Of a stretch of DNA of 64,000 bases, positions 1 to 64,000 are shown piece after piece. The notes beneath the pieces are model-generated. The model searched no databases, was not told the origin of the DNA, and saw only the letters and a list, made by a program, of their open reading frames with translations. The stretch covers positions 24,112,501-24,176,500 of the forward strand of contig CP141146.1 in assembly GCA_035235625.1 (NCBI GenBank), in the 5' to 3' direction. How positions within the stretch are numbered: position 1 is the stretch's first letter; every line of letters starts with the position of its first letter. This DNA is from Saururus chinensis (taxonomy: Eukaryota; Streptophyta; Magnoliopsida; Piperales; Saururaceae). A program made the translations under genes and the position numbers.

Positions 1-478
1 AGGGAGATTGAAGATTCTACAAGGCCAAAGTCAATACAACAAGACGTGCTTGTTGAAGGTGGGAAGAAAGTGATAAGGCAAGGAGAAAGAAAAGTTTCAA
101 GTGCTTGAGGGAGAAGAATTAAAGTTCAGCAATGATCTAAATAGGAGGAACTTATGTTAGAGTCTAAATAGGGGTGGTTGTTTGCTCATATCAATGTAAT
201 GTCTTGGTTTTAGTGCATGGATTTGGTTCCTTTGGAACTGTCGTGGTTTTTTTTTTGTTAAGGTTTTCCACGTTAAATTTATGTGTTCATATGTGGATTG
301 AATGATTGTGGATGAATGATTTGTACATCGTGAAATTGCTCTTTGAAAGAATAATTATTTATTTCCACTTAATAAAAAATTATATGTAAAGAAGCTAGAA
401 CTTGTAGTCTCTATCCTTGTTGATAATCGGACTAAGGGCAATCTAGTGATCCGCTATATTCTTCTAGACAGATATTAA
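1..478 (+). mobile_element. LTR fragment (R/U5 end) of a SIRE-like copia element
   Basis: This stretch aligns along its length with the 3' half of the plus-strand LTR at about 12090-12570. Shared landmarks are AAAAGTTTCAAGT, GTGCAT, TTTTCCACGTTAAAT and GCAATCTAGTGATCCGC. It also matches the reverse complement of the LTR at 2130-3302, including GATATTAAACTC just past the LTR end. It is cut by the window edge on the left. On the right it breaks near 470-480 directly into gag sequence of the opposite orientation, so an inversion or chimeric junction lies there. Confidence 0.65.
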
Positions 479-1818
479 ACTCATAGGCAAGACTAATTTA
501 TTGTCTTTCTTTTTCAATTCTCTCTCATGGTATTTGGTTTTTCTAGTCAAGACTAGAAAGTGTTGGAGGAACCCTTTATACTCATCAAAATCAAAGTCAG
601 ACTCATGAGTTCTCTCCAAGAGAAGTGTTCTCATGAGATTCTTCACTATAGTCATCTTCCTTCACATTTGCATGGAAGGCAGTATAGTTACATATCTCAT
701 CTTAATCATAAGAGCTCTTATTAGAGTAGGTTTCTTGAAGCACCTTTCCCTTTTCATATTATTAAATCCCTTTGATTCTCTAGGCTTATCATTAGAAGAG
801 TCATTAGAATTATTGTTAGCACACGCAGCAATGAAATGACCTAACTTACCACATTCAAAGCACTTCACATTTTCCTTGTCTTGTTTATTTTGCCCCTCAT
901 CTTTGTTATCCCCTTATCTCTTCCCTGAATTTTGACCCTTATTCCCAAACCTAAAGTTTTGAGATTTTATAAATTTCTTGAAGTTTTTTGCTTACAAGAG
1001 CATTAATTCTTCACCATCCTTAGATTCTTCATATTCTCCTAAGGTGTTCAAAGCTTTAATATTATTGGAAATTCTCTCATATGTCTTAAGGTCATTTTGT
1101 TTTCCCTTGGATTTTTCAAATAAGTCTTTATTGTTTTTATAAGATTCTTCTTGCATCCCAAATGTTCTAAGTCCTTACAAGTTCCTCAATGTTTAATGTG
1201 TCTATCTTTTTAGATTCATTAATCGCCGTCATCATAATTTTAAATTTAGAAGAAAAGTACTTTAACAATTTCCACACAAGTAGGTAGTCAGGAATGGGCT
1301 CCCCTAGTTGTTCACAAGTGTTGACTATGTCCAAAATCTTAGCATAATACAAAGAAAGCATTTCACCTTCACCTATTATTATATTTTCAAATTTAAGGGT
1401 AAGTATTTGTAATCTAAACACTTTAACAGCCTTAGTTCCCTAATTATACTTCACAAGTTTTTCCAATGCAACCTTGCCAAATGTGCAATTTATGATTAAC
1501 CTATGTTATGACTTTCCTATGACATTGAATAATGCACTAAGGGCTTTACTATTTTGATTTGCAAGTTTTATTTCATTATCATCCCATTCACTCTTGTCTT
1601 TTAAAGAAGAATTTCCATCTTTGTCTTTGGTCAAAGAAGGATTCCAACCTTTTCCAACCTTTAATCACTGCTTTCCAAGCATTGCCATCAAATGTTTGAA
1701 TAAAAGCTCTCAGCCTAATCTTCCAATAAGAGAAGTTTTGACCATCAAACAATGTTGGACAATTCACAGGATTACCCAAATCTCCATGTTCATCCATTGA
1801 ATTATTTGACGCAGCCAT
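464..1818 (-). pseudogene. Degenerate copia gag (SIRE-like)
   Basis: The start at 1818 gives an N-terminus with LFDGQNFSYWKIRLRAFI, typical of the DUF4219/UBN2 gag of plant Ty1/copia elements. A middle block at 1421-1167 (EQLGEPIPDYLLVWKLL, INESKKIDTLNIEEL) is the UBN2 core. A CCHC zinc knuckle CFECGKLGHFIAAC lies at 862-821. Gag packages element RNA. The frame is broken several times between these blocks. Protease, integrase and RT do not follow; the sequence stops near 464 at a junction with an oppositely oriented LTR fragment. The related gag piece at 12878 on the plus strand belongs to the same group. Confidence 0.8.
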
Positions 1819-2129
1819 TACAACTTAAACCATCCAAGCAACGGTTTTTAAGCACTAAAAGCAAGGAGAAATAAAGAAGCAAGACAAATCACTAATTAGG
1901 GCACACAAATCAGCAAGTTTAGTAAGAGAAAAACAAGTAAACTAAGCACAATTAAAAGATCAAACCCTAACACAAAATATAAGACTAGAAACAAAAATAT
2001 AGGAAGATTAAGCAAACTTAAGATGAACTAGAATGCAAATACAAATTCATAGCATGAAACAAAAGCAACTTTTCAAACAAAAATCCTCAACTACAGCTTG
2101 AGAGTTTAATATCCATTTAGATGTGGGTA

Positions 2130-3302
2130 GCAGATCACTAGATTGCCCCTAGTCTAACTATCTTGCAAAGATATAGACTATAAGTTATAGGCTCCATGGG
2201 TAGGAATTTGTTTTGAAGCGGAATAAACAAACCCTAATAATTAAACACCATTCATGATCAATTTATCTATCAAATAAAATATGCACACCACATAATCACA
2301 CAAGGATTTTTATGTGGAAAACCCCTACCAGGGTAAGAAAACCACAACAACCTCAATCAAGGCTAGATCAATGCTCTAGTAAGATATATAACTTACAAGA
2401 CACAAAACAACCAACCAACTTTTAGACTTAACACAAACACCATTGGTCAATCTTCTTAGTGTTTTGTTCTTTGTCTTCTTCTAGCAACTCCAGCAAAGAC
2501 TCCTTCATTTATTGATTCACCTTTTGAGATTCTTCAGCTCCCTTTGAAGAATTTGTTGACACTCATGTATTTTCTGTGTGAAAATCTTCTAAATTCAGAT
2601 ATGCATCATCATGAAGCTATCATCACCATATGTATGAAGCTTTTTGTGGATTATCTTGGAAAACCATGAGTAAAGAATTCTCCATTTTTCTCTAATGTAT
2701 TCCTAGGTTTTCCCTATTTTTAAATTGGTCATACCTTAGCCTTTATATAGGTCTTCAAGTTAGTTTAGCTCTTTGATTCCAATTAGGAATGAAAACTCTT
2801 CTATAAAGGCTTTTGTAAGATAACTAAAATTGCTAGCAATTGATTGTTCAATGTTTTCTTAGGGAACGACTCTTTAAGAGATCGATCAATAAACTCTCAG
2901 TGTGTTTTTACAAAGGGCTATTTTAGGTCCTTATCAATCTTTTGATGAGGCAATCGATCAATGAAACTCTTTTGTGCTACACTTCATCAGCGATCGATTG
3001 ATTAGTCTCAACGTATTTTCCAAGGATTGTTCGATGACACTCTTTAATTACAGTTTTTACATTTTTATCCCAAATCTGTCTAAAACCTTCAAAATCACTT
3101 CTGAAACTCTTTCAAGTGACTTATGTATGAGAATGTATTCTTAATGAACCTCTTTTCAATCAAACACTCTTTAGTATTCAGTCTTGATCTATAAGAATAT
3201 GTTTGCTCCTATTTTTCAAGAACATCATTTCCAAACCTGACTCGACCACAACTATATATAATCAAATTCCTAAGACTAATTTTATACTAGATGTTTCCAA
3301 CA
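2130..3302 (-). mobile_element. 5' LTR of the minus-strand SIRE-like copia
   Basis: Read on the minus strand it begins TGTTGGAAACATCTAG at 3302 and ends near GCAATCTAGTGATC around 2130, just upstream of the gag at 1818. It is homologous to 1-478 and to the LTR at 11330-12585. The U3 part contains several GATCGATTGAT-like boxes (around 2880-3010). It is about 1.2 kb, a usual length for SIRE-type LTRs. The sequence before the LTR start (GAAAGAACATATG) is also found in each unit of the 8955-11670 array. Confidence 0.7.
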
Positions 3303-3410
3303 TAATTTTGAGCAAGAAAATTAGCCAGTTACGTAATATATGACACATATGTTCTTTCAAGGAGCATCAGTCTAGTCTTCTCACTCCAACCTGGGTAGAA
3401 AATCTTTAAT

Positions 3411-3628
3411 CTAAACTACGTGAGAAGCTGCAATACTACATGAATAGAACTCAGCTTGCATAGTGGATTTAGAAACACTCATGTATTTCTTGCTATCCCA
3501 CGATGTTACCTCACCTCCAAACATGAAGTCGAATATGGCAGTAGACTTCCTATCATTTAGGTTCAACATATAGTCAGAATCACTATACACAACTAATGAC
3601 AAACTTTCATATTGATATGTGTGCTCCA
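3411..3628 (-). pseudogene. Copia RNase H fragment
   Basis: The translation contains YSDSDY, LNDRKST, SWDSKK and SKSTMQAEFYSCSIAAS, the RNase H signature of Ty1/copia pol. It matches the equivalent part of the copia element at 36090-36290 (AEFYACSIAAS), so both come from the same family. Only about 72 codons remain. The fragment ends exactly where the plus-strand LTR at 3629 begins, so that LTR probably truncated it. Confidence 0.75.
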
Positions 3629-4925
3629 TGTTAGAAAATATATGGTCATATCTAATGTATGTAAGAACACAAGTTTCCTTATGTCGTCTATTGGCTTATT
3701 TCTGTGATCAATACAATGTCATGAATGTGTGTAATTTTTAGTCAATTTAAGTCTGAAGATCATATTCAAAAGATGGAGTGAAAGAAATACTCAAATATGT
3801 GTTTTGTTAGATAACAATATGCACACATATCACATTCACACATTTTAGGATAAAAGAGACCTTAGGTAAAAGAATGATAAAAGTTGGAGGCTCTTTGAAT
3901 GAAAATTTTGATTTTTGTTCAGAGTTGATTGTAGCATAGGAACAATCAATTGACCATGACTATAGCAAGGTTTTGCAAGAAAATTATTGACTGATCGATA
4001 GCTAGAATTAAATAATTAAACATCAAGTTGAAAACCTATGCTGGAAATTTAATAGAGATGAAATTGATTGATCGCTTGGTTAGTCAATCAATCAATGCGA
4101 AAAATTTGATAGAAGGAAATACGGAATCGATTGATCGCTCTATGGAATGATTGATCGATGGAACATAGAATTGTCTAAGTTAGACTTGTCTAGTTTGATT
4201 TAGATTCCTAGTTGAAGATATATTCCTTTAGAGACTTACACAATCTATATAAAAAGGGATAGAAACTTGAGGAGAGGAAGAGAGAAGGCTTAGAAGCTTA
4301 GTGAACTTTTGTGGAGTTTCTCGAATGGTTTATAGAGAGAATTAGTCTTCTTAGTTTTGAGTTTTGTCTACCTTAATTAAAAGAGTGTTTAGAGGTGAGA
4401 TGAGTGCATAAAAACACATATGAGGCATGGTGTTTATTGAAGATTGTTACTGAGAAGATCAAGGAGAAAGAAGATTCATTCCAAATGAGGAGATGAAAGA
4501 TCTACATTGAGGAAAGAACACAAAGAGAAGAGAAGATCGAGCTATTGTTCGTAAACAACTAAGGAGTGTTTGATTCAAAACAAGAGTGGTGTGAAGAAGC
4601 AGTCATTTGAAGAAAATGGAGTCTTTGTTCTTTGTAATCAGTAATTTTGTAATTTCTAGTTTACATATTTCATAGTTGGTTTGGAAATAGTGTTCTATGA
4701 TTTCTCCCTAGTTGGATATTTATGTAAAAATTCTAGTGTGTTTTCTTTGTGATTTGATTGCAATTTTTCATTAGAACACATCAGAATTAGGCACGTTGAA
4801 TAGAACAAAAATATGAGTTATTTTGTTTAAAAAATGGAAGATAAATCTTGTAACTCAATTGTGGATAAGAGACACTTTATTTTTCTTGGTTTGTGTTTGC
4901 CACACACATTGAGTACAAACTAACA
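3629..4925 (+). mobile_element. 5' LTR of plus-strand SIRE-like copia element A
   Basis: It starts TGTTAGAAAATATATGG and ends ...CTAACA, followed after two bases by a primer-binding-like TGGTAGCTAAGG at 4928. Length is 1297 bp. A TATATAAAAAG box at 4245-4257 is a plausible core promoter. U3 carries several ATTGATCGATxG clusters (4065-4160), similar in kind, but not alignable in detail, to those of the other SIRE-like LTRs here. No matching 3' LTR is seen. Confidence 0.65.
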
Positions 4926-7900
4926 AGTGGTAGCTAAGGACTTTTTAGTATTTTTGAGATTATTTTAGTGTTTTTGAGATTTGTTTGTACTTTTAGTTGT
5001 CATGGAATTAAAAAAAATATTTGTTTCAAATGTTGTTGTGGCTATAAATAATAATGTTTTAGATGAAATAAAAGTGCTTAATGCAAAATTTTATGCTACT
5101 GAACATGAATTTCCCAACTTGTGCATGATAAATCTTAGTGTGATAACAAAAATTGGAAGATGAATTGAAAAGTTCTAATGCAAAATTGAAAGAGTTTGTT
5201 AAAGGGAAGGAAAAACTTGGTAAAATATTCTCTTTTAGACAATTTGGAAGTTATAAAAGTCATTTAGGGTGTGTGGAACATAAGAACTCTAATTCATTGG
5301 AATGCACTAAATTTATTAATGCTAGAAATTTAGATGATAATGTTGCTATTACCTCAAATTTGAAATCTTTGGTTAGAAAACAATGGCCTAAGAAGGAACT
5401 AGTGAATGAATTTTAGTCTATAAAAATAAATTAGTGAAGAAGCCACAAATTTTGAGAGCGGATATTAAAACTGACTTGCTTAAATAAATCACATGGATGG
5501 GCAAAAACTTGATGGAACTTAGTGCAAGGTTTAATATTTTAGACATAGGGCGCACACACATGATTCACTAATAAACTCTCATAAGTTTACTCATAATGGT
5601 TATCACAAGAAGGAAGAAAGGACGAATGCAACAACACTTGGGAAAGAAAAACATGATAAGAACTTGAGTTATCTTCAAGAGTTTGTTAAAACCAAAATAA
5701 TTTTGGTAAAGAAAGAGGATGTGAAATGCAATGTAGTGCATACTGCCATTAAAACTCAACATTCTAACATGTGGTACTAAGATAATTAATCTTCAAAACA
5801 TATGAATAATGACAAATCTAGGTTTACTAACTTGGTAAAGAAATATGATAGAAAAGTTACCTTTGGAGATGGGAGTACCATAGTGATAGATGGGATAGTT
5901 ACACTAAGCACTTCTACATAGCTTGATTTTCATAATGCTTTATATGTAAGTGGTTTGAAAGCTAATCTTTTAAGTATTAGTCAAATTTGTGATTCTAGGT
6001 TTATTGTGAAGTTTACTAAGAAACATGTTTTATCATTGATATATCTGGAATGATGTGTTAAAAGTTTAAGAGCTCATGATAATTATTATTTGTTTGATCT
6101 AGTTTATTTTATAAACTTGTCCTCACTTGATAATATGTATTTGTGGCATCAAAAGCTAGGACATATTATTTTCATAGATTTGACAAAAATAACAAGGAAT
6201 ATGATCATTAGAGGTGCCCCAAGCTTGAAAACCCTTGAAAACTTTGTATATGGTTCTTTTGTGAATTGAGTTGATACACACGGACCTATAAAACGAATGC
6301 AAACAGCAAGTTTAGGTGGATGACCTATAAAGATTCACTTGGTAAGATTTCCTTCAAGAGAAGTATGATGCTTTTGAATTATTGAAAACCATTGCCCTTA
6401 CCATATAAAATAAGAGTGGTCTATACATTTAAACTTTAAGAATTGACATAGGAGGTGAATTTATTGACTTTAGGTTAAAAGAGTTTTGTGAAAAGTCTAG
6501 GATTCATCAAGAGGTTTTAGACCCTAAAACCCCTCAATAAAATGGAACTGCTAAAAGAAAGAATAGGAGTATTCAGGAAATGGCTAAGGTGATGCTCAAT
6601 GAGAAGAACTTAGCTAAACTTTTTTTGGCAGAAATTGTATCACTACTACATATTAATAGAGTCTACTTAAGGCCTGGGATAGTCCAAATACCTTATGAGT
6701 TTTAGAGAGGCAACAAACCCACTGTCAAACACTTTAGTGTTTTTGGAAGTCCTTGCCACATCTTGAGAGATAGATAAGCCTTAGGGAAATTCGATATCAA
6801 GAGTTATTATGGGTTCTTCCTTGAATATTCTTTGACAAGTAGGGTATATAGAGTATTTAATAAAGAACTCAAAATGTGGTGGAATATTCCAATGTGATTG
6901 TAAATGATGCACAAATATTTGAGAATCAAAATATTCAATATAAGAAAGGAAATCAAAAGGTTGATATTGTTATGATTATAATGAGTCATCTAATAGTTTT
7001 AGTGATGCAGATAAAAAATAAGAGGTATAGGTTAAATTTATGATGATGATCATATACATGAAACTAAAGCTCATGAGGAGGAGCGGAAACTACGAGTTTA
7101 GAATGGTTAAGTACCTAATTGGGTTCAAAAGGACCATCCTAAAAGTAATGTGATTGGTGATAAGGACCATCCCAAAGCCAAAGTGATTGGTGATATCAAT
7201 GAAGGAGTGACAACAAGACATCAGTTAGAAGAATAAATAAAAATTTCTTATTATGTGTCACTTATAGAACCAAAGAAAATTGATGAAGCTCTTCAAGATA
7301 AAAATTGGATAAATGCAATACAAGAAGAGTTGCACCAATTCACAAGGAATGATGTTTGATATCTTGTTCCTAGACCTAAATAATGCAATGTAGTAGGTAC
7401 CGAATGGATCTATAAGAACAAACTAATTTAGGAATCTCCATCTCACAATCAAAGTTTGCAAAAGATCTCGTGAAGAAATTTGGATACCAAGATTTAAAAC
7501 ATACCAAGACACCGATGTTCTATTCCATCAAGTTAAGAAAAGGTGCCTCAGGTAAATCCGTTGAACAAACTTTGTATAGAAGCATAATAGGTAGTCTCTT
7601 GTACTAACTAATAGTCGCCTAAATATTTACTTGAGTGTAGGAATATGTGCTAGATATCAATCTGATCCTAAAGAATCACACGAGATTGTTGTAAAAAGAA
7701 TAGTAAAATATGTAAGTGGATCTACGGGATATGGCTTATGGTACCAATTTGACACTACTTCTAAACTATTAGGATATTCATATGTAGATGATAGGAAGAG
7801 TAGCTCAGGAGGTTAATTTTATGCCAAAAATTATTTAGTTTCTTCGCACAGTAAAAAGAAAATTTGTGTTACCTTATCAATTGCAGAAGCCGAATCCATA

Positions 7901-8290
7901 GCTGCTGGTAGTAGTTGTATACAACTAATATGGATGAAAAGAACGTTAATTGATTATGGAATTTATCAGGCCATAATGACTTTATACTATGATAAACTAA
8001 GTTCAATTAAATTTTCACAAAAACATGTTTAACACTCTTCTAGAAAGCGCATATATATTAGATAATATTTTATTCAAGATTTGCTTGAGGATCAAATTGT
8101 TAACTTGGAATATTTTTCAACAGAGTTTAAATTGGTTGATCTTTTTTCAAAACCATTGGATTTCAAGAGGCTCATTGACCTTAGGAAAGCCATTAGACTT
8201 GCTTTCCCAGAATAGTTTTATAAGAGATTTTTGTCCCATGTTCTTACTTCAAAATATTTTCAAACATAAAACACAAGAAAAATGATTTTT
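4926..8290 (+). pseudogene. Copia element A gag-pol, heavily degraded
   Basis: Recognisable blocks occur in order but in changing frames. A gag coiled-coil segment (ELKSSNAKLKEFVKGKEKL) lies near 5156. A protease/linker region with KVTFGDGS and LYVSGLKANLLSISQICD is at 5850-5990. The GAG-pre-integrase motif LWHQKLGH is near 6140. Integrase remnants (NGTAKRKNRSIQEMAKVML) are around 6540. An RT start (DEALQDKNWINAIQEEL) is at 7285. RNase H (SIAEAESIAAGSS) is near 7880 and the pol C-terminus (LVDLFSKPLDFKRLI) near 8130. The gag N-terminus and zinc knuckle, and the catalytic centre of RT, are missing. Many stops and frameshifts make it non-functional. Confidence 0.8.
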
Positions 8291-8954
8291 TCAATTGCTT
8301 TGTAGTAGTTTTTTGTTTACTGTTTTGCTTTAGATTTATTTGTTTTATCTTGATTTATTCAAAAAAATAAAAAGAAAAGCAGAAACAAGTATTTGGTTCT
8401 CAAACATATAGCAAGAATATCATGAGGAACACACTTAAATTATGATGTATTGCACATAGTGAGTCACACATGTAATGCATGATGTGTACAATGTTAAGTC
8501 AAGAAGACTAATTGGATATCATTTGCGTAAAGTTTTAAGTTTCATAATAGTATTTTATGTAATGTTGATTTGCTAAAAAACTTAATACCCACTATGGGAA
8601 TTCATGATCATCAATTGAGTTAAATGTATAACATGGTTGATTTACTTCTAGACTCTAATAATATGAGCTAGTATAAGGTATTTGAGTGGTTTGGAATCCT
8701 TTTCAAACTAAATGATATTTGATATATTTATGTTTTCTTTGAAGACTTTATCTAAACATTGTCAAAAATAATTCTCATAAAAATTATGGAGATAGCTGAC
8801 TACATGAGAAATCTTATGTTAGTGTAAAAGATATGATCCCCTCAAAACTGTAAAAGGCATAGAATGGAAAAATTGAAGCTTTCAAGGTCACGAGAATGTA
8901 GAAAAAGCCAAATTATTGAAAAGGCAAAGTGAACAAAGATTGACAACAAAATAA
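8291..8954 (+). other. 3' internal non-coding region of copia A
   Basis: This AT-rich stretch follows the pol C-terminus and precedes the tandem array. SIRE-type elements commonly have a long internal region between pol and the 3' LTR, and this fits. I see no gene in it. Confidence 0.4.
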
Positions 8955-11670
8955 CTAGATTTATTGTATTGATGCTTGTAAGTTTTACTTATTCAATGTA
9001 CATCAATGATCAAATTGAATGTAAGTATGGGCTAAGTTTCTTGATAGACTCATATGCCAAAGTAGTGGAAGAGAAATGTTGTTGTTGACTATATTATCGA
9101 TTAATATCTTGATAATTGTTTTGTGTGATCATGGTATAGTCTATAACTTAAGATAAAACAGTTTCACATCTCTCATTATTATAAGGCTTAGAACTTAAAA
9201 TTTTAATTTTTTAATTAAGTAGCAAATGAGATTATGTTATATTTATGTGGGAAAACCATACTATGTTATTATGAAACTTAGATAGTATGTTCACACTTGA
9301 TACAGTTATATGATGATTAACATGAAAGAACATATGAGGCGTATGTATTGTAATGCGCTTATTTAAATGATCAAAACTATGTTGAAACTTATATTACATT
9401 TTATATTTTATGAATTTGACTAGATGTAGTTGTGGTCGAGTCATATTTGGAATTGATTGACTTGAAAAGTAGGAGTAAATATGTTCTTCTTGATCAAGGT
9501 TGAAGACTAAGAGTGTCGAAGGAAAAATAGGTTAATTTTCACACACTTACATATACAAATTAGTTAGATTAGCTTAGAATAAGTAAATTAAGTGATTTTG
9601 GGAGTTTCTAACTCAATTAGGGTAAAAGTATATTTTTACTATTACATTTATTGATTGTTGTACATATTTAAAATGCATCAATGATCAAACTGAATGCAAG
9701 CATGAGCTAAGTTTTTCGACGAACTCATATGCCAAAATATTGGAAGAGAAATGTTGTTTTTGACTAGATTATCCATTAATATCCTGATGACTATTTTGTG
9801 TGATCATGGTATAGTCTGTAACTTAAGATAAAACAATTTCGCATCTCTTAGTATTAAGAGGCTTCGACATTCAAATTTTTGTTTTTTAGTCTAGTGGCTA
9901 ATGAGATTATGTAATGCTTATGTGAGAAACACATATTATGTTATTAGAAACTTGGATAGCATGTTAACACTTGATACAACTATATGATGATTAACATGAA
10001 AGAATATACGATGCATATGTATCGCAATGTGCTAGTTTAAATGATCAAAACTATGTCCAAACTTCATGTACGATTTTAGTCTTAGTATTCTAACTAGATG
10101 TAGTGTTGGTCAAGTCGGATTCAGAATTGATTAACTTGAAAATTAGGAGCAAAGATATTCTTATCAATCAAGGTCGAAGAATAAGAGTGTTGAAGGTAAA
10201 AGTGGTTAATTTCCACACACACATATATACGAATCAGCTAGATTAGCTTAGAATGAGTCAATAAAGTGATTTTGGGAGTTTCTAACTGAATTAGAGTAGA
10301 AGTATACTTTTACTATTTCATCTATCGATCGTTGTACTTATTTAATATACATCAATGATCAAACTGAATGCACGCATGAGCTAAGTATATCGATGGACTC
10401 ATGTGCCAAAGTTGTGGAAGAGAAATGTTATTTTTTACTATATTATCTATTGATATCCTGATGACTATTTTGTGTGATCATGGTATAGTTTATAACTTGA
10501 GATAAAACAGTTTCGCATCTCCTATTATTAAGAGGCTTAGAACATAAAATTTTTGTTTTTTAGTCTAGTGGCTAATGAGATTATGTGGGAAACACATAGT
10601 ATGTTATTGTGAAACTTGGATAGCATGTTAACACTTGATAATGCTATATGATGATTAACATAAAATAATATACGAGGCATATGTATCGTAATGTGCTAAT
10701 ATAAATGACAGAAATTATGTCTAAACTTCATGTATGTTTTTAGTCTTAGGGATCTAACTAGATGTAATTGTGGTTGAGTCGGATTCAGAATTGATGGACT
10801 TGAAAAGTACGTGCAAAAATGTTCTTACTGATTAAGGTTAAAGACTAAGAGTGTTGAAGGTAAAAGAGGTTAATTTTCACACACTCACATATACAAAATA
10901 GTTAGATTAGCTTAGAATGAGTAAATTAAGTAATTTTGGGAGTTTCTAACTGAACTAGGGTAAAAGTATAATTTTACTACTACATCTATTGATTGTTGTA
11001 CTTATTTAATATACATCAATGATCAAAATGAATGTAAGCATGAGCTAAGTTTCTCGATGGACTCATATGCCAAAGTAGTGGAAGAGAAACGTTATTTTTG
11101 ACTATATTATCCATTGACATCCTAATGACTATTTTTGCGGGATCATGGTATAGTCTATAACTTAAGAGAAAATAGATTTGCATCTCTTATTATTAAGAGG
11201 CTTAGAACTTAAAATCTTTGTTTTTTAGTCTAGTGGCAAATGAGATTATGTTATAGTTTTGTGGGAAACACATAGTATGTTATTATGAAACTTTGATAGT
11301 ATGTTAACACTTGATACTGCTATATATGATTAACATGAAAGAATATACAAGGCATATGTATCGTAATGTGCTAATTTAAATGATCAAAACTATGTTCAGA
11401 CTTCATGTTCATTTTTAGTCTTAGGAATATGACTACATGTAGTTGTGGTCAAGTCGAATTTTGAATTGATTGACTTGAAAACTAAGAGCAAACATGTTCT
11501 TATCAATCAAGGTTGAAGACTAAGTGTGTTGAAGGTAAAGAGGTTAGTTTTCACACACTCACATACACCAATAAGTTAGATTAGCTTAGAATGAGTAAAT
11601 AAAGTGATTTTAGGACTTTCTAACTAAATTAGGGTAAAAGTATAATTTTTCTATTCCTTCAATCGATCTC
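8955..11670 (+). repeat. Four-copy ~670 bp tandem array spanning an internal/LTR junction
   Basis: CATCAATGATCAAA recurs at 9001, 9676, 10350 and 11014, giving periods of 675, 674 and 664 bp. Each unit holds two parts. One is 3' internal sequence (GTGTGATCATGGTATAGT, GAAAGAA-ATA). The other resembles the first few hundred bases of the LTR (TAGATGTAGTTGTGGTCGAGTCGG, TTAGATTAGCTTAGAATGAGT). The last unit runs into the remainder of an LTR at about 11670. The units have diverged by many substitutions, so the array is old. Confidence 0.85.
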
Positions 11671-12585
11671 TACTTGAAACAGTTCTTCATGAAACAAAGC
11701 CTAGAGTTTATCGATCAATCACTAGATTGATGGATCGATCGCTAGTAGTGTCGTACCCTCATGAAAGAGTGGAACGATCGATCGCTATTTGAAACAATTG
11801 ATTTTTGTCTATTATGTTCGCTTAATTTAAGTCTTTCTGAAAGAGATTTTATTCCTAGTTGGAGTCAAACTCTTAAATAGACTTAGTGTTCTATTTAAAG
11901 TTTGGTGAATCATGAAATTTAATAAAGGAAAACCTAGAAAATTAGGGAGAAGAGAGGAGAGTTCATTTTCCATTATTTTCCTACAAAGATCATCCTTGAG
12001 CTTTAAGCTTTTGTTAATGGCGATTTCATGAAGACACACAACTGAAATGGAAGAATTGCACACAAAAATTCAAAGAGCAGTTGCAGTAAAATCTTCAAAA
12101 GAGTTGAAGAAGATCAAGACTAAAGCCAAAGTACAAGATGAGCTTGTTGTTGTGACTAGAAAGAGACACAGACAAAGTAAGTAGAGGAAAAGTTTCAAGT
12201 CCTTGGAGGAGAAGACTTGAAGGCTAGCAATGAAAAGAGTTTGTTGAAGATCTAAGGGAAAATGAGTTTTTAGATTAGAGTCAAACAACAAAGGTTAGTG
12301 ATTTGCTTGTGTTTGTGTTGTGTCATACTATCTAGTGCATTCATTTTGGGCCAAAAGTGGTGGCCGTCGTTTTTTACCCTAGTTGGGATTTTCCACGTTA
12401 AATCCTTGTGTGATTTGCGTCCTTGGTTTGATTCAATGGTTGATAGATTGATAATGAATGCGTAGATACTTAGTTTTTGTTGCTTAATAGAAAGTCTTAT
12501 CCATGGAGGCTAGAATTCTTGATTCTTATTTCTACGAAGTACATGTTTGATTAGCAATCTAGTGATCCGCTTTCGTCATATCAAG
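11671..12585 (+). mobile_element. Distal part of SIRE-like LTR
   Basis: This continues the last tandem unit through GATCGATCG boxes (11690-11790) and a region shared with 1-478, and ends near CGTCATATCA. A primer-binding-like AAGTGGTACCTTAGG follows at 12587. It therefore serves as the 5' LTR of the truncated gag at 12878, and may also be the 3' LTR of element A. Confidence 0.6.
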
Positions 12586-12877
12586 TGGTACCTTAGGTTT
12601 TTGGTTAAATTTTCTTTTAATTCACACTATCAATCTGATTTTGCATGCTAGTGTGTGTCAATTTTGCTTAAACTTCCTAATTTTTTATTCCTAGAGTTAT
12701 ATTTCTTGTCTTAATGTTTGATTTTATAATTGTGTTGGATTTACTTATTTTTCTTTTAGAATTGCTTATTAAACTTGCTTATTTGTGTGCCTAAGTAGGT
12801 ATTTTGCTTGCTCGTAGAATTGTCTTTGCCTTCTCTACTTAAAAATTGTTGCTTGGGTGGTTATAGTTTGTTTGTTA

Positions 12878-13092
12878 ATGGTTTCGTTAAATTATTCAAC
12901 GGCTGAACATGAAGAGTTAGGAAATGCCATAAATTGTCCACCATTGTCTGATTGTCAAAACTTGTTTATTAAAAGAATAGGATGAAATCCTTTATTTAGG
13001 TTCTTGATTGCAATGCCTCAAAAGCTGTGATTAAAGGATTGAATTAATGAATCAAAGATAATTAACACCTTACATATTGAGGAACTTGTATC
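12878..13092 (+). pseudogene. Truncated SIRE-like gag N-terminus
   Basis: From ATG at 12878 the translation (AEHEELGNAINCPPLSDCQN) resembles the start of the minus-strand gag at 1818. INESKIINTLHIEEL just before the end matches the UBN2 segment of that gag. The middle is deleted and stops are present. At about 13092 it joins the RT region of an oppositely oriented copia element. Confidence 0.65.
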
Positions 13093-15445
13093 CTAGAGGT
13101 TTACTCCCTGGTGGAAGGTCCACCAGCTCCCAAGTATGATTTTGCATAATAGATTCAATTTCACTATTTACAGCCTCTTTCTAATATTGTGCTTCAGGAT
13201 AGGACATGACTTCCTTAAAACTTTGAGGCTCATTTTCTAACAAATAATTTAGAAAATCTGGACCAAAGAATTTTGATGTTTTAGCACATTTACTACATCT
13301 AGGTTCATAATCTTCTCCCTCTTGGTCTTCACTATTGCCCTGTGCAATATCTAAAGTTATTTTAAGAAAACTTTCCTTTTATATAGAATTCCACAGAAAA
13401 ATATGTTCAAAAAATGAAGCATTCTTAGATTCAATCACAGTATTAACATTTACATTAGGAATATCCGATTTATGAACAAAAAAGTGATATGCACTGCTAT
13501 TATTAACATAACAAATGAATACACAATCAATGGTCTATGGTTCAATTTTTATCCTCTGGGATTAGGGACTCCCACTTTTGCTAAACACCCCAACACCTTT
13601 AAGAATTTGTTGGAAGGCTTTCGACCTTTCAATAATTCATATAGTGTCTGCAGGGTTTTCTTATGAGGTATTTTGTTGAGAATATAAGTTGTTGAAAGCA
13701 AAGCTTCCCCCCACATGCTCTGGGGTAACCCAGAACTTATTAAGATGGCATTCATCATCTTTTTAAAGTTCTATTTTTCCATTCAGCAACACCATTTTGC
13801 TAAGGTGAATATGGTAGTGTCGTTTGGTGTATAATACCATGTTGTGAACAGAATTCACCAATAGGTGATTCATATTCCCCACCTCTATCACTTTTTAGAA
13901 CTTTTATTTTCTTGCCAAGTTGATTCTCAACATCTGTTTTGTAAAATATAAACATTCTAAAGCCTCATCTTTACTTCTCAGTAAGTATACATAACAATAT
14001 CGAGTACAATCGTCAATAAATGTAATAAAGTACTTTTTACCTCCTCTTGTTTGAACAAGTTTTAAGTCACACACATCGCTATGAATTAACTCAAGAGATT
14101 CAGTACATCTTTCAATGCTTTGAAATGATTTACATGTAAATTTTGCTTCCACACAAGTTTCACATTTATGATAAGAGTCAATATTAAATTTGGGTAAATA
14201 TTCCATATTAATTAATCTTCGCAAAGCATTATAATTAACATGTCCTAATCTACCATGTCACGCATCACATAACTCAATCATATAAGAGGAAGAAGCATTA
14301 ACATTCTTAATATTAGCAACAGGTACAATAGTTAGTACATTGAGCTTGAAAAGCCCCTCATTAAGGTACCCTTTGCCCACATACATCCCACCCTTAGTTA
14401 AGACAAATTTATCTGACTCAAACACTAATTTGAACCCATTCTTGCTCAGCAATAATCCTGACGTAAAACTCTTTCGAATTGCTAGCACATATAGCACATT
14501 GTTGAGCGTGAGTTCCTTGCCCGAAGTCATCTTGAACACCACCTTTCTAGTACCTTCCACCTTAGCAGTAGAAGAATTGCCCATGAAAAGTTGTTCTCCA
14601 TTTTCCACCAGTTGGTAAGTGGATAACATTTTCCTATTTGAGCAAACATGACAAGTGGGCCCGGTGTCCACCCACCACTCTTGAGCATTAGTGACCATGT
14701 TCATTTTCAAAATCATAGTGGAAAGGGTGATGTCATTCACATTGTTGGAGAGATGCTCCACTTTAGTCATGTTGGCTTGTGCATTATTCTTCTTGGAATC
14801 ACCTTGGTTTTTCCGTTTGCGACAATCCTTAGCCTTATGGCCTATCTTGTCACACACATAGCACTTACCCTTGAACATGACTTTGTTGGAGTCATTGTTT
14901 GACTTATCCAGCAGGATGCTTCCACTTCTTGTTGTTGAAGTTATTGCTTTTATGCCCTTGTTCCACAACATTGACTTTGGCTTCCATGCCATGACCCCTG
15001 GTTTTCTTTTTAGAAGCATAGTTGTACTCTTCAATCCTTAACCGTACGATTAAGTCTTTCATGTTCATCTACTTACGCTTATGCTTTAAGTAGTTCTTAA
15101 AGTCCTTCTAGGAATGTGATAATTTTTCTATTATTGCAGCCACCTGGAAAAACTCACTTAAAGTCATACCCTCTACATGAATATCATGCAGGATAACTTG
15201 GATTTCTTGAACTTGACTGATCACTATTTTAGAGTCCATCATTTTGAAGTCCAGAAATTTGCCGACCACAAATATCTTCGTTCCAGCATCCTCAGTCTTG
15301 TGGTAAGATAGAACAAAATTTTCTGTTGCCATCTTTTGAAATCCGCACCACTGAACTTTTATGGTTTTTCCCCTTTAATTTGGACAGGAGCATTCATAGG
15401 AGTGGGAATAATGACCGAAGTCAAGTTGGTACCCTAAACAGCCAT
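13088..15445 (-). pseudogene. Copia element C gag-pol, truncated in RT
   Basis: It begins at about 15445 with a gag N-terminus (PTPMNAPVQIKGEKP, KFSGADFKRWQQKILFYL). The UBN2 core follows at 15332-15108. A CCHC knuckle (CYVCDKIGHKAKDC) and a protease segment with WWVDTGPTCHVC, in place of the canonical DSGAT, lie within 15034-14258. GAG-pre-integrase is near 14235. The integrase core ([19 protein letters not shown]) is at 14224-13904, and its third acidic region with QNGVAEWKNRTL is near 13810. The integrase C-terminus (SSGLPQSMWGEALLS) is at 13758-13549. It ends with the first residues of RT (SIMQNHTWELVDLPPGSKPLG) near 13100. Stops and frame changes separate the blocks. Confidence 0.85.
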
Positions 15446-15489
15446 TTCTGTTCCAATAAATAGAAGATAATCTTAGTTTCAAAATTATA

Positions 15490-16130
15490 TCATAATTTTC
15501 AAAATTGCACGCAACCCAGTAAAGATCAAAAAATTACATATAACTCAGTAAAGTTTGGAAAATTACACCCAGTAGAGTGCAAAAAATATCGTATAACTGA
15601 GTAAAGTTCAAAAAATTACACCCAATAAAATTCAAAAATTACATGTAGCACAGTAAATTCGAAAATAACATGTAGCACAATATAGTGCAAAAAATTACAT
15701 AATAGAATTTTGAAATTGCATGCTGAATAGTAAAATTTGAACAATTGCACATAGAATAGTAAATGATCGAAAATTTACGCATAGAAGAGTAAATTTTCAA
15801 AAAATTACACACAAAACAGTAATATGCAGAAAATTTACATATAGAACAATAAACTTTAGAAAATTTAAGCACAAAGCAGTAAAATTTAAAACTTTTACAC
15901 ACAAAATAGTAAAATTTCATACATTTACTCACAAAACAATAATATTTCAAATTTTTACGCACAGAACAGTAAAATTTCAAAAATTTATGCACAAAATAGT
16001 CAAATTTCAAAACTTTATGCACATAACAATCAAATTCAATTTTTTTTGAAATGAATAGTAAATTTATGAAATTTACATAATATAATTTGGAAATTTACTA
16101 TTCTACATGCAAAATAGTAAAGTACGAAAA
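15490..16130. repeat. ~31 bp AT-rich minisatellite upstream of copia C gag
   Basis: A variable unit built on ACACAAAACAGTAAAATTTCAA recurs about every 30-32 bp, roughly twenty times, from about 15490 to 16130. It lies between the copia C gag start and its presumed 5' LTR. On the minus strand it happens to encode a repetitive 127-residue frame rich in Lys, Phe and Tyr, which I regard as incidental. Confidence 0.8.
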
Positions 16131-16134
16131 TATG

Positions 16135-16900
16135 TAAAGAATTATGTCTTAAGATTGTTATTTTCATACCTTTGCAAGTATTGTGATGAGAAATCTTACT
16201 GAAATGATTATGATCAAATCAAGTAAATCCCTCTGTCCATAAGATAGAATTCGAGCTCCTTAACAGTGCTTAGGATTCACTTGGGCGTTTGCCTCCCTGG
16301 ATAAGACGGTCAACCATGTATTGTAGAAGCAACACAGTACATGCAACAAACCATAGTATGGAATGCACTCACATAAAGTATGGAGATGGAAATCCAAAAA
16401 AAAAATTTTGTAGAGATCGTTTTAAATGATTTTATAGGAAATCCCGTTGAAGACACCCCGTCCCGTTCAAACAGATGCGTCCATTTGTTAACAGACATAT
16501 TCTTTAGTTGGGTTAAGAGAACCAAATAAATATAAAACTAAACCAAATGAAGTTATGTTAAGAGGAAACCAAACCAATAGAATTTGTTCTAAAAATAATT
16601 ATCTTGTTGAACCAACTTCATTTGTCCCATTTCTATGATTAGATAGTGACGCCTACAGAGTGAATTAAGATAGTTCTTATAACTTGAATTAATTCAAGTG
16701 GGGTATGACAGGATCCTCCTAATAAGAATTCCCTATATGAGTGTAAATGAGCCACTTCTATAAGGATTTTAAGGCAAAATCTTTTAGAGCACCCATAAAA
16801 ATTAGCTTTGTTTAAGGCTGAAATGAACATAATAATGAGAACCACATTGTATCTGGGAAGTGAGTGTGTGAATTTTATTGTCTTAGTTTACACAAATAGT
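16135..16900 (-). mobile_element. LTR fragment of copia C (minus strand)
   Basis: The reverse complement of 16140-16600 aligns with 18320-18770 on the plus strand. Shared landmarks are ACAAGATAATTATTTTTAGAACAAATTC, TCTCTTAACCCAA, AAGGTATGAAAATAACAA versus AAGGTACGAAATTAACAA, and a run that includes CTATAAAA. Its position upstream of the copia C gag fits a 5' LTR. The 5' half is not shared with the other copy, so the true start is uncertain. Confidence 0.55.
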
Positions 16901-17118
16901 TGAATAGTTCAAGATATCACATTCACTGATTAGTTAGTAGACTCAATAGTTTTCACAAGGGAATTGTTACCTTTCCTTTCAATAGTTAGTAGACTCAATA
17001 GTGATATTTAAAGCCAAAAGCTACCTTTCCTCCATATAGAAACTTTTTAATATTTTGCTCTTACGTTTTATCTGCATTATTTTGAATAGTTATCCAACTA
17101 ATTCTTATTCATGTGGGG

Positions 17119-18775
17119 GATTGTTAAAAAGTGGGTTAAATATCACTTTCATGTGAATGAGAACACATATGTGAATTGCTTATGAAGGTTATGAATAGTT
17201 TGACAACACCTAGAAGATGGAGATGGTGTTGGCATATAAGGCTTAAGTTTCGCCTTACAAAATAGGCCATTATGCCACCCTACTATTGTGGGGGAAATAT
17301 ATGTTGGTCCCATGTACACCTAGGTGGGCTAGCCCACACGCGCGTGCCTTTTCTCCGGCTGGCTTAGCACAATTTGGTTGGGTTTGGCTCACACGCGTGG
17401 CATGTTGTTACCCCTTAACTTGACGGATGCGGAAAGGGGGCGGCTACCCCCATACTTGGCAGCGGACAACTGAGTTTTGCTAGGCAGCGGACAGCCTAGA
17501 CAGCCCCTTGGGCACGGACGGATGCTGGGACAGTGGGGGAGATGTTCCGGACGAGCTACTTGCCTTGCGGAGCAGGCTGGGTACGAGTCCTTGCGCGGGC
17601 AAGACTCTAGCGGCGAAGCTGGGCGCTGCTTGGACTTAGGAGAGGACTCCTAAGGCGGATAGGATTCAATGGTGCTGGTTGGCGGCATTCCTAGTTGGAG
17701 TAGGAGACTGGGCAGCAGACTCCTAAGACGGACAGGACTCGTACATGCATGCTGGCTAGACTCCTAGGACAAATGGGAGTTGGTTGGCTGATTCCCTTGG
17801 ATGGGCTGACTCTTGGAGGCAGGATGGAGAAGAACTTCTAGCGGAAGACGGACTCGCGAAGGCTTCCTTATCTATGCTGGCCCGGAATGGCTTTGGGGTG
17901 AGAGTTGGACAGGGTGAGGACACTCGTATTGGGTGGGTTCTGTACTTCTAGTTGTTCTAGGACGGCTAGCCTATGGCTGAGTCTATTTAAGGGACTGGTT
18001 TGGGGAGGCCAAGGCATGAGAAAGCTCTGATTTTCCTACACAGCGAGCCAGGGAGAAAGAGAGGAGAGCTCTCAGCCTTAGTGGTTCAGCCCTGCCCTCT
18101 CCCTACTTGTGTATTTCGACGGACTGATTTACATAGCTTGGGTAGAGACCCTTGCACCAGGTTGGTTGTGTTGCTTTGTGGTTGTTTTGCTTGTTTTCCC
18201 TTGCGCATACAAGTGGGAAGGGAAGAGAGTGGCTGCTGGTTGCACGGTGCAGCCAGGCCATCACGAGTGCGGACGCTAGGCAAAGCTTCGCACCTGTGAC
18301 ACATGCCAAGTTGGGTTGGGTTAGCTTAACAAGATAATTATTTTTAGAACAAATTCATTTGGTTTTCTCTTAACCCAAGATATGTCTGATTTTCTCTTAA
18401 CTTAAATGTGTTTGTTAATAAGTTGACACGTACGTTTTAATGGGACAAGTTGTTTTCAACAAGATTTCTTCTGTGTTCTATAAAACACTAAAAAACTTTT
18501 TCTTCATCATCAAAAAATTGGATTTTCCTGCTGTCTTTCCATGAGAGTGATTAGATAATAGTGGTTCGGTACATATGCTGAGTGAAGGTGCTTCTACAGT
18601 GTGTAGGGGATCGTCTTATCTTGAGACACAGACGACTAAGTGATTCAAAGCACTATTAGGGTGGGCGTAATTATGTCTTAAGGACATAACATTCAACGCT
18701 CGATTCAAGCTTCAAGTTCTTGACTTTCTGTAAGTTTTCTTCGTCGCAATAACTACTAAGGTACGAAATTAACAA
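17119..18775 (+). mobile_element. Probable 3' LTR with GC-rich U3 (plus strand)
   Basis: A polypurine tract GTGGGGGAT at 17111-17119 is followed by TGTTAAAAAGTGGG, the usual layout of a copia 3' LTR start. The last ~450 bp match the reverse complement of 16140-16600. Between them, 17250-18310 is markedly GC-rich compared with the AT-rich surroundings and contains the TATA-like CTATTTAAGG near 17985. No credible protein is encoded in the GC-rich part. Confidence 0.55.
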
Positions 18776-19266
18776 GAAGAACCAATTCTAATTACAATTT
18801 TTTCTTGGGAAGCTAAGTAATAGTATATTTCATCTTCAAGTGCATTATGTGAAGTAGTTTGGTTAAAGAGAATTCTAAAAAAACTTAAGTTTGAGCGAAC
18901 ATACCCAACAATCGTATTTTGTGACATGTTAGCCTATTGAATGATAAAAAAACCATATTTCATGAAAGAACAAAGCTCATTGAGTTGAGATATCACTAAA
19001 TAAGAGAGTCAACGAAGAAAGGTGAAATTGAGTTGACGTTTATTAAGATCATCCCCTTCTATATTTCTTTTCGATAGAAATTGAGTTAATGGAGAAAGGT
19101 AACAATTAAGAAATTTATGAACTTTAGAAACCTTATCTCTTCAATTTCCATAGTAACAAAATCGTCCCCTTCTATATTTCTTTTCGAATAAAAGTTTCAC
19201 TCTTTCGTTATTGCATCCTTCTTCATCTCTACCTACTTACACCAACACAATAGACTATTTTCCTTG
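18776..19266. other. MYB 3' flank with poly(A) signal
   Basis: There is no gene here. On the minus strand AATAAA occurs at 19044-19039, about 225 bp after the MYB stop codon, and is a plausible polyadenylation signal. A ~32 bp direct repeat (CCCCTTCTATATTTCTTTTCG) lies at about 19051 and 19162. Confidence 0.5.
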
Positions 19267-20516
19267 TCATTTTGGTAGCTCATCCAGTTTCATGAGAATG
19301 TTCATCCAAAAGTTTGAGACGTCATCGTCATTACTATTGTAATAATCCTGATCATGATAATGCTCTCTTGAGAATCTAGGTACTTCTCCAACCTGCAGAG
19401 ATTGAAAAAGTTGCACTTGGTGAGCCTGTTGTGCTGATACTGAAAGGAAATCCGCCTGTATGCCGGTAACTTCTTGTTCTACTGTTTGTGCCGAACTGAT
19501 CCAGCTGCTTATATCAGACACACGACTGGTGTTATGATCTGACAAGCTATGACTGTCAGTGATCATTGAATCGAATTCCCACAATTCCAGCGTTGAGGCC
19601 CAGTTGGTATTTTTGGTTGGAATGTCAGGCTTGGGCACTGGTTCAAGGTAGGCGCTTGATCCTTCCGGTGGAACTGTGCTTTGCTTCTGGCGTTTCTTGA
19701 GGTGGGTGTGCCATACGTTCTTAATCTCATTGTCTGTTCTTCCTGGCAGCATTGCTGCTATTTGTGACCATCTGCAAATAATATCAAGAAAACAGTTACG
19801 AGATTGAGGAAGGTCTTGGTTTCACTTGGCTCAATGATTATAGCTTCTCAGTTTCATAAAAGAGGCCTCAATCAATGGTTTCTCTCTTCATTGGAGGACA
19901 CTAACTGATCTTCTTTTACATACAAGAAATTTTAAAAATCGGGCACAAGTCATTCAGCAGATCAAAAAGATACTTTTAGGTCTATGGAATATTGAGGACG
20001 TGCAATCTTTGTAAAGTGACTCAAAATGCTTTCTTCTAGAATTCAAATGAAAGTTCAACCTGTTGCCAAATTTAGCATGCAAGTTGATTATAGATTCTTT
20101 CTCCTCTTTGCTATAATTTCCTAATTTGACGTCTGGCCGCAAATAGTTTGTCCACCTGAATCTGCAGCTCTTCCCACACCTTAACAGGCCTGAATTGCAG
20201 AACAATTTTTACAGAAGACTGAAAATGAGAATACATTAAAAAGTTTTTTTCTATCTACTGTTTACCATTTGAATTATCATATAAATCTTGGATAGAGATT
20301 CTTGTTAGGAGCACTACTGCAAAGTGTTTGCTAATTTACTAAAATCAGAATGAAGGTAACCAATTTGTGAACTTGCTGCTCACCTGCCTTCTTGGGTAGG
20401 ATCTGCCAGTACCCGGGACCATGTTTTTCAACATAAGCTTTCAATATTTGATCTTCTTCTTTAGTCCAAGCTCCTTTCTTGAGCCCTACCTTATCGCAGC
20501 ATGGAGCTCTAACCAT
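19267..20516 (-). CDS. R2R3-MYB transcription factor (subgroup 2/MYB14-15-like)
   Basis: Three exons, 20516-20384 (133 bp), 20189-20060 (130 bp) and 19771-19267 (505 bp), join in frame to 255 codons ending in TGA. The 133/130 bp exons and intron phases are the hallmark of plant R2R3-MYBs. Introns are 194 and 288 bp with GT donors and AG acceptors. The ATG at 20516 gives MVRAPCC, the family's usual N-terminus; an in-frame ATG eight codons upstream is less typical. R2 has Trp17, Trp37 and Trp57. R3 has Tyr70 in place of the first hydrophobic residue, then Trp89 and Trp108, with [10 protein letters not shown] at 106-115. This binds MYB-type DNA elements in the nucleus. The R3 region ([13 protein letters not shown]) lacks the bHLH-interaction consensus. 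The Ser/Gln/Asp-rich C-terminus ends [14 protein letters not shown]. The [10 protein letters not shown] match suggests the stress/phenylpropanoid-linked MYB13/14/15 or MYB58/63 group; the exact orthologue is uncertain. No lesion is seen. Confidence 0.92.
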
Positions 20517-20562
20517 TTTTGCACAATCTGAAGTCCCCAACTGAGTGTCTTTTTTAGATACT

Positions 20563-20574
20563 AATTATATAAGA
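20563..20574 (-). promoter_or_regulatory. Candidate TATA box of the MYB gene
   Basis: CTTATATAATTAG on the minus strand lies about 50 bp upstream of the chosen ATG. A second TATATATA stretch lies near 20605. A W-box-like TTGACC occurs at about 20669. The first TATA is close to the ATG and would give a very short leader, so the second may be the one used. Confidence 0.4.
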
Positions 20575-20619
20575 CTATGGAACCAAATGAACACACAAGG
20601 AGTACTATATATAATAATG

Positions 20620-22349
20620 CCGTGTTCCTATGGAAAGTGACACCGCCTGGAGTCATTTATCACATTCTTTGACCCATGAAAAGGACAGCTTCAAAATGCT
20701 CAGAAAGGAGAATAAGGAGACATGGAGTACTCTATAATTGCGTAAGTTTCAATTCCATGCATAGAAGAACTTCACTGGAAATGCGGAAGAAAAGAGGTGG
20801 AAACAGGACAAGACAAGGGGAGACCGTATCGGTTCCAGGTGGATACTGACCGACCCATATCAAATGGGATGAATTGTTATATTGTCCTTGTTATTTAAGG
20901 GAAATTGATGGAAACTCACATTGTTACATTTTTTCGTCACTCAAAACTTTATAATATTAATAAGAATTCCTATATTCTACGTAATAGATTCTCACGTATT
21001 CTACTTTGAACCAATTCTTTTTCTATTTCATCTCTTGTCGCCTCCTCCTTTTTCATTTTTCTCCTCTTTCTCCATCTTTTTCTGTCATTGTCCTTCTACT
21101 CTTCTTCTTGCCGGACATTCAATAGGTTGAGACGCAATCCACACCTTTCGGTTGTTCTAGCCCCAACTAGGCCATATCGGGCATCACTATAACCTCCATG
21201 AATTCCAGTACATGTTAGAACTTAATTAATGAATTTTATAAAGAAAAAAACCTGTCATAGCTGCTTAGTGCAGCTCTGACTTATGGGCCCTTAGATCATG
21301 GTCTGCCAGAGTGTACTAAGCTGTAGCTGTAGCTATCCCTTCTCATTATTAAATATGAGAGACATAAAATTGGTTCAAGTGGGTTGCTAGAAATAAAGTA
21401 GAAGAAGAATAGAGTAAGGTAATAGTTAGGTCATTTCATACAGCCCCATAGACATGTGTATAAGTTTATTTGAATTAATAAGCAAGACTTGCACAAATTT
21501 GTGTAAATACATGAGAGTTGGAGTCTATTTACATCAAATGCCCTTATCTTATGAATGCTCAAGTAGACTTATCCGCTATACTTGTCTTATTCATATCTGA
21601 ATTCTTGTTTTATTTTTGAAAAAAACAACATAACATAGAATTTGACCATTTGATTAAAAGTTTGGATGAGGATCAATACTTTTAAGTGCATCTCATTGTG
21701 CATGAATGCATCAATAAGTAAACGTACTATGTACTTGTCAACTATAAAAGCCAAACACACGGATTCCCTCTATTATATACTCCTATATATATAAATTCTT
21801 GGACCCTTTGATCAAATGCAATCTCTTGGGGGAAAAAAGAAGTCGCCAGCCAAATTTGTCTCGTGCGCACTGGCCATGGCTGCGACAAGGAATTATTTCA
21901 TTATTCAATCAAATTTTGTCAAAGACATGTTCACGTGAATTCTTTCAGCGGATTTTCATTTAAGTTCCATAAAGGAATAGATGTTAGGGAATGTGCTCCT
22001 GCACAAAATGATATAAAAAGAAGACTTCATTGACTACTTTAAGAGTATTTCAAAGGAAATGACAACATGTAACTATTTGAGACAAATTATGAACCCTCGT
22101 ACAGGGAACGACTCGACGCACCCAAAACAAAAACAGGTATTTTTCTGTTTTCCATGCTCGTGCTTGTGACCGCAGCGTTTCCGGTATTTGATTATTTTCC
22201 ATGGGTTGATTACTCTCTATGGGCTGAGATATAAAATTCAGCCGCTATCTGAGAAAGTAATAGACACGTAATTATTAATATATACATACACACGCCTTGT
22301 TAATTAATAATTCCTGCATCCCATGCTAATTATTTAATAAGAAAAAGTT
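20620..22349. other. MYB upstream intergenic region, no gene seen
   Basis: AT-rich non-coding DNA with short low-complexity stretches, for example a CT-rich tract at 21020-21100. I recognise no gene or mobile element. Confidence 0.4.
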
Positions 22350-22500
22350 TTTATGAGCCTGGGCACATATATGCCTACGTGAGCCCGGGCTCTATGGGCC
22401 GTCGGATTTAAACCTATGAGTATTATGGGCCGTTGGATGTAAATTCGACGGCCCATAAAGCCCGGGTTCATGTTGGCGTATATGAGCCCAATCTCATATA
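22350..22500. mobile_element. Foldback MITE (~150 bp)
   Basis: The left arm TATGAGCCTGGGCACATATA... (22352-22406) pairs with the right arm ending ...GAGCCCAATCTCATA (22445-22498) over about 54 bp with only scattered mismatches. Both arms contain GAGCCCGGGCT/AGCCCGGGTTC and ATGGGCCGTCG/CGACGGCCCAT. The loop is about 38 bp. The size and near-complete palindrome fit a miniature inverted-repeat element or foldback transposon. The family is not identifiable from sequence alone. Confidence 0.75.
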
Positions 22501-23067
22501 AACGAGTCTCTTATTAATATATAGTTTTTACTCTGAGACTGGGCCGGGTTATGGTGGGCTAAGGATAAGTTATTTTTTACTGTATGAAAGAAAAGTAAAA
22601 TTCATGACTTTTAGGTGCTCTCCTTACTTTTTAGCTGATGTGGAAATATCTACGTAATTAAAAATAATCTTTTTATTATTTAAGGTCAGGCCAGGATTGT
22701 AGGCTTTGAGCCTCTTAGCCCTAGCCGGTCTAATTAAAGACGAGCCTATTAATTTTAGTCTCAGACTTAAGATTAGGCCTAAAATTTTCTTGCCTTAACC
22801 CACATTTTTACAATAAAAGTTTCACCCCTACGGGCCATCCCTTCCTCATCTCTCCCATGGCCAGCTCAACTTCTTCCCTTCACATGTTGAGACATTGAGG
22901 GTCCATGTCTTGCTCCTCAGTGTTGTTAGTTTAGAATTTGTGTATTGGCATATTCCATTGCCTTGTATGCAGGACCAATTGTAGAAGATGCAGATGAAAG
23001 TTCCATGAAGAGAACAATTCAAGGATGAATGACATAGATAAGATTATGAAAACACATCACATACTTA
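22501..23067. other. Intergenic, nothing recognised
   Basis: AT-rich DNA between the foldback element and the CACTA end. No coding or structural signal is seen. Confidence 0.35.
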
Positions 23068-23400
23068 CACTACAACAAAATGTACTATTAGCGACACATT
23101 TATGCGTCGCTAATAGACCCATAAGCATCGCTAATGACTAATAGAGACGCATAAAAAACATCGCCATAAGCGTCGAAAAAAGTCCAGTCGCTACTACTAT
23201 TTAATGACGCATACACAAAAACATTGCTAATAGTGCAATATTAACAATGCTTATATTTATGCCTCTAATATCAACCTTTTTTACAATGAATAAACAAGCG
23301 TCGCAAATAATATTTTATTAGCAACGCATGCCAACTTACGTCGCTAATAATTATTATTAGCGACAGTCTTTATGCATTGCTAATATTAAAAAAATTTGAA
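23068..23400 (+). mobile_element. CACTA transposon 5' end with subterminal palindromes
   Basis: CACTACAACAAAA at 23068 is a classic CACTA (En/Spm) terminus. It is followed by repeated variants of TTAGCGACGC...GCGTCGCTAATAG, palindromic subterminal repeats of the kind bound by the element's transposase. The same layout starts at 62913. The opposite end (TTTTGTTGTAGTG) was not found in the window, so the extent is unknown. Confidence 0.75.
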
Positions 23401-24146
23401 AAAAAATTAAATGTTATTATTGACTATTAATTTTGTGAAATTAAAAAATAAAATATAGGTATAAATAGGTGTTGTGATTTTTTTGAATTACTCATATTGG
23501 AGATTTAATTGTCGATTTTACATTCTTTGAGGGTGGATCTTTCTGTCCATTGGATAGGTTTTGTTGTTCCTTGAGGGCAAGTTTCCTCCTCTAGTGAGAT
23601 GAGCGGATTTAATATTATGAGATAAACCATTGTGACCTTATGGACTTAAGAATTTAGACTGGTATGTTCGTGTGCATTGGCTTACAAGGGGGTAATCTAT
23701 AGTTGGGACTTCAACTGCTCGGTCTTTATTTATAGAAATTCAAGCTTCCTTTTACGATTTTTAGGGTGAGCAGGTCTGCTCTGGCTTTGGCTAGGGTGAG
23801 TGGGTTGATTTTTTATTAAGAAATATTTATAGTGGTATTTGCACATGTTGTATATAGATTATATGCTTATATTTGCACCGTTGTGTAAATGAAGATTCTT
23901 GAACATGTAAGATGAATGTGGTTTGTTATACTTGGATATGTGAGATGAATGTGAATTATATTACTTGTTCTTGAAACATGTAAATATATTATGAGATTTG
24001 AATAAATGTATAGGTTGTGCATTTGTGATTATGAAATATGATAAAGATCTTAATGCACAGGTGTTATTCGATGGTATGTGTTGCATGAATGAGATGATCA
24101 TCACAGATTGGATATTCAAATTGTTTTACCTTTTAATCTTGTAAGA

Positions 24147-24486
24147 AATGTGGTGAATATTGTGGGAGCCTCAAGTGTCATGATACTCTTCAAGATATAA
24201 ATGTTAGCATAATTGTTGGGGCATTAAGTACGAGAGAACTTTTAAGTGAAAAGGGTTGAAATCAAGAAACTACTCTCAAACGAGCAAGTGATACACGTTG
24301 GAGTTCGCTCTATGGAAACTTGTTGAGTTTTATATTAATGTTCTCTTCTGTTATTCTTGTATTTGAGATTATTTTGGAGGATGGTTCAAGTTCAATCAAA
24401 GTGCTAAAGAATAGTAACTTGTTAGATGCAATGCAATATTTTGATTTTTCATTTAGCTTACATTTGATGAAAAATATCTTTGGATA
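24147..24486 (+). pseudogene. ZMYM1-like/hAT-type transposase-derived fragment
   Basis: After NVVNIVGAS at 24147 and a frame change, the translation from 24176 contains NQETTLKRASDTRWSSLYGN, then LLDAMQYFDFSFSLHLMKNIFG. This is the conserved block of plant zinc finger MYM-type 1-like/hAT-related proteins (typically ...DTRWGSHY..., ...FVFxLHLMxxIxGIT). A TGA before NQETT and the frameshift show it is dead. It breaks off at 24486, exactly where a CACTA-like terminus begins. Confidence 0.75.
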
Positions 24487-24540
24487 AGTACAACAAAAAA
24501 AGACTATTAGCAACGCTTTTAAACATCGCTAATGACTACA
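24487..24540 (+). mobile_element. Degenerate CACTA-like terminus
   Basis: GTACAACAAAAAAAGACTATTAGCAACGC followed by CATCGCTAATGACTAC mirrors the CACTACAACAAAA...TTAGCGACGC starts at 23068 and 62913, but the leading CACT is lost. It truncates the ZMYM-like fragment. Confidence 0.55.
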
Positions 24541-24804
24541 TGGGGAGCTAGAATCCAACGGGGAGCCAGAATCTGGCACTGGAAGCCCCTTCCTCCCTCC
24601 CGCTCCCCACCCCCCCCAAGAAAAGGAATTATTATTTCTCTTCTTTTTTTCTTTTATTTTGTATAAATTTTCTATTCAAATTTGTGAAAGAGAAAGGTTA
24701 AGTGTACTTGAAGACCGATTTGTCAAATGAAGTTTATCTCGTCAATGTAACCCCACATCACCGGGCTACCGCCATGGATGTTGGCCATATCCAGGGCACT
24801 AGCC

Positions 24805-25223
24805 TTATGCTGGCCATGTCCAGCAGGCATACCTACTGACCATGGCTAGTGCACTGGGGACAAACTTGTATGCTTTCATGTTGCCCCACTTCAAGAGGTC
24901 TCTCAAGAGGTTCATGGCAAATGACAACAGGAAAAAAACGAGGAAGAGAATGAAGCAGTTCTTTGGGAGAGACGAGAAACCTTCAACGCCCAAAAGTGAA
25001 ATTCCCCTGTAGATGGCGTCAGGTAGGCACTGTTTTATCACCGAGAAGGAAGGCCTTGGAGAAGATCAAGAACACAGGGTGCAATGATGTAGTCCATGGC
25101 CGTGCCAATGACTTGGTTGACAAACATGCGGCAGGGAAGTGGTGGAGACAATGCTCGTAATGATACCGCAGGCACCGTGCCAGTGAAGACACTGCCGCTG
25201 GACATGTCTTCCATTCGGTCTTC
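24805..25223 (-). pseudogene. YSL (Yellow Stripe-Like) transporter fragment
   Basis: On the minus strand three frames give successive YSL pieces. The first is MSSGSVFTGTV followed, after a gap, by RMFVNQVIGTAMDYIIAPC. Next is PVFLIFSKAFLLGD. Last is CLPDAIYRGISLLGVEGF, SSLPKNC and FAMNLLRDL. YSL members of the oligopeptide transporter family move metal-nicotianamine complexes across membranes and carry these motifs in the C-terminal half (MFVSQVIGTA, IAPC, AILGVEGFSALP, LRD). Two frame changes and an internal deletion make it non-functional. Only about 130 codons remain, with no intron needed to explain the fragment. Confidence 0.8.
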
Positions 25224-26635
25224 ATCTTAGACTTTTTATACTTTTACTCATGTTGGGCTGGTTTTGATATGTGGGTTCTGCAATTCTAAATTTGATATAC
25301 TAAGTTTGTGTTCTTGCTGATTTAGTGTTTGCATAGCTGTACTTATGGCTTCTGTTTGGGGTTTATGCTTTAGTTATGTTGTAATGTGCATCATGTGAAA
25401 TGGAATGGTGTATTTGCATGTTCTGGTTGGTGAAAAATAAGTTTGGATCTCAAGAAGAATGATTGTACTTTATGGTGAACACAATATTTTTTGGCCGTGT
25501 ATTATGAAATTGTGTGTTTTTGTCCCTTCAACTTGTATTGATTTCAAATAGGTTCAAAGTGCTTTAAATTTAGGGTAATTGGCAAATAAGATAGGTTTTG
25601 TTAGTTGTTGGTGAGAGAAAGTTCTAGTTTTGGGAAAATCCATTTTTTGGAGAGTTCTTTGGAATGGAACATGCATATACACGTTAATTTTAATGTTCAT
25701 TAATGTTCATGTATGCATAATTGTTGCTATTAGTAGGATATATGGCTAAATAAATTATCTGCATCTTATTGTTTTCCTTTTTGGTTTACTTGCTCAGGTT
25801 TTGCTTCAATTAGCAATCTAAAGTGCAGATTTTTGAGTTTGGGGTAATTAGGCCAAACTCATGGCTGCTGGTATTAATTTTTATTTGTTTAGGTTGATCA
25901 GGCGCCAAACTTCATTTGGAAGTTCTAGTGGTGTTCATCTATTAGCAGAAGAAAAAAGGGTCACCAGATTCTGGAGTATTAGGTGTTGTAGGCTTTCTAG
26001 GTAAGGGGAGGAAGGTGACGGACTATTTAATTACAGCTTATGGATGGAGTTCCACCTTTCAAAGAACTTTGTAACGGTCTTGATATCTCTCTATATATAA
26101 AAAACCGTTTTCATGTTGGTATTTTCTCTTTTTGATGTTGCCCTACCCAAAAGAAGTAATTGTTTAAGCCTATGAGAAGTGCAATGTATGCAAGCAAAAA
26201 ATTTATGGCATTACCCAAGTATTGAATACCGTGCATTTCAGCTAGTAGCTCAATGGTTTCTATTGTGGCCATTTAATCCTGTGAATGAATGAGGGTTGGG
26301 GTGATGGATTGTTGGCTCAAAGTTGTGTTGAATTTTCTATGCGACTGGACTTGGGCTGATGCAGAAAGGATGGGGAGTTGATGCCAATCCAGTCTTCAAT
26401 TCAACTGTGGCCACACTTCTATGAATATATTCACTGTCGTCTATTGTTGAAGGTTTATTGTTGTTATTCTTTTCTTAGTTACTTTTATTTTGTCAGTATT
26501 GTACTCTGTGTTTGGGTTCTCTGTCCACCCTCATTTTTTTGTAATCTTTGTTTTAAGTATTGATACTTATTTGAGTCAATTCTTTTTAACCTACTTCTTA
26601 TCCTGATTTATCTTGTTATTATTAGATAGTTGCTG
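25224..26635. other. Region with no recognised gene
   Basis: AT-rich DNA of ordinary composition. Short open frames show no family resemblance. It lies between the YSL and DIM1 fragments and may be part of the same captured or transposon-derived block. Confidence 0.35.
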
Positions 26636-26849
26636 ATGTATGAGTTGTACGACCCCTCAACTGTGATGTTTTTTCTTCAATAACAAGCATATTAAGATTG
26701 ATTTTGGCATCGTAAATAACAACAAGATCAATTGGGCCCTCAAAGACAAGCAAGAGTCCATTGGCATTGTGGAGACTGTTTACAGATGGGCAAGACAATG
26801 AAGAGGTTAGGTGATTGCTTTTTAAGATTATTCCACCAAGAACCCTTTA
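26636..26849 (+). pseudogene. DIM1/YLS8-like U5 snRNP protein, C-terminal fragment
   Basis: From ATG at 26636 the translation reads MYELYDPSTVMFF. After a one-base slip it continues NNKHIKIDFG, NNNKINWALKDKQ, IGIVETVYRWARQ and DYSTK. This is the C-terminal half of the thioredoxin-fold splicing factor DIM1 (YLS8 in Arabidopsis), a highly conserved U4/U6.U5 snRNP component. In-frame stops replace residues in the KGRGLVI region. The sequence upstream of MYEL is unrelated, so this is either a captured exon or a truncated copy. Confidence 0.85.
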
Positions 26850-27455
26850 AAAATTCTTGTATAATGACATTGTTTGCCGATTATATCAGCTTCAATGATG
26901 TTTAGATTAGTGGACGCTCAGTTGTGCTATTTTATAGATTGTAATACATGTGATACTACAGTGTGGTGAGACTGTCCTGATGGAGTTAAGTAATAGATGT
27001 TTCCCGTTTTACTAATGTTGAAGGCTTAAATTGAATTGAATCTCATTTATAGGTTGTAGATGGATGAAGCTAGCACGTCATCCTTCTGCATTATAAAAGT
27101 TCATATGTTTAATAACAAATTAATCTCCATTTTGAAGTTTTTTTGGCCAATTTGATATTAACAATCTCTTTTTAGTAACATAGAGTTTGTAATCTAGCTA
27201 GCTAGCAAAAGGAACTGTTGCTATTGCTTATGGTGAAGTAGAAAATGTATCTTGTAGATTGCATCCTTCCGTCCTTGCAACAACTTAGTGTGACCATCCT
27301 AATCAAGTACAACCTTATGGTATAATGAATTCGTTTTGTCCCTAGCTCTCTTCACAATATCTTTATTAAGAGGGAGCTGTTCGAAACCAACTCTCATATT
27401 TCGTAGCACTATTCATAATAAAGATCAAGAAATTATCCTTCGCGGTAGGGGCTCA
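26850..27455. other. No gene seen
   Basis: AT-rich spacer between the DIM1 fragment and the tandem array, with no recognisable features. Confidence 0.35.
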
Positions 27456-27459
27456 CATT

Positions 27460-28220
27460 AGGATATTCATACATTGTCGGGGGGCACCCACCATGAGAGC
27501 CATGCCAGAAGTTATCACGTGCAAGATGTAGAGGTCTTATTCCCTCGAGGTAGGCACCCATTGTATAAACCTTCATACATTATCGAGGGGTGCCTACCGT
27601 GAGCGTCATTCTAGAAGTTCCCCCTGTGGTTCATATAGAGGCCTTACTCCCTCTTGGTGGGAACCCCCCTATATTTATATTCATACGTTGTCAGGGGATT
27701 CCCACTGTGAGAGCCATCTTAGATGTTCTCCTTGGCTCACATAGAGGTTTTACTCCCCCTCATTTGTTGTTGTGAGGAGTCCACCATGAGCACCATTTCA
27801 AAAGTTCCCCTATGTAGTTCACATAGAGGCTTTACTTCCTCGTTGTGGGTACCCCCGTATATAACTTCATAAGTTGTCAAGGGGGCCCACTGTGAAAGCC
27901 ATTCCAAAAGTTTTCTCTCGCTCACATACAGGCCTTACTCCCTCGTGGTGGGCACCCACTGTATATAACTTCATGTGTTGTCGGGGGGTGCCCACCGTAT
28001 GCCCCATTCTAGAAGTTTCCCATGGTCTACATAGAGGCCTTACTCCCTCATGGTGGACACCCCTGTATATAACTTCATACATTGTCCAGAAGATGGGGGG
28101 GGGGGGGGGGGGGAGGGGTGTGCATGCCTTGAGAACCATTCCAGAAGTTATCCTGTGCAATGTGCAGAGGCCTTATTACCTCATAGTGGGCACCTCGAGG
28201 GGTGCCCACTATGAGCGTCG
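27460..28220. repeat. ~105 bp GC-rich tandem array with GGTGGGCACCC palindromes
   Basis: TTCATAC-TTGTCGGGGGG-like blocks recur at about 27472, 27582, 27688, 27873, 27977 and 28080. Each is followed by GAGAGCCATTCCAGAAGTT, CACATAGAGGCCTTACTCCCTC and GGTGGGCACCC. Each unit can form small hairpins. In layout (GC palindrome plus an AGAAGTT/AGAAGGTT motif) it resembles the arrays in the MULEs at 45180 and 55185, though the sequences differ. A 19 bp G run at 28095-28113 interrupts one unit. Confidence 0.8.
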
Positions 28221-28639
28221 CTCAAAAAGTTCTTCCATAGAAATGATCATGTCTATGATACTGTAGAGTCTCCCGTTGTTCCACAAATGCTTTCTGAGCT
28301 AAAACCTTACATAAAAAAATGAAGGACCTCGGTACTCAGTAAGATTTCTAAGATTACACATTGCATGATGCAAAATGTAAAAAAAAAAAACACAGAGTGC
28401 AACTTCTAGAAGATAAATTACACAAATTAAGCTTCTTATCGGTCATAAAAAATCATTGTGAGCATTGACATTGTTCAAGAACGTGACCAAACTCATGAAC
28501 CGAAGAACAAATGCTATGAGCACAACCATTTATATAAAAGTTAAAAACTTTCTACAAACAACAAGAGAAAATGGGTGAATGTGAACAACTAATTAATGAT
28601 ACAGAAAATCCTTACAAGAACTTGCAAAGTTGCCTAGGT

Positions 28640-28716
28640 TTTTTTTGGCACATGCAATAAAAATCTTAAAAGTAGCACTTTTTTGGCACATGCAATAAAA
28701 ATCTTAAAAGTAGCAC
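28640..28716. repeat. Tandem duplication of ~38 bp
   Basis: TTTTTTGGCACATGCAATAAAA...AAGTAGCAC occurs twice back to back without visible divergence, so the duplication is recent. Confidence 0.8.
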
Positions 28717-29159
28717 TGGTTTTACAAGGTTTGCCCTGCATTCCTTCTGACAAATCTTCTGCGAATCTGTTACTAAATGCCACCTTTGGAATAAGATTAG
28801 GAGAGGTAAAATACCACTCTCTGAAGTTTTGCTGTCGTGAATGCAGGGAAGAAGGCCGGTGACTATAGATCCATGACAAGAGAGATATTGTTTTGTTCTG
28901 GGTTTAATTGGGGTAATGAGATGAGAGATTTCGTTGGGGTAGATGGGGTATAGGAGAAACAAAAAAATAACTAGAATTTCTTCACTTATGGGGTATTAAG
29001 GAGTTTTTTGGGGTGCAAATAGACACATTCTTTTCATGCATAGATAATTTTTTTTTTTTACTGTTTTACTCTTATACTTTCGCTTCTACCACTCACCCCG
29101 GTCCCCGAAGACATCTTCTTACACCACTACCTTTTTTAGGGAGAGACCTTCCCATTCCC

Positions 29160-29470
29160 TAATAGACTTCTTCACTCCAAATGATGGTGGGAATGACATC
29201 TTGAGCATGAACGTACTCCATTGACTCCTCTGTTGCAATTCTTATTTGCACCCTGACATCACTCACTATCAACCTCTACCTCATCTCAGCCCTGCCATCA
29301 CTTTTCCTCCTCTCCACCAACACCACCCTACTCGTTGTAGGGCCGAACAACCCCATCTCCTGAGTTGAACTGTTCGAAGAAGCCTTGGCTAGGTCCACAA
29401 TGTAACTAAGGGACAGCTCGTATGCCGACTCCGGCATGTTCTGCACCATCTCCATCAGCTCCCACTAGCC
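29160..29470 (-). pseudogene. Possible captured plant gene fragment
   Basis: On the minus strand one frame reads ELMEMVQNMPESAYELSLSY followed by IVDLAKAS, then about 60 further residues with a stop. The pattern resembles short plant proteins of unknown function with an xLPxSxYELSLxDLVE motif. The region is more GC-rich than its surroundings. I cannot assign a function, and chance similarity is possible. Confidence 0.35.
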
Positions 29471-29783
29471 CCTTATGGTGACCAGCTACCTCGGCGATGC
29501 TGGCGGCTGGTTCAACCTGCAGAGAGGTGGGATGAAGACCCAGAGAGATCAATGTTGACCATGGCCAGCATCTGCTGGCTCTAGCCATGGCTTGCGCTAG
29601 CCACAGTTGATGTTGGCCATGGCCATGCATTGCCAGAGACATTTGGCCTCGATTGCCCAATGGGGCAAAGGGTAGACGTTCAATTCTATTACAAAGGGGG
29701 CATGGTAGTCTTTTTATTGTTACTTTCTTTAAATGAAAGGATTTATGACAGTGGAACCTAACTATATTTTCTTACGTAATTAT

Positions 29784-32243
29784 TGTTGGACAAGGGTATG
29801 GACTCGGGCCCATTTTGGTCCAATATATTCGATGTCCGGGTAAGCCGGAAAAGGCCACGGAGTCCAAGGTTGGTGGGGGTGGTTGTGCCGGCCCCACGTG
29901 AGCCATCCTGATACTAATTTGATTGGTACCTTCATTCATCACAACGCACACTTGGCACATGACTAGGATGTGCATTAACAGGCTATGGAGCCCGACTCAC
30001 GAATTATGTGTTGATGGTCAAACCCGTGGTTAGCGAGGGTTGACCCTATTGCAGGATTGGCCGTGTGCAAGGGGTCCATGCCTTTGCAGGCTCTGAGAGA
30101 TAGAGCCCACTCCCGTTGTGTATGACCCTCTTATATTAAACTTGAAAAACTCAGCAGAAGTCCATTAAGTTAAGACCATCCTTAAGCCCAATTAGAGAGG
30201 GATTAGTGAGGGGTATTTAAGGGAGAATAAGAGATGAAAAGCCCTATCTTTGGGCCGGCTGCTCTCCTTCTGTTGTTACGTCTGAAACAAGACTATGAAG
30301 AAGTCAAATTCAGATTTGTTTTAATTGCCAATTATAGTAGACAAGGTCGATCCACAGGGAAAACCTTGTGCAACAAAGAAAATTATTACGAAAAATAGAA
30401 GAAGGAAAAATTAAGAAAGAAAGACTAGAAGAGTATTGAGGCAATAAAGAGTTAAGAAATCAATAAGATAAAACACTAAGGCATTAAGGGTCATTGTAAC
30501 ATCTAATGATGTTCTTCATGTGTCATGTTATCTTAGTTAGAATCGAATGAAGATTCTATCTAACCAGAAGATATGAACATTAAAATTAAAAATAAAGAGA
30601 GAAAATGCTTTCGATAGATGAAGGATAAAAACAATTGTCTCTTCACGATTTCTATATATCAAAATCACAAAAGATCAAGAAGGAGAGCCTTCAAGCATCT
30701 TATGTATCCCAATCACAAAGAAACAAGAAAAAAAATAATATTAAATGAACATTACTTCAAATAACCAATATTTACTTAAAACCATTAATGAAACATGAAT
30801 AAAACTCTATTAGATTGTTACAAATCACCTCTAGCCTTAGCTTGAGAGCTTAGAAAGTTATTACATTAAAACTAAAAATAAAAATACAAAAGAAGAGAAG
30901 AAATATAGGAGAAGAGAGCTCCAAAGAGGAGGGGATGATCCATCTACCACGTCCACCCTTTTATTTATAGGATTAGAAGGGGTTGCTTTAAAGGGGAAAG
31001 TCCAATCATATATCTAGATTGCATCCTGATTGATTGCTTGATTGATTACTTCTTTGGCAATGATTAGATGTTAAATGAATCAACTAAATCAATAATTTAT
31101 TTAGCAAATAAGTATTTTTGAGTCTTCATTTAGTTATCCAATCAGCCTCATTGTCTTTCCTTATGTATATCAAACACAACCAATGAAAAGATTCTCCATG
31201 TACTGGCCTCGGGTTAATTAACTAGTTGTCCCTTTTCATGTCCAATTCGACCCATACATCTTTGGAATTTGGAATTTTGAATTTAATCCTGAAATAACAA
31301 CTGTAGCCATGAAAGTCTTCTATCTAATGCCACCAGAATCGTATCAATCTGAATTATACTTAGAAAGATATGGTCAAAATACAACACTATGTCAATCTGT
31401 CCAAATCAGCTTCTTCCCAAATTTAGTATTCTTGATGCAAATCTCAAATCCAACGGGTCCAAAAGGTTGTGTTTGACCATTCCATGCATTCTTAGACCAT
31501 TAAGAGCCCATTCTTGACTTTTAAATAAGTTTAGGTAGTTGGGCTTCACTTCTTCTTCTACTTAGATCCTGTTGAATCCCATTTAAACATATAAACACAA
31601 CTGAGGTCCAACTAACCTATTCAAAAAAGAAATAGCCCAAATAAGCAATGAGTTATCACAAAGTATGATTGCAATGAAAGATTTCAAATCATCTAATTGA
31701 ACATTATTTTAGTGTATCACCTTCTCTCCTCTCTCCCAATTCCACCCCCCATCTCTCCCTCTAGGTGTGGCCTCCTCTTGTCTTTGGAAGAAAGCTGTTG
31801 GACGCCCCTCTCTATTCCTCTCTCACGCTCTCTTAGTGAGGTAATTGAAGGAGAAGACTCTCGACACTATTTGGGACATCAAGGAAGGGCTTTGGGATGC
31901 CATCTTTGTTAAGATTTTCATCCAAGATCAAGGTGGTAGAGGGATCAACACATTCAAGGTAAAATCCCCTTCTCTTTTTAATTATATTGAGATTTATTGC
32001 ATTCGGATGATGGTATGAAGGTTATGATGGCATTCTAGGGGCTGATCAGCCCAAGGTTAGTAAGTCCTTGCTGCTTAATTTCATTTTGACTTATGCATGC
32101 TCTAAGTTGGATAGTATATTGATTATTGATTTGCAATTATATGCATGTTTGTGTAGATTATTGATTAAAGTTTTGATTTTTAATTAGTGCACCATCTGCA
32201 AGGCCCTGGGACCACCACACTTTCTCCGGCTAGACACTCTCCA
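29784..32243 (+). mobile_element. 5' LTR of copia B, split by a solo LTR
   Basis: The segments 29784-30270 and 31720-32243 together match the 3' LTR at 36619-36882 plus 40041-40775, apart from each copy's own insertion. Shared landmarks are GTATGGACTCGGGCCCA, GGGGTATTTAAGGGAGAATAAGAG and TTATGCATGCTCTAAGTTGGAT. Confidence 0.9.
30271..31719. mobile_element. Solo LTR (1449 bp) nested in the copia B 5' LTR
   Basis: It begins TGTTGTTACGTC and ends TTAGTGTATCA, flanked by a CCTTC direct repeat (30266-30270 and 31720-31724). The sister LTR at about 40255 reads CTCTCCTTCTCTCCTC with a single CCTTC, which is the empty site. The sequence contains GGTCGATCCACAGGGA, a motif often seen in Tat/Ogre-type Ty3/gypsy LTRs. 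No coding region is present, so it is a solo LTR. Confidence 0.85.
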
Positions 32244-32244
32244 A

Positions 32245-32257
32245 TGGTATTAGAGCC
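32245..32257 (+). promoter_or_regulatory. Primer-binding site of copia B
   Basis: TGGTATTAGAGCC starts one base after the 5' LTR end. It is complementary to the 3' end of initiator methionine tRNA with one change from the usual TGGTATCAGAGCC. Confidence 0.85.
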
Positions 32258-33208
32258 TAGGATTGGGGTTTAGGTCGCTGATTTGATTAGAAATCAAATC
32301 GATTTACCCGATTTAGGGTTTTGGATGTTCGAAAAGGGGAAACCTTAAATTGATCAATTTACATGTGTTATCCATAGGGATTTTATAATTAAGTTAAAAT
32401 TGAATGTATTTGAGACTATTTTTCATAATTTGTTTGTTGGAAATTGGATGATTAGATTGTTAATTGCATTTAGTGCATTTGGGCACTTGTAGGGGCAAAA
32501 GGGTCATTTTGCCCTTGTGGTTTTTTACCGAAATTAATTTCTCTAATCACTTCCTGCTCACACATGCACTTGCTGGTAGCAAGATTAAATTAATTTTTAT
32601 TTTTAGATTTAATTGATTTAGTGAATTAAAAATTGTGTGAATTGATTATTATAGCCCTCGGGGCATTTTGGTCAATTTTACTTAGGCTGCATATGTGCCT
32701 ATTTGTTTTCTATACTGAATTGTATTCTTTGTGTTATATACTCATTAAATAGTTGCTGAGTGTATAGTTTTGGTGTGTCTTTCAAGGTTGAAAAGACCAA
32801 AACAGCTCTAGGGCTATTTTTGTAATTTTGCACCAAATTTTTCTAGATAGAAAATTAAAATTCCAGCAACCTCAAGAGGTTTTATTTTCTGTTTTTTGTG
32901 ATGAGTGGGGTGTTCAAGGGATTTCATAAATCATAAACACCTAATTGCTTAATTAGGGCAACTTTCCTTAAGGGGTAGTTAGGGGTTTTCACTTTATAGT
33001 GACTCAAACCTAATTTAAGTGCAATGAAGTAAAGTAACTCAGCATAATATAATTTCTCCCTTTTCTTTGTTGTTAGATTAAGAAAGTCTAAATAATAATT
33101 ACCTAAGAAGCTTTTGGCCAACTAGAGTATACATTTAATTTTCTCTGCTTTTGCCCAACCAGAGTATACATTTAATGTTTTCTTTACCTTATTCTTTGTA
33201 GTTACACA

Positions 33209-36200
33209 ATGGCTTCAAAGATGGTCACATTAGAATCAGGGAAGACTGAAAAGCTAAATGCTAATAACTAGTTGGTATGGAAGAGGAGGATATATCATAT
33301 CCTCATAGTCTCTGATATTGCTCATGTCATAGAGCAGATTATTGAGCCACTGCTAGAGAGTTGTTCAGCTGCTCAAAAGAAAGCTTATGAAAAACTGAAG
33401 GATGATGAGAACAAGGGTAGGTCTACCATTCTAACTTTCCTAGAGAAAAAGATGAAAAGGCTCTTTGAAAAGTACAAGATTGCTAGAGAGATGCTAGAGG
33501 CTGTCTCTATGGGGTATGGGGAGCAAACAGAGGCTCATAAGAGGATGTTGCACTTTAAGTATTAGAACTTAAGGATGAAGGAGGAAGATGATGTGAATCA
33601 GCATCTGAGTGTCATGTCTATCATTGCTGATGACTTGGATACATTGGATGACCCCATCTCCTAGGGAGTCTAGGTGTCTACTTTGTTGAACAACCTTCCT
33701 AAGTCATGGGAAAGTGTGGTGGTCTACCTCAACATGAGTGACCAGAAGCTTACAATGGAGGCTCTGACGGCAAAGCTTATGCTTGAGCAGGAAATGAAGA
33801 ACTATGTGAATGCTTCAGGTGCTGCTACTACCAACTTGGCAGAGAGCTCTGGTGGAGGCAAGAAATGTGGACAAGGGCCAGGTCCTTCAAAGAAAAGAGC
33901 TTTCAAGAAAAAGGAGAAGAAGCCTCAGAACAAGGACAATGGCAAAGGGAATAACAAACCTCACAGTGCTTGCTTCGAGTGTGGCCAGGTGGGCCACTTG
34001 AAAGCTATTTGTCTCCAGAAGGATGTCCAGTCAAGCAACAACAACAAGGGCAAGAATAGGGAAATTGTGTGTGCTGTCTCAGAGGTGATGGTATCTGACA
34101 TCTAGGAGAAGACTTGGTGGCTGGATTCTGGAGCCACTGTCCACGTGTCTCATTCAAGGGGATCCAGGGGTGAGATGATTAACCTCATGCCATGTCACAA
34201 CAAAGTCTTCATTGGCAATAACACATACTACTAGGTGGAGGCCATGGGGAACTACAGGATTCCTCTGAAGGAAGGGTCTACCCTGGTGTTTACTGATTTA
34301 CTCTATGCTCCCTCCATTAGGAAGAATTTGATTTCAATCCCTATTATGAGTAGGAAGGGGTTTGAAGTTAGAATCAAGGGGAGCAAGACCACTGTGGGTA
34401 AGGGTAGAACTATATATTTTACTGCTTCTTTAGTATATGGTTTATATTATTTGGATGTAATGGACTCTCTTGAATCTAATGAAATAAACTCTTCTGAGTA
34501 TCTTGTACTGCCTATGGATGATGCCTTGTTGTGGCATATTCGTTTGTGTCATGTGAATGTAGACAAACTATATAGGACGTCGAACACGGGGTTGTTACCC
34601 AAAATATCCAAAGACCTACGAGTGTTTGAGGATTGCTTATCGTGAAAGATGAGCATACAATCCTTCCAAAAGGGACAAAGGCAAAATAAACTGTTAGGGG
34701 TGGTTCATTATGATATCTGTGGGCCGCTGAATGTTCAGACCCATAGAGGGATGACATACTTCATCGCATTTATAGATGACTATTCAAGATACGGGTACAT
34801 GTATTTAATAAACAGGAAGTCTGATGCCTTAGATAAATGTAAGGATTTTAAAGCTAGGATGAGACCCAGTTAGGCAAGAAAGTAAAAATCTTGAGGACTG
34901 ACAGGGGTGGCGAGTCCTCTGACTTGTCTAAGGGAAAGAAGACCTTCAACACGGTTGAAATACTTCTATACAATGATAGGGGAGGACAACATCACGTTAG
35001 ATGAACCCATTCTAGATGACCTGATTACCCTTAAGAAAGCTTTGAGTCCTCTAGATGCTCAAGAATGACAGAATGCTATTAAGGAAAAGATGAACTCTAT
35101 CCTAAAGAACAAGGTCTGGGAGATAGTGGATCTACCTGAAGGGCGTAAGCCTATTGGGTGTAAATGGATCTTCAAAAAGAAGCTTAAGGCAAATAGGTCA
35201 ATAGATAAGTACAAGGCGAGATTAGTGCCCAAAGGGTCCACCCAAGTGTATGGGATGAACTTTAAAGAGACATACTCTCCTATGTCAAGATTTGACTCAA
35301 TCAAATGTCTCTTGGCATGCATTACTTACTTTGATTTAGAGCTACACCAAATAGATGTAAAGACTGCCTTTCTAAATGGAGATTTAGAGGATATTTATAT
35401 GGAACAACTGCAGGGTTTTGTTGTTCCTGAAGAGGAACATAAAGTGTGCAAGCTAATAAAATCATTGTATGACCTAAAACAATCTTTGAGGAAATATTAC
35501 TTCACTTTTCACAAGGTGATTAGTAAGTATGGGTTCATAGTGAACAAGCACGATCATTGTGTCTATACCTTCTGGGATGGGGCTAGGTATATGATGTTGT
35601 CATTGTATGTAGACGACATACTCTTGATGGGAAATGACCTAAGTATGCTAGTCAGTTTAAAGGAATGGCTCAAAACCCAGTTCAAGATGAAAGACATGGG
35701 TGAGGTATCCTACATCCTTGGGTTGAAGATTGATAGAGATAGAAAGGCTAAAAAGCTTAGTATATCTCAAGAGTCATACATAGACAGCGTCCTTAAATGC
35801 TTCAATGTCATTGGTTGGAAAACTATTGAGTCCCTTTTTTACAAAGGTATAGTGTTGTCTAAGAGTATGGCTCCTCGAACTAAGGAAGACAGACTCCGGA
35901 AGGAGTCAATACCATATGCATAGGAAATTGGCAGATTGATGTATGCCATGATATGCATGAGGCCTAATTTGAGTTTTGTGGTAAGCTCGTTGAGCTGTTA
36001 CCAAGCAGACCTTGGACTTCAACACTAGCAAGCAATGAAGAGGGTATTTCGGTACCTTTTAGGTTCTAAAAGTTTAAAACTCACTTATCATACAGAAAGT
36101 CTATCATTGGTAGTGATTTAGACTATGCAGGGGATCCATATGACATGAAATCCATTGCCGGATTTGTCTTCATGTTTAGAGGCGGGGCTATATCATGGGT

Positions 36201-36570
36201 AAGCAAGAAATAGAAGAGTGTTTCTAAGTCTACTAAGGAAGCTGAGTTTTATGCATGTAGTATTGCAGCTTCCTAGGCAGTATGGATAAAGGAGTTTTTA
36301 GCAAGATTGGGGATAGAAAACTGGACTAATGCTTATGTCCAGATTTATTGTGATAATCTGGCAACAATGTCGACACTTAAGAATGGGGAGATCAGTCCCA
36401 GAGGTAAGCACATTGAGGTGCATTACTATTAAATTGTTGACATGCTACAGAGGAGAAAAGTGATTATGTCATATTCCTATTGCTGAGATGTTGGCAGATC
36501 CGTTCACTAAGGCCTTAACGACAGATCTTTTTTCTAAGCATGCTTATAGCATTGGTCTTCGACAGGACTA
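33209..36570 (+). pseudogene. Copia B gag-pol
   Basis: Starting at ATG 33209 (MASKMVTLESGK), one frame runs through most of gag and pol. Gag has a CCHC knuckle CFECGQVGHLKAIC near 33983. The protease WWLDSGATVHV is near 34114. GAG-pre-integrase (LLWHIRLCHVN) is near 34530. The integrase N-part (VVHYDICGPL, FIAFIDDYSRYGYMYL) is at 34690-34810, followed by LRTDRGGESS. RT at 35090-35923 has WEIVDLPEGRKPIGCKWIFK, QIDVKTAFLNGDL and the catalytic LYVDDILLMGND. RNase H (EAEFYACSIAAS) is near 36240. Most of the integrase second half is deleted near 34960. At least seven in-frame stops are TAG within CTAG. The intact RT core and the otherwise continuous frame show decay mainly by point mutation. Confidence 0.9.
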
Positions 36571-36609
36571 GTGCAAGTCGCTCTTGGACCATATGAGCCC
36601 TTCACCCAT

Positions 36610-36618
36610 AGTGGGGGA
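36610..36618 (+). promoter_or_regulatory. Polypurine tract of copia B
   Basis: AGTGGGGGA(T) immediately precedes the 3' LTR TGTTAGACC and would prime plus-strand DNA synthesis. Confidence 0.8.
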
Positions 36619-37977
36619 TGTTAGACCATGGTATGGGCTCGGGCCCATTTTTTTCTAATATATTCCAGTCCAGGTGAACTAGTATGGGGCATGAGGTCTA
36701 AGGTTTGTGGGGGCAGTCGCGCCGACCACACGTGGGCCATCGTGACACTAATTTGATTGGGACTCGCATTCGTCACATATGCACACTAAGCATGTGACTA
36801 GGATGTACATTAACTCATTGTGGGGTCCTACTCTCGAGTCATGTGTCGATAGTTGAACCTATTGTTAGCGAGGGGTCGACCTTGTAAGGACTCTCAATTC
36901 TAAACCAGTTTTCGTTTCTTTTTAATCGTCGGTTATTGCATGGTTAACTCGTTTTCTTATTAATTTGGTGGTTTCGTGAATAAATGGTGTTTCTTATGGT
37001 TTTAATCAAAATCAGCTTTACAATTATGTGTTTTAAGTGATTTTGAGTCAAAATTGAATTTTTGGGATTTTTCTGAATTTTTACTAATTTTCCGAAAATT
37101 AGGGTTTGGTAGGACCCCCTGTGGGCCCCACAGTCAAAATTTGGATTTTTGGACCAAATTAACCCATACATCAACTCAAAAAATTTCATAATTTTCTCAG
37201 GTTTATTTAGTGCTCAAATAGCCAAATTACCCATTTTTAGCTTATTATTCTATTTATACCCCACAACTTACCTACACACACCCCACACCCTATTATAAAT
37301 AGGATGACCTGAGCCATTTGCATCTTGGGAATAGGCTGGGAAAAGGGAGGTTAGGCCTAATTCCCCATTTAGGCCCGGATTAGAAGGTGTTTAAGGTAAG
37401 CCTCTTCTAATTAAGTCTTAAACCCTAGCTTTCTTCTTAATCCCTTCTAGATCTACATTTCCCATTTGTTTTGATTCATTTTTAAACCTCAAAACTACTG
37501 ATTTACATCTCTTCTTCAAACCCTAGATTTTAAAATCCGATTTTTATGTTCAACAAGCCCTAGATCTAAGTTTTTAATTAGGGTTTTTTATGTTAAATCG
37601 GTTTTAATGGAGTTTAATGTAAACTCTCTCTATTTGCAAGGTTTTCAAGAAGGGTGACCATCAAATCTAAGCCTAATCAAGGGATAAGGTAATGGACTTT
37701 CGAAATTTCAGTTTTCCTATGGTAAAACTCTTGATTTTGGTGGTTTATTTTGAATGGATTTACTTGATTTAGTGCTTTAATGGCATGATTAGTAAATGAC
37801 AATCTTTAATCCCGATTTCATAGGGCTTTATCTTGTTATGTTGTGGATTAGTATTCTGGAAGTTATGGTAGAGTTTTAATGGTGTTTGAGTTGTTAAATG
37901 AAGATTTTAAGTTGTATCAATGGAGTTTCGGTTTGAAAAATTAAAATGAAGAAGATGACCAAAATTGCTTTGTTGGC

Positions 37978-38100
37978 ATTAGAACAGTCCTGCAGGGCGT
38001 TCGAACGGCAACACTACAATTTTGGCAATTTTCCTGTGTAACCATTAGAACGGCCCTGCAGGGCGTTCGAACGGCTACACTGCAGAATTTGACAATTTTA
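37978..38100. repeat. 66 bp direct repeat with CCCTGCAGGGCGTTCGAACG palindromes
   Basis: ATTAGAACxGxCCTGCAGGG followed by CGTTCGAACGGC occurs at 37978 and 38044. CCTGCAGG and CGTTCGAACG are each self-complementary, making a compact double-palindrome box repeated twice inside the gypsy-type LTR. Confidence 0.8.
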
Positions 38101-39018
38101 TGTATGTTGCTTATTTCAACATATCTACTTCAAAATATCATTTTTATGTTTATGTGGAGTGTTTTGAGCTATAGTAAGCTACTGGAAGGGTATCCCATTG
38201 ATGTGTGAATGTTAGTGAATGTCATGACTCAAGAATGAAGTGAATGATCTTATATGTGTTTAGCTTGCGGTTAAGCGTTGATTTGAGTTATGATTTTAAT
38301 GATTCTTCACCTATGATTTCCGCTGGAATTTCATGATTAGGTGATACACATGTGTAGTGTGATGGTGAGTGGATTATAATCATGTTGATATGCATTGAGG
38401 AAAATGCTTCTATTATGTACACACACGTGGGATTTAATGATGATGATGAGCATTGATATTATGATTATGAATGATGCATGAGGGGCTGATGAGAGCACTT
38501 AGCATGAGTTAGGATTCATGTATGCCTTGCCCACGTATGTATCATGTTGCATGCATCATAAAAATGGATTTCAATTGATGCTTTATCGAGATTAACCGAG
38601 TTTGACCGATTGGATGCAATGTGGTGAAATTGCTTGCCGGATTGATCGGTCGTGGCTTAATCAAAACCTGATTGGTCCGAAAGGACACGTTTTGATTTGA
38701 GTTCTTGTGTGGAACATGTGCACTCCCCGGGTTGAGTCTAGTTAAATTTGAGATATATGGGGACGAGTTATGTACTTGTCTTGCGGATTGAGATTATTAT
38801 GATTGTCTCTAGACCCTGAGAATCCAGAGTGGTACGCTCTGTGCACCAGCTACCACGTGTTCCAGGGTTCCCTATGTGGGAATTCAGGCTCTCCCCTACC
38901 GCAGGAGATGTCCCAGGGCGAACACCCCTGCTCTAGATTCTCTTCGTGAGAATGGGACATCCTTGGCCACGATCGTCCAGGGCAAGCAGCTTTAGGGATT
39001 GACAACCCCGACCTTCTT

Positions 39019-39160
39019 AAATTCTTATGTAGAATTTGGACCACGACACGCCTTCGTGGCCTTGTTTGTGTCCCAGTCTTCGTGACACTAAATTCTTGTG
39101 TAGAATTTGGACCATGACACGCCTTCATGGCCTTGTCTGTGTCCCTGTCTATGTGACACA
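39019..39160. repeat. 71 bp tandem duplication in the gypsy-type LTR
   Basis: AAATTCTTxTGTAGAATTTG and GACACGCCTTCxTGGCC occur in two adjacent copies starting at 39019 and 39090. Confidence 0.8.
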
Positions 39161-39310
39161 AATTGTGTTTACTCCTTGATGGAGGCATTCTTGTTTTATG
39201 TTGATGCATGTATGTGATTTATGTCATTCATGTTTGTGTAACATGAAATTTAACACGTTGTCATGCAAGAATGGATGAGATATATGTTATGATATGCAAG
39301 ATTATAGGTT

Positions 39311-39482
39311 ATGAATGCATGATCAGAAAATGTGATTGAGATATTATATGCAGGATTATGTGTTATGAATGCATGATCAGAAAATGTGATTGAGATATGA
39401 TATGCAGGATTATGTGTTATGAATGCATGATCAGAAAATGTGATTGAGATATTATATGAAGGATTATGTGTTATGAATGTGT
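39311..39482. repeat. 54 bp tandem repeat, three copies plus a partial
   Basis: ATGAATGCATGATCAGAAAA begins at 39311, 39365 and 39419, with a diverged fourth start at 39473. The copies are nearly identical, so expansion is recent relative to the LTR. Confidence 0.9.
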
Positions 39483-40780
39483 AATCAGGGAATGATACAT
39501 CTTGTCAATCTTTACTTTGACTAGTTATGTTGATAGACCATCGTGTTTCCGATGATGATAGTATATTAAAAACCATTGCTGAGTTTGTTTAAACTCACCC
39601 CTCTTTATTGTGTTTTGCTTTGGGGCTGCGTGGTGCGACACGCAGACAGACAGGATCTCCTCTTCGAGGAAAGATCGGAGTCGGCATGGATGTGATCTTG
39701 GATTTCTCTGATGAGACTTATTATCTTTGGTTTATGCTTTATGCTTTGAACCTTTGTGTATGGTTCTCATGTTGATTTACGTTTTGTTACACTTTTGTGT
39801 TGTTTAAGACCTATTTTGGAGTGTAGACCTATCTTGAGTTAATGTAACTCTCTTTCTTTTCTACTTATTTACTCTTGCTCAAAGTGGTGTGCATACTCCG
39901 TAATCGTGTTAAATCACCCGTAATTAGGGTTAAGTCTTCCGCTAAACCGTATCTCAATTTCTCTTGTCGCCCCCGTGCGCTTGACCGGCCCCTAGACCGA
40001 GTTCGGCTCGGGTCGGGCAGTGCTGGGGCGTGACAGACCTTGTTGTGGGCTTGACCGTGTGCAGGGGGTCCAAGCCCCCACGGGCTCTGAGAGACATAGC
40101 CCTCTCCCGTTGTGTATGACCCTTTTATATTAAATTGAAAAAACTCAGGAGGGGTCCATTAAGTTAAGCCCATACTTAAGCCCAATTAAAGAGGGATTAG
40201 TGAGGGGTATTTAAGGGAGAATAAGAGAGGAGAAGCCCTAGCTTTGGGCTGCCCCCTCTCCTTCTCTCCTCTCTCCCAATTCCGCCCCCATCTCTCCCTC
40301 TATGTGCGGCCTCCTCTTGTATTTGGAAGAAAGTTGTTGGCCGCCCCTCTTTATTCCTCTCTCAAGCTCTTTTGGCTAGGTAATTGAAGGAGAAGACTCT
40401 CCTCACTGTTTGGGACGTCGGCTTTGGGACGCCATATTTGCTGAGATTCTCATTCAAGATCAAGTTGGTAGAGGGATCAACACATACAAGGTATAATCCC
40501 CTTCTCTTCTTGATTATATTGAGATCTATTGCATCCGAATGATTGTATGAAGGTTATGATGGCGTGCTAGGGGCTGATCAACCCAAGGTCAGTACATCCT
40601 TGCTCCTTAATTACATTTTGACTTATGCATGCTCTAAGTTGGATAATATATTGCTTATTGATTTGCAATTATATGCATGTTTATGTAGATTATTGATTAA
40701 AGTCTTAATTTTTAATCGGCGCTCCATCCACAAGGCCCTGGGACAGCCACACTTCCGCTAACCAGCCGCTCTACAATTAT

Positions 40781-40961
40781 GTCCTAAAGTGATAAAATCC
40801 CATAGAACAATAGTATCTATGTTCACATCCTTGACCTCTTTATCTATAGCTATTAGTTTTTCATTGTATTCCCTTCTTCGTAAGGATCAGTCTAAATCGC
40901 TCCAATGCAGGGACTTGGGCTACCTTGCTGCTGGACTTAAATGCTTTGCTGATACAACAAA
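40781..40961. other. Short spacer between copia B and MULE 1
   Basis: About 180 bp outside both elements. No gene is seen. This is the only remnant of older DNA between the two elements. Confidence 0.4.
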
Positions 40962-41494
40962 GAACATGGCTATTTCCCCCCACATTTTACTTAGGCCCCC
41001 CCAAATAAGAAATATGTGGGCTATTTTTTTATTACTTAGAACCCCCCAATTCCCACCCACACTACTAGTACAAGGCACCCCAATGAATAAAGAAAGGGAA
41101 AAAAAATCTTTCGTAATCCCTTTACTATGTTCGACGTGCATGAAGGTCTCGCCGACGGCAAGTAGGCTGTGAGCGCCGGAGTTCTACAATGTAACATCCC
41201 TCCCATCTTCCCCCCTCCCTATTATGTTCTTCCCTCCCATCTTTGTCTCCATGCATGAAGACTTCGCTGATTACAGAAGTTTCGCCTCTCTCCCACATCC
41301 CTGATTACAGAACTATTTGCATGCACTAAAAATTCCGTCGCTTCCCATCCTACTGAAAAAATCCTTCCTTTGGCTGCTTAACAAGTCATCTCTTTTAATT
41401 TTATGGGCCTTCAATGATCAAAATTTGGGTTCAAAGTACACCATGGCTACCTGAACTTCAACGTGCATGAAGGATTCAAAGCATGGTTCTATTT

Positions 41495-41945
41495 TATGTG
41501 ATGGGGGGTACCCCCACCAGGCAATCTCCAGAAAGGGTTGAAACCTTCAGGCTGGGTTCTTGCGAGGAGAGATCACCATTCAATTATGAATTATTTGAAA
41601 GGGACATGTAGTCCCTGTATAAATCTATTTTCTCTGGCGGGGTATCCCTCACCAAGAAAACTCCAGAAGGTGTTGAAACTTTCTGGATGGGCTATGGTGG
41701 GGAGAGATCACCGTTCAATTATGAAGAAGTTGACAGGGACATGTAGTCCCTATATAAATATGCTTCTTGTGGCGGGGGAGATTCCCTTCCAAGAAAACTT
41801 CAAAAGGTTTTCTATGGAGTTGAAATCTTCTGGATGAGTCCTGGCAGGTAGTGCTCACCGCCAAATATAAAGAATTGGACAGGGATTTTTAGTACCCATA
41901 TGATTCAATCATATATGGTGGGGGGTACCCCCACCAGTATATTTT
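41495..41945. repeat. Left hairpin array of MULE 1
   Basis: Roughly three units of 135-150 bp contain CTCCAGAAGGTGTTGAAAC, GAGAGATCACCATTCAATTATG, GACAGGGACATGTAGTCCCT and GGGGTACCCCCACC. The set reads as the reverse complement of the right array at 45180-45910, so the two arrays face each other around the transposase gene. Confidence 0.8.
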
Positions 41946-42059
41946 GCAGTGGTAAGATAAGTACTTGCTAAGTATCATTTACATTGGTTTTCTATTTTGA
42001 ATTTAAAGCATGATTCATAATTTATTTAAAATGTTATTTGTGTTGATGTATTAACTATG

Positions 42060-45000
42060 ATGGATAATTTTGTTAGGGATACATCATCCTTTACATCTTG
42101 TATGACATCCATGATGCAAAAGAAAGAAATTCCTTCATTGGTTTCCTCAATAGAAGAGATTGTTCCATGCTTATTAGATAAGATGGAGGAGCATTTAATA
42201 TCTAATGGCGAAGAAAATGAATCTTTCGAAGATGTATATTTCAAATTCTGCTTAAAATACTTTTATAAATATGTATATTGTACATCTTTTAGGTTAATAT
42301 TGTATGATGCCATGTACTCTTATTATAGGAACCAACTGAATGACAAAGCCATGACGACATTTTAAATACTGATATTTCATTTGCATTCGATGATGATAAG
42401 GTAATGGTCTTTTTTTTTCTTTATTTAAAGTTAAAAGGTGCATAACTTACTATATGTTGAGCTTACAACATGGATATAATTTGTAGGTATTTGGATCACG
42501 AGAGACGATGCAATCATGGGAAAAAGAAACATGTAACAAGTATGGGACAATTCTTGTTGTTCTAAAATTAGATGCTAAAAAAAGAAGGCCACGAGTTATA
42601 TTAGCATGTGAAAGGGCTTGTCAATATAGAAAGAGGACCATTAAAGAGGCCAATGTGGACGCAAAAAGGATTCCTAGAGAAGTATCTATAAAGAAGTGTA
42701 GATGCCCCTTCAAGTTATATGGTACTGAATTGTGCATTGATGGTGGCAAACAATAGAAATTGTGTGTCATCTGCGGTAGTCACAATCACTCCCTCTTGCA
42801 ATTTGGAGAAGGACACGCATATGCAGGTCGTCTAAAGATAGAGAGATAGAATTTTTGAAAGATTTATCAAAGACGGGAGTGAAAGCACGTGACATCTTGC
42901 TTACATTGAAGGAAAAGGATCCTTCAAACTTCTCTACCATCAAAACAATATACAATGCTTGTACTCGTATTCGTTTGACACAACGAGAAGGTAGAAGTGT
43001 ATTGCAAGAGATGATGAAGCGTATCAAAGATGCTGGTTATGTTTGCTACCATCAAAATAATGATGAAACAGATACACAAACAGATTTATTTTTTGCTCAT
43101 CCGATGTCTGTTAGGCTTGCAAATCTATTCCCACGTGTGTTTGTTATGGATTGCACATATAAGACCAACAAATATCGTCTCCCAGTTCTATCAATTATTG
43201 GAGTAACTTCAACTTATAATTCATTCTTCACTGGATTTGCATTTATCTCCTCTGAGAAAGAAAGTAAATATGTGTGGGCACTAAATTGTTTGAAGTCTTT
43301 CTTGACAGCAGGTGATCTTCTAGTAATTGTGATAGACAGAGATCAAGCATTGATGTGAGCAATTCAAGTGGTTTTTCCCACTTGAAAGAACATATTGTGC
43401 AAATGACATATTTCAACATGTGTAATGTGGAATTGTCAAAAAGCATTTAATACCGAGGTTGCATGGTTTGACTTCATGCAGCGTTGGAATGGAATTGTAC
43501 ATTCATCAGAGGAGAGTGCATACGATGAACAACCTCATATTTTGGACACTACAAAGATTTTAAGGAGGTGTTGACTTATCTTCATGCTACTTGGTTGGAG
43601 CCATTTAAGGAGCAATTTGTAGGTGCTTGGACGGACTGTTATATGCAATTCTGCAACAAGACCACCAATAGAGTTGAGAGCATGCATGCTAAATTAAAGA
43701 TGCAACTATGCTAATAATGGTTGACATACTTCAATCATGGTCCAATATTGATGAAATTTTCAACCTTCAACTTGATGAAGTGAGGAATTCATTTGAAGAA
43801 AGTAGATACAAGAGGTGTCACCAATTCAGAAATCCATTCTACAAAGAAGTAGTTGGGTTAGTGTCAAGGGCTGCATTGAATTTGATAGATGATGAAAAGG
43901 AAAAAAATTAAGCAGTTTCCAATTGAAGAAACATACTGTAGGCATGAATTGAGGAAAATACATGGCCTTCCAGGTAAGCACCAATTGACAAAGTGGTTAC
44001 TTGAAGATCGTCCGCTGCCATTGCATGAAATGCATGATCATTGGAAGACCCTTTATGTTGTTAGCAAAACAACTTATTCAATGGGACATGAATTAGTTGA
44101 TTGCTTTGAGAAGATTTATGAATGACAAGAAATGGCCAATGAGGGAGTGAAAACACAAATATTATCACAATGCAAACAAATTGCAGATCCTATGGCAATT
44201 TGAATGGAAATGCCTTCATTAGATACGAAGCAATGTGGTAGGCCAAAAGAAAGTAAAAACAAGTGGGATAGTTCTACTAAAAGAGATCCCTTCGGTTTTG
44301 AGTATGTAGCTGCTGAATTAAGAGCTCAACACAACGCTGGCATGAAGAAGTTGAAAACATGGAATAAGTCTAAAAAGAACGATGTGAAAGAAAGGTATGT
44401 GCATTGTCTTCCCATAGTCATGTAGTCATATGTGAAGGACAACTTCGACGTCCCTGCGGATGGCCATTGTGGTTTCCATGTGATATCATCTTTCTTAGAA
44501 CTTAGGGAACCTGGGTGGAAAATAGCGAGGACAGATTTGATATATGAAATTTCAATTCATAGGGACGAATATGAAAATATTTTTAGTCGATCTAGTAGGG
44601 TAGATGAACTTTTGGATTGTTTGAAGTTCTTTGGAGATGTGCCCCCCAAAAAAATTGGATGGCAATGCCAAACATCGGGTATGCTATTGCCTCTTGCTAC
44701 AATGTTCCTATGATTATAATTTCAAGGAGTCTTTGCATGACCATATTCCCATTTAGGACAACTCCTAAATCAAAGCATAAAAAATTTTGCGTAGCTCATG
44801 TTGATGACAATCATTTCATAGGGATACATATACGTAACAATGCACCTGTTCCATTCAATGCACCACCTTGGAGGAAGTACCACAATGCATGTGGAGATGC
44901 TTGAGAGAGTTTATACAAAGATCGGGTTGTAGATATGCATGAAGATAGTAGTGTCCGACCGTCGGGTGACATCATTGATCTAGTGAGTTCATGTGAAACA

Positions 45001-45080
45001 ATGGGGGGCTCCTATTGTGTCTAGTTTAATTTTAGTTGAATTTTTTTAATACATGTACATGACATTTTATTTTTAAGTTT
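42060..45080 (+). pseudogene. MULE 1 transposase with OTU domain (inactivated)
   Basis: The exon structure copies MULE 2: 42060-42233, 42329-42400, and a long exon from 42487. The zinc finger region keeps VICGSHNHS. The transposase core has MDCTYKTNKYRLPVLSIIGV near 43146 and a degraded second aspartate site near 43335. The SWIM-like CRHELRKIHGLPGKH has lost its third cysteine (Gly for Cys), and the OTU core is VPADGHCGFHVISSF near 44450. Lesions include TAG at 42754-42756, a frameshift near 42838, TGA stops near 43356, 43383 and 43404, a small deletion near 43545, TGA near 44201, TAG at 44422 and a frameshift in the A-run near 44650. At the position of the MULE 2 nonsense codon (52659) this copy keeps CGA. 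Confidence 0.85.
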
Positions 45081-45179
45081 GTACACATATTATAATTTTA
45101 TTTTATGAATGTGTTTTTTGAGTAAAAATATAGATTATGTAGTTATAGATATTATTTTATCTCTATAATGATTTATAGG

Positions 45180-45910
45180 CTTCTGGAGGTTTCATGAAGG
45201 GGGTTACCCCCGCCACAACAAAATGATCTATACGAGGACTAGACGTCCCCGTCAACTTCTTCAAAATTTGTTGCTAACCTCTCCCCCCTGCCAAAACTCT
45301 TCCAGAAGGTTACAACACATTGGAAAATCTTTTGGAGGTTGTCTGGCGGGGGGGGGGGGGGGGTACCCCCCACCACATCCAATGTATGCATACGGGGACT
45401 ATATGTCCCCGTCAAATTCTTCCTAATTTGGTGGTGATTGCTTCCCGCTAGAACTCCTCTAGAAGGTTTCAACACCCTCGAAAATCTTCTGGAAGTTGTT
45501 TGGTGGGGGGTACCCCCCGCCACATCCAATGTATGCATACGGGGACTACATATCCCTGTCAACTGCTTCCTAATGTGGTGGTGATTGCTCCCTGCCAAAA
45601 CTCATCTAGAAGGTTTCAACACCCTCGAAAATCTTCTGGAGGTTGTCTGGCAGGGGGTACAACCCTCCACATACAATGTATGCAAACGGGGACAAGGAGT
45701 CCCCATCAAATTCATCCTAATTTGGCGGTGATTGCTCCCCACCAGAACTCCTCCAGATAGTTTCAACACCCTCAAAAATCTTCTAGAAGTTGTCTGGTGA
45801 AGGGTACCCCCCGCCACATCCAATGTATGCATACAGGGACTACATGTCCCCATCAACTGCTTCCTAATTTGGCAGTGATTGCTCCCCGCCAGAACTCCTC
45901 CAAAAGGTTC
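45180..45910. repeat. Right hairpin array of MULE 1
   Basis: AATGTATGCATACGGGGAC recurs at 45381, 45529, 45675 and 45822, a ~147 bp period with about 4.5 units. Every unit contains GGCGGGGGGTACCCCCCGCC, a second palindrome around CGGGGACTACATGTCCCCG, and CTCCAGAAGGTTTCAACACC with a complementary CTTCTGGAGG. A 16 bp G run lies at 45348-45363. Confidence 0.9.
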
Positions 45911-46934
45911 TTGAGCTCATGGATGTAAAAGATCTCACTTTGGCTCATGTAAAATCTCAATTTCAGGTAATGCATAAGAAAAATCATATTTTCATTATCA
46001 CTCTAGATATGGGAAGAATTATTGTTTCACCTCATGAGTTTTCTTTGTCTTACATGATTTTTTTTTTTTGTGTAAAAATTTGGGCAGTAAATTTTCTTTT
46101 GATAATTTTCCAACAGATTATATTGTTTCAATGTGCAAGTGTATTTGCATCCAGTATTCCACATTGGCAGTAGAAATGTTGCTTTTGCCTATTGGCTACA
46201 TGAAGTCCATTAGTGTCTTCTTTTCTTCTTTGTTCATGATTTAGAAAGCCTACTACTAAGAATTTAAAGTAAAAAAGAAAGCCATGCCAAGGCAATCAAA
46301 TCTGATCAAATTACACTTATTTTTCTTTCTATTCCTCACATGTCTACATCCTGCAAACTCATGAAGTGCATTACCCTTCATACCCCACCCCTCTTCCCTT
46401 CATAAAGAGAAAAAACCACCAAAAAAGCATCAAAAGAAGAAAATTGTTGTAGGTTCATGATTCAATCAACAAGCTGTATTATTTTAACTAATAGTAGCAC
46501 TTTTGCTGATCTCCTAATCTCAAAGTCGTTAACCTGTCAAAGGTGCAATCTTCAACCTGTAGGTATTACAAAATTTTCATATTCATGCAAGCACTCACTG
46601 TCTTATGATGGTTGCACACTTATGCTAAATCAATCTTTGATTCATATACTATTAATTGTAAAACATCATTCACCAAAATCATAACAAAAAGAAATATTGG
46701 TTTCAACCTGTCCTCAACATTTACCTTGTACCTGCTTAATCAGCATCATACCACACACAATCATCATAAATATTGACTTCCAAACAATAAATTACCACCG
46801 TACCACACACAATCATCATATCGCAAAAGTATTCACATCACTATACTTCTTTTTTGAGTCTACTATTACAATGCTAATAAGAGTTAAAAGTCACACATAG
46901 TGTTTTGTCCAACGTTGAATAGTTGTAAGTAGGC
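45911..46934. other. Spacer in MULE 1, no gene seen
   Basis: AT-rich DNA between the right array and the last PMD exon. It is longer than the equivalent 55801-56299 of MULE 2. No coding signal is seen. Confidence 0.4.
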
Positions 46935-49118
46935 CTATTTAGAAACTCTTTTTCCCTTTCCTTTCAGTGCAACCTTTCCTCCTCGAGTTGAACTTCTTTT
47001 CCCAACAACAATGTTACTATGAGTAGGATCATCATAAAGAAGTTCCTCCAGAGCCAAACTCACTTTTCTTTTCCTTTCATTGTCCTCAAGTCCATTCAAA
47101 GATTCTTCTAACAAAGCAATAGCCCTCCACTTGTGGGCAAGCTGCATAAAAGAATTTTTTTAGTCTAGATATCAAACCATAAATAAATTCACAATTTCGA
47201 TAACATATGTACCCATTCTTCTTCAGTTAACTTTTGCCCTACGTTGTCTATTGCATACACTTTCCCATCTTTATTTTGCACAAGGGGGTGAGAAATTGTT
47301 TTATACCACTGCATGTAGTCATGTGCACAATCCCATGGATTTTTCACCATGTCTCCACATTATTTTGAAGGCAAGATATGTTTATTGCTATGCTTCCAAA
47401 GGTCGATGGTTGCATCATAGACAAGCTTATACCCCTTCGCATGTGCACGCCTACTAGAACCCTTGGGATTAGGCTGAGGTGGTTGTGGAGTGATTGTTTG
47501 TTCAAATCCAAATTGCCTTAGAACTCTTGCCGGATTGTAGGGTTCCCTAATTTGAAAACAAAAGAGGATCCCCAAATACATGGCATTAGTAGCTACTGGA
47601 TGATGCACTTGTTCTTCTTTAAATGGTTCCCATATAACCTACAATAAAATGCATTACGGTATCAGCTTTTGTCATATTCGGCTATGTGATTTAGTAAAGT
47701 GTATTTTTCCATACTAGATAATTGATATCGTTGGAAGATAATAACTAAATAAACAAAATTTACCAGACGAGCATCCAAATGATCTAGAGCCTCCCTGAAC
47801 TTTATAAGCTTATGCGCAGGATTAATTGGTTGTGAATTTTTCCCTTTCCAAAGTGGGGCTTGTGGCTGCCCTCTTTCATACGTAATGCTAGGAACTGGTC
47901 TCTCAATTTTGAAATGGTCTTATGACCATGCCTACCATACAAGACATCGTATATCGATTAATATAAAATGCAATATGTGAGGTAGTAACAAATACCAAAT
48001 AAGTGTATAAATAATTGAAATCTTACTATACCTCTAACAACGTAAGATATCCTCCAATCTATTGTACTTCAAATCTAGATGCAATACCCAGTTGACGATA
48101 TAAGTAGGCAAGGGTAGCTGCTCCCCATGTATACTTGCCGATGCCATTTATATCCATAAGCAAATTTAAATACTTTGTAGGTACATTTGTTCCAAATTTA
48201 TCACATAGGATGGTACAACCTAACAAATATAAGATGTATGCTCTTGTGGCACAATGCACATCCTCTTCGGTAGCATCCTCTGGTAATTGGCTAAATTTAT
48301 TACGCAACCAATTTAGTGTCAACCCCTTCCCTTTGCATTTGTTCAATTGTTCTTCAATCTCTTCCTTATCAATCCCTAAGGCATTGACACACAAATCAAC
48401 CAACTCCTCGCCATCAACATCGGGGGTTACCATTGCATGTCCCTTCATAGGAACCCGTATCAATTGTTGCACATCATCCAATGTGATTGTCAACTCTCCA
48501 AAAGGCATATGAAAAGTGTTTGTTTCCGGATACCACCTTTCGACTAAAAACGATATCCACATTCTATTGATGGTCTTGTATGAAACATATGTCAATGGAA
48601 ACAAACCGCTTACCTTTATTAGTAGACTAATAACATTGTCCTCCACATCCCAAGCAACAAGCTTCTTATGATGATGAATACACCGGAGAGGTCCACGGTC
48701 CTATTAATAAGTATGAATTATATTATCAAACATAGATTAAATGCATTTAAATTAAAAAAATAAAGTTTAACCAATTTACCTTGCTTTTCCAAATGTCATT
48801 TGCAACATGGGTCTTATAATTACTTAAAATTGTACTTTCCATGGGGTCTCCTGGGAAGGGGAATATTTCATCATCTACTGCTTCACCCTCTCCCTCTTCT
48901 CCATTATTTTCATCATCATCTTCTTCTTCTTCTTCCCCCTCTCCTCTGTCATTTTCATCTTCTTCCCCCTCTTCTTAATTAGTTTCTTGCATATTTGTTT
49001 CTATGGGCTCTTGTTTCTCATTTAATTTAGCATCTACTTCCACCTCTCCTTCAATTTCTCCTTCTTTCATTTCAGTTCGTCGTCTCCTATACAACACAGT
49101 TGGGTGAGGCCTCGTCAT
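46935..49118 (-). pseudogene. Plant mobile domain (PMD) gene of MULE 1 (inactivated)
   Basis: Five exons with consensus splice sites: 49118-48780, 48700-48032, 47931-47764, 47638-47213 and 47141-46935. Exon 1 encodes an acidic leader with Glu/Asp runs. Exon 2 is the PMD core (FHMPFGELTITLDDVQQLIR, YLLGCTILCDKFG, LAYLYRQLGIAS). Exon 3 has HFKIERPVPS and exon 4 has REPYNPARVLRQFGFEQTI. Exon 5 ends in a basic tail (KGKGKRVSK). PMD proteins include Arabidopsis MAIN/MAIL1, nuclear factors linked to transposon silencing and genome stability; many transposon-borne versions are annotated as phosphatase 7 long form. Lesions: TAA near 48976, TAG at 48059-48061, and TAA in exons 3 and 4. Confidence 0.85.
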
Positions 49119-50380
49119 CTTCTCAGCTTGCCTTTAGAACAATAAATTATAATCAAACAATAAAGGACAATAATAAAATGATTTCTACCAATGTATTGTT
49201 TAATTTGACAAAGACAATCAACTGTTGATATAAGTGCAATCTAAATCTCTAGATTGGAAAAGCTTTAAAAAAAAGAAAAAGCAAAAAGCTCTCAATCATG
49301 TGGGACTAAACTTAGTACATCATTTTATTGCAATACAAGTAAATGCCATGTGAGTCAAACTCAAGAAAAATTAAAGAAACAATAATATTAAATCTAGTAT
49401 TTATTTACAATCAATCAACACATTAACACATCAATAACAACTTAAATTAACTTGAGGGTATGCTAAAGAAAATTAGTTGATGTTTACTCTGCCTTAGGCA
49501 AAGTAAGAGAAAAATGTATCTAAAGTAGAATGAAAATACATATAGAAAATGGATGAAAAAAATTTTGTTCACTACTGACCCATTAATGACCTCTGGAAAA
49601 GATTAGCATCATGATCATTATTATATATTAGCAATAGAACAAAGACATGATCAGACCAAATGATGATAGGTAAAAGCTCTCCAAAATGTACTAATCAAGA
49701 ATAAAATATACTTGAGAGATATCTATGTTGGTAGCCACCAGTAAATAGTATGCACTTAGTGACTCTCAAGTGCATCTAACTTGCAAATCTACATTGTCTA
49801 ATTTATTGAAAAATAAAAAGTGGTTTAAAGAAAGTGAAATCCGATCAATTACAGATCCGGAAAATTTTATATCAAGGATAGAATGTGAATCTAGCATACA
49901 AGTGTATCAGTGTCAGTTTAAACAACAAACACACAATAAATGTTGTGTAGCTCAATACAAGTAGTACTCAAACTCTACAAAATCATTTTCCAGCATTTTA
50001 TGGTGATAGTACTAGGAAGGGTAAGGAGGGTGTATCATAAAATCGTAGTCATTTCAGTAAAATTATGATAAGAAAAAAAATTCCACTAGTTCATCAAGCA
50101 AAAATTTACTAGGTTAACCTATTACTACTTACTTCATTTCAGTAAAAATTTCTATTTTACATTAGTCAGAAAATTAATCACTCCAAAGCCCTTTTGGTCA
50201 CCACGAGTTGCAAGGTAAAGTGAACTACATTAGCCTACAGATTGGTAAACATTTTAACAAACAATATATACACACTTAGATACAATCATACATTAACAAT
50301 ATAAACTACATATAATGCTCACATTACAAAGACAAATTAAAGAAATATGGGAACCAAGCACTAACCTTTTTGGGAGTAAA
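49119..50380. other. AT-rich 3' spacer of MULE 1
   Basis: No gene is recognised. It would include the promoter of the minus-strand PMD gene. Confidence 0.4.
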
Positions 50381-50600
50381 CTCTTCATCAACAAACGGAG
50401 AGGACTTGGAGGGTATAGGGGACGGGAGGGGAGGAGATGAGATAGGACGGGAGGCGATGCGATGGAGGCAGAGGGGAGGGGGGGGGATGGGAGGAGAAGG
50501 GAAGTGACGGGAGGAGAGGGGATGGAATGATGGGAGGCAAGGAGACGGGAGGGGAAAGGTGGGGGGCACGGGCCAGATGAGTTGGGGGGGGTGGGGGACA
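50381..50600. repeat. Purine-rich tract near the MULE 1 3' end
   Basis: About 200 bp of almost pure G/A on the plus strand, built from GGGAGGGGA- and GATGGGAGG-like words. It has the same position and style as 60060-60300 in MULE 2. Proline/serine-rich minus-strand open frames here follow from base composition. Confidence 0.8.
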
Positions 50601-50731
50601 TAGAGGGGTTCTAAGTAAAAATCATTTTCAGGGTGAGAGTGGGGTGTAGGGAAGTAAATTGTGTGTTTTATTTGGGGTGTGTAAAGTTTGGAGGGCGCTG
50701 AGTAAATTGTGGAGGGGAAATATCCGCGTTC

Positions 50732-51053
50732 TATTATTATTTGTAAAAAGATCCAAATAGTTAAACATGAAGGGTACATGTTTGGACGTGCTACGTACAA
50801 TATTAGTTAGACACCTCAATATATTAAACTATGATTTTTATAATTAACAATACATCACTTAAATTTAACCATGATTTTCATAATGGATAATACATTCAGC
50901 ATATCAAGTTAGGTAAGCATGGCTATAAGAAGCATAAAAAGAATTAGAGTGAAGATCCTAAGTTCATGATTTAAAAACTCACTCCCGGAATGAGACTTCC
51001 AAGGGCATTAGAAGCTCCTAAAACCCCAACTCCAAGTCATTGGTAAATAATAT
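50732..51053. other. Spacer between the two MULEs
   Basis: 322 bp of AT-rich DNA. Its last nine bases (51045-51053, AAATAATAT) are the left copy of the MULE 2 target duplication. No gene. Confidence 0.6.
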
Positions 51054-51544
51054 GAACGCAGCTATTCCCCCCCCCCCCCCCCCCCCCCCCCCAATATTCA
51101 TTCCGGGCCCCCCAAATAAGAAATATGTGGGTAGTTTTTTTATTACTCAGCACCCCCTACACTATTCTTAAGGCACCCCAGTTAAGAAAGAAAAAAAAAC
51201 CCTTTCGTATCCCCTTCACTATACTGGACGTGCATGAACTTCTCACCGGCGGCAACCTATAATGGTCGTCCCTCCCAATTGCTTCTTAATGCATGAAAAT
51301 AACGTTGATTATAGGAGTTCATCCCATCTTCCTCCCTGCCTATAATGGTGTCCATCCCAATTACTGTAATGGCATCCCTCTGCATGCACTTAAAAATCTT
51401 TGCTTCCCATCAAACTCAAAAAATTCTTTTCTTTGGGTGATTAGCAAGTCAATATTTATTGATTTTCTGGGCATTCAACGAATAGAATTTGGGTTGATAG
51501 TACGCCATGGCAAAACGTGCTCGAGGGTTTCAAAACATTGTTCT

Positions 51545-52020
51545 GCTTGTCGTGACGGGGGGTACCCCCGCCAGTAAATCGCCCGAACAAGTTGAAATCT
51601 TCGGGATAAGTTCTGGCGGGGAGAGATCACCATTCCATTATGAATAATTTGACATTGACATAAAGTCCCCGTATAAATGTTGTTTTATTTGGCAGGGCAT
51701 ACCCACCGTCAGGAAAACTCCAGAAGGTGTTGTAACCTTCTGGATGAGCTATGGCGGGGGGAGATCACCATTTAATTATGAAGCATTTGATGGGGACATG
51801 TAGTCCCCAGTCCCCTTATAAATATTCTTCTTGTTACAGGGGGTATCCCATGCCAAGATAACTTCAGAAGGTTTTGTAAGGAGTTAAAATCTTCTGGATG
51901 AGTTGTGGCGGGGAGTGCTCACCGACGTAATAGAAATCCGTTGACGGGGACTTTTAGTACCCATATGATTTTGTCATATATGGCAGATGGTACCCCCTGC
52001 TAGTAGTTTCTGTAGTGGTA
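51545..52020. repeat. Left hairpin array of MULE 2
   Basis: About three units with GGGGTACCCCCGCCAG, CTCCAGAAGGTGTTGTAACC, GAGATCACCATTTAATTATG and GGGGACATGTAGTCCCC, inverted relative to the right array at 55185-55800. The inner edge reads TAGTTTCTGTAGTGG. Confidence 0.8.
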
Positions 52021-52125
52021 AGATACGTATTTGTAGAGCATCATTTATGTTGGTTTTCTATTTTGAATTTAAACCATTATTGGTAATATATTTAAAATTT
52101 TATTTGTGTGGATGTCTTAACTAGG

Positions 52126-55083
52126 ATGGATAATTTTATTGGGGATACATCATCCTTTACATCTTTAATGACATCCATGATGCAAAAAAAAGAACTTCTT
52201 TCACCGGTTTCCTCAATAGAAGAGCTTGTTCCATGCTCATTAGATCAGATGGAGGAGCATTTACTATCTAATGGCGAAGAAAATGAATATTCTGAAGAGG
52301 TATATTTGAAAATATGCTTCAAATACTTTTATAAATATGTATATTGTTCATTTTTTAGGTTAATCTTGTATGATGTCACGTACTCTTATAATAGGAACCA
52401 ATGGAACGACAAAGCCATGACGACATTTTAAATACTGATATTTCATTTGCATTCGATGATGATAAGGTAATGGTCCTTTTTTTTTCCTTATGTAAAGTTG
52501 AAAGGTGCATAGCTTACTATATGTTGAGCTTACAACATGGATATCATTTGTAGGTGTTTGAATCACGAGAGATGATGGAATCATGGGCAAAAGAAACATG
52601 TAAGAAGTATGGGACAATTCTTGTTGTTCTAAAATCAGATGCTAGAAAAAGAAGGCCATGAGTTTTATCAGCATGTGAAAGGTCCGGTCAATACAGAAAG
52701 AGGACGATTAAAGAGGCTAATGTGGACATAGAAAGGATTCCTAGAGAAGTATCTACAAAGAAATGTAGTTGCCCCTTTAAGTTATATGGTATTGAATTGA
52801 GCATTAATGGTGGCAAACAATGGAAATTGCATGTCATATGTGGTAGTCACAATCGCCCCCCCTTGCAATTTGGAGAAGGTCACGCATATGCAGGCCGTCT
52901 AAAAAACAGAGAGATAGAATTTTTGAAAGATTTATCGAAGACGGGAGTGAAAGCACGTGACATCTTGCTAACATTGAAGGAAAAGGATCCTTCGAACTGC
53001 TCTACCATCAAAACAATATACAATGCTCGTTCTCGTATTCATTTGACACAACGAGAAGGTAGAAGTGTATTGCAAGAGATGATGAAGCGTATCAAAGATG
53101 TTGGTTATGTTTGCTACCATCGAAATAATGATGAGACTGATACAATAACGGATTTATTTTTTGCTCATCTGATGTCTGTTAGGCTTGCAAATCTATTCCC
53201 ACATGTGTTTATTATGGATTGCACATATAAGACCAACATATATCGTCTCCTGGTTCTATCAATTATTGGAGTTACTTCAACTTATAAGTCATTCTTCACT
53301 GGATTTGCATTTATCTACTATGAGAAAGAAAGTGAATATGAGTGGGCACTAAATTGTTTGAAGTCTTTGTTGACAGCAGGTGATCTTCCGGGAGTAATTG
53401 TGACAGATAGAGATCAAGCCTTGATGCATGCAATTCAGGTGGTTTTCCCCACATCAAAGAACATATTGTGTAAATGGCATATTTCAACATGTGTAATGAG
53501 AAATTGTCGAAAAGCATTTAATACCGAGGCTGCATGGGTTGACTTCATGCGGCGTTGGAATGGAATTGTACATTCATCAGAGGAGAGTGAGTACAATGAA
53601 CAACTTCATATTTTGGACATAGACTACAAAGATTTTAAGGAGGTGTTGACTTATCTTCATCCTACTTGGTTGGAGCCATTCAAGGAGCAATTTGTAGGCG
53701 CTTGGAAAGATAATTATATGCATTTCAGCAACAAGACCACTAATAGAGTTGAGAGCCTGCATGCTAAATTGAAGATGCAACTATGCTCATCAATGGTTGA
53801 CATACTTCAATCATGGTCCAATATTGATGAAATTGTCAACCTTCAACTTGATGAAGTGAGGAAGTCATTTGAAGAAAGTAGATACAAGCGGTGCCACCAA
53901 TTCAGAAATCCATTCTACAAAGAAGTAGTTGGGTTAGTGTCAAGGGCTGCATTGAAATTGATAAATGATGAAAGGAAAAAAATTGAGCAGTTTCCAATTG
54001 AAGAAACACATTGTATGCATGAATTGAGGAAAACACATGGCCTTCCATGTAAGCACCAATTGATAAAGTGGTTACTTGAAGATTGTCCGCTGCCATTGCA
54101 TGAAATACATGATCATTGGAAGACACTTTATGTTGTGAGCAAAACAACTTATTCAATGGGACATGAATTAGTTGATTGCTTTGATAAAATTTATGAACGA
54201 TATGAAATGTCCAATGAGGGGGTGAAAATACAAATATTATCACAATGTAAACAAATTGCAAATCCTTCGGCAATTTGGATGGAAATGCCGTCAAACTGTA
54301 CGAAGCAACGTGGTAGGCCAAAAGGAAGTAAAAACAAGCGGGACAGTTCTACCAAAAGAGATCCCTCCAGTTTTGAGTATGTAGTTGCTGATTTAAGAGC
54401 TCAACACAAAGCTGGCATGAAGAAGCTGATAAACAGGGAATAAGTCTAAAAAGAATAATGATGTGAAAGAAAGGTATGTGCATTGCCTTCCCACAGTCAT
54501 GCAGTCATATGTGAAGGGCATCTTCGACGTCCCTGCAGATGGCCATTGTGGGTTCCATGTCATTTCATCTTTCTTAGAACTCAGGGAACCTGGGTGGAAA
54601 ACAACGAGAACAGATTTGATATATGAAATTTTAGTTCATAGGGACGAATATGAAAATATTTTAAGTGGATCTAGTAGGGTAGATGAACTTTTCGATTGTT
54701 TGAAGTTCTTCGGAGATGTGGCCCCCCAAAAACATTGGATGACAATGCCAGACATGGGGTATGTTATTGCCTCTTGCTACAATGTCCCTGTGATTCTGAT
54801 TTTGAGGAGTCTTTGCATGACCATATTCCCATTTAGGACAGCTCCTACATCAAAGCATAAAAAAATCTGCATGGCTCACGTTGATGATAATCATTTCATA
54901 GGGATACATATACCTAACAATGCCCCTATTCCATTTATTGCACCACCTTGGAGGAAGTACCACAATGCATGTGCAGATGGATGGGAGAGTTTATACAAAG
55001 ATCGGGTTGTTGATATGCAAGAAGATATTAGTGTCCGACCGTCGGGTGATATCATTGAAGATAGTAGTCTAATTTTAGTTTAG
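52126..55083 (+). pseudogene. MULE 2 transposase fused to an OTU-type cysteine protease (two lesions)
   Basis: Exons 52126-52299, 52395-52466 and 52554 onward join in frame and, without lesions, would give about 900 residues. Domains in order: an acidic N-terminus; a FAR1/WRKY-GCM1-like zinc finger (CERSGQYR, KKCSCPFKLYG, VICGSHNR with the last His changed); a MULE transposase core with MDCTYKTN and VTDRDQALM as two acidic sites and CKWHIST; a SWIM finger CMHELRKTHGLPCKHQL near 54015; an RGRPKGSKNKR segment, AT-hook-like, near 54310; and an OTU domain with VPADGHCGFHVISSF (catalytic Cys region) near 54529 and HVDDNHFIGIHI (catalytic His region) near 54880. Lesions: a TGA at 52659-52661 where MULE 1 has CGA, and a +1 frameshift near 54430 that separates the OTU part (54463-55083). 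The transposase moves the element; the OTU role is unknown. Confidence 0.9.
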
Positions 55084-55184
55084 TTTTTTTAATACATGTA
55101 CATGACACTTTTTATTAAATTTTGAACACATATTTTAATTTTATTTTATGAATGTGTTTTGTGAGTAATGTCTTCAATAGGTAT

Positions 55185-55800
55185 AAACCCCGCCATAATA
55201 TTTTAGATCTATAATGAATTATTGGCTTATGGAGGTTTCATGACGGGGGTTAAACCCCGCCATTTTAAATGGCTATATACGGGGGACTAAATGTCCCCGT
55301 CACATTATTCCCAAATTGGCAGTGCCCTCTCCCCGCCAACAATCGTCCAGAAGGTTTCAACACCCTCGAGATTCTTTTGGAAATTGTATGGCGTGGGTTA
55401 CCCACCGCAACCTTCAATGGACATATATGGGGACCGTGTGTCCCCGACCAATGATTCGTTATGTTGCAGTGACAGGCACCCGCCAGAACTCTTCCAGAAA
55501 GTATCAAATCCCTCAACAATCTTCTGGAATTTGTCTGGCTGGGGGTACCCCCCGCCATATTACATGCATGCATACGGGGACCGTATGTCACCGTCAACGT
55601 CTTCATAATGGGGCGGTGATAGGCACCCGCCAGAACTCCTCCAGAAGGTTTCAAAACCCTCGACAATCTTCTGGAAGTTGTCTGGCGGGGGGTACCCCCC
55701 GCCACATTAAATTCATGCATACGGGGACAGTATGTTCCCGTCTTATTCTCATATTTGGGCGGTGATGGGAACCCGCCAGAACTCCTCCAGAATGCTAAAC
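55185..55800. repeat. Right hairpin array of MULE 2
   Basis: Four units of ~147 bp, marked by ACGGGGAC-GTATGT-CCCGTC at about 55275, 55430, 55574 and 55720, with GGCGGGGGGTACCCCCCGCC and CTCCAGAAGGTTTCAA. Unit-to-unit differences are larger than in MULE 1. Confidence 0.9.
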
Positions 55801-56299
55801 CATAAAAAATGTTCTTCCCTTCATATTGACAAAAAAACCACCTAAAAAAAGAATGAAAAGAAGAAATTTTTTGCTGCTTCATGATTCAATTTAGAAGCTG
55901 TATTCAACCTACAGGTATGACAAACTTTTTCATATTCGTCCAAGCATTCACTGCCTTATGACCGTATGCACAAATTTTGCTGCTTCTATTCAAATACTAT
56001 TGATTGTAAAACATCATTCACCAATTTCATCATAAAGGGAAATATTGACTTCAACATGTCTACAACATTTACCTCATACCTGCTTAATTATCATCGTAGC
56101 ACACACAATCATCATACCACACACAATCATCATAACTATTGACTTCAAAAAAGTAAATTACAATCGTACCACACACGATCATCACATAGCAAAAGTATTC
56201 ACACACAATACTTCTTTTTTGAGTATAGTATTACAATGCAAAAAAGAGTTAAAAGTCACACATAGTGTTTTGTCCAAGATTGAATATTCGTAAGTAGGC
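55801..56299. other. Spacer in MULE 2, no gene seen
   Basis: AT-rich sequence homologous to part of 46380-46930 in MULE 1, with repeated CACACAATCATCAT words. Confidence 0.45.
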
Positions 56300-58461
56300 C
56301 TATTTAGAATCTCTTTTTCCCTTTCCCTTCAGTGCAGGCTTTCGTCCTTGAGTTGAACTTCTTTTCCCAATGACAATGTTGCTATGAGTAGGATCATCAT
56401 AAAGAAGTTCCTCCAGAGCTAAACTCACTTTTCTTTTGTCTTCGTTGTCCTCAAGTCCATTCAAAGATTCTTCTAACAAAGCAATAGCCTTATGCTTGTG
56501 GGCAAGCTGCATATAATAATTTTGTAGTCAAATATCTAACCATAAAAAAATTTCACAATTTCAATAACATACATACCCATTCTTCTTCAGTTGATTTTTG
56601 CCCTACGTAGTCTATTGCATACAATTGCCCATCTGGATTTTGCACCAGGGGGTAAGAAATTGTTTTGTACCACTGCATGTAGTCATGTGTACAATCCCAT
56701 GGATTTCTCACCATGTCTCCACATCGTTTTGACGGCAAGATGTGCCTATTGCTATGCTTCCAAAGGTTGATGTTTGCGTCATATACAAGCTTATACCCCT
56801 TTGCATGCGCACACCTACTAGAACCCCGGGGATTAGGCTGAGGTGGTTGTGGAGGGATTGTTCGTACAAATCCAAATTGCCTTAGAACTCTTTCCGAATT
56901 GTAGGGTTCCCTAATTTGAAAACAAAAGAGGATCCCCGAATACATGGCATTTGCAGCTATTGGATGATGCACTCGTTCTTCTTTATATGGTTGCCATATA
57001 ACCTACAAAAAAATGCATTGCGGTTTTAGTAATTGTCATATTCAGCTATGTGATTGAGTTTAGTGTAATTTTACGTACTTATAGTTGTAAGATAATAACT
57101 AAATAAACAAAATTTACCCGACAAGCATCCAAATGTTCTAGAGCCTCCCTAAACTTTATAAGCTTATGCGCAGGATTAATTGGTTGTGAGTTTATCCCTT
57201 TCCAAAGTAGGGCTCGTGGCTGCCCTCTTTCATAAGTACTGCTAGGAACTGGTCTCTCTATTTTGAAATGGTCATATGATCATGCCTACCATAAAAGACA
57301 TCATATATCGTTTAATATAAAGTGCAATATGTGAGGTAGAAACAAATACCAAATAAGTTTATAAATAATTCAAATCTTACTATACCTCTAACAGCGTAAG
57401 ATATCTGCCAATTTGTCGCACTTCAGCTCTAGATGCAATACCCAATTGATGATATAAGTAGGCAAGTGTAGCTGCTCCTCATGCGTACTTGTCGATGCCA
57501 TTTATATCCATAAGCAAATTCAAATACTTCGCAGGCGCCTTTGTTCCAGATTTATCACAGAGGATGGTACATCCTAACAAATATAAGATGTATGCTCTCA
57601 CGAAACAATGCACATCCTCTTCGGTTGCATCTTCTGGTAATTGGCTAAATTTATTGCGCAACCAATTTAGTGACAACCCCTTCCCTTTACATTTGTTCTG
57701 CAATCTCTTCCCTATCAATCCCAAAGGCATTCACACACAAATCAACCAACCCCTCGCCATCAACGTCAGGGGTTACCACTGCATGTCCCTTCACAGGAAC
57801 CCCTATCAATTGTTGCACATCATCCAATGTAATTGTCAACTCTCCGAAAGGCATATGAAAAGAGTTTGTTTCCGGATACCACCGTTCGACTAAAGACAAT
57901 ATCCACATTCTATTGATGGTCTTGTATGAAACATATGTCAACGGAAACAAACCACTTGCCTTTATTAGTGGACTAATAACACTGTCCTCCACATCCCAAG
58001 CTATAAGCTTCTTATGATGATGAATACACCGGAGAGGCCCATGGTCCTATAAGTATGAATTATATTATCAAACATAGAGTAAAATGCTTGTAAAGTAAAA
58101 AGATAAAGTTTAACCGACTTACTTTGCTTTTCCAAATGGCATTTGCAACATGGGTCTTATAATTACTTAAAATTGTACTTTCCATGGGCCCTCCTGGGAA
58201 GGGGAATGTTTCATCATCTTCTGCTTCACCCTCTCCCTCTTCTCCATTATTTTCATCATCATCATCTTCTTCTTCTTCTCCCTCTCCTCTGTCATTGTCA
58301 TCCTCTTCCCTCTCTTCTTCATTAGTTTCATGCATATTTGTTTCAGCAGGCTCATGTTGCTCATTTAATCTAGCATCTACTTCCACATCTCCTTGAACTT
58401 CTCCTTCCTTCATTTCAGTTTGTCGTCTCCTATACGACGTAGTTGGGTGAGGCCTTGGCAT
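56300..58461 (-). pseudogene. Plant mobile domain (PMD) gene of MULE 2 (inactivated)
   Basis: Same five-exon plan as 46935-49118, starting at ATG 58461 (MPRPHPTTSYRRR). The acidic leader is uninterrupted here, unlike in MULE 1. The PMD core (FHMPFGELTITLDDVQQLIG, YLLGCTILCDKSG) is in exon 2. RVLRQFGFVRTIPPQPPQP is in exon 4, and a basic C-terminal tail in exon 5 (56512-56300). Lesions differ from copy 1: a frameshift by small deletion near 57698, TGA at 57479-57481 in place of a Trp codon, and TGA in exon 3 near 57282. The positions that are stops in copy 1 (48976, 48059, exon 4) are sense codons here. Confidence 0.85.
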
Positions 58462-60050
58462 CTTCTCAGCTTGCCTTTAAAACAACAAAATATAATCAAA
58501 TAATAAAAGACAATAACAAATAATAATCAAATACAATCAACTGTTAATATAATGTCCCTCTAAATCTCCAGATTGGATAAACCAGGGGAAATTATAACAA
58601 AAATATAATGAAACAACACAGCATAAGTAGCCAAGTTGGCAAGATGCCTTACACAAGTTGACGAGATTCGCAAAGGAGGAAAGTATCAGAAATAATTAAT
58701 GACGAGATTTGCAGTTTCAGTCCAGCTTCAACCATATAAATAATAACAAAATCAATCTTCTTACATTCCTTAAGTGGTTATACAACCTCAAATTAATATT
58801 GCAGATTAAGTATGATGGTAAGCAACATAGAAATCAGTACAATGGTTTCAGGGCTATACATCATCGAAATTCAAAAGCAAAAATGAAAATTATAGTAGCA
58901 TGTGCTTGAAACAATCAAATATTCAAGAAGGATAAATTGTTTGATTTATGGTTCATGATGAGGTTACAAAAGAACCATCAAATGAAATGTGACTAATATG
59001 AATGAAATAACTTGAAGTAATCGATTGTTAACTAAATGCCTTATTACAAATTACAACTAAAGATGTTCGAAGTTTAATTTATTACTAAAATCTGCTCTGC
59101 TACCAACTGACTAATTCTGCTATAAGCAACTTGCTATGAATTTGATAAAAAAAAAACCCACATTACAAAGATATACGTGTATTACCACTAATACTCAATA
59201 AGATATAAAAAAATCACTCATATTCATGCCTTGGATATTGAAATGGTGCAACATGAACATCTAATAATGTGAAGATTAATAATAGCCAAATAATAACGCA
59301 AGTAATGAAGGGAATGATATATTGCAATTTAAATTGAAATATCACCCCAAAGTAACTAACTCCAATTATACTGAGAGGCAAACTCTAACACTAAGAGTAA
59401 ACATACTATAAGCTTAGAGCAACAAGCTGCAATGCTAAGAGTGCATGAACTCCTACTCAAAGGAGTGAGCTACAAATGAACAACATATTTCAATATTTCT
59501 AAAGATTTATTTGGATCCGTCCTAGGCTTTGGGATCTGGGTATCATCAAAATACTCAATAGACAACGATAGCTAGACAAGAGAATAAGGAAAACCACAAA
59601 AAAGTATTGGAAGAACACTACCACACAAGTTCAGACAAACAATAAAAGAATCCCTCCTACACACAGCCAATATGAACAAAATGAATAATGAATTTACTTA
59701 TAACTACATGACCACGAAAATATCACATTCCCATTTATGAAATGCAGCTATAAGAGATATACATTTATTGAAATGTACCATAAAATCTTAGTCATTTCAG
59801 TAAAATCATTTCAGTAAAAATTTCTCTTTTACATTAGTCAAAATATTAATCAGTCCAACGCCCTTAGATACATTAGCCTACAAAGCCCTTACATACATTA
59901 GCCTACAGATTAGTAAGCATTTTAACAAACACTACATGCGCACTTAGATACAATCATACATTAACAACATAAACTACATATAATGCTCACATTACAAAGA
60001 CAAATTAAAGTAATATAGGAACCAAGCACTAACCTCTTTCGGAGTGAACT
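58462..60050. other. AT-rich 3' spacer of MULE 2
   Basis: No gene is recognised. It is the equivalent of 49119-50380 and likely holds the PMD promoter. Confidence 0.4.
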
Positions 60051-60059
60051 AATCATCAA

Positions 60060-60300
60060 TTTACGGAGAGGACTTGGAGGGAATAGGGGTCGGGAGGGGA
60101 GGGGAGGGGACGAGAGGAGACAATACGGGAGGGGAGTGGAGGTGAGGCGGGTAGATAGGGTGGGCCTGGAGGGGAGGGCAGGAGACAATATGGGAGGGCA
60201 GGGGATGGTAGGAGACAAGATTGGAGGGCAGGGGAAGGGGACTTCACCGGAGGAGAGGGGCCGGAGGGGAGTGGACTTCATCGGAGGAGATGGGATGGAA
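60060..60300. repeat. Purine-rich tract with G-quadruplex motif near the MULE 2 3' end
   Basis: Almost pure G/A on the plus strand. GGGAGGGGAGGGGAGGGG starts at 60092, a textbook four-run G-quadruplex pattern. Further GGAGGGGAGTGGAGG words follow. Confidence 0.85.
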
Positions 60301-60553
60301 CTAGGGAAGAAAATACCGGAGGGCAGGAGGTTGGGGGCGTATTGAGAAAAAATAAATGATGTGGTAAGGGTGGGGTGTAGGGAAGTAAAATCAATATTTT
60401 AATTGGGGTGGGAAAAGCATGGGGGGTGATGAGCTTTTGTTGGGGGGAAAATATCCGCATTCAAATAATATATAAACATCCAATATCCATCTGATGAATT
60501 AATAGATGCAATATCGATATGAAATATCCCTAAGCTAATCTAATCAATGTGTT

Positions 60554-60811
60554 GTGGTGGATAGTGTGCAGTGGCACTGTGGCAGTGATATAACGCAGCA
60601 ACAAACAAAATCAGCAGGAAACGGGGAGGAGGATTTATTCACTGAGGAAGAGCTGGTGGTGGCCGACATCCTCACCCACTTGCCCGAACTGGTTCTGTCC
60701 CGAACCCCGCCTTTCTCCGCATGCCCGGGCAGAGAAGAAAACCTAGGGGAGGGTGGAGGAAGGGGGAAAGGAGGAGGAGGGAAGAGGAGGGAGGAGGGGG
60801 AGGCAAAATAA
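60554..60811 (+). pseudogene. Possible plant gene fragment (EELVVADILTHLPELVLS)
   Basis: An 85-codon frame starts just after MULE 2. Its first half (EEDLFTEEELVVADILTHLP) looks protein-like and is set in GC-richer DNA. The second half is a Gly/Arg/Lys low-complexity run caused by a purine tract. It resembles short uncharacterised plant proteins with an acidic ...VADILLxLP... block, but I cannot name a family. Confidence 0.3.
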
Positions 60812-61420
60812 CTGGGAGCGCTAGAGAGGAGGATGCCTGCAGTTGAAGATACAGAGAAGGCACCTCCTCTTTTAGCCTGATGATGCATGCATTTTTAAAT
60901 CTCATGGATCGGGGGTTGAATTGAAAATGCACAAGTGAAGCTGTTTTATGTTGTGACCTGTGGTTTGAGATGTAGGGGTTTCAAAATTGACGCGTAGATT
61001 GACTAAGGGGGTAATAAAAAATATAGTGCATTTCTTATTAGGACTAAGTTTGGTAGTTATTTATCATTAAGTCCAGACTATAATAGATTTACATAAGTAA
61101 TGTAGTTATATATACACTGCTTCTAAAAATAGTGAAATACCCTCCTTTCTTTTAGCTAATTAGGCAGCTGGACGTGGAGAGGTTTCTAAATTAAAAGACG
61201 AAACTAAATTAGGAAAGTCACCATCACGTGAGATTTGAGTTTCTTCAACTCAAACGAGGAAAGTCTCCTAACACTTAATCCAAGGCGGCCTCCTCCACTC
61301 ATGCGCCTCTACTTCCGTTCACCTTCCTCCCCCATCAAGGACTACTCCATCCCCATCCTCTTCGTCACATAACTAGTCCTGAGCAGATCCACCCCCATTC
61401 TTCTCCATGCATAGCCTCCT
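60812..61420. other. No gene seen
   Basis: Intergenic DNA, AT-rich around 60990-61150 and GC-richer after 61280. Nothing is recognised. Confidence 0.35.
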
Positions 61421-61424
61421 CCAA

Positions 61425-61605
61425 CCCCACCCCCTTCCTCAGTCTGTTTGAATCACATACCCCCTCTGCCCCCCAATAGATAATAGCATGGACATGAGGC
61501 TACTTTTTTCTTGCCAACCACCATCTATGGCTAGTAGCATCCTCTTCAACCTCCACCCCCAAAAGCGGCGCACTCCCTTGGGCTACCACCTCTACTAAAG
61601 AGTCG
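61425..61605. repeat. Dispersed duplicate, copy 1
   Basis: CCCCCTTCCTCAG, TTTGAATC, GATAATAGCATGGA and the stretch CTTTTTTCTTGCCAACCACC to ATCTATGGCTAGTAG are shared with 62730-62912. The ~180 bp pair is in the same orientation, about 1.3 kb apart, with scattered differences. It is C-rich and possibly derived from a gene leader, but not identified. Confidence 0.75.
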
Positions 61606-61828
61606 TAGAAGATGGATAATCCGTGTGGACTCTGGGACTTGATAAGTAAGTTTCATATTGTGTAATCGATTGCACAAGGGAAAATTATATAAATAATATT
61701 AAAAATTATTTACCAAAATAGCGGATAAATAAAAATAATTACAAAAATGATGTTCATTTTCGCTACGTAGGCACCAGCCAAGCATTGGTGGCGTGGCTTT
61801 GTTTTTTTTAAATATTTTATAAGTTCAT

Positions 61829-61937
61829 CCTTTAGAAGGACAAAATCTATGTATGTTTAGATTTCGTCCTTCAGAGAAGGATGAAATCTCCTCTTAAAGA
61901 AGATTTTGTCCTTCAAACCTTCACAAGGACAAAATCT
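61829..61937. repeat. Cluster of AGATTTTGTCCTT hairpins
   Basis: AGATTTCGTCCTTC...GAAGGATGAAATCT (61859-61889) is a near-perfect hairpin. AGATTTTGTCCTT...AAGGACAAAATCT (61901-61937) is a second, longer-looped one. A further AAGGACAAAATCT precedes them at about 61836. The core word thus occurs five times in alternating orientation within 110 bp. Confidence 0.8.
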
Positions 61938-62729
61938 GTTCTACTTATGCACTTTGTAGTTCCCCCTTCCATCCAGTTCTGCAATATGAGAGAATTGCCC
62001 TTGTCTTGCGAAAGAGAGGTGAAGGATTTGAAGATTTGTGCCCTTGTCTTCTCCCCTCGACTTATCATGCCCCTGTATACGCGATCCATAACCCAAACCC
62101 GGTCCAATGAGGAGGCAGTATGCAGTGCAACGAAGTGAACTGGAAATGAGGAAGGCTTAATCAAATCTTGGGTGAAATACATATTGAAGTGAGTGAATGT
62201 GCCCTTTGTGAAAAAATAAATAAATAAATATAAGGGAGACTAATTAACAATCTTAGTCCACACATACTCACATCATCTAGATAAGAACATAATAGCAAGC
62301 CTAAAGAGCTACACAAGTCTAAAGCCAACATCTGCTAAACATACAGTTAATTAAAGTCAAGTATAAGTTCAACATAATACCTAACAAGTCCATCATAACC
62401 CAAATAACTAGCCTCTCTCATTAAGAGAGTCCATCATCATGATTCACATGGAGACCATCCTAAGCACCTACATGGCACAACATGCAGCCCAAATACAAAA
62501 TCCACAACAAAGAGGGATGAGCTTATAGGGGGTTAGTTGTTGTGTATTTTATATTACAATTCACCAATTTAAAAATGTAGGGTTAATCATTAAGGATTTT
62601 GTAAGTATATTTTAAAATGTGGTGTTAGTTGTTTGGGATTGAGTCAATTAAATTATAAATTTAAAATCCTTACATCTAAAATGCGAGTGAGCGATCAATT
62701 TGTACACAGTGCATGCATTTTCAATTCCG
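61938..62729. other. No gene seen
   Basis: Intergenic sequence with an (AAAT)n microsatellite at about 62213-62232. Nothing else is recognised. Confidence 0.35.
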
Positions 62730-62912
62730 ACCCCCTTCCTCAGCTTGTTTGAATCTCACACCTCCTCTGCCCCTCAACAGATAATAGCATGGAGATGAGG
62801 CCGCTTTTTTCTTGCCAACCACCATCTATGGCTAGTAGTGGCCTCTTCCACCTCCAGCCCCATCAACCCCCAAAACCGGTGCTTTCCCTATGGCCACTAC
62901 CTTTGCTAAAGA
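62730..62912. repeat. Dispersed duplicate, copy 2, interrupted by a CACTA end
   Basis: Homologous to 61425-61605. The similarity runs to GCTAAAGA and stops exactly where CACTACAACAAAA begins at 62913, marking the CACTA insertion point. In copy 1 the sequence continues ...CTAAAGAGTCGTAG. Confidence 0.75.
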
Positions 62913-63545
62913 CACTACAACAAAAAGAACTATTAGCAATACTTTTAAGCGACCCTAATAGTCATATAAGCATTGCTAATGCCTATTAGCGATGTTTTAA
63001 AAGTGTCGCTAAATGCATCGATAAAAATGGAGTTGCTATTGTTCATCAGCTACGTTATGTCAAAGCGTCACTAATAGTCTGCTATTAGCAACATTTTTTT
63101 TTGCGTTAGTAATTATTTTCCTTCTATGACGCTTTATTAAGAATCACTAATAGTAAATTATTAGTGACATTTAATTCTAAACATCTCTAATAATTAATTT
63201 TGCCTACACTTCATAAAGCGTCACTAATATAAAAAATTCTAAAAAAATGTCTTGTTAGCAATGCTTGTCTATGCTTCACTAATAATTTAATTAATACAGA
63301 AATTATTAGCGATGCTTTTGAAAATGTTGCTAATAAGAATAAATTTGAAAAAATTAATTAAAAATAATTATTAGCGATGCTTTTCAAAAACTGTTGCTAA
63401 TAAAAAATATATTTTAAAAAAGATAGTGTTTATTAGCGACGTTTTATAAAGCATTGCTAATTTGTAAAAAAAAAAGTAAAAAAAAAGCTATTAGCGACAT
63501 TTTTTATTGAATTGCTAACAACTTGAAAAAAATTTAAAACTATTC
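62913..63545 (+). mobile_element. CACTA transposon 5' end with long subterminal repeat region
   Basis: CACTACAACAAAAAG is followed by more than ten variants of TTAGCGATGCTTT...AAAGCGTCACTAATA over about 600 bp. It is the same family type as 23068. The other end lies outside the window or is lost. Confidence 0.8.
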
Positions 63546-64000
63546 CCGCCTAAGGCAGCATGTATGGAGGGGCGCTAGCGCCCCTCCTCCGGCTAGGGTA
63601 GGGGTGGTGGGTAAATGGAGGAGGAGGGGGGCTGGGGGGTGACCGGGGAGAGGAAGGAGGAGGGGAAGCTGGATCCGCTCCCTAGAACCCCCTCCAGTCT
63701 GACAGAGGGAGGGAGGGGGGAGGGGGGAAGGGGGAACAAAGAGGGAGGGGATGACCGTGGAAAGGGGGGAGGGCGATCCGGAATCCGATGTGGAGCAGGA
63801 ATCCCATCCTCCGGTTGGACGAGAGGAGAGGAGGGGGCTGAAAATTGGGGTGGGAGGGGCGATTCACTGGTAGGGGGTGTGACCGGGTTGAAGGGGAAGG
63901 GGGTGGTGACTGGGGATAGGGGGGAGGAGGGGGAGCTAGAATTACTACAATAAAAAGGACTATTAGCGACACTTTTAAGCGTCACTAATAGTTCCCCAAG
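63546..64000. mobile_element. G-rich CACTA interior and a second degenerate terminus
   Basis: A perfect 22 bp palindrome (core GGGGCGCTAGCGCCCC) lies at 63566-63587. About 370 bp of purine/G-rich DNA follows. At 63942 ATTACTACAATAAAAAGGAC leads into TTAGCGACACTTTTAAGCGT, another CACTA-like start in the same orientation, which runs off the window. Open frames here are low-complexity. Confidence 0.6.

Follow-up and report, generated by a model that had tools for sequence, protein, structure and literature searches.

We favor, on balance, reading the repeated element described here as a MuDR-like MULE family with two convergent genes: a transposase–OTU protein that would mobilize the element, and a plant mobile domain (PMD) protein with a predicted VANC21-like fold that would bind the element's arrays and lift silencing. 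The left gene encodes a transposase with a C-terminal OTU protease, whose probable task is to remove ubiquitin from the transposase itself or from host factors present at the element. The right gene runs inwards from the opposite end, and its PMD product is predicted to fold like VANC21's DNA-binding domain. The most likely role of this protein would be to bind the palindromic tandem arrays of the noncoding DNA and to relieve host silencing there, much as VANC21 acts on VANDAL21.

Two copies of the family, at 40962-50731 and 51054-60462, lie in the window, by which we mean the whole 64,000-nucleotide stretch of Saururus chinensis contig CP141146.1 that was analyzed. Their coding parts are ~88–94% identical, and the two same-family elements with matching parts that an earlier note on this DNA had described are confirmed. 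With up to three mismatches allowed, the terminal sequence GAACGCGGATATTTCCCC matches four times in the window (chance mean 0.01), at 40962 (plus), 50714-50731 (minus), 51054 (plus) and 60445-60462 (minus). Each element is bounded by 18-bp MULE terminal inverted repeats; a search of the window elements for a long terminal inverted repeat found none, only these short ends.

40962..50731, plus strand: upstream element, 9,770 bp, without target duplication, both genes broken
51054..60462, plus strand: downstream element, 9,409 bp, carrying fewer lesions
51045..51053, no strand: left 9-bp target site duplication AAATAATAT of the downstream copy, perfect
60463..60471, no strand: right 9-bp target site duplication AAATAATAT of the downstream copy, perfect

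Stops and indels break both window copies. The flanks of the upstream copy show no 9-bp target duplication (4 of 9 positions match), so its present ends may not stem from one original insertion. An origin of the element as two nested insertions was also considered, and was rejected in view of the target duplications and the layout common to the copies.

The left gene comprises the following parts.

52126..54443, plus strand: FAR1/MULE transposase gene, downstream copy, with Pfam match and conserved residues
52126-52299, 52395-52466 and 52554 onward, plus strand: its putative coding exons
42060..44370, plus strand: transposase gene, upstream copy, approximate (by alignment), with 8 in-frame stops in the aligned codons
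54457..55080, plus strand: OTU part, downstream copy, with Cys39 and His154 of the ORF starting at 54433
44378..44979, plus strand: OTU part, upstream copy

Pfam identifies the MULE transposase domain at E 6.8e-21, and the downstream 593-aa ORF has conserved D186, D249 and E364, the presumptive catalytic residues of a MULE DDE transposase. No constraint was seen in the first transposase exon when the window copies were compared (dN/dS 1.43, bootstrap 0.51–9.00). Inspected by eye, the upstream copy has an uninterrupted frame across the transposase–OTU junction, whereas an indel breaks the frame at this point in the downstream copy. Coordinates also place the two in one frame at five genome loci (L010, L011, L017, L018 and L019), which upholds the fusion proposed earlier.

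The Pfam OTU profile PF02338 stays under threshold, at 14.3 bits against a cut-off of 23.3 (E 0.061). We hold to the OTU identity despite this score because an OTU fold was found in the predicted structure of this part. Residues D36, G37, C39 and H154 are at least 90% conserved across 33 aligned rows and are kept in both window copies; when strict motifs were counted among 64 relatives from the database, 50 had the Cys box, 25 the His box and 19 both. Ten of ten relatives with the same tail were likewise not called OTU by Pfam at E<=1, and a phmmer search of PDB sequences with the OTU part gave one match, weak and unrelated. Going by the modeled fold, the OTU part is likely a ubiquitin-cutting enzyme.

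The same fusion occurs in plant FAR1/MULE-OTU proteins, which, as the earlier note suspected, are filed under odd names in databases ("PKS-NRPS hybrid synthetase cheA-like", "FAR1-RELATED SEQUENCE"). The cheA-like proteins are at most ~40% identical to ours over most of the transposase, and among the matches listed the OTU tail is matched in 49 of 52 relatives of at least 750 aa. Ginger1 also pairs a transposase with a C-terminal OTU or Ulp1 domain, but it is an animal element whose transposase is unrelated and Gypsy-integrase-like (PMC2836005). Some VANDALs carry a ULP1 protease domain, whereas here the protease is OTU and is fused to the transposase (PMC13317346, PMC5735166).

On the opposite strand lies the PMD gene, with a Pfam PMD (PF10536) score of 129.8 bits against a cut-off of 34.9 (E 1.8e-37).

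56303..58461, minus strand: PMD gene, downstream copy, putative model with five coding exons and an acidic N-terminus
58461-58123, 58046-57386, 57285-57118, 57002-56577 and 56506-56303, minus strand: its modeled exons
46938..49118, minus strand: PMD gene, upstream copy
50401..50620, minus strand: CT-rich stretch, upstream copy, then a donor-like site; candidate PMD leader
60061..60390, minus strand: CT-rich stretch, downstream copy, candidate PMD leader

The CT-rich stretch adjoins the inner side of the right end and is followed by a donor-like site common to both copies, consistent with a 5′ leader of the PMD gene. What the earlier note called a purine-rich 3′ tract does exist, but it is CT-rich on the PMD strand and, near the right end, would belong to the 5′ side of that gene. 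MuDR and Hvu_Abermu similarly combine a transposase gene, a reverse-strand second gene and a 9-bp target duplication (PMC9168764). The ORFR is without known function, and neither OTU nor plant mobile occurs in the main text of that paper. MULE-encoded PMDs are likewise present in the PMD-C elements of grasses and Amborella; these are described by Ikeda et al. as transposase-fused, whereas here the PMD has a convergent gene of its own and it is OTU that is joined to the transposase (PMC5418596).

In the source genome, we read the 20 top-ranking transposase loci that lie beyond the window, of ~68 listed (86 matches merged by eye). OTU was found in 17 of these best 20, an opposed PMD gene in 16 and both in 15; the situation that the earlier note held would refute its claim, with most members lacking one part or the other, does not obtain among them. 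Perfect 9-bp target duplications flank 7 of 22 copies, and no copy among the 22 was shown to be intact. A second subfamily, with a transposase ~62% identical, has retained both genes, and the palindromic core recurs in an array peculiar to it; a long left array was looked for in this divergent subfamily and not found. Between subfamilies (dS ~1.5), dN/dS is ~0.19 for the transposase, ~0.2 for OTU and ~0.09 for the PMD core exon. Judged by these sequence ratios, all three protein parts have been under purifying selection. Among copies of the divergent subfamily, dN/dS rises above 1 in some pairwise comparisons of OTU and PMD, which rest on few changes.

Capture of host genes by MULEs is common, and the PMD gene might be such a passenger, without a role. 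Ikeda et al. inferred capture of PMD-C by MULEs (PMC5418596), which suits this idea. We nevertheless regard it as very improbable, because the gene is full-length in two subfamilies and its core exon is constrained, with a ratio below that of the transposase.

Gene-less short derivatives also exist, and both of those examined (n=2) keep the ends and an array. Their retention would fit a PMD gene that aids insertion like mudrB of MuDR, with the arrays as transposase-binding sites, and the gene shares mudrB's convergent position (MuDR layout and mudrB role in PMC9168764). An insertion helper would not be expected to have a VANC-like fold, however, and we judge this account unlikely as a whole, though the arrays themselves could equally be transposase sites.

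Palindromic tandem arrays bracket the transposase–OTU gene in both window copies.

41504..41960, minus strand: left tandem hairpin array, upstream copy, period ~135
45200..45909, plus strand: right tandem hairpin array, upstream copy, period 147, in the opposite sense to the left array
51550..52000, minus strand: left tandem hairpin array, downstream copy
55255..55792, plus strand: right tandem hairpin array, downstream copy, period 147

Left and right arrays are oppositely oriented in both copies, matching the inverted arrangement described before. All parts of the earlier anatomy were found, but one was misplaced: the PMD gene sits outside the facing arrays, which bracket the transposase–OTU gene alone. 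The palindromic core is GGGGGTACCCCC; the arrays of the two subfamilies have it in common, and their surroundings differ. Counts of array places in the genome are lower bounds (40 of 286 candidates were scored), and for 2 of the 40 a listed transposase match is found no more than 12 kb away.

Could the arrays act as RNA, apart from the PMD protein, through hairpins or inverted copies that yield small RNAs or transcript ends? Six of seven folded units (of 12 aligned) reach z <= −2.9, pairing is 92.2% against 42–54% in slid controls, and the arrays are inverted around a gene. The seventh unit, however, has z −0.21, only 3 of 15 pairs show compensatory changes (49 of 500 shuffles reach 3, and a slide by −3 gives 4), and a double-strand palindromic core fits a protein site too, so that we consider an RNA role improbable. 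Rfam gave a single match at E<=0.1, under its family threshold and taken as chance.

VANC21 is a transposon protein that undoes plant silencing. Its fold is resembled by the predicted structure of a PMD relative from Acorus, which is 44% identical to the window PMD exon and stands in for the window protein. DUF1985 matches in PMD sequences are weak, at 19.4 bits (window exon) and 13.6 bits against a Pfam cut-off of 35.1, with 23 of 42 rows at E<=1; two relatives, P0133 and P0245, have PF09331 in the database's own domain list. A search of PDB sequences with the PMD profile gave nothing at E<=10, not even VANC21. Like VANDAL21 and the KI-MULEs of Arabidopsis, the element is a MULE with a transposase and a second gene (VANC there), and like them it has fast-changing tandem arrays in its noncoding parts (PMC13317346, PMC5735166). 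It differs in that its second gene belongs to the PMD Pfam family and not to VANC proper, in its short inverted ends with 9-bp target duplications, and in that array binding and anti-silencing are putative here.

PMD is a domain of unknown function tied to transposable element silencing (PMC8616336), and the host PMD proteins MAIN and MAIL1 promote silencing (PMC5418596, PMC7156037), a role that counts against an anti-silencing reading of the element's PMD. In a rival reading, the element's PMD is a decoy or dominant negative that blocks the host MAIN/MAIL1/PP7L complex, leaving the element's own arrays unbound. MAIN and MAIL1 bind each other and PP7L and are required for silencing (PMC7156037) and for MORC1 expression (PMC9899485), and anti-silencing by MULE-borne PMDs was suggested by Ikeda et al. 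in 2017 (PMC5418596). A decoy would leave unexplained both the turnover of arrays around a kept core and their presence in the derivatives examined, and the window shows no clear enrichment of the DOWN-type motif (10 matches at up to one mismatch against 6.3 expected; 7 of 100 shuffles are as high). We therefore think a decoy rather unlikely. Counter-defense by MULE-borne PMDs is not a new idea, and as a hypothesis it gains support from the predicted VANC21-like fold.

Beyond the source genome, transposase and PMD profiles confirmed nothing in a viral collection. In a prokaryote genome collection a single MULE turned up, its contig being assigned to a Trichormus MAG; no OTU tail was found in its translations or by tblastn with three OTU-bearing relatives. 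None of 158 PMD relatives matches the transposase or OTU at 1e-3. The 120 matches listed each for OTU-transposase and PMD relatives share no contigs by eye, except chromosome-sized ones (Glycine, Lotus), a comparison that says little and does not favor linkage. In a quick tree of database relatives, with long branches and warnings and used solely for this purpose, PMD copies form lineage-specific groups. Our literature search found no publication that joins OTU and PMD in one MULE or that links PMD to VANC through their folds; the paper describing PDB 9lnj may note a PMD likeness.

The VANC21-like fold, as modeled, suggests what the plant mobile domain may do: it would recognize specific DNA sequences, a definite function that can be put to the test, although likeness of fold does not by itself establish function. 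The family supplies ready probes, as the arrays of its two subfamilies have equal cores in unlike surroundings. More tentatively, and with slightly less confidence than in the mechanism itself, we propose that PMD and VANC belong to a single superfamily of sequence-specific DNA-binding proteins that arose in transposons. MULE copies would escape silencing via co-evolving palindromic arrays, plants would use the same fold for silencing through MAIN and MAIL1, and the OTU-fused transposase and PMD factor would make up one mobilization and counter-silencing set. The predicted fold also points to a possible shared origin for a factor with which plants silence and one with which transposons resist silencing.

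The two MULEs of the window each pair a transposase-OTU gene with an opposed PMD gene:

40962-50731: upstream element, with 18-bp ends facing each other
51054-60462: downstream element, head to tail with the upstream copy, likewise with 18-bp ends facing each other

The 18-bp end has four matches in the whole window, against 0.01 expected. Perfect 9-bp repeats border the downstream copy; comparison of the upstream copy's ends revealed no perfect 9-bp flanking repeat, and the 322-bp spacer matches neither element. The coding parts of the two copies are ~88-94% identical and the arrays ~73-83%, while 49.25-50.13 kb and 58.57-59.74 kb share only 51-57% identity and are in effect unalignable.

Using the transposase as query, the source assembly (516 Mb, 11 contigs) yielded 86 matches, with about 68 loci outside the window, and the best 20 of these loci were read over 10 kb each. 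OTU followed the transposase at 17 of the 20 and an opposed PMD gene was present at 16, with both at 15; none of these parts was matched in a control 10-kb stretch elsewhere in the window. Within the 10-kb stretches read, the PMD gene was not found at L014, L022, L024 and L028, nor OTU at L014, L023 and L028, and PMD is represented by 3' exons only at L011, L013 and L015. Within the OTU part (oriented loci), Tyr replaces the catalytic Cys in L018, and L026 holds a 384-bp internal tandem duplication (3693-4462).

The transposase search returned 307 proteins, many named "PKS-NRPS hybrid synthetase" or FAR1-related. Among the best 120, OTU was matched by 64, including 49 of the 52 that reach at least 750 aa, so an OTU-fused transposase is usual among MULEs of this clade. 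A separate MULE transposase, L001, lies on a contig filed as an uncultured Trichormus MAG, probably plant (fern host) DNA within a bacterial bin. Two PMD searches gave 43 and 269 proteins (best 120 of the latter examined), and none of 158 PMD relatives matched transposase or OTU. A quick 90-row PMD tree contained lineage-specific groups (e.g., soybean, tea), as would be expected of transposon-borne copies. Tea PMD genes are described as holding 175 phased-siRNA loci (PMC10673657), suggesting that hosts target PMD genes.

The 20 loci split into 11 near the window copies and nine divergent ones (transposase identity ~62%). Between groups (four pairs; dS 0.87-1.58), dN/dS was 0.18-0.19 for transposase, 0.20-0.23 for OTU, 0.17-0.21 for PMD exon D and 0.08-0.09 for exon B; the PMD core is therefore the most constrained part, which speaks against the rival reading that PMD is a passenger gene. 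The window copies gave 0.52 (0.37-0.72) for transposase, 0.33 (0.19-0.61) for OTU and 0.44 (0.30-0.64) for PMD, as expected with added post-insertion decay; the first transposase exon alone gave 1.43 (0.51-9.00). Values within the divergent group vary, some exceeding 1 on few changes.

In the window copies, tandem units of ~135-147 bp lie 5' of the transposase and 3' of OTU, the two sides being oppositely oriented (65-69% identity as inverted repeats in the longest matches). Seven of 12 aligned units were folded, with z from -4.90 to -2.96 in six and -0.21 in one. Unit pairing was 92.2% versus 42-54% in slid controls, and covariation was modest (three double changes; one slid control reached four). 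A rival reading is that the arrays act through an RNA role. Unit likeness in the upstream right array was 0.81 within the array versus 0.74 between copies; such an excess was not clear for the downstream right array (0.74 within) or for the left ones, where units scored 0.77 and 0.66 inside the two arrays and 0.72 across copies.

The window-type array occurs in 10 of the 11 near loci and the left array in seven. The nine divergent loci showed no match to the window-type array and no long left array; eight carry TRF tandem arrays at the corresponding place, and all nine contain the core GGGGGTACCCC 1-8 times, confined to that place in the stretches read.

Perfect 9-bp target-site duplications (TSDs) flank seven of 22 copies (the 20 loci and the window pair):

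Perfect TSD: downstream window copy, L010, L017, L019, L025, L027, L029

Each of the seven carries the transposase and PMD together with all or part of OTU (in L029, 47 aa). The flanking repeats of L016 differ at two positions; candidate ends on both sides, with no matching repeat, were seen in the upstream window copy and in L018, L021 and L022, and the remaining 10 lacked an end within the stretch read. A genome search with the array scored 40 of 286 candidate places, two of which have a listed transposase match no more than 12 kb away. Two further array places, which were read, are derivatives with no match to the family genes:

L030: 1.5-kb element, perfect 9-bp TSD
L031: 1.6-kb element, 7-bp repeat

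Because both retain the two ends and the array, these look like the cis-acting kit of the family. Alternatively, PMD could be an insertion helper and the arrays transposase sites.

Other features of the window were noted by eye, except the last:

14258-15037 (-) and 33674-35923 (+): degenerate Copia-like gag/pol pieces, from ORFs
19267-19821 (-): ORF resembling an R2R3-MYB C-terminal exon, probably a host gene
62900-63560: dense short TATTAGCGA-type repeats with inverted copies, which may represent a hairpin-type MITE or a foldback element
27819-28086: further tandem array, 105-bp period, palindrome-like GGTGGGCACCCC units

Published accounts already describe MULE-borne PMDs with a possible anti-silencing role (PMC5418596), transposase-protease fusions (PMC2836005) and convergent second genes (PMC9168764). 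In the open-access literature searched, we found no report of OTU-PMD pairing in a MULE and its retention across loci, of an array core common to two subfamilies, or of a PMD-VANC fold link.

VANC21 is reported to bind a short motif arrayed in its element's noncoding DNA, in repeats that turn over through tandem duplication (PMC5735166, PMC10398659). The present family likewise has a second gene with a VANC21-type predicted fold, noncoding arrays whose units change while a core is kept, and gene-less copies that still carry the array. From this analogy we lean towards PMD encoding a VANC-like anti-silencing factor; a less favoured rival is that PMD acts as a MAIN/MAIL1 decoy. As a VANC-like factor, the PMD protein would counter silencing of the element. 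The OTU part, comparable to the C-terminal OTU or Ulp1 described for Ginger1 transposases (PMC2836005), probably shields the transposase or edits ubiquitin on nearby chromatin.
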